Part shown: positions 1-47,066 of the stretch, one piece after another
Layout: the number at the start of each line of letters is the position of its first letter
Numbering within the stretch: position 1 is the stretch's first letter
Source of the DNA: Beijerinckiaceae bacterium
GTDB taxonomy: Bacteria > Pseudomonadota > Alphaproteobacteria > Rhizobiales > Beijerinckiaceae
Assembly (NCBI GenBank): GCA_947453205.1
Contig: CANGFT010000030.1
Coordinates: forward strand, 1 to 47,066
Direction: 5' to 3'
Length of the DNA stretch: 47,066 bases
Program-made: the position numbers and the translations under genes
The notes under the pieces: generated by a model
Database searches by the model: none
The model's input: only the letters and a program-made list of their open reading frames with translations
Told to the model about the DNA's origin: nothing

Positions 1-606
1 CCGTGAGCGTTGTCGTGGTCGCGATCAACGCCAGATACTGCGCCTTGTCGAGCGACAGGACGCCATCCGTCGCGTCGATCTTGTCGACGCCGTTGGTGGC
101 GAGCGCGCCGAACTGCGTTGACGACAGCGAGGCGATGTTCGCAGAGGTGTCGGACAGGGTCACCACATCCGCAGACGTCAGGGTCGTTGAGGTTCCGATC
201 AGCGCGAGATACTGCGCCTTGTCGAGCGACAGGACGTTGTCCGAAGCATCGATCTTGTCGACGCCGTTGGTGGCGAGGGCGCCGATCTGCGTTGACGACA
301 GCGAGGCGATGTTCGCACCGGTGTCGGACAGCGTCACCACATCCCCCGCCGTCAGCGTTGTCGCGGTCGCGATCAGCGCCAGATACTGCGCCTTGTCGAG
401 CGACAGGACGTTGTCCGTTGCGTCGATCTTGTCGACGCCATTAGTGGTGAGGGCGCCGATCTGCGTTGCCGACAGCGTAGCGATGTTCGCCCCGGTGTCG
501 GCAAGCGTCACCACATCCCCCGCCGACAGCGTCGTCGTGGTCGCGATCAGCGCCAGATACTGCGCCTTGTCGAGCGACAGGACATTGTCGGTGGCGTCTA
601 TCACGT
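1..606 (-). repeat. Near-identical 174-bp tandem units, block A (within giant gene)
   Basis: The landmark gatactgcgcc recurs at 34, 208, 382 and 556, exactly 174 bp apart, which equals 58 codons. The units differ by only a few bases each, far less than the units elsewhere in the gene. The block continues past the left edge of the window. Such uniformity points to recent unit duplication or gene conversion. Confidence 0.9.
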
Positions 607-3600
607 CGATCTGCTTGGCGGCCAGAGCGCCGATGGCCGTCGCATCCAGACCCGCAAGGGTCGAACCGGCGTCCGCCAGCGTCACCGCATCGCCCGAGGT
701 CAGGGCCACCGTGCCGAGCGCCTGATACTGGTCCACCCGCAGGGACAGCTTGTTATCGCCGATGACATCAATGGTCTTGACGCCATTGCCCGCAAATTTG
801 CCGAGCTCCTCGGCCGACAACGAACCAATGGCCCCGCCGTAATCGGCGACAGTCACCGATCCCGTCGAGTTGATCTTGATCTTGCCGAGAGACGTGGCCT
901 TTTGCGCGGTCAGGGTGATGTTGAGATCGGAGCCAGCCGCATCAATGGCTGTCAGGCCTGCGCGGGCCAGCGACGCAAACTGATCGGCCGTCATCAACGA
1001 GATCAAGGATCCGACATCGGCGATATGAACCTCTTGCGACCCGGTGAAGGTCATGGCCGAACTAAGGGCCGTAGCCTTGGCCACCGTCCAGGAGAGCGTC
1101 GACCCCTTGGCCTCGATCCGGTCGACGCTGTTGTCGCCAAGAGAGCGGATTTCCCCGGGGGTGAGCAGGGCGAGCGTCGAAGAATCATCCGAAAGGGTGA
1201 TGCTGTCGCCATCCGACAATCTCACTGCCCCCAGATTGCGATACTGGGCCACGGAGAGCGTGAGCTTATCATCCGTGGCGTCGATGGCGTCGATCCCATT
1301 GCCCGCAAGCTTGCTGATCTCCGAAGAGGAGAGATTGGCGATGTTTGCGCCTGTGTCCGAGAGTGTTGCGGCATCGCCAGAGGCGATGACGATGTCGCCG
1401 AGCGCCCTGGCCTGTGCGACCGACAGGCTGATGGCGTCGTCACCCGCGTCGATGGATCTGACGCCAGCGGTCGACAGGGCCGCGAGCTTCGCGGCGTCTA
1501 GGGTGGACGAGATCGTCCCACCCACGTCGGCGATGCGGACGACGTTGGTCGTGGTGAACTTGATGTTGTTTGCGCCGACCGGATCGTAGATCGGCAGCTT
1601 GAGGGCTTCGGCGGCAGTCAGCGCAAGCGGCCCCCCGGTCACGTCGATGAAGTCGACAAATTTGGCGCCCAGCGTGCTGATGACGTCGCCCGTCCAAAGC
1701 TTTTTCAGTTCACTCGAGGTGTCGGACAGGGTGATGATGTCGGCTGAAGTGAGCTTGACCGTTCCCAACGCACTGAAGCGCTCAACCGATAGGCTCATCT
1801 TGCCGTCGCCGCCAACATCAATGGCGTCGATAGTGGCGTCTTTGAGCTTACTCAATTTATCGGTGGACAGCCCCCCGATGTTTCCAGCGGAATCCGCAAG
1901 GGTGACAGTGTCATCCGCCGACATCTTGATGCCGCCGAGAGCCGCCGCCTTGTCCGCAGTCAGGCTCACAGCGGCGCCGCCAGCGTCAATGAGATCAAGC
2001 CCCGCCGTATTGAGCGCCCTGATCTGGTTGGCGTCCAATGTCTCGATCTGAGCAGACGCGTCCTTGATCTTGACGATGTTGGCGCCGAAATTGATGGATG
2101 AGGGCAAGGCGGTGGCCTGCGCGACAGTCCATTCGAGGGCAGTGGCGGCCGTATCATTCGCTTCGATGACATCGACGCCGTTGACTGCAAGGGCCTTGAT
2201 CTCCTCGACCGTCAGCGTCTTGAGCTGCGCTGCAGCGTCGGACAACGTGACCTTGTCTGCGAGCGTGAGCTTGCAGGTCGTCTTCACAAGCTCGCGGTAT
2301 TGATCGACCCTCAGGGACAAGGCGCCATCATTGGCGTCGATGACATCGACGCCGTTGGCCGCAAGCGCGCCGATCTGCGTTGCCGACAGCGAGGCGATGT
2401 TCGCCCCGGTGTCGAACAGGGTCACCACATCAGCAGACGTCAGGGTCGTTGAGGTTCCGATCAACGCCATATACTGCGCCTTGTCGAGCGACAGGACATT
2501 GTCCGTTGCGTCGATCTTGTCGACGCCCTTGGTGGCGAGCGCGCCAAGCTGCGCCGCCGTCAGCGAGGCGATGTTCGCCCCGGTGTCGGACAGCGTCACC
2601 AAATCCTCCGCCGTCAGCGTCGTCGAGGTCCAGATGAGCGCCAGATATTGCGCCTTGTCGAGCGACAGGACACCATCCGTCGCATCGATCTTGTCGACGC
2701 CGTTGGTTGCGAGCGCGCCGATCTGCGTTGACGACAAAGAGGCGATGTTCGCCCCGGTGTCGGCAAGCGTCACCACATCAGCAGACGTCAGCGTGGTTGA
2801 GTTCGCGATCAGCGCCAGATACTGCGCCTTGTCGAGCGACAGGACATTGTCAGTAGCGTCGATCTTGTCGACGCCGTTGGTGGCGAGCGCGCCAAGCTGC
2901 ACAGGAGTCAACCCAGCGATGTTCGCCCCGGTGTCGGACAGCGTCACCACATCCCCCGCCGTCAGGGTCGTTGAGGTTCCGATCAGCGCCAGATACTGCG
3001 CCTTGTCGAGCGACAGGACATTGTCAGTAGCGTCGATCTTGTCGACGCCGTTGGCCGCAAGCGCGCCAAGCTGGGCCGACGTCAGCGTAGCGATGTTCGC
3101 CCCAGAGTCGGACAGCGTCACCACATCCGCAGACATCAGGGTCGTTGAGGTTCCGATCAAGGCCAGATACTGCGCCTTGTCGAGCGACAGGACATTGTCA
3201 GACACGTCGATCTTGTCGACGCCGTTGGTGGCCAGCGCGCCAAGCTGGGCCGCCGTCAGCGAGGCGATGTTCGCCCCGCTGTCGAGCAGGGTGACGGCGT
3301 CGCCTGAGTCGATGACGATATTGCCCAGCGCCTTCGCCTTGAGCGCAGTCAAGGTCACGATCTGATCGCTGGCGTCGATCAAATCGACCCCGATGGCGTT
3401 CAGCTTGGCGATCTGCACATCCGACATGGCCGAAATGCTCTGGCCCGTGTCGGCGATCCGGACGGAATTGGTGCTGGTGAACAGCACTTTGTCATCCAGC
3501 GCCGTCGCCTTTTGGACCGTGAGGTCTAGCGTGCCCCCGGTGGCTTCGATCTTGTCGACGCCATGGGCGCTGAGGCCCAGGAAGAGGCTCAGAGCCATGT

Positions 3601-6600
3601 TTTTGATGGCGCCATTCGAATCGGAGAGCGTCACGTCGAAGGCTGCGTCGATGGTGATGTTTCCGAGCGCCCCCACCTTCGCCACGTCGAATGTGACGGC
3701 TAGATTGGCGCCCAGCGGCGCGATCTTGTCGAGGCCGGCGCTGTCGAGTTGCGCGATGCGCGTCGCGGAGAGGCTCGAGACAGTTGAGCCCGCATCGACA
3801 ATCCGCACCTCTTTCGTCGGACCGAAGGTCAAGCCTGAAGGAAGCGCGTTGACCTGAGCGACGCTGAGGTCCAGCGCCGCGTCCGTCGCGTCGAGCACAT
3901 CGACGCCATTGGTTTTAAGAGCGGCGATATCGGTGGGCTGAAGGCCCTTCAAATTCCCCGCAAGGTCCGACAGGGTGACTGTATCGTCGGGCGTCAGCTT
4001 GAGGCCTGCGTTCATCAAGGCCTTGTATTGAGCGACCGTCAGGCTCAAAAGTTTGTTCGCGTCGCTCGACTTGATGACGTCGACGCCGGCGGCGCCAAGC
4101 TTGGCGATGTCTGCGCCCCCGAGCTCAGCAGATGAGCAGGTCACCGTGACTGCATCGCTGCCATCGAATTTGAGCGCGCCAAGGGCTGCGGCTTTTGCAT
4201 AGGGGAGGGTGATCGCGGCGGCGCCGGTCGCATCGAAATAGTCTACGCCGGCGTCAGCCAGGGTCTTTATCTGATCGATTGTCAGAGATTCGATGTTCGA
4301 AGCTGAATCGACGACCCAAACCTCATTGGTCGCGCCAAAGGTCACCTTCGCCTTGAGAACATTGGCCACAAGGGCTGACGGCAACGCCTTGGCCTGGGCG
4401 ATGGAGAGGTCAAGCCTTCCATCCGTCGCGTCGAGAACATCGACGCCATTGGTTGCAAGCGCGGTGATTTCGCTGGTCGACAATGCCTTCAGATTTGCCG
4501 CCTTATCCAAAAGCGTGACGATGTCGTCGCCATTCAGCTTTGCTGATTTGATCAGCTCCCGGTACTGCGCGACCGAAAGCGACAGTTTGCGGTCCGCGTC
4601 ACTGACGGTGATGACGTCGATGTTCTTGCCATTGAGGCTCGTGAAGAAGGAAACATCCTGACTTGCGATGGTGGCCGCAGCATCCTTCAGCGTGACTTGA
4701 TCTGCGCTCGTCAGCGTGACGGCGCCGAGTTTGTTGTAGCGGGCGATGTCCAGCGTCAGGGTGTTGGTGCTGGAGGCGATGACGTCGATGTTTCGGCCGG
4801 CGAGCGCGCCGACCTCATCAGCGCTGAGGGCGCCGAGATTGTCGCCAGAATCGGTCAGCGTGACCGTATCGGCGGACGTCAGAGCAACCGTCTGCGCTTG
4901 CGTTTTAAGGCTGTTGAACTGTTTGATGGAAAGTGAAAGCTGATTGTCCGTGACGTCTATGACGTCAACGAAATTACCCGCCAGCCCGGCAAACCCGGCA
5001 TCGCCGAGCATTTCAATATCGGCTTTTTTCCCGGTCAGCGTGACATTGTCGCTGGAGGTGAGCTTGACGCCCTTCAGAGCGTTGTACTGATCGATCCTCA
5101 GGCTCAGATCGCGCTCGACCACCGTCGTTGTGCTCGGGTCGTCCTCGACGTCGATGCGGTCGATGCCCCTGGCGGCGAATTTGCCGATGTCTTCAGCCGG
5201 GAGCGCCTGAATGTTGCTGGCGCTATCGAGGAGGCTGACCTCAATGGCGCCATCGCAAGCGGCGTCGCCGAGGGCCTTGGCCTGGGCGACGCTGATGCGC
5301 AGATATCCCTCCGGCGCCGTGAATATCTTGACGCCGCCAGCAGCGAGTTTGGCTATATTCTCTGCGGACGTGGCGGAAATGACGCTGGCGGCGTCGCTGA
5401 CGATGATTTTCCTGTTAGCATCGATCTTGAACCCGACATCCCCGAAGGCGAGGGCGCCGCCGATGGTCAGCGTGAGGTCGCCGTCACTGGGCTCGATATA
5501 GTCAATGTTGTTGCCCTTGAGCGCCTTGATCTCGGGGAGGCTGAGGGCCTGGATATTGGCGACTGTGTCCTTCAGCGTGACCGTGTCAGCGCTGGTGAGC
5601 GCGGTCGCGGTCGCCACGAGCGCGCGGTACTGGGCTATGCTGAGGACAAGATCGTTCTCATGCCCCGTCGCGCTGGCGTCATAGGCGTCGATATAGTCGA
5701 CGCCGTTCGTCGCAAAGACGGCGAATGTTGATGCGTCCAGCTTGGTGATATTTGCGTTCGTGTCCTTGAGGCTGATGGTGTCGGCGCCGGTGAGTTTCAC
5801 AGCTCCCAGCGCATTGTATTGAGCGACCGTGAGGGACATGGCCCCGTCGCTCACGTCGATGAAGTCGATCCCCTTGCCCGCCAGAGCCTTGATGTCCTCC
5901 ACCTTGAGCCCGGAAATGTTGTCCGCCGTATCGAACAGCGTGACCTTGTCAGCGCTGGTGAGTTGGACGGTCCCCAGAGCCTGGAACTGGGCAAGGGAGA
6001 GGGACAGTCTGGCGTCTGTGTCAGACGAATGGATCTTGTCGACGCCATTGGCGGCGAGGTAGCCGATCTGCCGCGCGCTGAGGGCGGCGATGTTCACGCC
6101 GGTGTCTTCGAGGGTGACAGTAGCCGCAGCATTGACCACGATGCGCTGATCGACGGCGTAGCCCGAGGGTTGAGCGCTGTCCGCATGGGTGAGCGTGAGG
6201 GCCGTGGCTTGCGCGACGTTGAGGGTGAGGGCGTTTGCGCCGACATCGACGCCGTCGAGCCCGGCCCTGGCGAGATTGGTGAGATCCTCGGCCGACAGGG
6301 TCTGCACGTTGGCGACGGCATCCTGAATCTGGACCGCGTTCGTAGTCCCGAAGGTGACCTTGCCGATCGCCTTGGCCTGCTCGACGAGAAGATTCAGGGT
6401 TGCGTCGCTGGCGTCGATCACATCGACGCCGTTGCCTGCAAGAGCAGCGATCTTGTCCTTGTCCAAGGCCTTGATGTTTGCAGCTTCATCCCTGAGCGTG
6501 ACCGCGTCATCTGCTGCTATCTTGATCTTTCCGAGGGCCGTCGCCTTGGCAGCTGTCAGGGTTATCTGCGGATCGGAATCCGTGGCGTTGAACTCGTCGA

Positions 6601-9600
6601 CCCCGGAGGCATTAAGCTCCGCGATCTTTGTGGCGGTCAATTTGGAGACTTCAGCGCCCTTATCGACCAGACGCACCGGATTGGTGTTCGTGAAGGATAT
6701 GTTGGACGGGAGAGCCGTAGCCTTGTCAGCGCTGAGATCGAGCGTGCCGTCGCTGGCGTTGATTAAATCGACGCCGTAAGAGCTAAGTTCCTTAAATTCG
6801 GAGACTGAAAGCAAGCTCAGATTGACGACCGTATCGGACAGCGTGACCTTGCTGCCTCCTCCAAAATACACGTCCCCCAAGGCGCGATACTGGGCGACTG
6901 TGATGGAGACGGAGCCGTCTCCGCTGATGTTGATGGAGTCGACGCCGACATCACTGAGATAGCCAAGCTCACGGGCGGAGAGCCCAGCGATGGCGATGCC
7001 CGTGTCTTCGACGGTGACATCGCCAGAGGTGAAGATGCGCTGATCGACGGCGTAGCCAGATTGTTCCGCATGAGTGAGCGTGAGCGCCCGCGCCTGCGCG
7101 AGAGACAGGGTGAGCGGGGCGTTATCGCTTACGATGATCCCATCAAGACCGGAATTCGCGAGGGCGGTGAGATCCGGAGCGGTCAGAGTCTTGATGTTTG
7201 CTGCGGTGTCTTCGATCCGGCTCTTTGATGTAAGAGTGACATCTTGCTTGCTGTCCTCATCGTGGTAGGTGATGGAGGCCTCGCCGAGTTTGATGACGCC
7301 AAGGGCCTTGGCCTGGACGACGGTCAAGACGAGAGCGTCGATGGATGTCGCGCCCTCCTCGCTGCCGACCCTGATCTCGTCAACGCCATGGGTGATGAAA
7401 GCCGTGATGTCTGCGGGCGTAAGAGTTGTTGCAATGTTGTCAGCGGTATCGACAACTACGACATAATCATCAGCGGCGATTTTGATGCCGCCAAGAGCCT
7501 TGGCTTGCGCGATCGAGAGCGTGATCTGCGCATCCTTATCCGTAGCGTCGATCCAGTCGAGGCCGGCGGCATCGAGAGACTTGATATCATTGTCCGTCAG
7601 GTCGGCTATGTGCGCCACGGTGTCCACGATCTTCACGAGGTTTGTCGTATCGAAGGTGACGGAGCCCAAAGCGAGCGCCTTCTCGACCGTAAGGCTGAGG
7701 GGGCCGTTGGTCGCTTCGATGGCGTCGACAAATTTGGCGGTGAGGCCAGCGATCTCGCTTTTCTGCAGCGTGTCGAGGTTTGCGACGGTGTCGGAGAGGA
7801 CCACCCTGTCGCCCTCCGTCAGCGCAACCGCGCCGAGTTTCCTGTATTGCTCGACGGTGAGCTTGAGAGTGGCGCCATCGCTCACCTTGATGACATCGAC
7901 GGATTTGCCCGCAAGACCGCCGATCTGATCCGGGTTCAGCTTGCTCAGGACCTCCGCTGTGTCCTTCAGGGTGAAGACGCCGTTGGTGACCAGCGCAACG
8001 GCGCCGAGGGCGAAATAGTTCGCAGCATTGAGCGAGAGATCCGCATTATTTGCGATCCCGATCTTGTCGATGTGGTTTTTGGCCAGCGCTGTGAGCCAGG
8101 CGGTTGATTTGGCGTCCAGATCGGCTTGCGTCAGGCCCCCTAGGGTCACCGTGTCATCGGCCAGAAGAGTGCAAGACGTCTGCACCAGCGCGTCATATTG
8201 GGCGAGCGAGATGGAGAAGGCGCGATCATTGGCAGTGGTGCTCAACTGATCGACGCCGCGGGCGGTGAGGCCCTTTGTGGCGTCGCGCACGCCAGTTTGC
8301 GTGTTCGTAACCGGGCCGAGGATTTCATCCACGGTCAACTTTGCAAGTTCAACCTGCGCATCCCTGAGGGTCACGACGTCGTTGTCGCTCAGCCTCCAGT
8401 TTGTCGCCCCGACGAGCGCGCGGAACTGGGCGAGGGAGAGCGACAGGGCGTTGTCGCTGGCGTCGATGGAGTTTGTGACGCCGGCAGCGCCAATCGCAGA
8501 CAGCTTCGAATAGTCGATCTTCGCGATATTCGCACCCCCATCGAAGAGGGTGACCACATCGCCCGTTGCGATCTTGATCTTGTCCAGCGCCATCAGTGCT
8601 TCGCTGCTGAGCGATATTTTGGCGTCAGATGAATTGATCTGATCGAGTTTGTTATTGTTCAGCGCTTGAAGCTGCGCCTTGGTGAGTTTCGAGATATTGG
8701 CGGAGGTGTCGAGGATTTCGAAATAGGGGCCCGCGAAATCGGGGGCTGCGTCTGGGGCTGCCGGGGCGTGCCCGGCGTGATCGACCACGATAGTGCCGCC
8801 AAGGGCGACGGCCTTCTCAACCGTCAGGCTCAGCATCTTGTCGGTGGTGTAGATGGCGTCGACGCCATTGCCCGAGAGGGCGCCCAACTGTGCCGGATTG
8901 CGCTCGGCGATGAAGTCCGCCTTGTCGCGGAGGGTGACGACATCGCCCGCATCGAGCTTGAGGGACGTTCCGGCGATGGCCTGATATTGGGCGACAGTCA
9001 GATTCAGGGCGTTGTCAGAGGCGTCGATCTTCGTGATGCCGCTGGCGACGAGGTCCGCGAAAACTGTGGCGCTGAGGTTTGCGATGTTCTGTCCTGTGTC
9101 GGACAGGGTGACGCTGGCCGCATTGGCGATGACGACGGCGCCAAGGGCCCTGGCCTGTTCCGCCGTGAACGTAACGACACTCGCAGATGACAAGGCGATC
9201 TTGTCGATTTTATTGGCGGCGAGCGCTCCAAGGTAGGCTGCATCCCGGCCTTCCAACTCCGCTTTCGACATGGTCACTGAGACCAGATCGTCCGCCGCAA
9301 CGGAGGCGCGGCTCACCCAACCATTGGTCAGGCCGGTGACCGGCGCAATCAACGAATCATATTGCGCCTTCGAGAGGGTCAGCGTGTGGTTGGCTTCAGC
9401 CGAGACGATCTTGTCGACACCGATCTTCGAGAGATCAGCCAGGGCGCTCGCCTGGAGATTTGCGATCTCGTTCTGCGTCAAGGACAGGGTCACGACATCG
9501 GCGTCAGAAAAGAGCCAATATCTTTGATCGCCAGAGGTTGTCGTAGCGTCGATGATCGCCTTGTAGTGGGCTTGGTCGAGCGTAAGCTTGTCGTCGGTGG

Positions 9601-11536
9601 CGTCGATGACGACGCCGGCCCCGATTATCTTCCCGAGATGATCCGGGTCGAGCGACTGAATGTTCTGGGATGTGTCAGACAGCTTGATCGTTGGGCTGTT
9701 GTTTTCGGCGCCCTTAATAGCGACAGCCCTGGTGTCTGCGTCGAATTGGCCGCCGCTGGAGAAGAAAGCGTCCCATTTCACCTTGTCCAGCGTGAGGCTC
9801 TTGGCGCCATTTCCATCAGCCCTTAGGCTGAGATAGTCGACGCCATTGGTCTTGAGCTTTCCAAAGTCGTCGGCGGAAAGGGTCTGTATATTCGAGCCGA
9901 GATCAATGAGCGTGACCGCATCGTCACTGGTCAGGGCGACGCCGGTCGACATAAGCTTCTGGTATTTTTCAACGGAAAGGGAGAGCGCGTCATCAGTTGA
10001 ATCTATGCTGGCGAAACCCTTGCCCTTGAGGGCGCCAAGCTCTGTCGTGAGGAGCTTTTCGAGATTGATCCTGGCATCGGAAAGAACAATGCTTTGGCCG
10101 TCAGCCGCCTTGAAGGTGAAGCCCTTCTCCACCAGCTTGTCATATTGCTCCACCGTCAGGAAAAGGTTCTCGGTCGACTGGATCGACTTGACGCCCCTGT
10201 CGTAGAGCTGGGTGAGGTCAGTGGTGGTGAGCTGCTTGAGATTGGCGGCGGTGTCGAGGATTGCGACCACATCATCGGCGGCGAATCGCAACGCCGTATC
10301 GTAGATCGCCCGATGCTGCTGGACGTTCAGATTCAGGGCGTTGTCAGAGACATTGATGAGGGTGAAGCCAAGGCCTGCTGAGAGCGCGCCGAGCTTTGTC
10401 GCGTCGAGCTTGTCTTTGATTTCCGCGCCGATGTCGCTGAGGATGACCGGGCCGGTGGAGGTGATCTTCAGATCAAGCTTTGCGGTCCTGGCGGCGTCCA
10501 GAGACAGGCTATTGCCATCGAGGACGGTGACGCCAAAGACCTGCGAGCCTTTCAGCTTGCCGATCGCATCAGCAGCGAGCGTGGCCAGATTTGCAGCCGT
10601 ATCGGAGAGGGTGATGCGATCCTCAGAGGCGAAAGCGATGCCCTGGGCGCTGATGGCCCCGAGTTGGGCGACGGTCAGATTGACCGCGTCATCGCTCAGA
10701 TTGATGTCCGCAACGCCATTGGTCTTCAGGGCGTTGATCTGCGTGACGGTCAGGCTCGTGACCTTCAGACCGGAATCGGCGAGGGTCGCGGCATGGGCGT
10801 CGCCGGTGATCCTGACGTTTCCAAGCGACGTCGCCTGATCGACGCTGAGTTGAATGCCTTGCCCGGCGGCCAACGCAATCTTGTCGAGGCCCCCCACAGA
10901 CAAGGCGGCGATCTGGACCTTGGTCAGCCCCTGGATGACCGGACCCGTGTCCACGATGCGCGCCTCATTCGTCGCGCCAAAGGCCACCGCCCCAAGCGAC
11001 GTCGCCTGCGCCACTGTGAGCTCGAGAGGCCCATCATTCGAATCGATGACGTCAACGCCCTTGCCTGCGAGCGCCGCGAGATCCAGCGATTTGAGGTTAG
11101 CCGCCGCATCTTTGATGGTGACCGTATCGCCTCCGGCGAGGCCGAGGCCCGCAGTGATGATGTCTTTGTATTGGGCGACCGAGAGCGTCCAGGCCTTGGA
11201 GATCGTGGAGGTGGCCAGAACGTCCACGCCGCGCGCCGCGTATCCGGCATATTTGGCTGTCGGCAGCGCGACCGGATCGACAAGGATCGCCACTGTGTCG
11301 AGGGTGGTGAATGTGACGCCCTGCGCGCGAACGGCCTCATATTGGGCGTCGGTGAAGGCGACATAATCATCTGACGCATCGAGCGAATTGACCTTGTCAG
11401 CCGAAAAATAGCCGATGGTCTGCGTGGTGAGCGTCGCCAGATTGGCGCCGGTGTCCCTGATGTCGATCGGACCGCTGAGCGTGTTCGCGTTATGGCGGGA
11501 GAGATATTCGGCGACCGTATAGGTGGTGTTGCTCAT
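1..11536 (-). CDS. Giant 58-residue-repeat protein, N-terminal part (runs off window)
   Basis: An open frame begins at the ATG at 11536 and reads leftward to the window edge, about 3,845 codons, with no stop found. I translated both ends and samples near 5.8 kb and 8.0 kb and all are in one frame. The N-terminus (MSNTTYTVAEYLSRHNANTL) has no signal peptide. The rest is about sixty tandem units of roughly 58 residues. A typical unit reads LSLDKAQYLALI, then LTAGDVVTLSDTGANI, then LSSTQIGALATNGVDKIDA. Some units have AQA in place of AQY, and lengths vary slightly. Units of this kind occur in very large, probably secreted or surface proteins of alphaproteobacteria. Absence of a signal peptide would suit type I secretion, whose signal is C-terminal and lies outside this window. 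No transporter genes for it are present here. The ribosome site is weak. Function is unknown; adhesin or surface-layer-like roles are inference only. Confidence 0.9.
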   Translation of the reverse strand, partial: MSNTTYTVAEYLSRHNANTLSGPIDIRDTGANLATLTTQTIGYFSADKVNSLDASDDYVAFTDAQYEAVRAQGVTFTTLDTVAILVDPVALPTAKYAGYAARGVDVLATSTISKAWTLSVAQYKDIITAGLGLAGGDTVTIKDAAANLKSLDLAALAGKGVDVIDSNDGPLELTVAQATSLGAVAFGATNEARIVDTGPVIQGLTKVQIAALSVGGLDKIALAAGQGIQLSVDQATSLGNVRITGDAHAATLADSGLKVTSLTVTQINALKTNGVADINLSDDAVNLTVAQLGAISAQGIAFASEDRITLSDTAANLATLAADAIGKLKGSQVFGVTVLDGNSLSLDAARTAKLDLKITSTGPVILSDIGAEIKDKLDATKLGALSAGLGFTLINVSDNALNLNVQQHRAIYDTALRFAADDVVAILDTAANLKQLTTTDLTQLYDRGVKSIQSTENLFLTVEQYDKLVEKGFTFKAADGQSIVLSDARINLEKLLTTELGALKGKGFASIDSTDDALSLSVEKYQKLMSTGVALTSDDAVTLIDLGSNIQTLSADDFGKLKTNGVDYLSLRADGNGAKSLTLDKVKWDAFFSSGGQFDADTRAVAIKGAENNSPTIKLSDTSQNIQSLDPDHLGKIIGAGVVIDATDDKLTLDQAHYKAIIDATTTSGDQRYWLFSDADVVTLSLTQNEIANLQASALADLSKIGVDKIVSAEANHTLTLSKAQYDSLIAPVTGLTNGWVSRASVAADDLVSVTMSKAELEGRDAAYLGALAANKIDKIALSSASVVTFTAEQARALGAVVIANAASVTLSDTGQNIANLSATVFADLVASGITKIDASDNALNLTVAQYQAIAGTSLKLDAGDVVTLRDKADFIAERNPAQLGALSGNGVDAIYTTDKMLSLTVEKAVALGGTIVVDHAGHAPAAPDAAPDFAGPYFEILDTSANISKLTKAQLQALNNNKLDQINSSDAKISLSSEALMALDKIKIATGDVVTLFDGGANIAKIDYSKLSAIGAAGVTNSIDASDNALSLSLAQFRALVGATNWRLSDNDVVTLRDAQVELAKLTVDEILGPVTNTQTGVRDATKGLTARGVDQLSTTANDRAFSISLAQYDALVQTSCTLLADDTVTLGGLTQADLDAKSTAWLTALAKNHIDKIGIANNADLSLNAANYFALGAVALVTNGVFTLKDTAEVLSKLNPDQIGGLAGKSVDVIKVSDGATLKLTVEQYRKLGAVALTEGDRVVLSDTVANLDTLQKSEIAGLTAKFVDAIEATNGPLSLTVEKALALGSVTFDTTNLVKIVDTVAHIADLTDNDIKSLDAAGLDWIDATDKDAQITLSIAQAKALGGIKIAADDYVVVVDTADNIATTLTPADITAFITHGVDEIRVGSEEGATSIDALVLTVVQAKALGVIKLGEASITYHDEDSKQDVTLTSKSRIEDTAANIKTLTAPDLTALANSGLDGIIVSDNAPLTLSLAQARALTLTHAEQSGYAVDQRIFTSGDVTVEDTGIAIAGLSARELGYLSDVGVDSINISGDGSVSITVAQYRALGDVYFGGGSKVTLSDTVVNLSLLSVSEFKELSSYGVDLINASDGTLDLSADKATALPSNISFTNTNPVRLVDKGAEVSKLTATKIAELNASGVDEFNATDSDPQITLTAAKATALGKIKIAADDAVTLRDEAANIKALDKDKIAALAGNGVDVIDASDATLNLLVEQAKAIGKVTFGTTNAVQIQDAVANVQTLSAEDLTNLARAGLDGVDVGANALTLNVAQATALTLTHADSAQPSGYAVDQRIVVNAAATVTLEDTGVNIAALSARQIGYLAANGVDKIHSSDTDARLSLSLAQFQALGTVQLTSADKVTLFDTADNISGLKVEDIKALAGKGIDFIDVSDGAMSLTVAQYNALGAVKLTGADTISLKDTNANITKLDASTFAVFATNGVDYIDAYDASATGHENDLVLSIAQYRALVATATALTSADTVTLKDTVANIQALSLPEIKALKGNNIDYIEPSDGDLTLTIGGALAFGDVGFKIDANRKIIVSDAASVISATSAENIAKLAAGGVKIFTAPEGYLRISVAQAKALGDAACDGAIEVSLLDSASNIQALPAEDIGKFAARGIDRIDVEDDPSTTTVVERDLSLRIDQYNALKGVKLTSSDNVTLTGKKADIEMLGDAGFAGLAGNFVDVIDVTDNQLSLSIKQFNSLKTQAQTVALTSADTVTLTDSGDNLGALSADEVGALAGRNIDVIASSTNTLTLDIARYNKLGAVTLTSADQVTLKDAAATIASQDVSFFTSLNGKNIDVITVSDADRKLSLSVAQYRELIKSAKLNGDDIVTLLDKAANLKALSTSEITALATNGVDVLDATDGRLDLSIAQAKALPSALVANVLKAKVTFGATNEVWVVDSASNIESLTIDQIKTLADAGVDYFDATGAAAITLPYAKAAALGALKFDGSDAVTVTCSSAELGGADIAKLGAAGVDVIKSSDANKLLSLTVAQYKALMNAGLKLTPDDTVTLSDLAGNLKGLQPTDIAALKTNGVDVLDATDAALDLSVAQVNALPSGLTFGPTKEVRIVDAGSTVSSLSATRIAQLDSAGLDKIAPLGANLAVTFDVAKVGALGNITIDAAFDVTLSDSNGAIKNMALSLFLGLSAHGVDKIEATGGTLDLTVQKATALDDKVLFTSTNSVRIADTGQSISAMSDVQIAKLNAIGVDLIDASDQIVTLTALKAKALGNIVIDSGDAVTLLDSGANIASLTAAQLGALATNGVDKIDVSDNVLSLDKAQYLALIGTSTTLMSADVVTLSDSGANIATLTSAQLGALAANGVDKIDATDNVLSLDKAQYLALIGTSTTLTAGDVVTLSDTGANIAGLTPVQLGALATNGVDKIDATDNVLSLDKAQYLALIANSTTLTSADVVTLADTGANIASLSSTQIGALATNGVDKIDATDGVLSLDKAQYLALIWTSTTLTAEDLVTLSDTGANIASLTAAQLGALATKGVDKIDATDNVLSLDKAQYMALIGTSTTLTSADVVTLFDTGANIASLSATQIGALAANGVDVIDANDGALSLRVDQYRELVKTTCKLTLADKVTLSDAAAQLKTLTVEEIKALAVNGVDVIEANDTAATALEWTVAQATALPSSINFGANIVKIKDASAQIETLDANQIRALNTAGLDLIDAGGAAVSLTADKAAALGGIKMSADDTVTLADSAGNIGGLSTDKLSKLKDATIDAIDVGGDGKMSLSVERFSALGTVKLTSADIITLSDTSSELKKLWTGDVISTLGAKFVDFIDVTGGPLALTAAEALKLPIYDPVGANNIKFTTTNVVRIADVGGTISSTLDAAKLAALSTAGVRSIDAGDDAISLSVAQARALGDIVIASGDAATLSDTGANIANLSSSEISKLAGNGIDAIDATDDKLTLSVAQYRNLGAVRLSDGDSITLSDDSSTLALLTPGEIRSLGDNSVDRIEAKGSTLSWTVAKATALSSAMTFTGSQEVHIADVGSLISLMTADQFASLARAGLTAIDAAGSDLNITLTAQKATSLGKIKINSTGSVTVADYGGAIGSLSAEELGKFAGNGVKTIDVIGDNKLSLRVDQYQALGTVALTSGDAVTLADAGSTLAGLDATAIGALAAKQIDVIDATDNVLSLDKAQYLALIATTTTLSAGDVVTLADTGANIATLSATQIGALTTNGVDKIDATDNVLSLDKAQYLALIATATTLTAGDVVTLSDTGANIASLSSTQIGALATNGVDKIDASDNVLSLDKAQYLALIGTSTTLTSADVVTLSDTSANIASLSSTQFGALATNGVDKIDATDGVLSLDKAQYLALIATTTTLT
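2390..3300 (-). repeat. Near-identical 174-bp tandem units, block B (within giant gene)
   Basis: The same landmark recurs at 2470 (one base changed), 2644, 2818, 2992 and 3166, again exactly 174 bp apart. Block B units match block A units closely. For example, the stretch around 2410-2480 is almost the same as that around 145-215. The units from about 610 to 2,390, between the two blocks, are clearly more diverged. That suggests a segment was copied from one place to the other inside the gene. Confidence 0.88.
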
Positions 11537-11639
11537 CGGTTGTGCGCCTTTTTCCAAACTGAATTCGCTTCCAACTCCAAAACCCACCGGCGCGGGTGGA
11601 CGGCGCGCGAAGCGACATCCCCTGCATCTCAACAGTGGC

Positions 11640-11757
11640 TTGGCGACACTATTATTAACTGTGGTGTTACACAATGGATTTTTATTGAAAATAATGATGT
11701 AAAATATAATAATTTTTTTTAAATCTTTGTTTTTTTTGAAAAATTATCATGTTCACA
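11640..11757. promoter_or_regulatory. AT-rich non-coding stretch upstream of the giant repeat gene
   Basis: The gap 11537-11977 holds no convincing gene. Its central part is strikingly AT-rich, with runs of T and A (for example near 11705-11735), while both sides are GC-rich. It lies about 100-220 bp upstream of the giant gene's start and so probably carries its promoter or binding sites for a silencing protein. I could not assign a clear -35/-10 pair. A short inverted repeat, CCACC/GGTGG, lies at about 11582-11598 in the leader. Confidence 0.4.
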
Positions 11758-11920
11758 GGCGTCGTTTTTTCACCGCGGGAAATGGCGCAGTTGGCGCTTT
11801 CGACGGCGTCGGGAATGGGATGGGGAGGGTCTATCGGCTTGGGCGCCGGACAGGAGGTCCGCTGTCCGGCTGCGGACCGCAGGGCTGATGGTTAGAAATT
11901 ATTTCATTAAAACAGGCGTT

Positions 11921-11955
11921 TAAAATAAAGGCCCCTCCCGCATGCGGGAGGGGCC
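11921..11955 (-). terminator. Intrinsic terminator after the Bug receptor gene
   Basis: Positions 11930-11955 form a perfect 26-bp palindrome (13-base arms centred on GCATGC). On the minus strand it is followed by a T-rich run (TTTATTTTA, 11929-11921). It sits 22 bp past the stop of the leftward gene ending at 11978. Confidence 0.88.
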
Positions 11956-11977
11956 GATCAACCCGGTCGGCGATTCC

Positions 11978-13003
11978 TCAGCCCTTGAAGGCGACGGCGG
12001 CCTTCTCGACCACGTCGGGCGGGGTCTTCACGATGGCGTCGGAATAGCCCTGCACGACCGTGCCCGGCGCCGGATCAAGCTCGAGGGCCCGCTTGGCGGC
12101 CATGTCGATCATGGCGGGGTCGGCCACCATCTTGTCGAAGGTCTCGCGCAGGAAGGCGATGCGGTCTTCCGGCACGCCGGGGGGCGCCAGAAGCGCACGG
12201 CCGATCATGGCGCCGGCGGAGGCGAATTCGATGACCTTCTTGGCCACGGGATCCTCGACCAGCTCCTGCATGAGCGGCACATCCGGCAATTCGCGGTTGC
12301 GCTTGAGGCCCGTCTGGATGATGGCCACAAGCTCGCCTTCAGCGAGCTGACGGCTATGGGTCACGCGCCAGGAGTTCCAGGCTGAGGAGACAAGGTCGAT
12401 CTCGCCGCGCTCCAGCGCAATCGAATATTCATTGGCGCCGGGATAGCCGCAGATCATCTTGAACTTGTAATCGCCAAGCACTTTCAGCAGGGCGGGATAT
12501 TGATAGGACTGGGCGGTCGTGCCCGTGCAGCCGACGATGGTCTCCTGCCGCTTCATGTCCGCCGGCGTCTTGGAGGGGGAGTCCTTGCGGCGCACGAAGG
12601 CGGTGTTCACGGGCGAGAAGGAGCCGATGTAGCGCATCGTCTCGACCTTCCATTTGCCGACCTCGGGCTCCATGACCTGGGTGTTGCCGATGGTCTCCGG
12701 CAGAACCGCCAGCACCGTGCCATCCCGTGGGGCCTGACCATAGATGTAGCTGGTGGCGATGAGGCCGCCGCCGCCGGGCTTGTTCTCCACGATCACCGCC
12801 TTGGCCTGCGGCAGGTGGGCCCGCAGCATGTCGGCGGCGAGGCGGGCGTAGAAGTCATAGGAGCCGCCCGGCGGATGGCCGACCATGACCTTGATCGTCT
12901 TGTCGCGGAAGAACTCGGCCGGGCTCTGCGCCAGCGCGGCGCCGAGGGTCAGAGGCAGGGACAGGGCGAGGCCTGCGAAGAGGCGGGCAGGTTTCTTGAA
13001 CAT
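11978..13003 (-). CDS. Bug-family (tripartite tricarboxylate) substrate-binding protein
   Basis: A 341-residue periplasmic receptor. Residues 1-25 form a signal peptide (MFKKPARLFAGLALSLPL, then AALAQ). The mature part shows Bug-family marks: FRDKTIKVMVGHPPGGSYD near the N-terminus, a VIVENKPGGGG-type segment around residue 77, and a C-terminal segment beginning PPGVPEDRIAFLRETFD. Bug receptors bind carboxylates or other small organic molecules and usually feed TctA/TctB membrane partners, which are absent here, so it is an orphan receptor in this window. A GGGAG ribosome site precedes the ATG. It follows the amidohydrolase gene by 16 bp, so the two are probably co-transcribed and the ligand may be related to that enzyme's substrate. 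The transcript ends at the palindromic terminator just beyond. Confidence 0.9.
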   Translation of the reverse strand: MFKKPARLFAGLALSLPLTLGAALAQSPAEFFRDKTIKVMVGHPPGGSYDFYARLAADMLRAHLPQAKAVIVENKPGGGGLIATSYIYGQAPRDGTVLAVLPETIGNTQVMEPEVGKWKVETMRYIGSFSPVNTAFVRRKDSPSKTPADMKRQETIVGCTGTTAQSYQYPALLKVLGDYKFKMICGYPGANEYSIALERGEIDLVSSAWNSWRVTHSRQLAEGELVAIIQTGLKRNRELPDVPLMQELVEDPVAKKVIEFASAGAMIGRALLAPPGVPEDRIAFLRETFDKMVADPAMIDMAAKRALELDPAPGTVVQGYSDAIVKTPPDVVEKAAVAFKG

Positions 13004-13019
13004 GGATCAAACTCCCGGA

Positions 13020-13889
13020 TCAGGCGCCGCTCAGGACGGGATAGAGACGCAGCGCCGTGCCGCTGAGGATGTTGGCGCGGTCGGCGGGCGCCAGGGGCGC
13101 CAGCACATGCAGCGTCTCCCTGACGATGCCGGCCAGGGTGTCGTCATGGGCGGGGAAGTTGGAGCCCCATAGAATATGGTCCGAGCCGAAGGCGGCGACC
13201 AGCTTGGGCATGAAGGTCTCCGGCGTCGCCTTGCCCGCCTGGCAGTGCTCGACGGTGCGGCTGGTGAGCTTGAGATAGATGTTCTTGTAGTCAGCCAGAG
13301 ACCAGAGGCTATCGGCCGCGGCATAGGGCGGGCCATCGCTGATGACAGGGCGCGCCAGATGGTCGAGCAGGAAATTGACGTTAGGGAACGCCTTCACGAT
13401 CTTGAGCAGCAGGGGGATGCCCTCGGCGGTCATCTGCATGGCGATGGGGAGATTGAGCCGTCCCGCCTTCTCCCAGACCGGCCAGGCGCGCTCATCGTCG
13501 AGCCAGGTCTGCTGGCCCGGCATGGTGGAGCCGGTGGTGAAGACGCGCATGCCGGTCATGCCGAGGGAGACCCAATGGTCCATCTGCCCGGTGGCCCCGG
13601 GATCCAGCGGATCAATGGAGAAGACGCCGGTGAAGCGGCTGGGCGCATATTTCAGCGACGCCGCCAGATAGGACGAATCGTGTCCATAGGCGGTCGAGGC
13701 CTGCACCACGGCGGCCTTGGCCACGCCCGCCTCATCCATGGCGGCGATGAGCTGCTCGGGGGTGGTGGGGCGCTCGGAGGACCAGTCCGACTGCTTGCCG
13801 CCGATGGGGGCGAGCGGCCAGGCCGCGCGGTCGGGCGAGACCACATGGCAGTGCACGTCGATGATCATGGGGGTGTCGCTCGCCGTCAA
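13020..13889 (-). CDS. Amidohydrolase-2 family metal hydrolase (lactonase-like)
   Basis: A 289-residue TIM-barrel protein with the first-strand H-x-H motif (DVHCHV, residues 11-16), a mid-barrel LLDHLARP and a late SDHILWGSNFPAHDD with the conserved Asp/His region. This pattern matches the branch that includes 2-pyrone-4,6-dicarboxylate lactonase and fuconolactonase-like enzymes. No signal peptide, so cytoplasmic. The start is taken as a TTG at 13889 because an AGGAGG site (13895-13900) lies 5 bp upstream. The next candidate, the ATG before IIDVHCH, has no comparable site. It sits between a cytochrome c gene (81 bp upstream) and a Bug receptor (16 bp downstream), all leftward, a plausible operon. 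Likely reaction is hydrolysis of a lactone or similar ring; the substrate is unknown. Confidence 0.85.
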   Translation of the reverse strand: MTASDTPMIIDVHCHVVSPDRAAWPLAPIGGKQSDWSSERPTTPEQLIAAMDEAGVAKAAVVQASTAYGHDSSYLAASLKYAPSRFTGVFSIDPLDPGATGQMDHWVSLGMTGMRVFTTGSTMPGQQTWLDDERAWPVWEKAGRLNLPIAMQMTAEGIPLLLKIVKAFPNVNFLLDHLARPVISDGPPYAAADSLWSLADYKNIYLKLTSRTVEHCQAGKATPETFMPKLVAAFGSDHILWGSNFPAHDDTLAGIVRETLHVLAPLAPADRANILSGTALRLYPVLSGA

Positions 13890-13894
13890 TCAGG

Positions 13895-13900
13895 CCTCCT
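13895..13900 (-). promoter_or_regulatory. Shine-Dalgarno site deciding a TTG start
   Basis: A full AGGAGG on the minus strand lies 5 bp before the TTG at 13889. It supports TTG rather than a downstream ATG as the start of the amidohydrolase. Confidence 0.75.
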
Positions 13901-13969
13901 GTTCAGCGCGCCGCAGGTCGTGGACGCCTTTATGGACGCGCAATGCGCGCCTGACCATCCCCTCCCGGT

Positions 13970-14302
13970 TCAACCGCCGGAGGATTGGATATAGGCCCAG
14001 ACCTGATCCATCTCCTCGGGCGACAGCACGCCTGCCCAGGAGGGCATCTGTCCCTTGCCTGTGGCCAGCACCTTGTCGAACCGGGGCCGCTCGTCGGCGC
14101 GCAGTTGCCTGAGGTCGAAGATGCCGTTGGGGTTGCTCATTCTCTCCCCGTGGCAGGGCGCGCAATTGGCCTCGAAGACGCGTTCGCCGGCCTGCGCCTT
14201 CTCGGCGTCCTGAGCCAGAGCCGGCCCATGAACCAACCCTTGGGTCAGCACGAGGGCCAACAGCCCTGCTGCAATGCGAAATTGCCGATGAACGCTCTCC
14301 AA
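13970..14302 (-). CDS. Small periplasmic c-type cytochrome
   Basis: A 110-residue class I cytochrome c if started at the TTG at 14302, which has AAGGGGAG 8 bp upstream (14311-14318). A longer frame from a GTG at 14371 would put a charged, non-signal-like stretch in front and is less likely. Residues 8-31 form a signal peptide ending ALAQ. The haem motif C-A-P-C-H is at residues 47-51 and a probable axial Met (GQMPSW) at about 86. It is transcribed divergently from the PQQ dehydrogenase, about 100 bp away. PQQ alcohol dehydrogenases pass electrons to such cytochromes, so it may be that enzyme's acceptor (inference). It could also be the first gene of the leftward operon with the amidohydrolase and the Bug receptor. 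Confidence 0.85.
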   Translation of the reverse strand: MESVHRQFRIAAGLLALVLTQGLVHGPALAQDAEKAQAGERVFEANCAPCHGERMSNPNGIFDLRQLRADERPRFDKVLATGKGQMPSWAGVLSPEEMDQVWAYIQSSGG

Positions 14303-14403
14303 ATCCGCAACTCCCCTTGTTTTAAGCGCCCTGCAATGATCCAATTCATCCCAATCGGCGGACGCCCACAAGAGCGCCGCAGACTTACGCAGGGGAGCGA
14401 AAC

Positions 14404-16194
14404 ATGAGGCAGTCTAGCAGCAAGAGCCGTTCAAAATCCATTCGCGCGCTTGGATGTTCCGCCGCCGGCCTTTTGCTCGCGCTGGGCGGCGCGGCGCTGG
14501 CGCAGGACTTCAAGCCGGTGTCGCGGGAAACGCTGATGAATCCGGATCCTGCGGATTGGCTGATGATCAACCGCACCTATGATGAGCAAAGGTTCAGCCC
14601 GCTCGACCAGATCAACAAAAGCAATGTGCGGGGCCTGCGCATGGCCTGGTCGCGCGGCCTGCCGGCGGGCACGCAGGAATCGACCCCGATCGTCTACAAC
14701 GGGATCATGTATTCCTTCCGCCCCGGCGCCGGAATCATTGCGCTGGACGCCACGACCGGCGACCAGATCTGGGAATATACGCGCAATTACCCCCGCGACA
14801 TGGCCGACGCCATCGGCGGGCCCGCGACGGCGCGCAGCAAGAGCCTCGCCATCTGGGAGGACATGATCTACTACGACGCGCCCGATGGCTTCATCATCGC
14901 GCTGGACGCGAAAACCGGCAAATTGCGCTGGGAGACCAAGGCGCATGATTACAAGGACAAAACGCAACATACGGGCGGCGTGATCGTCGCTGAAGGCAAG
15001 GTCATCTCCAACCGCACCTGCGAGACGCGCGTCGGCTGCTTCATCTCCGCCCATGACGCCAGGACCGGCAAGGAAGTCTGGAAATTCTACACCACCGCCG
15101 CGGCCGGCGAACCAGGCGGCGATTCATGGGGCAAGCTGGAGACCGAAAAGCGCGTCGCCAGCTCCTGGGGCCTGCCAGGCTCCTATGATCCGGCGCGCAA
15201 ACTTGTTTACTGGGCGATCTCGAACCCCAAGCCCTATACGCGCCTGTCTCGCCATGGTTCGGCCGACGCGATCAGCAAGACGTCGCCCGCCGACCTCTAC
15301 AGTAATACGACCGTGGCGCTCGACGTCGAAACGGGCAAGCTGAAATGGCATTATCAGCACCTGCCCGGCGATGATTGGGACGCCGACCATATCCATGAGC
15401 GCACCCTCGTGCGCGCGCCGTTCAATCCGGACCCCAAGTCGGTGAAATGGATCAATCCGAAGATCCCGCGCGGGCAGGAGCGCGACATGGTGATCGCCGT
15501 GGGCGAGGCGGGCGGCATCTTTTCGCTGGACCGCGACACCGGCCAGTTCCTGTGGGCATCGCCCTTCCCCTATGACGTACCGGAGTTCAACATCTCCGAC
15601 ATCGACGTCGAAACGGGGCGGGTGCACATCAACTGGGACAAGATCTTCAAGAAGGACGGGGATCGCTCCATCGTCTGCTACCACAATGTCCGCAGCTTCT
15701 GGTCGACCGCCTATCATCCCGGCAAGAAGGCGCTTTATGTGCCGTTCAACGACAACTGTCTGGACATGACCGCCAACGCCAAGAACCCGCAGGGCTTTGG
15801 GCCGCGCAACGGCATCCTTCGCCCCGGCGCCGACCTCAACGCCTATATGGGCATGGCGCGCATCGACCTTTCCACCGGAGAGATGAAGCGCATCTACTCC
15901 CAGGGGACGCCCGGCAACGGCTCGGCGCTCGTCACGGCTGGCGATCTTCTGTTCTGGGGCGACATGGACCGACGCTTCCGCGCCTTCGACGCGGACACGG
16001 GCGAAGTGCTCTGGGAGCAGCTCGTGGGCGGCATCGTTCAGACCAGCACGATCACCTATTCGGTGAAGGGCAAGCAATATGTCGCCATCTATACGGGCGA
16101 CGCCCAATCCGGCACGGCCGGTCCCCTGCAGGTGGCGAAGGAGACGCGCCCGCCGCGTGCGCATAACGCGATCTACGTGTTCGCCCTGCCCTGA
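14404..16194 (+). CDS. PQQ-dependent alcohol dehydrogenase-type quinoprotein
   Basis: A 596-residue periplasmic quinoprotein. Residues 1-34 are a signal peptide with an Arg/Lys-rich start and ALAQ end. The rest shows the eight-bladed propeller with repeated W-docking motifs (ALDATTGDQIWEY, ALDAKTGKLRWET, AHDARTGKEVWKF, AFDADTGEVLWEQ). The active-site segment VALDVETGKLKWHYQHLPGD, followed by DWD, is at residues 304-326. Asp307 is the likely catalytic base and the residue two further on is Glu309. I see no vicinal Cys-Cys pair of the classical methanol dehydrogenase kind; Cys206 and Cys212 are separated. The family oxidises primary alcohols or similar substrates using PQQ plus Ca or a lanthanide; which metal and substrate apply here is not clear. 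Cytochrome c is divergent; no PQQ synthesis genes are present. A hairpin follows the stop. Confidence 0.92.
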   Translation: MRQSSSKSRSKSIRALGCSAAGLLLALGGAALAQDFKPVSRETLMNPDPADWLMINRTYDEQRFSPLDQINKSNVRGLRMAWSRGLPAGTQESTPIVYNGIMYSFRPGAGIIALDATTGDQIWEYTRNYPRDMADAIGGPATARSKSLAIWEDMIYYDAPDGFIIALDAKTGKLRWETKAHDYKDKTQHTGGVIVAEGKVISNRTCETRVGCFISAHDARTGKEVWKFYTTAAAGEPGGDSWGKLETEKRVASSWGLPGSYDPARKLVYWAISNPKPYTRLSRHGSADAISKTSPADLYSNTTVALDVETGKLKWHYQHLPGDDWDADHIHERTLVRAPFNPDPKSVKWINPKIPRGQERDMVIAVGEAGGIFSLDRDTGQFLWASPFPYDVPEFNISDIDVETGRVHINWDKIFKKDGDRSIVCYHNVRSFWSTAYHPGKKALYVPFNDNCLDMTANAKNPQGFGPRNGILRPGADLNAYMGMARIDLSTGEMKRIYSQGTPGNGSALVTAGDLLFWGDMDRRFRAFDADTGEVLWEQLVGGIVQTSTITYSVKGKQYVAIYTGDAQSGTAGPLQVAKETRPPRAHNAIYVFALP

Positions 16195-16205
16195 GGGTTG
16201 TCGAA

Positions 16206-16233
16206 AACAAGCCCGCGCAAAGGCGGGCTTGTT
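16206..16233. terminator. Hairpin between convergent genes
   Basis: A perfect 11-bp stem (AACAAGCCCGC / GCGGGCTTGTT) with a 6-base loop lies between the PQQ dehydrogenase stop (16194) and the leftward amidohydrolase stop (16272). On the minus strand it is followed by a short T run. It could serve both genes. Confidence 0.7.
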
Positions 16234-16271
16234 CCGGGGGCGAAGGATGGGACTGACGGACTGAAGGCGGC

Positions 16272-17270
16272 TCAGGCCACCTTCAGCTTCAGCAACCTGT
16301 CGGCATTGCCATGGGCGATCTTCGCGCGGTCGGCTGGCGAGAGCGACAGGCTGTCGAGAAATTCGCGCGCGACATTGTTGGCGCTGAAGGGATAGTCGAC
16401 CGAGAACATGATGCGGTCGGCGCCGAAGGTCTGCATCAGCATGAGGAAGGACGGCAGGCTGTAGAAGCCGCTCGTCGTCACATGGACCTGATCGAGGATG
16501 GTCTGCGCGGGATGACGCTGGAGGAACTTCGGCACGGACCCCGAGAAGCTCTCTTCGAAACGCTCGAGCATGGCGGGCAGCCCCTCGCCCTGATGGCCGA
16601 TGATGATCTGCAGCTTCGGGTGGCGGTCGAGGGCGCCGGACAGGGCGAGGCGGACCACATGAACCGCCGTCTCCATGTGCCAGCCATAACCGGCGCGGGC
16701 GAAGATCGTCGGCAGCGGGCCGGGCAGTCCGCCGTAATAGGCGTCGCGGACGACCTGCGGGGGAATGCCCGGATGGATGTAGATCGGCACATCCAGCGCC
16801 TCGGCGCGGGCCAGCACCGGCTCGAACATGGGATCATCCAGAAACTTGCCGTCCGTCGTGCCATTGACCATGCAGCCGTGAAAGCCGAGCTTCGTCACGC
16901 AACGCTCCAGCTCGTCGGCGGCGGCCTCCGGCGCGGTGAGCGGCAGGTGGGCGAAGCCAGCGTAGCGATCCGGCCGTCTGGCGATCTCGGCCGCCAAAGC
17001 GTCGTTCAACTCCCGCGCGAAGGCCGGGCCCTCGGCGGGCGGCAGAAGATCGGCGCCGGGGCCGGACGGGCCCATGACCTGCATGCTGACGCCCGACTCA
17101 TCCAGCGACTGGATGCGCTTCTCGCCAAAGTCCTTCAACCGCTCATCCACATCAGGCCGCGCGGAGGGCGCGTCCGGCGGGGGGTAGCCGCGCTTGACCA
17201 CGAGCGCCGGATCGATGCGGCGCTGGAGCTCGGGAAATGTGAAGTGTTCTTCAAGGGCGACGATGCGCAT
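16272..17270 (-). CDS. Amidohydrolase-2 family, LigW / gamma-resorcylate decarboxylase-like
   Basis: A 332-residue cytoplasmic metal enzyme. It begins VALEEHF, with Glu7-x-His9 in place of the usual H-x-H, as in gamma-resorcylate decarboxylase and 5-carboxyvanillate decarboxylase LigW. Other matching marks are IYIHPGIP (His166), HMETAVHVVRLALSG, IIIGHQGEGLP (His226), TTSGFYS and RIMFSVDYPF (Asp292). These residues would bind the divalent metal and the aromatic carboxylate. Non-oxidative decarboxylation of a hydroxybenzoate-type acid is the best guess. A hydrolase role in the same superfamily remains possible. AAGGTGG precedes the ATG. The gene is divergent from an FAD hydroxylase 173 bp away, a pairing that suits a decarboxylate-then-hydroxylate aromatic route (inference). 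Confidence 0.88.
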   Translation of the reverse strand: MRIVALEEHFTFPELQRRIDPALVVKRGYPPPDAPSARPDVDERLKDFGEKRIQSLDESGVSMQVMGPSGPGADLLPPAEGPAFARELNDALAAEIARRPDRYAGFAHLPLTAPEAAADELERCVTKLGFHGCMVNGTTDGKFLDDPMFEPVLARAEALDVPIYIHPGIPPQVVRDAYYGGLPGPLPTIFARAGYGWHMETAVHVVRLALSGALDRHPKLQIIIGHQGEGLPAMLERFEESFSGSVPKFLQRHPAQTILDQVHVTTSGFYSLPSFLMLMQTFGADRIMFSVDYPFSANNVAREFLDSLSLSPADRAKIAHGNADRLLKLKVA

Positions 17271-17443
17271 GTTTCCACCTTCGTTTTATCGTGCTGTTGA
17301 TCCGCGCAGGGAATCCGATGCAGAGGTTAGATCATCAGGGGTCAGCGCGCCATGGCCGGGGCAGGCACTGGCGCGGCGCCTTTGATCCCGGCCGATTCGC
17401 CCCTATAAGCGCCGGGTAGTTGCAGCCTTCAAGTGAAAGTGCG

Positions 17444-19045
17444 ATGCGGATGGACCAGCAAGAGGCGGATGTAGTCATCATTGGCGGCGGCCCTGTCGGC
17501 ATGGGCCTCGCCATCGAACTCGGCCAGCGCGGGATCAACTGCGTCGTGATTGAACGACACCTCACGCCCCAGCCGATCCCCAAGGGCCAGAACCTCACCC
17601 AGCGCACCATGGAGCATTTCCATGTCTGGGGCGTGGAGGAGGCGGTGCGGGCGGCCTCGCCAATCCCCGTGGACTTCGGGATCGGCGGGCTGACCGCCTA
17701 TGGCACGCTGCTCGGCCCCTACCATTACGACTGGTACCAGCGCGTGATCGTGCGGCCCTTCTACTTCCGCGACAACGAGCGCCTGCCCCAATACGACACG
17801 GAAGCCGCCCTGTGGGCGCGGGTGGCGCAACTGCCGGGGGTCACGGCGCTCTATGGCTGGACCGCGCAGGACGTGGCGCAGGATGAAGCAGGCGTGACGA
17901 TCAGCCTGCTTTCGGCTGAGGGCGAGACGCGCAAGCTGCGGGCGAAATATGCCGTTGGCTGCGACGGCGCCCGCTCGCTCGTGCGCGAACAGGCGGGGAT
18001 CACGCAGACCTCCGACGATCACGAGACGCGCATGGCGCTGCTCGTCTTCCGCTCGAAGCGGCTGAACGAGCTGCTCGCCCATTTCAAGGGCAAGTCCTTC
18101 TTCAATGTGCTGCATCCCGAACTTGACGGCTACTGGCGCTTCTTCGGGCGGGTCGACACAGGCGAGACCTGGTTCTTTCACGCCCCCGTGCCGGCTGGCA
18201 CGACGCGCGAGAATTTCGATTTCCACGCCTATCTCGAAGACGTCGTGGGCGCGCCCTTCGACTGCGCCTTCCAGCACATCGGCTTCTGGGATCTGCGCGT
18301 GGCGGTGGCGGACAGCTATGGCGCGGGACGCCTCTTCATCGCGGGCGACGCGGCCCATAGCCATCCCCCCTATGGGGGCTATGGCGTCAACACCGGCCTT
18401 GAGGACGCGCGCAACCTCGGCTGGAAACTGGCGGCGACCCTGCAGGGCTGGGCGGGGAGCCGCCTGCTTGAAAGCTACAGCGAGGAGCGTCAGCCCGTCT
18501 TCGTCTCGACGGCGCGCGACTTCATCGTGAATTTCATCGAGGCGGACAGGGCCTTCCTGCGCGCCCATGATCCCGCGCGCGACAAGGCAGACTTCGAACA
18601 GGCCTGGGCGGCCCGCGCGTCAGGGGTGAGCGAGGAGATCCGCAGCTTCGCGCCCAATTACGAGAGCTCGCCTGTGGTGGTGGGATCGGCAGGCGGCCCC
18701 ACGGGCGCCGTGGGCGACCACAGCTTCAAGGCCCGGGCGGGCCACCATCTGGCGCCGCAGCTCCTCTCGAACGGGCGCAATGTGTTCGAGGAGCTGGGCG
18801 CAGGCTTCACCCTGCTGGCCTTCGATGCTGTTGACGCTCATGTCGCCGCTTTCGAGGCGGCGGCGAAAGCGCAGGGCGTTCCGCTGAAAGTGCTGCGCGA
18901 CACATGCGCGGACGGGCGCAGCGCCTATGAAGCGCGGCTTGTGCTCGTGCGCCCGGACGCTTTCGTCGCTTTCGCGGGGGACGCGCCGGTCCCGGACGCC
19001 GCAACGATCATCGCTTCCGCGATCGGCGGCGGCGCCGGCGCCTAG
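17444..19045 (+). CDS. FAD-dependent aromatic-ring-type monooxygenase
   Basis: About 533 residues from the ATG at 17444; another ATG two codons later (17450) is equally possible. A TTG at 17420 would add eight residues without support. The fold is the class A flavoprotein hydroxylase type: dinucleotide motif VVIIGGGPVGMGLAIEL (residues 10-26), the DG motif GCDGARSLVREQAG, and the second FAD motif LFIAGDAAHSHPP followed by GVNTGLEDARNLGWKLA. A C-terminal thioredoxin-like tail is typical of the phenol and 3-hydroxyphenylpropionate hydroxylase group. Members add one oxygen atom to phenolic rings using NAD(P)H. The substrate here is unknown. The gene ends in a 3-bp overlap with the stop of the convergent livF gene, with no room for a terminator between them. 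Confidence 0.88.
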   Translation: MRMDQQEADVVIIGGGPVGMGLAIELGQRGINCVVIERHLTPQPIPKGQNLTQRTMEHFHVWGVEEAVRAASPIPVDFGIGGLTAYGTLLGPYHYDWYQRVIVRPFYFRDNERLPQYDTEAALWARVAQLPGVTALYGWTAQDVAQDEAGVTISLLSAEGETRKLRAKYAVGCDGARSLVREQAGITQTSDDHETRMALLVFRSKRLNELLAHFKGKSFFNVLHPELDGYWRFFGRVDTGETWFFHAPVPAGTTRENFDFHAYLEDVVGAPFDCAFQHIGFWDLRVAVADSYGAGRLFIAGDAAHSHPPYGGYGVNTGLEDARNLGWKLAATLQGWAGSRLLESYSEERQPVFVSTARDFIVNFIEADRAFLRAHDPARDKADFEQAWAARASGVSEEIRSFAPNYESSPVVVGSAGGPTGAVGDHSFKARAGHHLAPQLLSNGRNVFEELGAGFTLLAFDAVDAHVAAFEAAAKAQGVPLKVLRDTCADGRSAYEARLVLVRPDAFVAFAGDAPVPDAATIIASAIGGGAGA

Positions 19046-19758
19046 CGCCCGGCGACGCCCAGCAGGGCGGACATCTTTTCAGGCTCGGCGGCCAGGGCGC
19101 TGCTCGGGCCCGAAAAGACGATGCGGCCGCGATCGAGCACGATCGTCTCATCCGCGAAATCGAGGGCGAGGCGGGCGTGCTGCTCCACCAGCATCAAGGC
19201 GGTGTCGCCCTCTTTCTTCAGCCGCTCGAGACCATCGAGCACGGCGTCGACGATGACGGGCGCAAGGCCCTCCATCGGCTCGTCCATGAGGACGAAAGCG
19301 GGGTTGCCCATGAGCGCGCGGCCGATGGCGAGCATCTGCTGCTCGCCGCCGGAGAGCTGATCGCCCCGGTTCTTGCGCCGGCCCGCGAGGGAGGGGAAGA
19401 AGTCATAGACCCGCTGCAGGGTCCAGCGGCCCGGACGTTCGGCGACGATGAGATTTTCCTCGACGGTCAGGGATTTGAAGATCTCGCGCTCCTGCGGCAC
19501 CAGCGCGAGGCCCATGAGGGCGCGGCGATAGGGCGGAAGCTTGCCGATCTCGACGCCATTCAGGCGGATGGATCCGCCGTGCATGGTGGTGTGGCCCATG
19601 ATCGTCGAGAAGAGGGTCGTCTTGCCCACGCCATTGCGGCCAAGCAGGGCGAGCGTCGCGCCCGGCCGCAGGTTGAGCGAGATTTCGTCGATGACGACGG
19701 TTTCGCCATAGCCTGCCCGCACATTGGTCAGCACAAGGCCTTCGCCTGGAGCGCTCAT
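19042..19758 (-). CDS. livF: LIV-type ABC importer ATPase 2 (LivF-like), cluster 1
   Basis: A 238-residue ATPase with Walker A GRNGVGKT (40-47), the ABC signature LSGGEQQ (135-141) and Walker B FVLMDEPMEGL. The LSGGEQQ form and the EPMEGLAP segment are usual for LivF. It is the last of five leftward genes of a hydrophobic-amino-acid-type uptake system. Its ATG overlaps the livG stop by one base (TGATG), suggesting coupled translation. Its own stop overlaps the stop of the convergent FAD monooxygenase. The family imports branched-chain amino acids, amides, urea or aromatic acids; the real ligand depends on the binding protein. Confidence 0.93.
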   Translation of the reverse strand: MSAPGEGLVLTNVRAGYGETVVIDEISLNLRPGATLALLGRNGVGKTTLFSTIMGHTTMHGGSIRLNGVEIGKLPPYRRALMGLALVPQEREIFKSLTVEENLIVAERPGRWTLQRVYDFFPSLAGRRKNRGDQLSGGEQQMLAIGRALMGNPAFVLMDEPMEGLAPVIVDAVLDGLERLKKEGDTALMLVEQHARLALDFADETIVLDRGRIVFSGPSSALAAEPEKMSALLGVAGR

Positions 19759-20507
19759 CAGTGTTTGCTCTCCCCGAGATAGACCTGACGCACCTTCGGA
19801 TCCTCAGCGATCTCGGCGGGCGTACCTTCGACGAGCACGGCGCCCTGCACCAGCACGGTGATGCGCTGCGCGACCCGGAAGACCAGCTCCATGTCATGTT
19901 CGATGAAGAGCACGGCGATGTCGGCGGGCAGGCGCTCGATGGTCTCGATGATGGCGCCGGTTTCGCGCGGGGGCACGCCGGCGGCGGGCTCGTCGAGCAA
20001 CAGCACCTTGGGCTTCAGCGCCAGCGCCATGGCGATTTCGATCATGCGCTGGCGGCCATAGGCGAGTTCCGTGACCGGACGCAGGGCTTCGTCCGCAAGG
20101 CCAAGCGGCACGAGCAGGTCATAGGCCTCCTCGATGATGTCGCGGTGGTGGCCCGCCGGGCGCCACAGGTCATTGGCGGCGCCCACGCGCTCGGCGATGG
20201 CGAGGGTGACGTTTTCGAGAACGGTCAGCTTTTTGAAGAGGGCGCTGATCTGGAAGGTGCGCACAAGGCCGCGCTTGACCCGCTGGGCGCGCGACAGGGC
20301 GGTGATGCTCTCGCCAGCAAGGTGGATGTCGCCGGAGCTTGGCGTCAGCACGCCCGTCACAAGGTTGACGAAGCTCGTCTTGCCAGCGCCGTTCGGCCCG
20401 ATCAAGGCATGGCGGGCGCCGCGTTCGAGGGTGAAATTGATGTCGTTGGCGACGGCGAGGGCGCCGAATCGTTTCACCAGCGATTTTGTTTCGAGAGCGG
20501 GCGCCAT
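19758..20507 (-). CDS. livG: LIV-type ABC importer ATPase 1 (LivG-like), cluster 1
   Basis: A 249-residue ATPase beginning MAPALETKSLVKRFGALAVA. The start at 20507 is chosen because it overlaps the livM stop by one base (TGATG); an in-frame extension upstream is only the shadow of livM. Walker A is GPNGAGKTS. As usual for LivG the signature is degenerate (ELAYGRQRMIEIAMAL). Walker B is KVLLLDEPAAGV and the switch His is in FIEHDMELVF. It pairs with LivF to power the importer. Confidence 0.93.
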   Translation of the reverse strand: MAPALETKSLVKRFGALAVANDINFTLERGARHALIGPNGAGKTSFVNLVTGVLTPSSGDIHLAGESITALSRAQRVKRGLVRTFQISALFKKLTVLENVTLAIAERVGAANDLWRPAGHHRDIIEEAYDLLVPLGLADEALRPVTELAYGRQRMIEIAMALALKPKVLLLDEPAAGVPPRETGAIIETIERLPADIAVLFIEHDMELVFRVAQRITVLVQGAVLVEGTPAEIAEDPKVRQVYLGESKH

Positions 20508-21514
20508 CAGCGGCTCCTGCGCCGTTGATTGAAACGTTCGAAGACGCCGAGGACGCCGCCCCGGGCGAAAACGACGACGAAGATCATGAAGAGGCCGATC
20601 CAGAAATACCAGTAGATCGGGTCGATCTGCGAGAAACGGTCCTGCGCGATCATGTAGAGGGGCACGCCGATGAAGGCGCCATAGAGACGGCCGATGCCGC
20701 CGATCACCAGCATGATGATGAGCTCGCCCGATTTGCTGAGCGCCAGCGTGTTGAGGCCGACCAGGGCCGTCGTCTGCGCGATCAAGGCGCCGGAGACGCC
20801 CGCCAGCGCGGCCGAAATCGTGTAGATGACGAGCTTGCGGCGATCCACCGGCGCGCCGATGGCGTGCATGCGGTTGGTGTTCTCGCGGATGCCTGTCAGC
20901 GAGCGCCCGAAAGAGGAATAAACGATGTTCCGCGCGATCAGCCAGCCGATGAAGAGGACGGCGAGGCAATAGACATAGGCGGTGTCGCCGAAGAGATCGA
21001 AGCGGAACAGGCCGAAGATCGGATCAATCTTCATGCCCAGAAGCCCGTCAGAGCCGCCCGTGACCGAACTCCATTTGTTGGCGAGCTCCTGCAGCAGGGC
21101 TGCGACCACAAGGGTCTGCATCAGCAGCGTCAGTCCCGCCGTGCGCAGCACGATGAGGCCGGAGGCGAAGCCGACGCCCGCCGCCACAATGGCGGCGACC
21201 AGAACCTCGCTCAGCGGCTCATGCCAGCCATTGGCGGCCATGACGCCAGCCGCATAGGCGCCCACGCCGAAGAATGCCGCATGGCCCAGCGTGACGATGC
21301 CCGCAAAGCCGATGAGCAGATCGAGCGACAGCGCGAACAGGATCGTGGCGAAGATCTGGGCGCCGAGCGCGTGATAGCTTTCGAACAGAAAATAGCAGGC
21401 GATGGCGGCGAGCCAGGGAATGGCCTCGTACCATTTGAAGCGATGGCGGCGCGCGAAGGCGTCGATCACCGCCTTGCGGTCCCCCAGGAGATCGCGAGAG
21501 CTGAGGTCCGTCAT
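20507..21514 (-). CDS. livM: LIV-type ABC importer permease 2 (LivM-like), cluster 1
   Basis: About 335 residues from the ATG at 21514, which overlaps the livH stop in an ATGA arrangement; a longer in-frame start at 21547 lies inside livH and is less likely. It is a polytopic inner-membrane protein with the LivM hallmark FALSLDLLIGFAGIVTLGHAAFFGVGAY split across the first helices, and a late IGGIGRLYGAFIGVPLYMIA cytoplasmic-loop motif that contacts the ATPase. The C-terminus is Arg-rich. Confidence 0.92.
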   Translation of the reverse strand: MTDLSSRDLLGDRKAVIDAFARRHRFKWYEAIPWLAAIACYFLFESYHALGAQIFATILFALSLDLLIGFAGIVTLGHAAFFGVGAYAAGVMAANGWHEPLSEVLVAAIVAAGVGFASGLIVLRTAGLTLLMQTLVVAALLQELANKWSSVTGGSDGLLGMKIDPIFGLFRFDLFGDTAYVYCLAVLFIGWLIARNIVYSSFGRSLTGIRENTNRMHAIGAPVDRRKLVIYTISAALAGVSGALIAQTTALVGLNTLALSKSGELIIMLVIGGIGRLYGAFIGVPLYMIAQDRFSQIDPIYWYFWIGLFMIFVVVFARGGVLGVFERFNQRRRSR

Positions 21515-22386
21515 GCGGATTGACCAAACAGGCCGCGAGGCCGCCACAGCAGGATCGCCATGGTGATCGCGTAGATGAAGAAAGCGCCGTATTGGGGCGC
21601 CAGATATTTGAAGGCCGTATCGCTCACGCCCACGATCAGCGCGGCCACGAAGGGGCCGCGGATGCTGCCAAGGCCGCCGACCGCCACGACGATGAGGAAG
21701 TAGACGAGATATTCCAGCGCATAGTTGGGCCCGACATTCAGGAAGTCGGCGCCGAGGCCGCCGCCAAGGGCGGCGAGGCCGCTGCCGAGCGCAAAGGCCA
21801 CCGTGAAGAGCTGCGAGGTGTTGATGCCCAAAGTCTGCGCCATGCGCAGATTGTCGACGGAGGCGCGGATCTGCGCGCCAAAGCGCGTGCGCTCAAGGCC
21901 GAGCCAGAGCGCGGTGACGAGCAGGGCGCCGCAAAGAATGAGGAAGCTGCGGTAGGTCGGGAACTCACGGCCAAGGACATTGATCTGCCCACGCAGCATC
22001 GCCGGAGGCTCCAGAGATTGCGAGACGGGTCCGAAAAGGAAGGTGGCGGCGCCGACCGAGGCGAAGATCAGGCCCATGGTCATGAGCACCTGGTCCAGCT
22101 CATCGCCGCCGTAAAGCCGCCGGTAGAGCAGACGCTCCAGAATGAGGCTCAGCACCACGCAGATGACGATGGCCGCAAGCAGCGCCACGCCGAAAGGCAG
22201 GTTCTGCTGCTTCATCAGAATGACCAGCGTATAGCCGCCCGCCATGGCGAAGGCGCCATGGGCAAGGTTCACGAAGCCCATGAGGCCCATCGTCACCGAC
22301 AGGCCCACGGAGATGAGATAAAGCACCATCGCCATGGCCAGGCCATGGAACAGAATGCTGGTGGTGATCGAGAAAAAATCGCTCAT
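21511..22386 (-). CDS. livH: LIV-type ABC importer permease 1 (LivH-like), cluster 1
   Basis: A 291-residue inner-membrane permease with about eight hydrophobic helices. LivH marks are LSVTMGLMGFVNLAHGAFAM near residues 28-47, an RASVDNLRMAQTLGIN loop, and VAVGGLGSIRGPFVAALIVG toward the C-terminus. It overlaps livM by four bases and follows the binding-protein gene after a 42-bp gap that contains a strong hairpin. Confidence 0.93.
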   Translation of the reverse strand: MSDFFSITTSILFHGLAMAMVLYLISVGLSVTMGLMGFVNLAHGAFAMAGGYTLVILMKQQNLPFGVALLAAIVICVVLSLILERLLYRRLYGGDELDQVLMTMGLIFASVGAATFLFGPVSQSLEPPAMLRGQINVLGREFPTYRSFLILCGALLVTALWLGLERTRFGAQIRASVDNLRMAQTLGINTSQLFTVAFALGSGLAALGGGLGADFLNVGPNYALEYLVYFLIVVAVGGLGSIRGPFVAALIVGVSDTAFKYLAPQYGAFFIYAITMAILLWRPRGLFGQSA

Positions 22387-22393
22387 GGCGGAC

Positions 22394-22423
22394 TTGGCGC
22401 GGAGCCGAAGGGCCCCGCGCCAA
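22394..22423 (-). promoter_or_regulatory. Intercistronic stem-loop between binding protein and livH
   Basis: Nine-base perfect arms (TTGGCGCGG / CCGCGCCAA) flank an inner GCC-GAAG-GGC mini-stem in the short gap after the binding-protein stop. No T run follows. Such hairpins commonly protect the upstream message or attenuate read-through, so that the binding protein is made in excess over the membrane parts; that role here is inference. Confidence 0.6.
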
Positions 22424-22428
22424 TGATC

Positions 22429-23625
22429 TTATTTCTTGGCGGGGTTCAGGATCTTCCAGGGATCCTTCACGTCAGGAATCGTGTCGATGTCGACATTGAC
22501 GAGCTTGCCGTTCTTGAACTCGGACCGACGGATATAGACGTTCTGCACGATCTCACGCTCGACGGGATCGATGGAGATCGGGCCGCGAGGGCTCTTGTCG
22601 CTCTTCCAGTTGGAGAAGAACTTCATCGCCTCGTCGCCGGTGAACTTGCCCTTGGTCGCATTGATCAGGTCAAAGACCATGTCCATGCCGTCCCAGGCGT
22701 CGACCGACAGAAAGTCGGCGACGACCTTGCCCTGATATTCCTTCTCCCAGGCCGCCAGGAAGGCCTTGTTGGCCGGGCGGTCGGAGGTGCTGGTCCAGTT
22801 GCCCGCGCTGATGACGCCGTCGCCGACTTCACCGATGTTGGGCAGTTCCTCATCAGGAACCAGATCCTGCGTCGCGACGATCTTGGTGCCGGCGGTGCGC
22901 ACGCCAAGGTCACGGATGGCCTTCAGCATGCCCGAGGCCTGCGCGCCGGCAGGCACCCAGAGGAAGGCGACATCGGGCTTGGCGTCCTTGATGCGCTGCA
23001 CAAAGGGCGCAAAGTCAGGGTTGGCCGGGGGGAAACGCAGCGCGCTCAGGATCTTGCCCCCGCCCTGGGTGAAGCCCTGCGTGAAGGCGCCCTCAGCGTC
23101 ATGGCCGGGGATGAAGTCGCTGACGGCGGTGATGGCGGTCTTCCAGCCCTGCTTGGCCGACCACTCGCCCATGGGCACCGCAAACTGCCACTGGGTGAAG
23201 GAGGTGCGGACCACGAAGGGCGAAATGCGGGTGATGGCCGAGCCCGCGGCATTGGTGAGCACCAGCGGCACCTTCGCCTCGCCCGCCAGCGGCGCCACGG
23301 CCGCGCCAACCGGCGAGGCCACGATGCCGAACATGAGCTGCACGCGCTCGCGGGTGATGAGCTCCTGCGCGACGCGCTTGCCGGTCTCGGGGTTCGCGCC
23401 GTCGTCGCGGCGCACGAGCTCGATCTTCACGCCCGGCGGGAGATTGGCCTGATGGGTCTTGATGTAGAGGTCCATCCCCTTCTCCATCTCGTCGCCCTGC
23501 TGGGCGAGGAAGCCGGAATAGGAGTTGATGACGCCGATTTTGATCGTCTGGGCGCTGGCCGCCGCCGAAAAGGCGATGCCCGCCGCAGCGCCAAGAAGAA
23601 TGGCCCGTGTCGCTCTTGCAAACAT
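22429..23625 (-). CDS. LIV-type ABC importer periplasmic binding protein, cluster 1
   Basis: A 398-residue receptor of the type 1 periplasmic-binding-protein family. Residues 1-25 are a signal peptide ending ASAQ. The mature start TIKIGVINSYSGFLAQQGDE is typical, as is the KMELVR-like Asp-rich strand (ELVRRDDGANPETGKRVAQEL). The C-terminal region has IDPVEREIVQNVYIRR, closely matched by the binding protein of the second LIV cluster (IDPETRDMIENVYIRR), so the two clusters are paralogous. First gene of the leftward five-gene set; its promoter should lie in 23626-23915, shared with the divergent monooxygenase. Ligand unknown; relatives bind amino acids or aromatic acids. Confidence 0.92.
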   Translation of the reverse strand: MFARATRAILLGAAAGIAFSAAASAQTIKIGVINSYSGFLAQQGDEMEKGMDLYIKTHQANLPPGVKIELVRRDDGANPETGKRVAQELITRERVQLMFGIVASPVGAAVAPLAGEAKVPLVLTNAAGSAITRISPFVVRTSFTQWQFAVPMGEWSAKQGWKTAITAVSDFIPGHDAEGAFTQGFTQGGGKILSALRFPPANPDFAPFVQRIKDAKPDVAFLWVPAGAQASGMLKAIRDLGVRTAGTKIVATQDLVPDEELPNIGEVGDGVISAGNWTSTSDRPANKAFLAAWEKEYQGKVVADFLSVDAWDGMDMVFDLINATKGKFTGDEAMKFFSNWKSDKSPRGPISIDPVEREIVQNVYIRRSEFKNGKLVNVDIDTIPDVKDPWKILNPAKK

Positions 23626-23915
23626 TCCGCTTTGCTCCCATCGTCCATCGCTCTGCGGCGATCCCGCCCCCAGCCGGAAAACCGGCGAAACTTCTCTCAG
23701 AATAGCCTAACCCAGAGTTGTCCGCTAGTGGGCGACGCCCCACGGCGGTCCCGCGCACGCTCACAGGAGCGTCATCCGCCCGGCCCGCAGCCACCGCCCC
23801 AGCGCCTGTGACACCGTGTCTGCAAACCCGCGCTTTTGCATTCTGTTTCTGATGGGTATCATGCTCTCAACAGCTGCCGACGACGAACATGCTGGACCGG
23901 AGGAAAGAGGCCGCC

Positions 23916-25025
23916 ATGACGGAAAATCGCGACCAGACGCGCATCTACAACGACAACAAGTTCAAGCTTGGCCTGTTCGGCATGAATTGCTCAGGCGGCC
24001 TGAGCCTGACCCTCGCCCCGGAGCGCTGGGACGCGTCCTGGGACAACAATGTGCGCGCCGCCAGACTCGCGGACGAGGCGGGGCTTGAATTTCTGCTGCC
24101 GATCGGCCGCTGGCATGGCTATCAGGGCCAGAGCGACACGCAGGGCACCACCTTCGAGACGCTGACCTGGGCCTGCGGCCTGCTCGCCTCGACGCAGGAG
24201 ATCACCACCTTCGGCACGCTGCATGTCGCCTTCGTCAACCCGGTCTTCGCGGCCAAGCAGATGGTGACGGCGGACCATATCGGCCACGGGCGCTTCGGCC
24301 TCAACATCGTCTCGGGCTGGAACCCCGTGGAGTTCGGCATGTTCGGCGTCGAACTGCAGGAACATGACGACCGCTACGCCTATAGCGAGGAATGGATCAG
24401 CATCGTCAAACGCATCTGGTCGGAGACCGAGCCCTTCGACCATGAGGGGCGCTATTACAAGCTGAAGGCGGTGCTCGCCAAACCAAGGCCATGGTGGGGC
24501 ACGCGGCCGATTCTGGTCAGCGCGGGCAATTCGCCGACCGGGCGCGAGTTCGCCGCCGGCAATGCGGACTGCCTCTTCACCTCCATCCCCAAGCTTGACG
24601 ACCTCAAACCCAAGATCGACGGGTTCCGCGCCGCCGCCCCTCCCGGCCAGCTTCGCAACATCTTCGCAAGCTGCCATCTGATGGTGCGCAAGACGCGCAA
24701 GGAGGCGCAGGACTACCACCACTACATCGTCCACGAGAAAGGCGATTGGGAAGCCGCCGCCTATGCCGCGAATTTCCGGGGCAACCGGCTCAACACCTGG
24801 ATGAAGGAGCAGACGGATCTGAAGGCCCGCCTCATCAGTGGCGCCGGCTATCCCATGGTCGGCTCCTATGACGACGCCGTGGAGACCTTCCAGACCCTTC
24901 ATTCCATGGGGCTGAACGGCCTCGCCTGCGGCATGATCAATTACATCGACGATTTCCCGCATATCCGCGACGAGCTGATCCCGCGGATGGAGCGGGCGGG
25001 CCTGCGCGAACCCCTGAAGCGCTGA
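23916..25025 (+). CDS. Luciferase-like (LLM) flavin-dependent monooxygenase
   Basis: A 369-residue TIM-barrel monooxygenase starting MTENRDQTR. The start at 23916 has GGAGGAAAGAGG just upstream; a longer in-frame ATG at 23889 would place that site inside the gene. Marks include FGMNCSGGLSLTLAPERWD, ADEAGLEFLLPIGRWHGY, DHIGHGRFGLNIVSGWNPVEF and YYKLKAVLAKPRPWW. The pattern is that of the RutA / dimethylsulfone monooxygenase branch, which use FMNH2 from a separate reductase to oxygenate small N- or S-containing compounds. No reductase is present here. Divergent from the LIV cluster 1 binding protein and convergent with the iron-type permease (29-bp gap). Confidence 0.9.
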   Translation: MTENRDQTRIYNDNKFKLGLFGMNCSGGLSLTLAPERWDASWDNNVRAARLADEAGLEFLLPIGRWHGYQGQSDTQGTTFETLTWACGLLASTQEITTFGTLHVAFVNPVFAAKQMVTADHIGHGRFGLNIVSGWNPVEFGMFGVELQEHDDRYAYSEEWISIVKRIWSETEPFDHEGRYYKLKAVLAKPRPWWGTRPILVSAGNSPTGREFAAGNADCLFTSIPKLDDLKPKIDGFRAAAPPGQLRNIFASCHLMVRKTRKEAQDYHHYIVHEKGDWEAAAYAANFRGNRLNTWMKEQTDLKARLISGAGYPMVGSYDDAVETFQTLHSMGLNGLACGMINYIDDFPHIRDELIPRMERAGLREPLKR

Positions 25026-25054
25026 GGCCTTATGGGCTGAGACTGGAAGCGCCC

Positions 25055-26797
25055 TCAGACGCTGATCTGGTGGCGCCGCGTCAACAGATGGAAGATCACG
25101 CTGACGACGGTCATCAGCGCGATCCAGAGCATGCCCATGGCCGCGAGCTCCGTGACCTGCCCGTTCTGCCACAGCTCGAACAGGGTGACCGACATGATCT
25201 CCGATCCCGGCCCCACCAGCAGCAACGGCAGGGACACCGCCTGCACGGAGAGCAGGAAGATCAGCAGCCAGGATGAGACCAGCGTCGTCGCGAGCAGCGG
25301 CACGAGCACCCGCAGGAACAGCTTGGTCTTGCTGGCGCCGGCGATCGAGGCGGCCTCCTCGAGATCCGAATGGATCGTCATCACCCCCGCAAAGGCGTAG
25401 CGCATGCCATAGGGCAGATAGCGCACCGAGGAGGCGATGATGATGGAGAGCAAGGTGCCGTAGAGCGGCAGGGACATGTTCACGAAGATGTCGAGGAAAG
25501 CGACGCTGAGAATGAGCGCGGGGAAAACGAGCGGCACGGCTGCGATCTGGTCGATGAGCCAGGCGCCGGGGCTGCGGCGCACCACAAGCCAGGCGCAAAG
25601 CGCCGTGAATGGCACAATCGCCGTCGCCGTCATGGCGCCAAGGACGAGCGTGTTGACGATGGAGTCGCGGAAGGATCCGGGGCGGAACAGCGCCTCGTAA
25701 TTCTCAAGGGACATGCGGCCAAAGGCCTCCAGCGACACGCCGCCATAGAAGGGCTGGAAGGACGTGAAGGCCAGCATGGCGACGGGAACGACGGTCACCA
25801 TGAGGAAAAGCAGAACCAGCACGGCGGAGGTCAGAAAACGCCAGCTCCCGAGGTCTATGACGCGCGGGCGAAAGCCCTTGCCGGTGATCGTCTGATAGCG
25901 CTTGGCGTCTTGGGACAGGCGGTTCTGCCAGAGCATCAGTCCAAAGAGGATCACGACGAGACAGACCGAATAGGCGCCAGCCTCCCCGTAATTGGGCGCG
26001 CCCACGCGGCGGGAGCTCTGGAAGATCATCGTGGTGATGACGCTGACATTGCCCGCAAGGCCGACAAGCGCGGGCACCTCGAAGGATTCGAAGGCCTTGA
26101 TGAAGATCAGCAGCGTCAAACCGCACAGCGCAGGCGCCGCCATGCGCAGGGTGACCCTGATGAAGGCGCCCAGAGGGCTCGCGCCCGACATCATCGCCGC
26201 TTCCTCGAACGAGGCGTCGGTCGAGCGCAGGATCGAGGACATCAGCAGGAAGGTGAGGGGCACGAAGCCGACGCCCTCGATCAGCATCATGCCCCAGAGC
26301 GAATAGACATCGAGCGCCTGCGGCTGATGCGACAGGCTCTCGATCAGATCATTCACGGGACCGGAGCGGCCCAGCAACAAAAGCCATGCGACGACATAGA
26401 GCACATGGGGCACGCCGAGCGAAATGATCGCGGCGAGAAAGGCCAGCTTGCGGCCCGGCGTGTTCGTCCGCTCGACGATGAGCGCCTGCACCGTGCCGAT
26501 GAAGATCGCGATCACCGCCGATCCGCAGGAGTAGATCAGCGTATTGAACAGGCTCGGCAGAAAGAAACGGCCTGACACAAGCTGTTCGTAAAAACGCAGG
26601 GTGAAGGCGCCTGACGAACCGTCAGGCAGCGTCTCGTGCAGACTGGCGTTGACCAGAAAGATGACCGGCGGCGCAACGGCGAAGAGAAGCACCGCCACCA
26701 GAACCATCACGAGCGGCGACAGGCGCAGGCCTTGCTCAGGCCACAGGAGACGCCAAGGCGAAGCCGCAGGCAGGGTCGGTTCGGCTTGGGTCGTCAC
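25055..26797 (-). CDS. Iron-type ABC importer, fused double permease
   Basis: A 580-residue inner-membrane protein starting at a GTG. It contains two complete permease halves. The first has the ATPase-contact loop EEAAMMSGASPLGAFIRVTL (about residues 205-225), the second EEAASIAGASKTKLFLRVLV (about 480-500). Two fused halves are typical of the FbpB/SfuB group that works with ferric or 2-aminoethylphosphonate-type receptors. It follows the receptor gene after 22 bp, so they form one unit. No partner ATPase lies next to them or elsewhere in the window, apart from the LIV ATPases. A mini-frame of eight codons overlaps the receptor's stop just upstream. Confidence 0.9.
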   Translation of the reverse strand: MTTQAEPTLPAASPWRLLWPEQGLRLSPLVMVLVAVLLFAVAPPVIFLVNASLHETLPDGSSGAFTLRFYEQLVSGRFFLPSLFNTLIYSCGSAVIAIFIGTVQALIVERTNTPGRKLAFLAAIISLGVPHVLYVVAWLLLLGRSGPVNDLIESLSHQPQALDVYSLWGMMLIEGVGFVPLTFLLMSSILRSTDASFEEAAMMSGASPLGAFIRVTLRMAAPALCGLTLLIFIKAFESFEVPALVGLAGNVSVITTMIFQSSRRVGAPNYGEAGAYSVCLVVILFGLMLWQNRLSQDAKRYQTITGKGFRPRVIDLGSWRFLTSAVLVLLFLMVTVVPVAMLAFTSFQPFYGGVSLEAFGRMSLENYEALFRPGSFRDSIVNTLVLGAMTATAIVPFTALCAWLVVRRSPGAWLIDQIAAVPLVFPALILSVAFLDIFVNMSLPLYGTLLSIIIASSVRYLPYGMRYAFAGVMTIHSDLEEAASIAGASKTKLFLRVLVPLLATTLVSSWLLIFLLSVQAVSLPLLLVGPGSEIMSVTLFELWQNGQVTELAAMGMLWIALMTVVSVIFHLLTRRHQISV

Positions 26798-26819
26798 GAG
26801 CGCGCGCCTTCAGTCAGCA

Positions 26820-27911
26820 TCATCGAAACAGCTCGTCGAAGATCTTCTGGGAGCTGTCGTTGTAACGGTTGAGCTGCTCGGAGCTCACGAAAAGCTCCTT
26901 CACGCCCGCCGTCTTCGGCACGACCGGCGCCAATGTCTCGAGCGGCGCGACATCCGGCCGGACGGGGAAATATTCCGCCTTCGAGAAGATCGACTGCCCT
27001 TCTTGCGAGAGAATGAAATCGGCGAGCAGCATGGCGGCATAGGGATGGCGCACGCCCCTGGGCACGATCATCGTGCCGGCGGTGGAGGCCGTGGGCTCCA
27101 GCAAATGCGTATTGACCGGCGCGCCCTTGGCTTTGCTGATGAGCGGATGATGCGCGAATATGTTGAGCGCGATGGGAAACTCTCCGGCGATGACGCGGTC
27201 GACCAAGGTGCGGGCGCTGCCAGAGCCGAAATTGATCACCTTCTGCTGGGCGAGCTTCTCGAAATATTCGCGCGCCTTGTCCTCGCCGCGCGCGATGCGG
27301 ATCGTGGTGAGGAACAGCGGCGTGCCGCTGGAGGTGCCGATGCGCCAGGCGAGCTTGCCCTTCCAGCGGGGATCGAGCAGATCGTCATAGGTTCTGGGCG
27401 CCTGATCGGCGGGCACGAGCTTCGTGTTGTAAGCGATGCCGAAATAGCTGACGCGTGTGCTCACCCAGTTGCCGCGGGGGTCGCGGTACATTTCGGGCAA
27501 GGCGTCGGTCGCGGGCGTGGAGAAGGGAACCGTGAGCCCGGCCTCGACCGCCAGTTCGCCGACGCCCGTGCCCTCGACAAGATCGGCGACGACATTCTTC
27601 GCGCGCACTTCGGCGGACAGCTTGGCCACGATCTCTTCGGTGTCGCCGCGCCAATAGGTGAGCTTGATGAAGGGATATTTCTTCATGAAGGCCTCGGCCA
27701 TGGGCCGAAGCGCCTGATTGACGATGGCCGCCGAGTAAATGACGACCTGCCCTTCCTTGCGTGCGCCCTCCAGCAGAAGCTGCTCGCGGTTCTCTGCGCG
27801 GCTCGTCAGGATGTCCTGCGCGAAGGCCGCGGATCCCGCGACCGACAGAACGACTGCGGCGCAGAGTGACGACAGGCGGCCAGCGCCCGAACGGGAAGAC
27901 TTGATGAACAT
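26820..27911 (-). CDS. Iron-type ABC importer substrate-binding protein
   Basis: A 363-residue receptor with a signal peptide (residues 1-31, ending SAAFAQ). The mature part has EGARKEGQVVIYSAA, FMKKYPFIKLTYWRGDTEE and, later, PRTYDDLLDPRWKGKLAW, all marks of the family 1 solute-binding proteins of the AfuA/FbpA kind. The family binds ferric ion, but also phosphonates, thiamine, polyamines and small carboxylates. I cannot confirm the paired tyrosines used for ferric iron, so the ligand is open. Its neighbours (a monooxygenase, a Mo enzyme and an enolase-superfamily enzyme) make an organic ligand more likely than iron. AAGGAGAG precedes the ATG. Confidence 0.88.
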   Translation of the reverse strand: MFIKSSRSGAGRLSSLCAAVVLSVAGSAAFAQDILTSRAENREQLLLEGARKEGQVVIYSAAIVNQALRPMAEAFMKKYPFIKLTYWRGDTEEIVAKLSAEVRAKNVVADLVEGTGVGELAVEAGLTVPFSTPATDALPEMYRDPRGNWVSTRVSYFGIAYNTKLVPADQAPRTYDDLLDPRWKGKLAWRIGTSSGTPLFLTTIRIARGEDKAREYFEKLAQQKVINFGSGSARTLVDRVIAGEFPIALNIFAHHPLISKAKGAPVNTHLLEPTASTAGTMIVPRGVRHPYAAMLLADFILSQEGQSIFSKAEYFPVRPDVAPLETLAPVVPKTAGVKELFVSSEQLNRYNDSSQKIFDELFR

Positions 27912-27937
27912 GCCGGATCTCTCCTTGGCCGCGCAGG

Positions 27938-29017
27938 TCAGGTCGCCGAGGGGCCCTTCCAGCGCACGCCGGAACCGGGGCCCTTGGGCAGCTTCAACTC
28001 GCCGTTCTCGACTTCGATCCCATCGAAAGGATCGTCCAGCAGACGGGCGAATTCGCCCAGTTCGCAGGCGTAATCGACGCCCGGCAGCGCGCAGGCCAGA
28101 TGCAGCGCATGGGCGGCCAGAAGCCGCGAGCCCACCGCCGCGCCCAGCCGGTAGGAGACGCCGCCCTGCTCGCAGAGCCTTGCGGCGGCGATCGTGTTGC
28201 GGATGCCGCCGAGCTTGGGAACCTTGAGGCTCACCGCGTCCACCGCGCGGCGGGTGACGAGTTGATAGACCTCGGCCAGCGATCCCGCGGCCTCATCGGC
28301 CTCGACCTTGACCGGAACCGTGTGGGTGACGAGGGCGAGCCCTTCGAAATCTTCCGCAGGCACGGGCTGTTCGACCAGATCGATCCGGTGTTCGGCCATG
28401 CGGTTGATCGCGATGATGGCGTTCTTGACGGTATAGGCCTGGTTGGCGTCGATCGTCAGGTTCACATCATCGCCGACTTCCTTGCGGATGGCGGCGACGC
28501 GCGCCACGTCCAGATCCACTTCGCCATGGACCTTGATCTTGAGATAGCGGTAGCCCTCGTCCACGAGCTTGCGCGCCTGCTTGGCCATCTCCTGCGGCGT
28601 CTTGATCGCGAGGATGCGCAGAATGGGCAGGCTGGCGCGCATCTTGCCACCGAAGAGTTGGCAGAGCGGAACGCCCAGCCGCTTGGCGAGCAATTCATGG
28701 AGCGCGCAATCAATGGCGGCCTTGGCCTGCGGCGCGCCGCGCATGGCGCGGTCGAGGGCGGCGCCGATCGCTTCGATGTCGTCGGCGTCGCGGCCCATCA
28801 CATGCGGGCGGAAATAGGCGAGCTCCGCCTCCAACGAGCCGGGAATGGCCCCCATATGCGGCGTCGCCGAAGCATAGCCGAAACCTTCGTTGCCCTGTTC
28901 ATCGACAAGCCGCAGGATCGAGCCTTCCGTCACCGGGCTCGCGCCAAGGGCGAACTTCCAGGTGGGGTCTTCCTTGCGCATGACATTGGGATAGGATTCG
29001 TAACCGCTGATGATCAA
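27938..29017 (-). CDS. Enolase-superfamily enzyme (muconate cycloisomerase / epimerase-like)
   Basis: About 359 residues from a TTG at 29017, which has GGGAGG six bases upstream (29024-29029). An ATG at 29047 with no ribosome site would add ten residues. The barrel carries the muconate-lactonising subgroup residues: K-x-K in YLKIKVHG, then metal ligands in NLTIDANQAY, LVEQPVP and KVEADEAAG, and the second base Lys in SLKVPKLGG. These enzymes take a proton next to a carboxylate; outcomes include cycloisomerisation, racemisation or epimerisation. It is third in a leftward five-gene set and lies 27 bp before the binding-protein gene, so the imported compound may be its substrate or precursor. 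Confidence 0.88.
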   Translation of the reverse strand: MIISGYESYPNVMRKEDPTWKFALGASPVTEGSILRLVDEQGNEGFGYASATPHMGAIPGSLEAELAYFRPHVMGRDADDIEAIGAALDRAMRGAPQAKAAIDCALHELLAKRLGVPLCQLFGGKMRASLPILRILAIKTPQEMAKQARKLVDEGYRYLKIKVHGEVDLDVARVAAIRKEVGDDVNLTIDANQAYTVKNAIIAINRMAEHRIDLVEQPVPAEDFEGLALVTHTVPVKVEADEAAGSLAEVYQLVTRRAVDAVSLKVPKLGGIRNTIAAARLCEQGGVSYRLGAAVGSRLLAAHALHLACALPGVDYACELGEFARLLDDPFDGIEVENGELKLPKGPGSGVRWKGPSAT

Positions 29018-29023
29018 GGACAA

Positions 29024-29029
29024 CCTCCC
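29024..29029 (-). promoter_or_regulatory. Shine-Dalgarno site deciding a TTG start
   Basis: GGGAGG on the minus strand lies six bases before the TTG at 29017. It favours the shorter form of the enolase-superfamily protein over the ATG at 29047. Confidence 0.7.
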
Positions 29030-29121
29030 GACTTTTGCTTGACGCATTATTCATATGCTGCGCGCGCTATGGCAAGCCTCCCGCAGCGCAAAGACCGGGC
29101 GAACACGAAGTATTCAACCCC

Positions 29122-30411
29122 TCAGGCGCCGGGCTTCGGCAAGCCCAGATGCTCCCGCAACGTGGCGCCCGCATAGGCCTTGCGAAACACGCCGCGCCTC
29201 TGGAGCTCGGGGACCACGAGCTCCACGAAATCCCGCAGGCCGTTCGGCATCATGGCGGGCATGACGTTGAAGCCGTCCGCGCCCGAGGCCTCGAACCATT
29301 CGTGCAGGGAATCGGCGACCTCCATGGCTGAGCCGATCAATTGCCGATGCCCCTTGGACACGAGCAGGCGCTCATAGACCTGGCGCACGCTGAGGTCATC
29401 GCGCCGCGCCGTCTCCACCATGCCGACGGCCCGGCTTTGGGGCAACTGCGCTATGTCGATGGGCGGCAATGGGCCATCGACATCGACGCCGGTGAGATCG
29501 ATTCCCAGCGTGCGCGACAGTCCGCTGAGCCCAGCTTGCGGGTGGATCAGCGCCTGCAGCTGCGCATATTTGTCCTGCGCCTCCTGCCGGGTCCGCCCCA
29601 CCACGGGCATCACGCCCGGCATGACCAGAGCATGGCCCGGATCGCGGCCGAAGGAGATGACGCGCGCCTTGATGTCGGCGTAGAAAGCCTGCGCGACATC
29701 GAGTTCGCGCTGAATGGTGAAGATCACTTCGGCATACTTGGCGGCGAGCCCCTTGCCGTCCTCCGAAGAACCGGCCTGCACCAGCACAGGGTGGCCCTGG
29801 GGGGCGCGCGGCAGGGTCAAGGGCCCGCGCACGCTGAATTCGGCGCCGTCATGATCGAGTTGATGCAGCTTGCTCGAATCGAAGAAAAGGCCCCGCTCCT
29901 TGTCGATGAGCAGGGCGTCGTCTTCCCAGCTGTCCCAGAGGCCGCGCACGACCTCCACGAATTCATGGGCCTTGCGGTAGCGGTCGGTGAGATGGCGATG
30001 CGCCTCGCGCCCGAAATTGTAGGCTTCCACGGTCGAGGACGAGGTGACGATGTTCCAGCCTGCGCGCCCCTTGCTCAGATGATCCAGCGAAGAGAATTTG
30101 CGCGCGACGTTATAGGGCTCGTTGAAAGACGTCGTTGCCGTCGCCACTAGGCCGATCCGCTTCGTGGCCATGGCCAGCGCCGACAGAAGCGTCAAGGGCT
30201 CAAAACGGAAGGAGTCCTGACGCCCGCCATCGCGGGTCGTCGAATAGACATCCGCGACGAACATCATGTCGAAGCAGCCGCGCTCGGCGAGTTGCGCCAC
30301 CGCGATGTAGGAGTCGATGCTGAAGCCTGCGGGATAGGCGTCGGGGTGGCGCCAGGCCGCCATATGATGGCCGCCAGGCGCGAGGAACAGGCCAAGCTTC
30401 ATCTGACGCAT
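29122..30411 (-). CDS. NtaA/SnaA/DszA-family flavin-dependent monooxygenase
   Basis: A 429-residue luciferase-like monooxygenase of the long nitrilotriacetate / dibenzothiophene-sulfone type. It starts MRQMKLGLFLAPGGHHMAAW, then FDMMFVADVYSTTRDG, FSSLDHLSKGRAGWNIVTSS, PVLVQAGSSEDGKGLAAKYA and, near the end, DGFNVMPAMMPNGLRDFVEL. The order matches the family well. These enzymes need FMNH2 from a separate reductase and cleave C-N or C-S bonds. The ATG is 8 bp after the stop of the molybdenum dehydrogenase gene, and the ribosome site (TAGGAG) overlaps that stop, so the two are translated together. Confidence 0.9.
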   Translation of the reverse strand: MRQMKLGLFLAPGGHHMAAWRHPDAYPAGFSIDSYIAVAQLAERGCFDMMFVADVYSTTRDGGRQDSFRFEPLTLLSALAMATKRIGLVATATTSFNEPYNVARKFSSLDHLSKGRAGWNIVTSSSTVEAYNFGREAHRHLTDRYRKAHEFVEVVRGLWDSWEDDALLIDKERGLFFDSSKLHQLDHDGAEFSVRGPLTLPRAPQGHPVLVQAGSSEDGKGLAAKYAEVIFTIQRELDVAQAFYADIKARVISFGRDPGHALVMPGVMPVVGRTRQEAQDKYAQLQALIHPQAGLSGLSRTLGIDLTGVDVDGPLPPIDIAQLPQSRAVGMVETARRDDLSVRQVYERLLVSKGHRQLIGSAMEVADSLHEWFEASGADGFNVMPAMMPNGLRDFVELVVPELQRRGVFRKAYAGATLREHLGLPKPGA

Positions 30412-30419
30412 GACGGCTC

Positions 30420-32675
30420 CTAGGCCATGCCCGCCTTGACGCGCTCAGGCGTCAGGGGCGCGCGGCGCAACCGGACGCCCGTCGCGTCGTAGATGGCGTT
30501 GGCGATGGCGGCGGCGGTCGGGCGCGACGCGCCTTCGCCTGCCCCCGTGGGCGCGACCTCGGGCCGGTCGATCAGCACGATGTCGATAGACTCAGGGGCA
30601 TCCCTGATGTCAGCGATGGGATAGGTGCTCCAGTCGACGCTGGTCACCATCTTGTCGTCAAAACGCACCTCTTCAAAGAGGGCGCGGCTGGTTGACTGCA
30701 CCACATTGCCCTCAATGGTCGAACGCAGCAGGCCGGGATTGATGATCTGGCCGCAATCATGCGCCACGGTCCATTTGCGCACCCAGACCCGGCCTGTGAC
30801 GCGGTGGACCTCAACATCCGCCACCATGGCGACGCGGGTGCCTGAGCGTGCGGCATAGGCCATGCCCTGCCCCAGGAAGACATCGCCGCGCGCCTGCCGA
30901 CGCGCGGCCTTGCGGGGCTGCCAGCCCGCCTTCTCCGCCGCCGCCTTGATGACCGCAAGATCCCTGGGATTCTCGACGTTCTTGAGGCGGAACTCGAGGG
31001 GGTCCATGTCCAGATGATAGGCAAGCTCGTCCATGAAGGACTCGACGGCGAAATGCACCTGCGGGCCGCCGGGATCGCGCATATGCGCTGTGCGCAGCGG
31101 CGAGGCGCGGTCGAGCAGCGGCGGAATGATGTTGGAGATCTTGAGATAGGCGGGAAAGCCATAGCTCTCATCCGGCCCGCCGAAGATGATCGTCGGCTTC
31201 AGCGGCGCGCCAAGCAGGTGTCCTGCGAGCGTATGGGATGGATCGCCCTCGTTGTTGAAGGCGTCGCGCTTGGAGAAGACCTTCGACTCGAAATACCAGG
31301 CGGTGACCTTGTTGTCGGCGTCGAGCGCGACGCGGGAGACATGGACCGAGGCCGGCGCCTTGGGATCCCAGCCCGTGCCTTCGTGACGCATGCTCTGCAC
31401 ACGCACGGGCCTGCCGACTGCGCGCGACAGAACGGCCGCATCCATGACGACATCGCCGGAGTCGTTGCGCCCGTAGGAGCCCGGCCCCGTCAAGGAGACG
31501 CAGACCACCTTGTCCGGCGGCAGACCCAGCAATTTCGCCACGCCGTCACGGGCGTAATGGGGCTTCTGCGAGCCGGACCACACCCGGGCGCCATCGGGGC
31601 GGGCGTCCACCAGGCCGCTGGCCGGGCCCATGGAGGCGTGGGACTGGAAGGGCCATTCATAGGCGGCTTCGAACACCTTCGCCGCCTTGGCGAAGGGTTC
31701 GTCGATCTTGCCCTTCTCCTTGTCCACATCGCGCTTCAGCGTCGGGGCGGCGCGGATATGGTCGTGGATCCCTTCGGAGCCGGGGAATGGCGGCTTCACA
31801 TCAGACCAGACGACCTTCAATTCGCGGGCGGCCTTCACCGCATGCCATTCGCGGGGCGCGACGACGCCGATGAAGTCTTTCTCGCGCACCACCCGCACGC
31901 CGGGAATTTTCGCAATGGAGCTTTCGTCCACCGACACGGGGACCGCGCCTGCGACCGGCGGCCGGATGACCCGCCCATGGACCATGCCCTCAACCTTGGC
32001 GTCGACATTGTAAATGTGCTGGCCGAGGATCTTCTCCGCGACATCGCGGCGCTTGGGGCTGGTCTTGCCGACGATTTTATAATCTTTCGGCGACTTCGGC
32101 TTGGTCTTGCCCTCGACCATGAGGTCGCTGCCGACCTGCTTGTTCCAGGTGAGCAGCGTGTCGAAATGCTGTCCGCCCACAAGCGCGGCATAGGTGACCC
32201 GTTTGGCAGGATCGCCCTTGACGCTGACCACGCCGTCATCGACGCTCAACTGCTCTGCGGGAACGCCGAGCTTTTCAGCCGCCATGCCCACAAGCACGCC
32301 GCGCGCCTCAGCAGCAGCCGCGCGCATGGCGGCGCCGCCTTTCCAGATGCCGGTCGAGCCGGAGGCGCCGCCCATGTTGAAGGTGACGTCCGTATGGCCT
32401 TGCACGATGCTGACCTTTTCAACCGGCAGGTCGAGCTCCTCGGCGATCATCTGCGCCCAGCCGACATCGGTGCCCTGCCCCATGTCGATCTTGCCGATCC
32501 AGCCGACCGCAGACCCATCGGCGTTGATGCTGATGTAGGTCGCGAGCCGTTCGGGGTTCAGCGGCAGGCGCGAGGCCACGACGCCCGCCTGCGCCCGCGC
32601 GCCCGGCAAGGCGACGCCAACCGTCAAGGCGCCGGCGGCGGCGAGAAAGGAACGGCGGCTGGTCTGAATGGTCAT
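30420..32675 (-). CDS. Tat-exported molybdopterin dehydrogenase large subunit (IorB-like)
   Basis: A 751-residue protein of the xanthine dehydrogenase family, like the large subunit of isoquinoline 1-oxidoreductase. The ATG at 32675 has GGGAGG five bases upstream and gives a twin-arginine signal (TSRRSFLAAAG, residues 5-15, ending ARAQA). Cofactor-binding marks are KIDMGQGTDVGWAQMIAEEL, GASGSTGIWKGGAAMRAAA, RDPGGPQVHFAVESFMDELA and the C-terminal GAGEGASRPTAAAIANAI, with the likely catalytic Glu. There are few Cys and no [2Fe-2S] domain. The usual small iron-sulfur partner is not adjacent. First gene of a leftward set with two enzymes and an importer. Export suggests oxidation of a heteroaromatic or aldehyde in the periplasm. 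Confidence 0.9.
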   Translation of the reverse strand: MTIQTSRRSFLAAAGALTVGVALPGARAQAGVVASRLPLNPERLATYISINADGSAVGWIGKIDMGQGTDVGWAQMIAEELDLPVEKVSIVQGHTDVTFNMGGASGSTGIWKGGAAMRAAAAEARGVLVGMAAEKLGVPAEQLSVDDGVVSVKGDPAKRVTYAALVGGQHFDTLLTWNKQVGSDLMVEGKTKPKSPKDYKIVGKTSPKRRDVAEKILGQHIYNVDAKVEGMVHGRVIRPPVAGAVPVSVDESSIAKIPGVRVVREKDFIGVVAPREWHAVKAARELKVVWSDVKPPFPGSEGIHDHIRAAPTLKRDVDKEKGKIDEPFAKAAKVFEAAYEWPFQSHASMGPASGLVDARPDGARVWSGSQKPHYARDGVAKLLGLPPDKVVCVSLTGPGSYGRNDSGDVVMDAAVLSRAVGRPVRVQSMRHEGTGWDPKAPASVHVSRVALDADNKVTAWYFESKVFSKRDAFNNEGDPSHTLAGHLLGAPLKPTIIFGGPDESYGFPAYLKISNIIPPLLDRASPLRTAHMRDPGGPQVHFAVESFMDELAYHLDMDPLEFRLKNVENPRDLAVIKAAAEKAGWQPRKAARRQARGDVFLGQGMAYAARSGTRVAMVADVEVHRVTGRVWVRKWTVAHDCGQIINPGLLRSTIEGNVVQSTSRALFEEVRFDDKMVTSVDWSTYPIADIRDAPESIDIVLIDRPEVAPTGAGEGASRPTAAAIANAIYDATGVRLRRAPLTPERVKAGMA

Positions 32676-32834
32676 CAAAACCTCCCTTTGGCCTGTCGAT
32701 GGCGTCCGACCGGCGCCTGTTTGCCCGAAACATGCCACGACCGCAGGCGGGACGCCAGAGCCATGGACCCGATTGCAATCCGTCCGGCGAGGGAATAGCC
32801 TTGGCTCCAATTAAAAGGCGAAGGGGGATACGCC

Positions 32835-34820
32835 ATGGGCAAAAAGACTTCCGACCAGGCCGGGCTGGACCGCCGCGGCTTTCTCACCGGCGTGGCCGTA
32901 GCAGGCGGCGCGGGGCTGAGCGGCCCGGCGCAAGCGCAGTCAAACCAGACGCGAATGGCGCAGGCGCAGACCGCCCCGGCGCCCGCAGCGCGCCCCAAGG
33001 CCCCGCTCCCCACCGCAGCCCAGACCGCTGCCGAGAATGAGACGCCCGCCCATGTGGAGGCGCTGACGACCGAGAAGACCGGCTCGGACTTCATGGTCGA
33101 CGTCTGCAAGACCCTGAACATTGATTTCCTGGCCTCCTGTCCCGGCTCCACCTTCCGCGCGCTGCAGGAATCCTTCATCAACTACGGCCAGAACAAAAAG
33201 CCGGAATGGCTGACCTGCCTGCATGAGGAAGTCTCGGTCGGCATGGCCCATGGCTATGCGAAAGTGGCGGGCAAGCCGATGGCCGCCATGCTGCATGGCA
33301 CCGTCGGAACCCAGCACGCCGCCATGGGCATCTACAACGCCTATTGCGACCGCGTGCCCATGATCCTCTTCACCGCCAGCGCGGGCCCGGTCGAGGACCG
33401 CCGGCCCGGCGTCGAATGGATGCATTCGGTGCAGGATGGCGCCGCCACCGTCCGCGACTTCATCAAATGGGACGACTATCCCTGGTCGCTGCAGAGCTTC
33501 GCCGAATCCACGGTTCGCGGCTATGCGCTGGCCTGCGCCGAGCCGCCCGGACCGATCCTCATCACCGCAGATGGAAAGTTGCAGGAATCGGAGCTGTCAA
33601 AGCAAGAGGAAGCAAAGCTCAGGATCCCCAAGCTCACCCGGGGCACGCAGACCGTGGGCGATCCCGCCGCCTTGAAGGAAGCGGCGAAGATGCTGGTGGC
33701 CGCCGAGAACCCGGTGATCCTTGTCGACCGCTATGCGCGCTCCCAGCAGGGCGTGGACGATCTCGTTCGGCTGGCCGAGCTTCTGCAGGCGCCTGTGGTG
33801 GACAAGCAGAGCCGCATGAACTTCCCCAGCCAGCATTATCTCTATCAGAACGCCCGCGGCGGGGTGCTGGTCGCGCAGGCCGACTGCATCCTCTCCCTTG
33901 AGCCCGTCGATCTCTTCGGGCAGCTCAACCGCGTGCGCGACCAGATCGAACGCACCTGGCGCAGCACGTCCAAGCCGACCGCCAAGGTCATCAGCCTGTC
34001 CACCCATGATCTCCTGATGAAGGCCAATTATCAGGACTTCCAGCGCTACAGCGCCGCCGATCTCGCGATCACGGCGGATGCGCAGGCCACCATGCCCTAC
34101 CTCATCGAGGCCGTGGAGCGTGAGATCGGCGACCGCAAGTCCGCTTTCGCGGCGCGTGGCCAGAAGATGCGCGATGCGCAGAAAGCCTTCGCCGCCCGCG
34201 CCCATGCCGATGGCGCGCTTGGCTGGGATTCGAGCCCCATCAGCGGCGCGCGCATGTTCGCTGAGCTCTGGAATCAGGTGAAGAACGAAGACTGGGCCTT
34301 CATGTCGCCCAACAATTACAGCGGCAACTGGCAGCATCGTCTTTGGCCGATCGAGAAGCACTATCAATTTATCGGCAACTCCGGCGGCTCGGGCGTCGGT
34401 TATGAGCCGGTGGCGGCGCTTGGCGCGGCGCTGGCCCATCGCGAGGTCGGGGGCCGCCTGCCCATCGCTATCGTCGGCGACGGCAACTTCAACATGGCGC
34501 CCAGCGTCATGTGGACCGCCGCCCACCACAAGATCCCCTTCCTCATGATCATCCAGAACAACCGCGCCTACCATCAGGAGGTCATGCATATCCAGCGCAT
34601 GGCCAACCGGCATAATCGCGGCATCGAAAGCGGGGTCATCGGAACCGAGATCACCAATCCGAACATCGACTATGCGGGCCTCGCCAGGAGCTATGGCGCG
34701 GTCGGCATCGGTCCGATCAGCGATCCCAAGGAATTGGGCGAAGCCATCAAGAAGGGCGTCGCCGCCGTCAAGGCGGGCGAACCCGTCCTGATCGACGTCA
34801 TCATGCAGCCGCGCGGTTAA
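32835..34820 (+). CDS. Tat-exported thiamine-diphosphate enzyme (acetolactate synthase / pyruvate oxidase fold)
   Basis: A 661-residue ThDP enzyme with a twin-arginine signal (LDRRGFLTGVAVAGG, residues 11-25, ending AQAQ) and a Gln/Ala/Pro linker to about residue 70. Three domains follow: pyrimidine-binding (about 80-250) with the cofactor-activating Glu in CLHEEVSVGMAHGYA (Glu131 or 132), a central domain (about 270-420), and a pyrophosphate-binding domain with GDGNFN at 548-553 and NN at 575-576, which is the standard GDG-x(24-25)-NN metal/ThDP motif. Relatives are normally cytoplasmic. The export signal and the cytochrome c gene 12 bp downstream suggest periplasmic oxidative decarboxylation of a 2-oxo acid with electrons to the cytochrome (inference). 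Divergent from the Tat-exported Mo enzyme, 159 bp apart. Confidence 0.92.
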   Translation: MGKKTSDQAGLDRRGFLTGVAVAGGAGLSGPAQAQSNQTRMAQAQTAPAPAARPKAPLPTAAQTAAENETPAHVEALTTEKTGSDFMVDVCKTLNIDFLASCPGSTFRALQESFINYGQNKKPEWLTCLHEEVSVGMAHGYAKVAGKPMAAMLHGTVGTQHAAMGIYNAYCDRVPMILFTASAGPVEDRRPGVEWMHSVQDGAATVRDFIKWDDYPWSLQSFAESTVRGYALACAEPPGPILITADGKLQESELSKQEEAKLRIPKLTRGTQTVGDPAALKEAAKMLVAAENPVILVDRYARSQQGVDDLVRLAELLQAPVVDKQSRMNFPSQHYLYQNARGGVLVAQADCILSLEPVDLFGQLNRVRDQIERTWRSTSKPTAKVISLSTHDLLMKANYQDFQRYSAADLAITADAQATMPYLIEAVEREIGDRKSAFAARGQKMRDAQKAFAARAHADGALGWDSSPISGARMFAELWNQVKNEDWAFMSPNNYSGNWQHRLWPIEKHYQFIGNSGGSGVGYEPVAALGAALAHREVGGRLPIAIVGDGNFNMAPSVMWTAAHHKIPFLMIIQNNRAYHQEVMHIQRMANRHNRGIESGVIGTEITNPNIDYAGLARSYGAVGIGPISDPKELGEAIKKGVAAVKAGEPVLIDVIMQPRG

Positions 34821-34832
34821 GGGAGAGCTCAC

Positions 34833-35204
34833 ATGAAGATTTTCGCAATCACCCTGCTCGCCGGCCTCTCGCTCTGCGCCAACAGCGCGCTGGCCCAGCA
34901 AGCCGCCGCTCCCGCTGGCGACATCGAGAATGGCAAGAAGCACTATACGACTGACGGCTGCTACCAGTGCCACGGAACGTTGGGCAATGGCGCCGCCCTC
35001 ACAGGGCCGAAGCTCGCCAATACGGAGCTTCCTTTCGACGCTTTTCTGATGCAGTTGCGACACCCAGCGAATGACATGCCTCCCTATGAGGCGAAGATCA
35101 TTTCGGACAAGACGGTGGCCGACATCTACGCCTATATGAAGAGCCTTCCGAAATCGCCGGACGCCAAGAGCCTGCCGTTGCTCACGGGCATGGGCGTAAA
35201 ATAA
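34833..35204 (+). CDS. Small periplasmic c-type cytochrome, partner of ThDP enzyme
   Basis: A 123-residue class I cytochrome c. Signal peptide at 1-21 (ending ALAQ), haem motif C-Y-Q-C-H at 43-47, and probable axial Met in NDMPPYE (Met82). The gene starts 12 bp after the ThDP enzyme stop with a good AGGGAGAG site, so the pair is co-transcribed and very likely acts together. A second possible partner is the divergent Mo enzyme, whose relatives also use cytochrome c. The C-terminus (GMGVK) lies in a 16-base triplicated stretch, followed by a terminator. Confidence 0.9.
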   Translation: MKIFAITLLAGLSLCANSALAQQAAAPAGDIENGKKHYTTDGCYQCHGTLGNGAALTGPKLANTELPFDAFLMQLRHPANDMPPYEAKIISDKTVADIYAYMKSLPKSPDAKSLPLLTGMGVK

Positions 35205-35237
35205 GATGGGCGTAAAATAAAACAGGCGTGAAATAAA
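35190..35237 (+). repeat. Three tandem 16-base units over the cytochrome stop codon
   Basis: Units at 35190-35205, 35206-35221 and 35222-35237 share GGCGTRAAATAA. The first two differ only in their last base. The first contains the stop codon of the cytochrome c gene, so extra copies lie in the 3' untranslated part. Confidence 0.85.
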
Positions 35238-35251
35238 CAAGCTGAACCATG

Positions 35252-35280
35252 AAACCCGCCTGAGCGATCAGGCGGGTTTT
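35252..35280 (+). terminator. Intrinsic terminator after cytochrome c gene
   Basis: A perfect 12-bp stem (AAACCCGCCTGA / TCAGGCGGGTTT) with a GCGA loop ends in TTTT on the plus strand. It lies 48 bp past the cytochrome stop and just before the stop of the convergent Bug gene. Confidence 0.88.
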
Positions 35281-35295
35281 CCCATGCGGGCGGCC

Positions 35296-36273
35296 TCAGT
35301 TGAGCTCAATGCCGGAGTCTTTCACGACCTTGCCCCAGCGATGGCTTTCCGACTGGATGAACTGGGCGAAGGCCTCGGGCGTGTTGGATACAGGGTTGAT
35401 GCCCGCCTTGAACACCCGATCCGCCAGAGCCGGATCCCCATAGGCCCTCGCAATCTCCCCCTGCACCTTGTCGATGATGGCGCGCGGCGTGCCCGCAGGC
35501 GCCACGACGCCGATCCAGGTCGACACGTCGTCCAGCGCAGGCGCGCCCGCCTCAACCGCGAGCGAGCGCAGCTCCGGCAGAGCGGGCACCGGCCCTTCAT
35601 TGGTTTTCGCGAGCGCGCGGAACATGCCGGCCTGGATCAGGGGCAGGCTGGCGGCTTGTCCATCAACGATATAGTCGACCGATTTCGACAGCAGGGCCTG
35701 GACCGTCGGCGGGCTTCCCTGGAACGGCACATATTGGGCGACGATGCCGGTCTCCTTGTTGAAGAGTTCTGCGGCGAGCCGGGTGGTGATGATGCCCGCG
35801 CCGAAGTTCAGCTTGCCCGGATTGGCCCTCCCCTTCGCGATGAGCTCCGCCAGCGTCTTTGGCCCATCGACATGGACCGTCAGGAGCGAGGTGTTTTTGG
35901 CCAGCAGGCTGATCGGATCGAAGTCGCGGATCGGATCATAGGACATGGTCTTGCTGGTGAGGGGATTGAGCACCATGGTCACATCCATCACCACCAGCAG
36001 CGTGTAGCCATTGGCTGGCGCCTTGGCGACCTGCGCGGCGGCGATGGCGGTGTTGGCTCCGGGCTTGTTCTCGATGATGACCCCCTGCCCCCAGGCCTGC
36101 GACAAGCGTTCGCCCACCATGCGCGCGACAATGTCGGCAGGCCCACCCGCAGGGAAGGGCACGACCATGCGCACGGGCTGGCTCGGCCACGAGGCGCCGT
36201 CCTGCGCAAGGGCTGAGGATGCGCAAAGACTGGCGCAGAACAGGGCCGTGAACAGGGCGGCGATCAGGCGCAT
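35296..36273 (-). CDS. Bug-family (tripartite tricarboxylate) substrate-binding protein
   Basis: A 325-residue periplasmic receptor. Signal peptide at 1-23 (ending SALAQ). Bug marks are WPSQPVRMVVPFPAGGPADI, GVIIENKPGANTAIAAAQVA, DFDPISLLAKNTSLL and, late, PAGTPRAIIDKVQGEIARAY. This is the classical Bug pattern, more so than the receptor at 12-13 kb. A GAGG site precedes the ATG. It is 75 bp downstream of the second livF in the same direction, so it may be carried on that transcript. No TctA/TctB membrane proteins are in the window. Confidence 0.92.
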   Translation of the reverse strand: MRLIAALFTALFCASLCASSALAQDGASWPSQPVRMVVPFPAGGPADIVARMVGERLSQAWGQGVIIENKPGANTAIAAAQVAKAPANGYTLLVVMDVTMVLNPLTSKTMSYDPIRDFDPISLLAKNTSLLTVHVDGPKTLAELIAKGRANPGKLNFGAGIITTRLAAELFNKETGIVAQYVPFQGSPPTVQALLSKSVDYIVDGQAASLPLIQAGMFRALAKTNEGPVPALPELRSLAVEAGAPALDDVSTWIGVVAPAGTPRAIIDKVQGEIARAYGDPALADRVFKAGINPVSNTPEAFAQFIQSESHRWGKVVKDSGIELN

Positions 36274-36348
36274 GGAACCTCACCTCTGGAGCTTTTGAAT
36301 TGCGCGCATGGTTTCATCCAATCCACGCGCGGTCAACGCATGGCGAGG

Positions 36349-37092
36349 CTAGAGCCCCCTGGCCTTCACCAAGGCCTCCGGCTCCTCTTCGGCGAGGCCG
36401 ATCAGACGCTCCAGCGTTTCGTGATCCTTTGCAAGCTCGGCTGAGGCTGCGCGATGGACGATGGCGCCGCGCTCGATGACGATGGCCTCGCGGGTCAGCG
36501 ACAAAGCAAGATGGCTGTGCTGTTCGACAAGGATGAAGGACATTCCGCCATCGGCGGTCATGCGCTCGATGGCCGCTGTGATCTCCTCGACGATGATGGG
36601 CGCAAGGCCCTCCATGGGCTCATCAAGCAGGAGCAGGCGCGGATTGGTCATCAGGGCGCGGCCGAAGGCGAGCATCTGCTGTTCGCCGCCCGACAGATGA
36701 TTGCCCTTGTTGCCGCGCCGCTCCTGCAACCGGGGAAAGAGGGTGTAGATGGAGCGCAGATCCCACCGCCCGGCGCGGGCCGCGACGGTGAGGTTTTCCT
36801 CGACGGTGAGCGAGGGGAAGATCTCGCGCTCCTGAGCCACCCAGCCGATGCCGCCAAGCGCGCGTTTATGGGCGGCGAGGCGGGCGATGTCGCGCCCCTC
36901 CCAGACAATGGCGCCGCGATGCAGGCGCGTGTGGCCCATGATGGTCAGGAGCAGCGTGCTCTTGCCCACGCCATTGCGCCCGAGCACCGCCAGGCTCCCG
37001 CCCGCCGGCAGATCGAAGGAAACGCCATCGAGCACGACGGCGTCGCCATAACCGGCCCGAACGTCCCGGAGGGAGAGCAATGTGTCAGCCAT
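36349..37092 (-). CDS. livF: LIV-type ABC importer ATPase 2 (LivF-like), cluster 2
   Basis: About 247 residues from the ATG at 37092 (MADTLLSLRDVRAGYGDAVV), which overlaps the end of livG by eight bases; an upstream in-frame start lies deeper in livG and is less likely. Walker A is GRNGVGKST, signature LSGGEQQML, Walker B LLLLDEPMEGLAP. Last of the LIV cluster 2 genes; a Bug receptor gene follows. Confidence 0.93.
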   Translation of the reverse strand: MADTLLSLRDVRAGYGDAVVLDGVSFDLPAGGSLAVLGRNGVGKSTLLLTIMGHTRLHRGAIVWEGRDIARLAAHKRALGGIGWVAQEREIFPSLTVEENLTVAARAGRWDLRSIYTLFPRLQERRGNKGNHLSGGEQQMLAFGRALMTNPRLLLLDEPMEGLAPIIVEEITAAIERMTADGGMSFILVEQHSHLALSLTREAIVIERGAIVHRAASAELAKDHETLERLIGLAEEEPEALVKARGL

Positions 37093-37837
37093 GGCGCGCC
37101 TTGCCGAGATAGACTTCACGCACACGCGGATCCGCCGCGATTTCGGCTGGCGTTCCCTCCAGCAGGATGCGCCCGCTCACCATCACGATGATGCGCGTCG
37201 CGAAACGGAAGACGATGTTCATGTCATGCTCGATGAAGAGGATCGACAGATCGCGCGACAGGCCGTCGATGGCCGCGAAGAGATCGCCGCTCTCATCCTT
37301 CGGCACGCCCGCCGCAGGCTCATCGAGCAGGAGAACCTTGGGCCTGGTGGCGAGGGCCAGCGCGATTTCGAGGAGCCGCTGCTGCCCATAGGCCAGCTCT
37401 TTCGTGATGGTGCGCTCGACATGGGCGAGGCGCAGCGAGGCGAGGATCGTATGGGCCTCCTCGATCGCTTCCCCATAGCGCGACAGACCGCGCCACCAGA
37501 CGCCCGATTCCCCGCGCCTTTCGCAGACGGCCAGCGTCACCGCATCAAGCGCGGTGAGTTTGGGGAAGAGCGAATTGATCTGGAACGTGCGCACAAGACC
37601 GCCCTCGACGCGGGCTGCGGGAGGCAGTGCGGTTATATCCTGCCCATCCAGCAGGATCTGGCCGCCATCAGGCTTCAACATGCCCGTCAGAAGGTTGATG
37701 AGCGTCGTCTTGCCCGCGCCATTAGGGCCGATGAGGGCGTATCGCTCGCCCTTGGGCAGGCTGAAGGCGATGTCGCTGGAGACCACCAGCGAGCCAAAGG
37801 CCTTGTTGAGGCCAAGGGTGGCGAGCGCAGCGCTCAT
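37085..37837 (-). CDS. livG: LIV-type ABC importer ATPase 1 (LivG-like), cluster 2
   Basis: About 250 residues from the ATG at 37837 (MSAALATLGLNKAFGSLVV), chosen for its four-base ATGA overlap with the livM stop; an ATG five codons earlier is possible. Walker A is GPNGAGKTT, the LivG-type degenerate signature is ELAYGQQRLLEIALAL, and Walker B is KVLLLDEPAAGV with FIEHDMNIVF after it. Confidence 0.93.
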   Translation of the reverse strand: MSAALATLGLNKAFGSLVVSSDIAFSLPKGERYALIGPNGAGKTTLINLLTGMLKPDGGQILLDGQDITALPPAARVEGGLVRTFQINSLFPKLTALDAVTLAVCERRGESGVWWRGLSRYGEAIEEAHTILASLRLAHVERTITKELAYGQQRLLEIALALATRPKVLLLDEPAAGVPKDESGDLFAAIDGLSRDLSILFIEHDMNIVFRFATRIIVMVSGRILLEGTPAEIAADPRVREVYLGKARHG

Positions 37838-38829
37838 GCCCTGCGCCTCCATGCCTTGGGCACGAGCCGCTCGGCGCCGCCCAGAATGCCATTGGGCAGG
37901 AACACCACAACCGCGATGAGCAGCATGCCGATCCAGAAATACCAGTATTGCGGATTGACGCCGGAGAAATGGTCACGCGCCACCATATAGATGATGGCGC
38001 CGATGATGCCCCCGTAAAGGCGGCCGACGCCACCGAGAATCAACACCACCAGCAGGTCGGCGGAGCGCTGGAAGCTCAGCGTCTCCAGCGAGACGGTCTC
38101 GGTGGTTTGCGTGAGCAAGGCGCCGGCGACGCCCGCCATGACGGCCGCGATGGTGAAGATCCTGCGCACATGCGCATTGTTGGGCGCCCCAATGGCCAGC
38201 ATGCGCGTGGAGTTTTCGCGGATGCCCTGCAACGAAAGGCCGAAGGGCGAATTGGTGATGCGGCGCGCCACGAGAAAACACAGGAACAGCGCCGCCAGCG
38301 AATAGCCATAGGCCGTATTGCCATAGAGATCGAAACGAATGGCGTTGAAGAGCGGCCAGGTCTTCACGCCCTGCAGCCCATCGGCGCCGCCGGTGATCTT
38401 GCCCGCGCTATTGGCGGCCTCAAGCATCAACTGGCCGACGCCCATGGTGATCATGATGAGCGCGAGGCCGCGAAAACGCGCGATGATGAAGCTGAGGAGA
38501 TAACCGAAGAGCCCCGCGATCACAGCCGCCAGCAGAAGGCCGCTGAGCGGCTCGCCCCACAGATGTTTCGAGAACAGGCCCGCCGCATAGGCGCCAAGGC
38601 CGAAGAAGGCGGCATGGCCGAGCGAGACCAGCCCGCCATAGCCCAGAATGAGATCCAGCGAGATCGCGAAAAGGGCGGTGATGGCGATCTGGCTCGCAAG
38701 CTGGAGATAATCAGGCGTGAGCCAGAAGGGCAGCAGGGTCAGCAGCCAGAAGACGACCTCCAGCGGGCGCCAGGCGGCGCGGCGCGCGACATGGGCGAGG
38801 GGCGAGGCGTCGGCGGCGGAAAGCCCCAT
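37834..38829 (-). CDS. livM: LIV-type ABC importer permease 2 (LivM-like), cluster 2
   Basis: A 331-residue inner-membrane permease. It has the LivM segments FAISLDLILGYGGLVSLGHA, then AFFGLGAYAAG, and late LGGVGRLYGGIIGAIIYMVA. It begins directly at the base before the livH stop codon (no gap) and overlaps livG. It is about the same length as the LivM of cluster 1 and keeps the same motifs in the same order. Confidence 0.93.
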   Translation of the reverse strand: MGLSAADASPLAHVARRAAWRPLEVVFWLLTLLPFWLTPDYLQLASQIAITALFAISLDLILGYGGLVSLGHAAFFGLGAYAAGLFSKHLWGEPLSGLLLAAVIAGLFGYLLSFIIARFRGLALIMITMGVGQLMLEAANSAGKITGGADGLQGVKTWPLFNAIRFDLYGNTAYGYSLAALFLCFLVARRITNSPFGLSLQGIRENSTRMLAIGAPNNAHVRRIFTIAAVMAGVAGALLTQTTETVSLETLSFQRSADLLVVLILGGVGRLYGGIIGAIIYMVARDHFSGVNPQYWYFWIGMLLIAVVVFLPNGILGGAERLVPKAWRRRA

Positions 38830-39690
38830 CTAGCGCCTCCCGAAAAGCCCGGCGGGCCGCCACATCAGCAGACCCACCATGACGAGATAGATGAGGAAGG
38901 AGCTGATGGCGGGAAAATAATATTTGCCTGCGGTGTCGCTGACGCCCAGCAGCACGGCCGCAACGAGAGAGCCGCCAATGGAGCTCAAGCCCCCGACAGC
39001 CACGACAATCAGCACATAGACCAGATAGGCCAGCGCGAAGGATGGGTCGAGGCCGGTGATGTCGATGGCGAGCGCGCCGCCAAGCCCGGCGAGGCCGCTG
39101 CCAAGGGCGAAGGTCAGCATGAAGACCCTGTCGACGTCGATGCCAAGCCCGCGCGCCATGCGCAGGTTGTCGACGGCGGCCCGCACCTGCGCCCCGAAGC
39201 GCGTATATTCCAGCATGAGGATCAGCGCCGCCGTCAGGGTCAGCGCCACGCAGATCAGGAAGAAGCGGTAGACGCCAAAGCCGCGTCCCATGATCGAAAC
39301 CGACCCGCGCAGCCACGACGGCAATTGCACGGGCTGCTGCACGGTGCCGAAGAGATAGGCCGCAGAGGCGATGGACATGAAGACGATGCCGATGGTGAGC
39401 AGGCACTGGTCGAGATCGCTCTTGCCGTAGAAACGCCGGTAGAGAACGCGCTCGAACAGGACGCTCGCCAGAGCCGCAGCCAGGAAGGCGATGGGCAGGG
39501 TTGCGAGGAAGGGCCAGCTAAGGTCGTTGATCAGCGTCACCGTGACGAAGCCGCCGAGCATGCCGAAGGCGCAATGAGCGAGGTTGACGAAATTCATCAT
39601 CCCAAGCGTCACGGAAAGCCCGACGGACAGCAGAAACAGCAGCATGCCATAGGCGAAGCCATCATAGAGCACGCCGATGAAACCGATCAT
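38830..39690 (-). CDS. livH: LIV-type ABC importer permease 1 (LivH-like), cluster 2
   Basis: A 286-residue permease with LSVTLGMMNFVNLAHCAFGM near residues 28-47, RAAVDNLRMARGLGID and VAVGGLSSIGGSLVAAVLLG. It follows the binding-protein gene after 36 bp. The RAxVDNLRMA loop is shared with the cluster 1 LivH. Confidence 0.93.
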   Translation of the reverse strand: MIGFIGVLYDGFAYGMLLFLLSVGLSVTLGMMNFVNLAHCAFGMLGGFVTVTLINDLSWPFLATLPIAFLAAALASVLFERVLYRRFYGKSDLDQCLLTIGIVFMSIASAAYLFGTVQQPVQLPSWLRGSVSIMGRGFGVYRFFLICVALTLTAALILMLEYTRFGAQVRAAVDNLRMARGLGIDVDRVFMLTFALGSGLAGLGGALAIDITGLDPSFALAYLVYVLIVVAVGGLSSIGGSLVAAVLLGVSDTAGKYYFPAISSFLIYLVMVGLLMWRPAGLFGRR

Positions 39691-39726
39691 GCCAAGCGCC
39701 TCCCTGCGCGCCCGCCCCGGCGTCGC

Positions 39727-40893
39727 TTATTTCATCTTCGCCTTCACCGGATCCTTCTGATCGGGCACCGTGTCGATGGTGACGTTGCGCAGTTCGCCAT
39801 TCACCTTTTCGACGCGGCGGATATAGACATTCTCGATCATGTCGCGGGTTTCGGGATCGATGGACATGGGCCCGCGCGGGCTCTGCCAGGCCATGCCCTT
39901 GGCGGCGGCGATGAGAGACTCGCCATCCGTCTTGCCGCCGGCCTTCTCCAGCGCCTTGTAGATGAGCTGCGCGCCATCATAGCCGCCAATCGCGAAAATA
40001 TCGGGCTCGCGATTATATTCGGCCCGGAACGCCTTCACGAACTCCTCATTGAGCGGGTTCTGCAGGTTATAGTCATAATGGGCCGCGGTGATGATCCCGA
40101 GGCCAAGGTCGCCCATGCTCTTGAGCGCGGAGACGCCAGTCAGCTCATCCTGCCCGAGGATCTTGATCTTGGATGTGTCGACGCCGCGCTCGTTCAGCGC
40201 CTTGCCGATGGCGGCGGGCTGGGTGCCGCCGGGGGTCCAGATATAGATGGCGTCGGGATTGGTGTCCTTGGCCGCCTGCACGAAGGCGCCGAAGTCCATA
40301 TTGGCGACGGGGTAGAGCGCAGAGCCAACGATGGTTCCGCCATTGGCGGTGAAGGCCTCCTTGAAGGCCGCGACGGCGTCATGGCCGGGCCCGAAATCGG
40401 AGACCAGCGTATAGGCTTTCTTGACGCCGTTCTTGGCGGCCCAGCGACCCATGGCGTCGTTGAGCATGGGCGTGGTCACCGAAGTGCGGCTCATATAGGG
40501 CGACTTGGTGGTGATGATGGAGGTGGCGGCGTTCATCACCACCATGAATTTCTTCGCCTCGGCGGAGACGTCGCCGACCGCGAGGGCGTTGGGGGTCAGT
40601 TCGAAGCCGCCGAGAATGTCGACCTTGTCACGGACCACGAGCTCCTGGGCGAGACGCTTGGCCACATCGGGGGCGATGCCGCCATTGTCCTTGCGGATGA
40701 CCTCGATCTTCTTGCCCGCGACCGTATCGCCCTTCTGCTTCATGTAGAGCTTGAAGCCATTGTCGAGCTGGATGCCGGTGTCGGCGAACTGGCCGGAGTA
40801 GGAGATGATGAGCCCGATCTTCACCTGGGCCTGAGCGGCGGTGGCGACCAGCAGGGCCGAGACCGCAACGAATCCTGACAAAAGTCGACGCAT
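39727..40893 (-). CDS. LIV-type ABC importer periplasmic binding protein, cluster 2
   Basis: About 388 residues from the ATG at 40893 (MRRLLSGFVAVSALLVATAA, signal peptide ending AQAQ), with GGAGGGGAAC just upstream. A longer frame from 40962 lacks a ribosome site and would hide the signal peptide. Mature part: VKIGLIISYSGQFADTGIQL, EVIRKDNGGIAPDVAKRLAQ, and a C-terminal IDPETRDMIENVYIRRVEKV like the cluster 1 receptor. Heads a six-gene leftward set (receptor, livHMGF, Bug). Ligand unknown. Confidence 0.92.
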   Translation of the reverse strand: MRRLLSGFVAVSALLVATAAQAQVKIGLIISYSGQFADTGIQLDNGFKLYMKQKGDTVAGKKIEVIRKDNGGIAPDVAKRLAQELVVRDKVDILGGFELTPNALAVGDVSAEAKKFMVVMNAATSIITTKSPYMSRTSVTTPMLNDAMGRWAAKNGVKKAYTLVSDFGPGHDAVAAFKEAFTANGGTIVGSALYPVANMDFGAFVQAAKDTNPDAIYIWTPGGTQPAAIGKALNERGVDTSKIKILGQDELTGVSALKSMGDLGLGIITAAHYDYNLQNPLNEEFVKAFRAEYNREPDIFAIGGYDGAQLIYKALEKAGGKTDGESLIAAAKGMAWQSPRGPMSIDPETRDMIENVYIRRVEKVNGELRNVTIDTVPDQKDPVKAKMK

Positions 40894-41063
40894 GTTCCCC
40901 TCCATCCCCAGCCCACGTTGGAGCTGCTTTGACTCTGGCCGGTCTGCTGACCGATCAATCAATTATGGGGATGATGGTATGCCGCCGCTCAGGGGTCAAG
41001 GCGTGTTTTTTGCGCCTTGAACAGGATTGCTGCCCCGTGATCGCCCCCAAAAAGGGGCCACAT

Positions 41064-41092
41064 AAAAAAGCGCAGCCCCGAAGGACTGCGCT
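41064..41092 (-). terminator. Intrinsic terminator after kup
   Basis: On the minus strand a stem AGCGCAG / CTGCGCT, extended by a G-T pair and two G-C pairs, closes on a TTCG tetraloop and is followed by six T. It lies 28 bp past the kup stop. Confidence 0.9.
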
Positions 41093-41119
41093 GGGAGGAT
41101 CAAAAGGAGGGGCTGCGGA

Positions 41120-42997
41120 TCATATTTCGATCTGGCCTCCAACCTCCACCACATGGTCATGCGGCAATTGGAAGTAATCGCGCGCGCGGTACATGTTGTT
41201 GTGCAGGAAGATGAAGATCGCATCGGCGATGCGTCCCCAGCGTGTGTCGGCCTTGTTGATGAGATGCTCCGTGCCCATGAAGAAGGACACATCCTGCAGC
41301 TTGAAGTGGAAATCATTGACGCGCAGATAGGCCAGCGCGCGCAGGATTCTGGGCATTTCAAAGAAGCCGTAATGCAGGGTGACAGCGTGGAAATTGCTGT
41401 CGAGGTGCTTCACGTCGATCATGTCTTCGGTCTTCACCCAGGGCACCATCTCGGTCTTCACATGAAGCAGGATCACCCGCTCATGCAGAATGCGGTAGTG
41501 CCGCAGGCTGTAGAGCAGGGAATGGGGCACATTCGCAACATCGGGCACCATGAAGATGGCGGTGCCCGGCACGCGCGGCGGCGCATCGTGCTTGATGGAT
41601 TCGAGGAAGGCGTCGAGCGGCTGCTTGCGCTTGTGGCGCGCCGCCAGCAGGCGGTTGCGGCCTGTGTTCCAGGCCATCATGATGAAGAACAGCGTGCCCG
41701 CGACCATGATGGGGAACCAGCCGCCTTCGAAGAACTTCAGGGTGTTGGCCGAGAAGAAGCCGAGATCGATGACGAGGAAGGTTGCGAAAAGCGGGATCGC
41801 ATGAAGCGGGTTCCAATGCTCCTTGCGCACCATCACGAAATAGCCCAGCGCAGTGTCGATGGCCATGGAGCCGGTGACGGCGATGCCATAGGCGTTGGCG
41901 AGCGCGTCCGATGAGCGGAACGACACAACCAGCAACTCGACGCAGACGAAGAGGAACACGTTGACGTAATTGACGTAGACCTGCCCCATCTCTTCAGCAG
42001 ACGTGTGCAGCACCTTGATGCGCGGGATATAGCCGAGCTGCACTGCCTGATTGGTGATGGAGAAGGCGCCGGAGATCACCGCCTGCGATGCGATGATGGT
42101 CGCAGCCGCAGCCAGCACCACCAGCGGCGCCAGCATCCACGACGGCGCGAGCAGATAGAAGGGGCTCTCCAGGGCATGGGGATCGGACAGGAGCAGCGAA
42201 CCCTGCCCCAGATAGTTCAGCATGAGCGAGGGCAGCACCACGAAGAGCCAGGTGCGGCGAATGGGGACGATGCCGAAATGGCCCATATCCGCATAAAGCG
42301 CCTCGCCGCCCGTGACGGCGAGCACCACCGCGCCCATGGCCATGAAGCCGACCATCGGGTTGGACATGAGAAAGCTGAGCCCATAGAGCGGATTGATCGC
42401 CCGCAAGACCTGCGGATTGTGGATGATCGACATCAATCCCAGCACGCCAAGGGTCAAAAACCAGACGATCATGATGGGACCGAAGAACTTGCCGATGGCG
42501 CCCGTTCCGAAACGCTGGATCGCAAAGAAGCCGGCGATCAGCAGCATGGTGACGGGTATCACATAGGCTTCCAGCGACGGCGCGATGATCTTGAGGCCCT
42601 CGATGGCGCTCAGCACCGAAATCGCGGGGGTGATGATGGAGTCGCCATAAAACATGGAGACCCCGAAAAGGCCTGCAGCAAGCACAGCCGTCTTGCCCCG
42701 TTTCGTCTCCATCAGCCCAAGGGCGATGGAGGTGAGCGCGATGGTTCCGCCCTCCCCATTGTTGTTGGCCTTCAGGATCACGAAGACATATTTGACCGTG
42801 ACGACCATGATGAGCGCCCAGATCATGAGCGACAGGATGGCCAGAACATTGGTCTCGCTGGGTCCGCCAATGGCCTCGATGGACTGTTTGAATGCGTAGA
42901 GCGGGGAGGTGCCGATATCGCCATAGACAACGCCGAGCGCGGCGAGCGTGAGATTAGAAGGCCCGGAATGTTCGTGCCTGCTCTTATGCTTCAACAT
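41120..42997 (-). CDS. kup: Kup-type low-affinity potassium uptake protein
   Basis: About 625 residues if started at the ATG at 42997 (MLKHKSRHEHSG), close to the usual Kup length. In-frame ATGs at 43024 and 43093 would add 9 or 32 residues, neither with a good ribosome site; the choice is not certain. The first helix is the Kup hallmark ALGVVYGDIGTSPLYAFKQS. About twelve hydrophobic helices follow, including GGEALYADMGHFG and FYGDSIITPAISVLSAIEG. The soluble C-terminal part ends with GTEHLINKADTRWGRIADAI, then FIFLHNNM, as in the family. It brings in K+ with protons and probably has a housekeeping role. Confidence 0.93.
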   Translation of the reverse strand: MLKHKSRHEHSGPSNLTLAALGVVYGDIGTSPLYAFKQSIEAIGGPSETNVLAILSLMIWALIMVVTVKYVFVILKANNNGEGGTIALTSIALGLMETKRGKTAVLAAGLFGVSMFYGDSIITPAISVLSAIEGLKIIAPSLEAYVIPVTMLLIAGFFAIQRFGTGAIGKFFGPIMIVWFLTLGVLGLMSIIHNPQVLRAINPLYGLSFLMSNPMVGFMAMGAVVLAVTGGEALYADMGHFGIVPIRRTWLFVVLPSLMLNYLGQGSLLLSDPHALESPFYLLAPSWMLAPLVVLAAAATIIASQAVISGAFSITNQAVQLGYIPRIKVLHTSAEEMGQVYVNYVNVFLFVCVELLVVSFRSSDALANAYGIAVTGSMAIDTALGYFVMVRKEHWNPLHAIPLFATFLVIDLGFFSANTLKFFEGGWFPIMVAGTLFFIMMAWNTGRNRLLAARHKRKQPLDAFLESIKHDAPPRVPGTAIFMVPDVANVPHSLLYSLRHYRILHERVILLHVKTEMVPWVKTEDMIDVKHLDSNFHAVTLHYGFFEMPRILRALAYLRVNDFHFKLQDVSFFMGTEHLINKADTRWGRIADAIFIFLHNNMYRARDYFQLPHDHVVEVGGQIEI

Positions 42998-43246
42998 CCA
43001 CAGCCCCCATAATGTCTGGTTCATGTCGGCGGGCTCATGAATAAATAGCCGCCGCCAAGGCTCAGCTTCCCAGATGAGGGCGGCGTTTATCATGAAAATT
43101 TGAACAAGACGAGCCCTGACCCTGTTTCCGTCATGGTTCTAATGGCTAAAAAGACAGAACAGATGACGAGCGCTCAACGAAGACCGACCGTTTCCATTAT
43201 TAATAATATAATTTCAATTTTAATTACACTTTGTCGCCTGTCTCCG

Positions 43247-44491
43247 TCAGGCTGACTGCTCGCGCAGGCGCCAAAAACGACCCGTCGCCATGGTGGCGAT
43301 GGCGAGGGTGGAGAAGCCCGCCGAGGCCCAGAAGATGAGCTGGGGATGGCCGCTGTCCATCAGCCAGCCATAAAGGCCGGGGCCGAGGATCTGCCCGCCC
43401 GAATAGCCTGTGGTCACAAAGCCGAAGAGGGTTCCGACGCTGACATCGGTCGCGGCGTGGCGCACCGACACATCGCGGGAGGCGTTGACGAGGCCGCGAA
43501 GCGCCCCCGCAGCGCCGATGAGGCCAATCACCAGCCAGAAGGGAATGAGCCCGAAGCTCGAGATCACGATGAGGACGCCTGAGGCGAGGAAGCACAGACA
43601 GAGCAACAGCTCCGGATTTTTGGAGCGATCCGCCAGCCAGCCGCCCGGCAGCACCGCCATCATGGACAAAAGCTGATAGGCGGTGAGGGCGCTGGCGGCG
43701 GCCGCGGCCGGAATCGCATAGATATCGGTGAAGGCGACGACCGAAAAATAGACCATGCCGCAATTGGCGGCGGAAGACAGCGCGTAAAAGGCGAAGAGGA
43801 GCATGATACGCGGGGAGGTGACGAGCTTTCTCCAGCTGTCTGCGGCGCGCCCCTTGGTCTTGCCGCTATCGCCAAGCACGGCGGAGAGCCCCAGCATGAT
43901 GAGCGCGAGCACGACCCCGACGCCGCCGATGACCAGGGTCGCCAAGCGCCAGTCCAGCACATGCGCCAGCAAGACCATGATGGGCGGCGCCGCCACAAAG
44001 CCCAGATTGCCCCCGAGGGCGTGGACCGAAAGAGCCCGCCCAAGGCGCCGGGGGTCCACCCGCGCATTCAAGATGGCGTAATCAGCCGGGTGGAAGACGC
44101 TTGAGCCGACGCCCGCCAGCAGCATCAGCCCCATGAGCTGCCAATAGGTCGAGACGAATGCGATGAGGCCGATGGCGACCGAATTGACGAAGAGGCCACC
44201 AATCAGCACACGCCGCCCGCCATATTTCTGCACAAGGAAGCCCATCGGCGTCTGCAGGGCGCCTGTGGTGACCGAAAAGGCCGTCACCGTCAGGCCAAGC
44301 TCCACATAGCTGACCCCGAGATCCTGCCGCAACTGGAAGAAAAAGGGCGGCAACACCAGCATGTAGAGATGGCTGAGCAGATGGGCGAATGACACGAGGC
44401 CGATGACCTGCGCTTCGCTGCGGACCTCTTCATTCATCGTGAGCGTCGTCATGGAACCAGCGCCTTTCTGCATCTCCTTACGGGGCGCCAT
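43247..44491 (-). CDS. Major facilitator superfamily transporter
   Basis: A 414-residue protein with about twelve hydrophobic helices. The N-half loop after helix 2 carries MGFLVQKYGGRRVLIGGLF, the MFS motif A form, and the C-half equivalent is GGWLADRSKNPELLL. The start at 44491 has GGAGG only two bases upstream; an ATG 13 codons on (MTTLTMNEEV) is a fair alternative. Looks like an uptake or efflux carrier for small organic molecules; no closer family can be given. The 150 bp downstream toward kup contains a short AT-rich patch (43193-43232) and no gene or clear terminator. Confidence 0.88.
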   Translation of the reverse strand: MAPRKEMQKGAGSMTTLTMNEEVRSEAQVIGLVSFAHLLSHLYMLVLPPFFFQLRQDLGVSYVELGLTVTAFSVTTGALQTPMGFLVQKYGGRRVLIGGLFVNSVAIGLIAFVSTYWQLMGLMLLAGVGSSVFHPADYAILNARVDPRRLGRALSVHALGGNLGFVAAPPIMVLLAHVLDWRLATLVIGGVGVVLALIMLGLSAVLGDSGKTKGRAADSWRKLVTSPRIMLLFAFYALSSAANCGMVYFSVVAFTDIYAIPAAAAASALTAYQLLSMMAVLPGGWLADRSKNPELLLCLCFLASGVLIVISSFGLIPFWLVIGLIGAAGALRGLVNASRDVSVRHAATDVSVGTLFGFVTTGYSGGQILGPGLYGWLMDSGHPQLIFWASAGFSTLAIATMATGRFWRLREQSA

Positions 44492-44618
44492 GGCCTCCGG
44501 TTCAGCGACGCCCCATTCGAGCCGCCTTTGCGCCCCGACGCAATCGGCTTGCCTTATCCGCGAAAATCAGGAATCACTAGTGCGTTAACAAAAGTGATAG
44601 CGCCCGAAAAGATTTGCC

Positions 44619-44864
44619 ATGCCAAACCCTCCATCACGCAATCAGGCGGAAGCCCGGCAGTTTCGTCTGGATGATTTTCCCGGCGAAGGGGAGCCGCCGG
44701 TCGACGTCCCCTGCGACGTTCTTTGTGAAGATCATGTTGGAACCTATCGGCTGCCCTTCCCCTGCTCATGGGCGGGCGGCCATTGGCGCAATGCGAAGAC
44801 GGGAGACGTCATCGAAGGCGCTGTCGTGGCCTGGCGCGTCAAGGCCGCGCCAAGGGGGCGCTGA
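44619..44864 (+). CDS. Small conserved-looking hypothetical protein
   Basis: An 81-residue protein. It has no signal peptide or membrane helix. Acidic N-terminal half (FRLDDFPGEGEPPVDVPCDV), then YRLPFPCSWAGGHWRNAKTG and a basic tail (WRVKAAPRGR). The Pro-Phe-Pro / Trp-rich segment followed by Asn-Ala-x-x-Gly looks like a small folded domain and has protein-like composition. The ribosome site is weak. It stands alone between the divergent MFS gene and the second giant gene. Function unknown. The overlapping longer frame (44614-45255) is not protein-like. Confidence 0.55.
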   Translation: MPNPPSRNQAEARQFRLDDFPGEGEPPVDVPCDVLCEDHVGTYRLPFPCSWAGGHWRNAKTGDVIEGAVVAWRVKAAPRGR

Positions 44865-45266
44865 TGACGGTCAGGGCGAGCTTGCGGACTGGACGTTCGT
44901 TCACGCCCCGATCCTGAGGCTCATGCCTGGCGTCTGGTGGCGACTTCAAATCCGGACTTCCCATCAGCCAATCCCCTGCAGGATCAAGCCAACAACCAGG
45001 CTATCACAGCTTAGAATCAAACATTTATTTTTTTGCAACAAATATAACTCATCAAAAACTGGCGCCAAGGTTAATTCAAGCAACAAAATTCAAAATGTCC
45101 CCGAAATACGGGCGGAAAATCGAATCTCTTCAAGGGGAAAGAGGAAACAAAGTCTTCACCAGTTCCGGCTAATCTGCCTGTCAGGATTCAAGGATTACGC
45201 TCGACGTCCGTTTCCTATGGGGTCGGGGACTAGGCTACCCGACGGGCTTCGATAGTGGGTGCGAAA
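44865..45266. promoter_or_regulatory. Non-coding leader of the second giant gene, partly AT-rich
   Basis: About 400 bp without a convincing gene. From about 45000 to 45100 it is AT-rich, including a run of seven T near 45030, in contrast to its surroundings, much like the stretch upstream of the first giant gene. It probably holds the promoter of the gene at 45267. No clear -35/-10 pair or terminator was identified. Confidence 0.35.
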
Positions 45267-47066
45267 ATGAGCTTGACGATCAATCAGCGATTCCTGCCGA
45301 CCAATATCGGCGGGCAGACCCCTGCGACCATCGCCAGCGTGGACCCGCTGGATATCGCCGATCTCTACACGGATCGCATCGCCGCCCTTACGCCTGCCCA
45401 AGCGAAAGCCCTCACAAGCGCCCAGGTCAGAGCCCTGACCTCTGTGCAGATCGCTGCGCTTGAGCCCGGAGATCTCGCAGCCATCTCCATCAACGGCATC
45501 ATAGGCTTCACTTCGGAAGACATTGGCGGCCTGTCCACCGAACAGATCAGCGCGCTCACCACGTCCCAGATCGCCAACCTCGACGCCGATGCCATCCCTG
45601 GTTTATTCGGACGCATTCAGGATCTTTCCGCCACACAGATCAGAGCCCTGACAGCCACGCAGCTCGATCAGTTGAGCTCGGAGGATATACAGAAGCTCAA
45701 GACCGAGCAGGTGTTGGCGCTCAAGACCAACCAGATCGGGAGTCTGGATTCGGATCAGATCAATGCGCTCAAGACCGAGCATGTGCAGGCGCTGACGCGC
45801 TTGCAGGCGATTAATCTGTCGACCATGCAATTGATGGGACTTGACGCCGGACAGATCGCTGCCCTGTCGGTGGACGATTTCGTCGCCCTCAAGGCGACTC
45901 AGATCGCCAGCCTGACCACATTGCAGATCGCGAATTTGACGACAGACCAGATCCGCGCATTGACGACGCAGCAAGCAGTCGCGCTCGGCACAAAGGTCTC
46001 GGCGCTTGAAACCAAGCAAATCAAAGCTTTGTTTGCGCCATACCTCAGGGTGCTCAAGAACGATCAAATCCAGGCGCTCGAATCCGATCAGCTGAAAGCC
46101 CTTGGCACAGCGGGAATTCAGGCCCTGACGACCGCGCAGATCGCCGCCCTGAAATCGGATCAGGTCAATAAGCTTGGAACCGATCAGATCGCCGCTCTGA
46201 CCGGCGCCCAGATTGGCGCTCTTTCGGCCTATCAGCTCAATAGTCTGACCGCGGGGCAGATGGCGGCGATAGAAGTTTCGGACCTGGTGCGGATCAAGGC
46301 CTCTGTTTTTTCATCGCTGGACACTGTGCATATCGATGCCCTGACGAGCACGCAGACGGCGGAAATCACAACCGCGCAGATCGCAGCGCTCGGCACGCTG
46401 CAGATCCAATCCATCGCCACCGATGATTTCAAAGCCTTGACCGGCGCACAAATCAGAGCCTTGAAGGGCCTCCAAGTGGCGGCTCTCAGTACGGATCAGA
46501 TCGTCGCCTTAGGCACGAACCAGATCGCCGCACTGACCACAACCCAGCTTCTCAGCATCACAACAGAACAGATTCAGGCGATCGAGACGTCTGACCTGAA
46601 TGCAATGAGCGCGCAGCAGATCGCATCCATCGCGCCTTCAAAAATCCAGGAACTGACGACTGTTCAATTGCAAAAACTGGCGTCCAACGCCTTGCAAGCC
46701 CTTACGTCGATACAGCTCGGAGCCCTTGCGTCCCAAAAGTTCAAGGAACTGTCCAGCGTGCAGATCGCCCTGCTGACCACTGGGCAGATCAGAGGCCTGA
46801 CACAACAGCAGATCAACACTCTGACGACGGATAAAATCGCCAATTTGGGCACTGCGCAGATCAGCGCTTTCAGCGGCATTCAAATCCAGTATCTGACCAA
46901 GACACAAATCGAAGCGCTGTCGTCCGAGCAGACCGCCAACCTTACGCCGACGCAGATCGCTGCGATGACGTCGAGCCAGATCAGCTACATCGAGACCAAC
47001 GACCTGAAAGAGATGAGCGTCCGCCAGATGCGCGCGCTGACGCTCGACCAGATCGCCGGCCTCACC
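45267..47066 (+). CDS. Octapeptide-repeat protein, N-terminal part (runs off window)
   Basis: An open frame from the ATG at 45267 to the window end: 600 codons, no stop. The start MSLTINQRFLPTNIGGQTPA has no signal peptide. From about residue 35 the protein is almost entirely eight-residue units of the form L-T-T-x-Q-I-x-A, about seventy copies in view (for example LTTDQIRALTTQQAVALGTK). Every 104 to 136 residues a unit is replaced by an acidic variant such as IETSDLNAM. The pattern suggests short capped turns of helix or a tight solenoid; I cannot decide. The same octad occurs once per unit in the giant protein at the left end. Absence of a signal peptide would fit type I secretion or a cytoplasmic place. 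Function unknown. Confidence 0.88.
   Translation, partial: MSLTINQRFLPTNIGGQTPATIASVDPLDIADLYTDRIAALTPAQAKALTSAQVRALTSVQIAALEPGDLAAISINGIIGFTSEDIGGLSTEQISALTTSQIANLDADAIPGLFGRIQDLSATQIRALTATQLDQLSSEDIQKLKTEQVLALKTNQIGSLDSDQINALKTEHVQALTRLQAINLSTMQLMGLDAGQIAALSVDDFVALKATQIASLTTLQIANLTTDQIRALTTQQAVALGTKVSALETKQIKALFAPYLRVLKNDQIQALESDQLKALGTAGIQALTTAQIAALKSDQVNKLGTDQIAALTGAQIGALSAYQLNSLTAGQMAAIEVSDLVRIKASVFSSLDTVHIDALTSTQTAEITTAQIAALGTLQIQSIATDDFKALTGAQIRALKGLQVAALSTDQIVALGTNQIAALTTTQLLSITTEQIQAIETSDLNAMSAQQIASIAPSKIQELTTVQLQKLASNALQALTSIQLGALASQKFKELSSVQIALLTTGQIRGLTQQQINTLTTDKIANLGTAQISAFSGIQIQYLTKTQIEALSSEQTANLTPTQIAAMTSSQISYIETNDLKEMSVRQMRALTLDQIAGLT
45372..47066 (+). repeat. 24-bp (octapeptide) coding repeats with ~405-bp super-period
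   Basis: The coding sequence is a run of degenerate 24-bp units centred on CAGATC, encoding Q-I. Acidic marker units (second Asp of the D-L/D-F pair) start at 45471, 45876, 46281, 46593 and 47001, giving steps of 405, 405, 312 and 408 bp. Another marker-like unit is at 46425. So octads are grouped into blocks of about 17 units. Confidence 0.75.

Follow-up and report, generated by a model that had tools for sequence, protein, structure and literature searches.

A conserved gene pair for a Tat-type thiamine diphosphate enzyme and a monohaem cytochrome c

A gene for a thiamine diphosphate (ThDP) enzyme with a twin-arginine motif and the cytochrome c gene directly behind it form a conserved module. 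The pair is probably a periplasmic unit that delivers electrons; on this reading the ThDP enzyme would oxidise 2-oxo acids or related carbonyls and reduce its own cytochrome c. Export, electron transfer from the ThDP enzyme to the cytochrome and the class of substrate are each predicted from the sequences. To our knowledge, ThDP enzymes act inside the cell, and their electron acceptors are FAD, lipoamide or ferredoxin.

The gene pair in the window

The window is the whole stretch of DNA that was analysed (47,066 nucleotides); it corresponds to contig C30 in a draft genome of 4.2 Mb (G000). It contains the following features.

30420..32675, minus strand: Tat-type molybdopterin-binding protein, 751 aa from the MTIQTSRRSFL start (MoCoBD_1, MoCoBD_2)
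32835..34820, plus strand: Tat-type ThDP enzyme, 661 aa (TPP_enzyme N, M and C domains)
32835..32939, plus strand: predicted twin-arginine signal peptide, aa 1-35, with probable cleavage near AQAQ
32871-32876, plus strand: RR of the ThDP signal, aa 13-14, invariant in the 72 sequences of alignment A2
33225..33227, plus strand: codon of E131, by alignment the ThDP-activating glutamate, invariant in alignments A1 and A2
34476..34580, plus strand: ThDP/Mg motif, GDG548-550 to NN575-576, with the family-specific H580 and E582
34833..35204, plus strand: monohaem cytochrome c, 123 aa, partner of the ThDP enzyme (PF13442/PF00034)
34959..34973, plus strand: haem-binding CYQCH, aa 43-47, the single such motif in the ORF

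The original prediction described the exported-looking ThDP enzyme, its intact key residues and the arrangement of the three genes, and all of this is borne out. The cytochrome c ORF starts 12 bp past the ThDP stop and the divergent molybdenum gene lies 159 bp from the ThDP start, both exact to the base. RNA families and tRNAs were not found in the window, and promoter and terminator scans of it gave nothing informative. A PQQ-type dehydrogenase is encoded elsewhere in the window.

The ThDP ORF has a three-domain architecture, with PF02776, PF00205 and PF02775 all over the Pfam cut-offs. Its N-terminus is MGKKTSDQAGLDRRGFLTGVAVAGGAGLSGPAQAQ; DRRGFLTG is followed by a weakly hydrophobic stretch and then AQAQ, which is the RR-x-F-L pattern and AxA-like end of Tat substrates. 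A Tat signal is suggested by this motif together with its conservation and the AxA-like ending. E131 aligns with the catalytic glutamate of benzoylformate decarboxylase; the residues aligned with S105, E131 and H154 are presumably Ser26, Glu47 and His70 of that enzyme. E131, H154, D549, G550, N575 and N576 are invariant among the 72 sequences of alignment A2, and S105 is conserved in at least 90% of them; the first G of GDG varies in paralogues of ~50% identity. Judged by these catalytic motifs, the enzyme is apparently intact. The gene is under purifying selection (dN/dS 0.044 against G033 and 0.047 against G028; dS is saturated against G018), and its first 80 codons give 0.056 and 0.045 against two close relatives.

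The cytochrome c has an N-terminus that we read as a Sec-like leader. CxxCH and a methionine at aa 82, the marks of a class I cytochrome c, are kept in all 91 aligned partner cytochromes (those of ordinary length, the longer ones being left out), which points to a working redox centre. Its dN/dS is 0.05 against G033 and 0.11 against G028. Haem of the c type is attached in the periplasm; TatC and CcmH are both encoded in the genome.

Conservation and co-inheritance of the pair

Relatives of the ThDP enzyme were taken from 61 near genomes, from GTDB species genomes (best 80 of 581 confirmed loci) and from plasmids. The GTDB loci were located by patterns of the catalytic region, and the relatives so gathered cover the identity ranges of 26-36% and from 42% upwards. 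Removal of near-copies at 97% identity reduced 123 rows to 117. These comprise 104 exported-type proteins, at least 42% identical to the window enzyme, and 13 distant relatives (26-36%); the latter count includes L034 (frame interrupted, core empty), which is omitted from the tree.

Every distinct exported-type relative whose N-terminus can be read has the RR motif (101/101), and in 94 of the 102 exported-type loci that have at least 330 bp of downstream sequence a cytochrome c gene lies within 250 bp downstream; both sets draw in part on the best 80 of 581 loci. The distant relatives have neither the motif (0/13) nor the downstream cytochrome (0/13). The linkage of an RR-bearing ThDP enzyme to a cytochrome, as originally predicted, thus recurs across genomes. 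The eight loci without a cytochrome within 250 bp are L068, L076, L084, L085, L088, L089, L097 and L111. There is a dihaem cytochrome ~550 bp downstream in L097 and a 396-aa dihaem protein in L084; no adjacent cytochrome was seen in the other six. A protein database search scored 7997 candidates. Among the 120 matches listed of 7098, 117 have RR within 90 residues of the start, and the other three begin downstream of it.

Hosts of the exported type belong to the Alpha-, Beta- and Gammaproteobacteria and the Acidobacteriota. They include Hyphomicrobiales, Rhodospirillales, Caulobacter, Novosphingobium, Caballeronia, a gammaproteobacterial MAG and many Acidobacteriota; among isolates, the module is found in Bradyrhizobium sp. 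dw_411, Caulobacter sp. S45 and Caballeronia zhejiangensis. When 299 evenly sampled Pseudomonadota genomes are compared, with the top 4 candidates scored in each, only the window's own genome passes E 1e-130; the module is therefore patchy. Several copies per genome, each at least 48% identical, are seen in Caulobacter sp. S45 (two) and in two Sulfopaludibacter MAGs (two and three), counted by ThDP identity with signals checked for part of the copies. At E 1e-100, the 61 near genomes yield orthologues of 73-96% identity (type A) and paralogues of ~50% (type B), all of them within the same genus; the window's genome carries one ThDP gene of each type.

The association is specific in both directions. 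There are 18 ThDP genes with PF02776 in the window's genome; two have the RR motif, the same two only have a haem-binding ORF downstream, and the other 16 have neither. With the window cytochrome as query, 37 matches are found at E 1e-10 in the 61 genomes. Thirty-four lie directly behind a ThDP match, and in two more the ThDP gene in front is truncated by a contig end; the sole match elsewhere is on G017:C106. The sole exported-type ThDP match without a cytochrome in these genomes is a fragment of ~240 residues on another contig of G017.

Distances between ThDP enzymes correlate with distances between their cytochromes (r = 0.70, n = 91; maximum of 2000 permutations 0.15), a value inflated by species relatedness; kinship is addressed only through the comparison of types A and B. 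Among the 10 type A and 16 type B cytochromes of the genus, every type A cytochrome (10/10) is nearest to another type A, and both G000 and G011 contribute both types. Mean identity is 0.68 between type A cytochromes (minimum 0.46) and 0.40 between A and B (maximum 0.49). The two gene families track each other. Charge complementarity of the partners gave a null result (r = 0.17 across 90 pairs). No fused ThDP-cytochrome protein was found in a search confined to close relatives (195 candidates that have words in common with the cytochrome). In a ThDP tree of 116 rows, made by a quick method and with long-branch warnings, exported and non-exported proteins part at forks whose SH-aLRT values are 86 and 91, below the program's 95 mark. 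L017, L069 and L084 are tagged 'cytosolic' in the tree because their N-terminus is cut by a contig end.

Residue differences accompany the signal in a comparison of 103 exported-type with 11 other rows. H580 and E582 have a frequency of 1.00 in the exported type and are absent from the non-exported rows; they and M584, all situated where the ThDP motif ends, are fixed in the exported relatives and not in the others. The exported type also has N398 and Q400, where most other relatives have Trp and Met. The active site may therefore be retuned with export. E582 is at what we take to be the position of Glu477 of pyruvate decarboxylases.

Clustering of the genes around 103 loci, some of which are present twice, recovers the ThDP gene in 103/103 neighbourhoods and the cytochrome in 81/103. 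The next commonest cluster is a TctC-type receptor (24/103, of which 15 within 4 kb; raw counts).

The molybdenum neighbour

For the most part, the molybdenum protein stands outside the conserved module. Its best solved match is the aldehyde dehydrogenase large subunit 8gy3, and its group is presumably the IorAB / AldFGH type of molybdenum hydroxylases; in the window it has no adjacent [2Fe-2S] subunit. The gene adjoins the pair in three of the seven type A loci with a readable upstream side (the window, and G028 and G033 at 91-92% identity). It is not adjacent in G018, G011, G026 and G025; G008, G017 and G015 are cut on the upstream side and are not counted. In other genomes of the genus, orthologues are on other contigs or megabases away from the pair, such as in G022, where the two genes are at 3.74 Mb and 1.31 Mb of one contig. 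The divergent layout thus looks lineage-specific.

Such genes are numerous in these genomes: the window's genome has six at E 1e-80. The other five adjoin a Fer2_2 gene; the window copy does not. None of the 12 Fer2_2 matches in the genome is on the window contig, and tblastn of two [2Fe-2S] subunits against the window gave no match. A [2Fe-2S] gene is directly upstream of the orthologue in G004, G005, G009, G011, G015, G017, G022, G024, G031 and G035; no such gene is present in the available flank in G012, G014, G019, G025, G027, G028, G032 and G033.

Across the 103 neighbourhoods, seven hold a relative of the molybdenum protein, three of them from the window lineage. At the unrelated locus L106, in an alphaproteobacterial MAG, the relative follows the ThDP gene by 439 bp, downstream of the cytochrome; in L050, L082 and L087 a relative lies 4-8 kb away. 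A second neighbour cluster, molybdenum-hydroxylase-like by appearance, occurs in 6/103 neighbourhoods. L106 speaks for the molybdenum protein as a general third component of the system, but this role is rejected on the 3/7 adjacency and the unlinked orthologues.

Proposed function and relation to known systems

In the proposed mechanism, the ThDP enzyme would fold and load ThDP-Mg in the cytoplasm and would then be exported in folded form by Tat. In the periplasm, the ThDP ylide would attack a 2-oxo acid or related carbonyl compound. Loss of CO2, or C-C cleavage, would give the enamine (Breslow) intermediate, which the co-encoded monohaem, Met-ligated cytochrome c would oxidise in two one-electron steps before handing the electrons on to the respiratory chain. 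Direct reduction of the cytochrome by the ThDP enzyme is the simplest reading of the gene pair. Export would make sense here because the acceptor is found only in the periplasm and because Tat carries folded, cofactor-loaded enzymes. Oxidation of ThDP enamines by ferricyanide is known chemistry, and radical steps are known in pyruvate:ferredoxin oxidoreductase.

Other readings of the pair were weighed. The exported enzyme might be a non-oxidative decarboxylase or lyase producing aldehydes in the periplasm, with the cytochrome serving a separate aldehyde or alcohol dehydrogenase. The nearest solved relatives are indeed benzoylformate decarboxylases, with S105, E131 and H154 at their Ser, Glu and His, and the window does encode a PQQ-type dehydrogenase. 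However, clustering of the 103 neighbourhoods shows no dehydrogenase recurring beside the pair as the cytochrome does, and the cytochrome is tied to the ThDP gene; this reading is unlikely. Carboligases also occur in the ThDP fold, and acetolactate synthase models matched the enzyme, all below cut-off. Carboligation or another non-redox reaction with a structural or protective cytochrome is nevertheless very unlikely, given that the haem motif and axial methionine are kept in every aligned partner. A fortuitous RR motif on a cytoplasmic enzyme agrees with the usually cytoplasmic location of the superfamily; it is scarcely credible in view of the distribution of the motif (all readable exported-type relatives, none of the 13 others, 117 of the 120 database matches listed) and of a partner whose haem is attached in the periplasm.

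The original prediction joined all three proteins in one periplasmic route. The pairing of ThDP enzyme and cytochrome with its RR motif stands, and the molybdenum protein does not belong to it in general. Adjacency in the window, G028 and G033, RR motifs on both enzymes and the arrangement in L106 favour a three-part pathway. Against it, the molybdenum gene is absent from 4/7 assessable orthologous loci, its orthologues are unlinked and several have their own [2Fe-2S] gene, and relatives are found in few neighbourhoods; such genes are also numerous in these genomes. A pathway of all three is highly improbable. Decarboxylation plus hydroxylation was proposed as one route; because the molybdenum protein is mostly outside the unit, it is not supported as a general one. 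Periplasmic decarboxylation of 2,5-diketogluconate in acetic acid bacteria was considered and dropped; it had no support among the papers listed by the literature search.

Benzoylformate decarboxylases (1bfd, 4q9d) are the best PDB relatives of the ThDP enzyme (92.9 bits with the single sequence, a low similarity, and 137 bits with a profile), and share with it the ThDP fold and the active-site Ser, Glu and His. The stretch around their His281 is not clearly aligned. The window enzyme differs from them in its RR signal, an N-terminal extension of ~80 aa, the cytochrome c partner and the family-specific NNRAYHQEVMH. It scores 151.7 bits in the curated benzoylformate decarboxylase family NF005485 (cut-off 493) and 99.1 bits in the FAD-type pyruvate oxidase family NF006377 (cut-off 742). 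The best curated match, NF006203 / PRK08327 (thiamine pyrophosphate-requiring protein), gives 252 bits with a cut-off of 456. Pyruvate oxidases such as Lactobacillus POX and E. coli PoxB work on the cytoplasmic side, with FAD and O2 or quinone. They and the proposed enzyme would have in common a ThDP-dependent oxidation of 2-oxo acids with electrons passed onward; the likely acceptor of the window pair is instead a periplasmic cytochrome c.

Among the PMC papers listed by the literature search, no title or abstract describes a Tat-exported ThDP enzyme or a ThDP-cytochrome pair. Subscription journals are largely outside the scope of this search, so the absence is weak evidence. In the Tat-substrate table of PMC3305326, the only mention of thiamine is a thiamine-biosynthesis lipoprotein. 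The pair is real, conserved and, as far as the literature search reached, apparently undescribed; its linkage is strong, its chemistry a proposal. Relatives among the matches listed are currently named, where named, 'acetolactate synthase' or 'thiamine pyrophosphate-binding protein'.

There is a fair chance that the pair represents a new enzyme class. A more specific proposal is put forward tentatively: it may be a previously undescribed periplasmic oxidoreductase that depends on ThDP and couples 2-oxo acids (or related carbonyls) to cytochrome c. A single haem would directly oxidise the enamine, and neither FAD nor iron-sulphur clusters would take part. Multiple copies, as in some soil Acidobacteriota and Hyphomicrobiales, may then serve as alternative, substrate-specific respiratory inputs. 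The system is small, consisting of two proteins, and also occurs in isolates. If the proposal is true, ThDP and the haem of a dedicated cytochrome c would form a new cofactor pairing in a Tat-exported system. It would give a function to proteins that now carry the above names, and soil bacteria would have a new entry point to respiration from outside the inner membrane.

The molybdenum gene and its surroundings

The Tat-type molybdenum-binding protein is encoded divergently from the ThDP-cytochrome pair. This gene and other features of the window are as follows:

14404-19045 (+): PQQ-type dehydrogenase beta-propeller protein and FAD-dependent aromatic hydroxylase
25055-30411 (-): NtaA/DmoA-type FMN monooxygenase, enolase-superfamily enzyme, solute-binding protein and ABC permease, downstream of the molybdenum gene
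30420-32675 (-): Tat-type molybdenum-binding protein
35190-35260 (+): direct repeats of a short motif (GGCGTAAAATAA, with variant copies), located at the cytochrome stop codon and beyond it

A [2Fe-2S] gene adjoins five of the six genes of this molybdenum type in the window's genome (counted at E 1e-80); the window copy, which has no such neighbour, is the exception. Its product may be an orphan subunit or one with a shared partner. The group of genes at 25055-30411 looks like a catabolic operon. The direct repeats on the plus strand at 35190-35260 fold no better than shuffled sequences.

ThDP-cytochrome pairs at other loci

The same genome contains another Tat-type ThDP-cytochrome pair (L147; G000:C5:46001-66000). 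It adjoins a gene which looks like queC, and the cluster of that gene is present in 7 of the 103 neighbourhoods; a TctC-type receptor gene and an amidohydrolase-like gene lie 3' of the pair. In a small Acidobacteriota group (loci L063, L098 and L097), a dihaem cytochrome replaces the monohaem one. The cytochrome of the pair carried by the 666 kb plasmid p3 of Caballeronia zhejiangensis (L118) is also dihaem (206 aa); aromatic-degradation genes are found a few kb away.

Another association of ThDP and molybdenum enzymes

At locus L106, a Tat-type molybdenum protein gene comes after the cytochrome of a different ThDP-cytochrome pair:

6232-8046: ThDP gene
8485-10875 (+): molybdenum-protein-like ORF

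L106 is apparently an independent neighbourhood of the same two kinds of enzyme, ThDP and molybdenum, as are found in the window.
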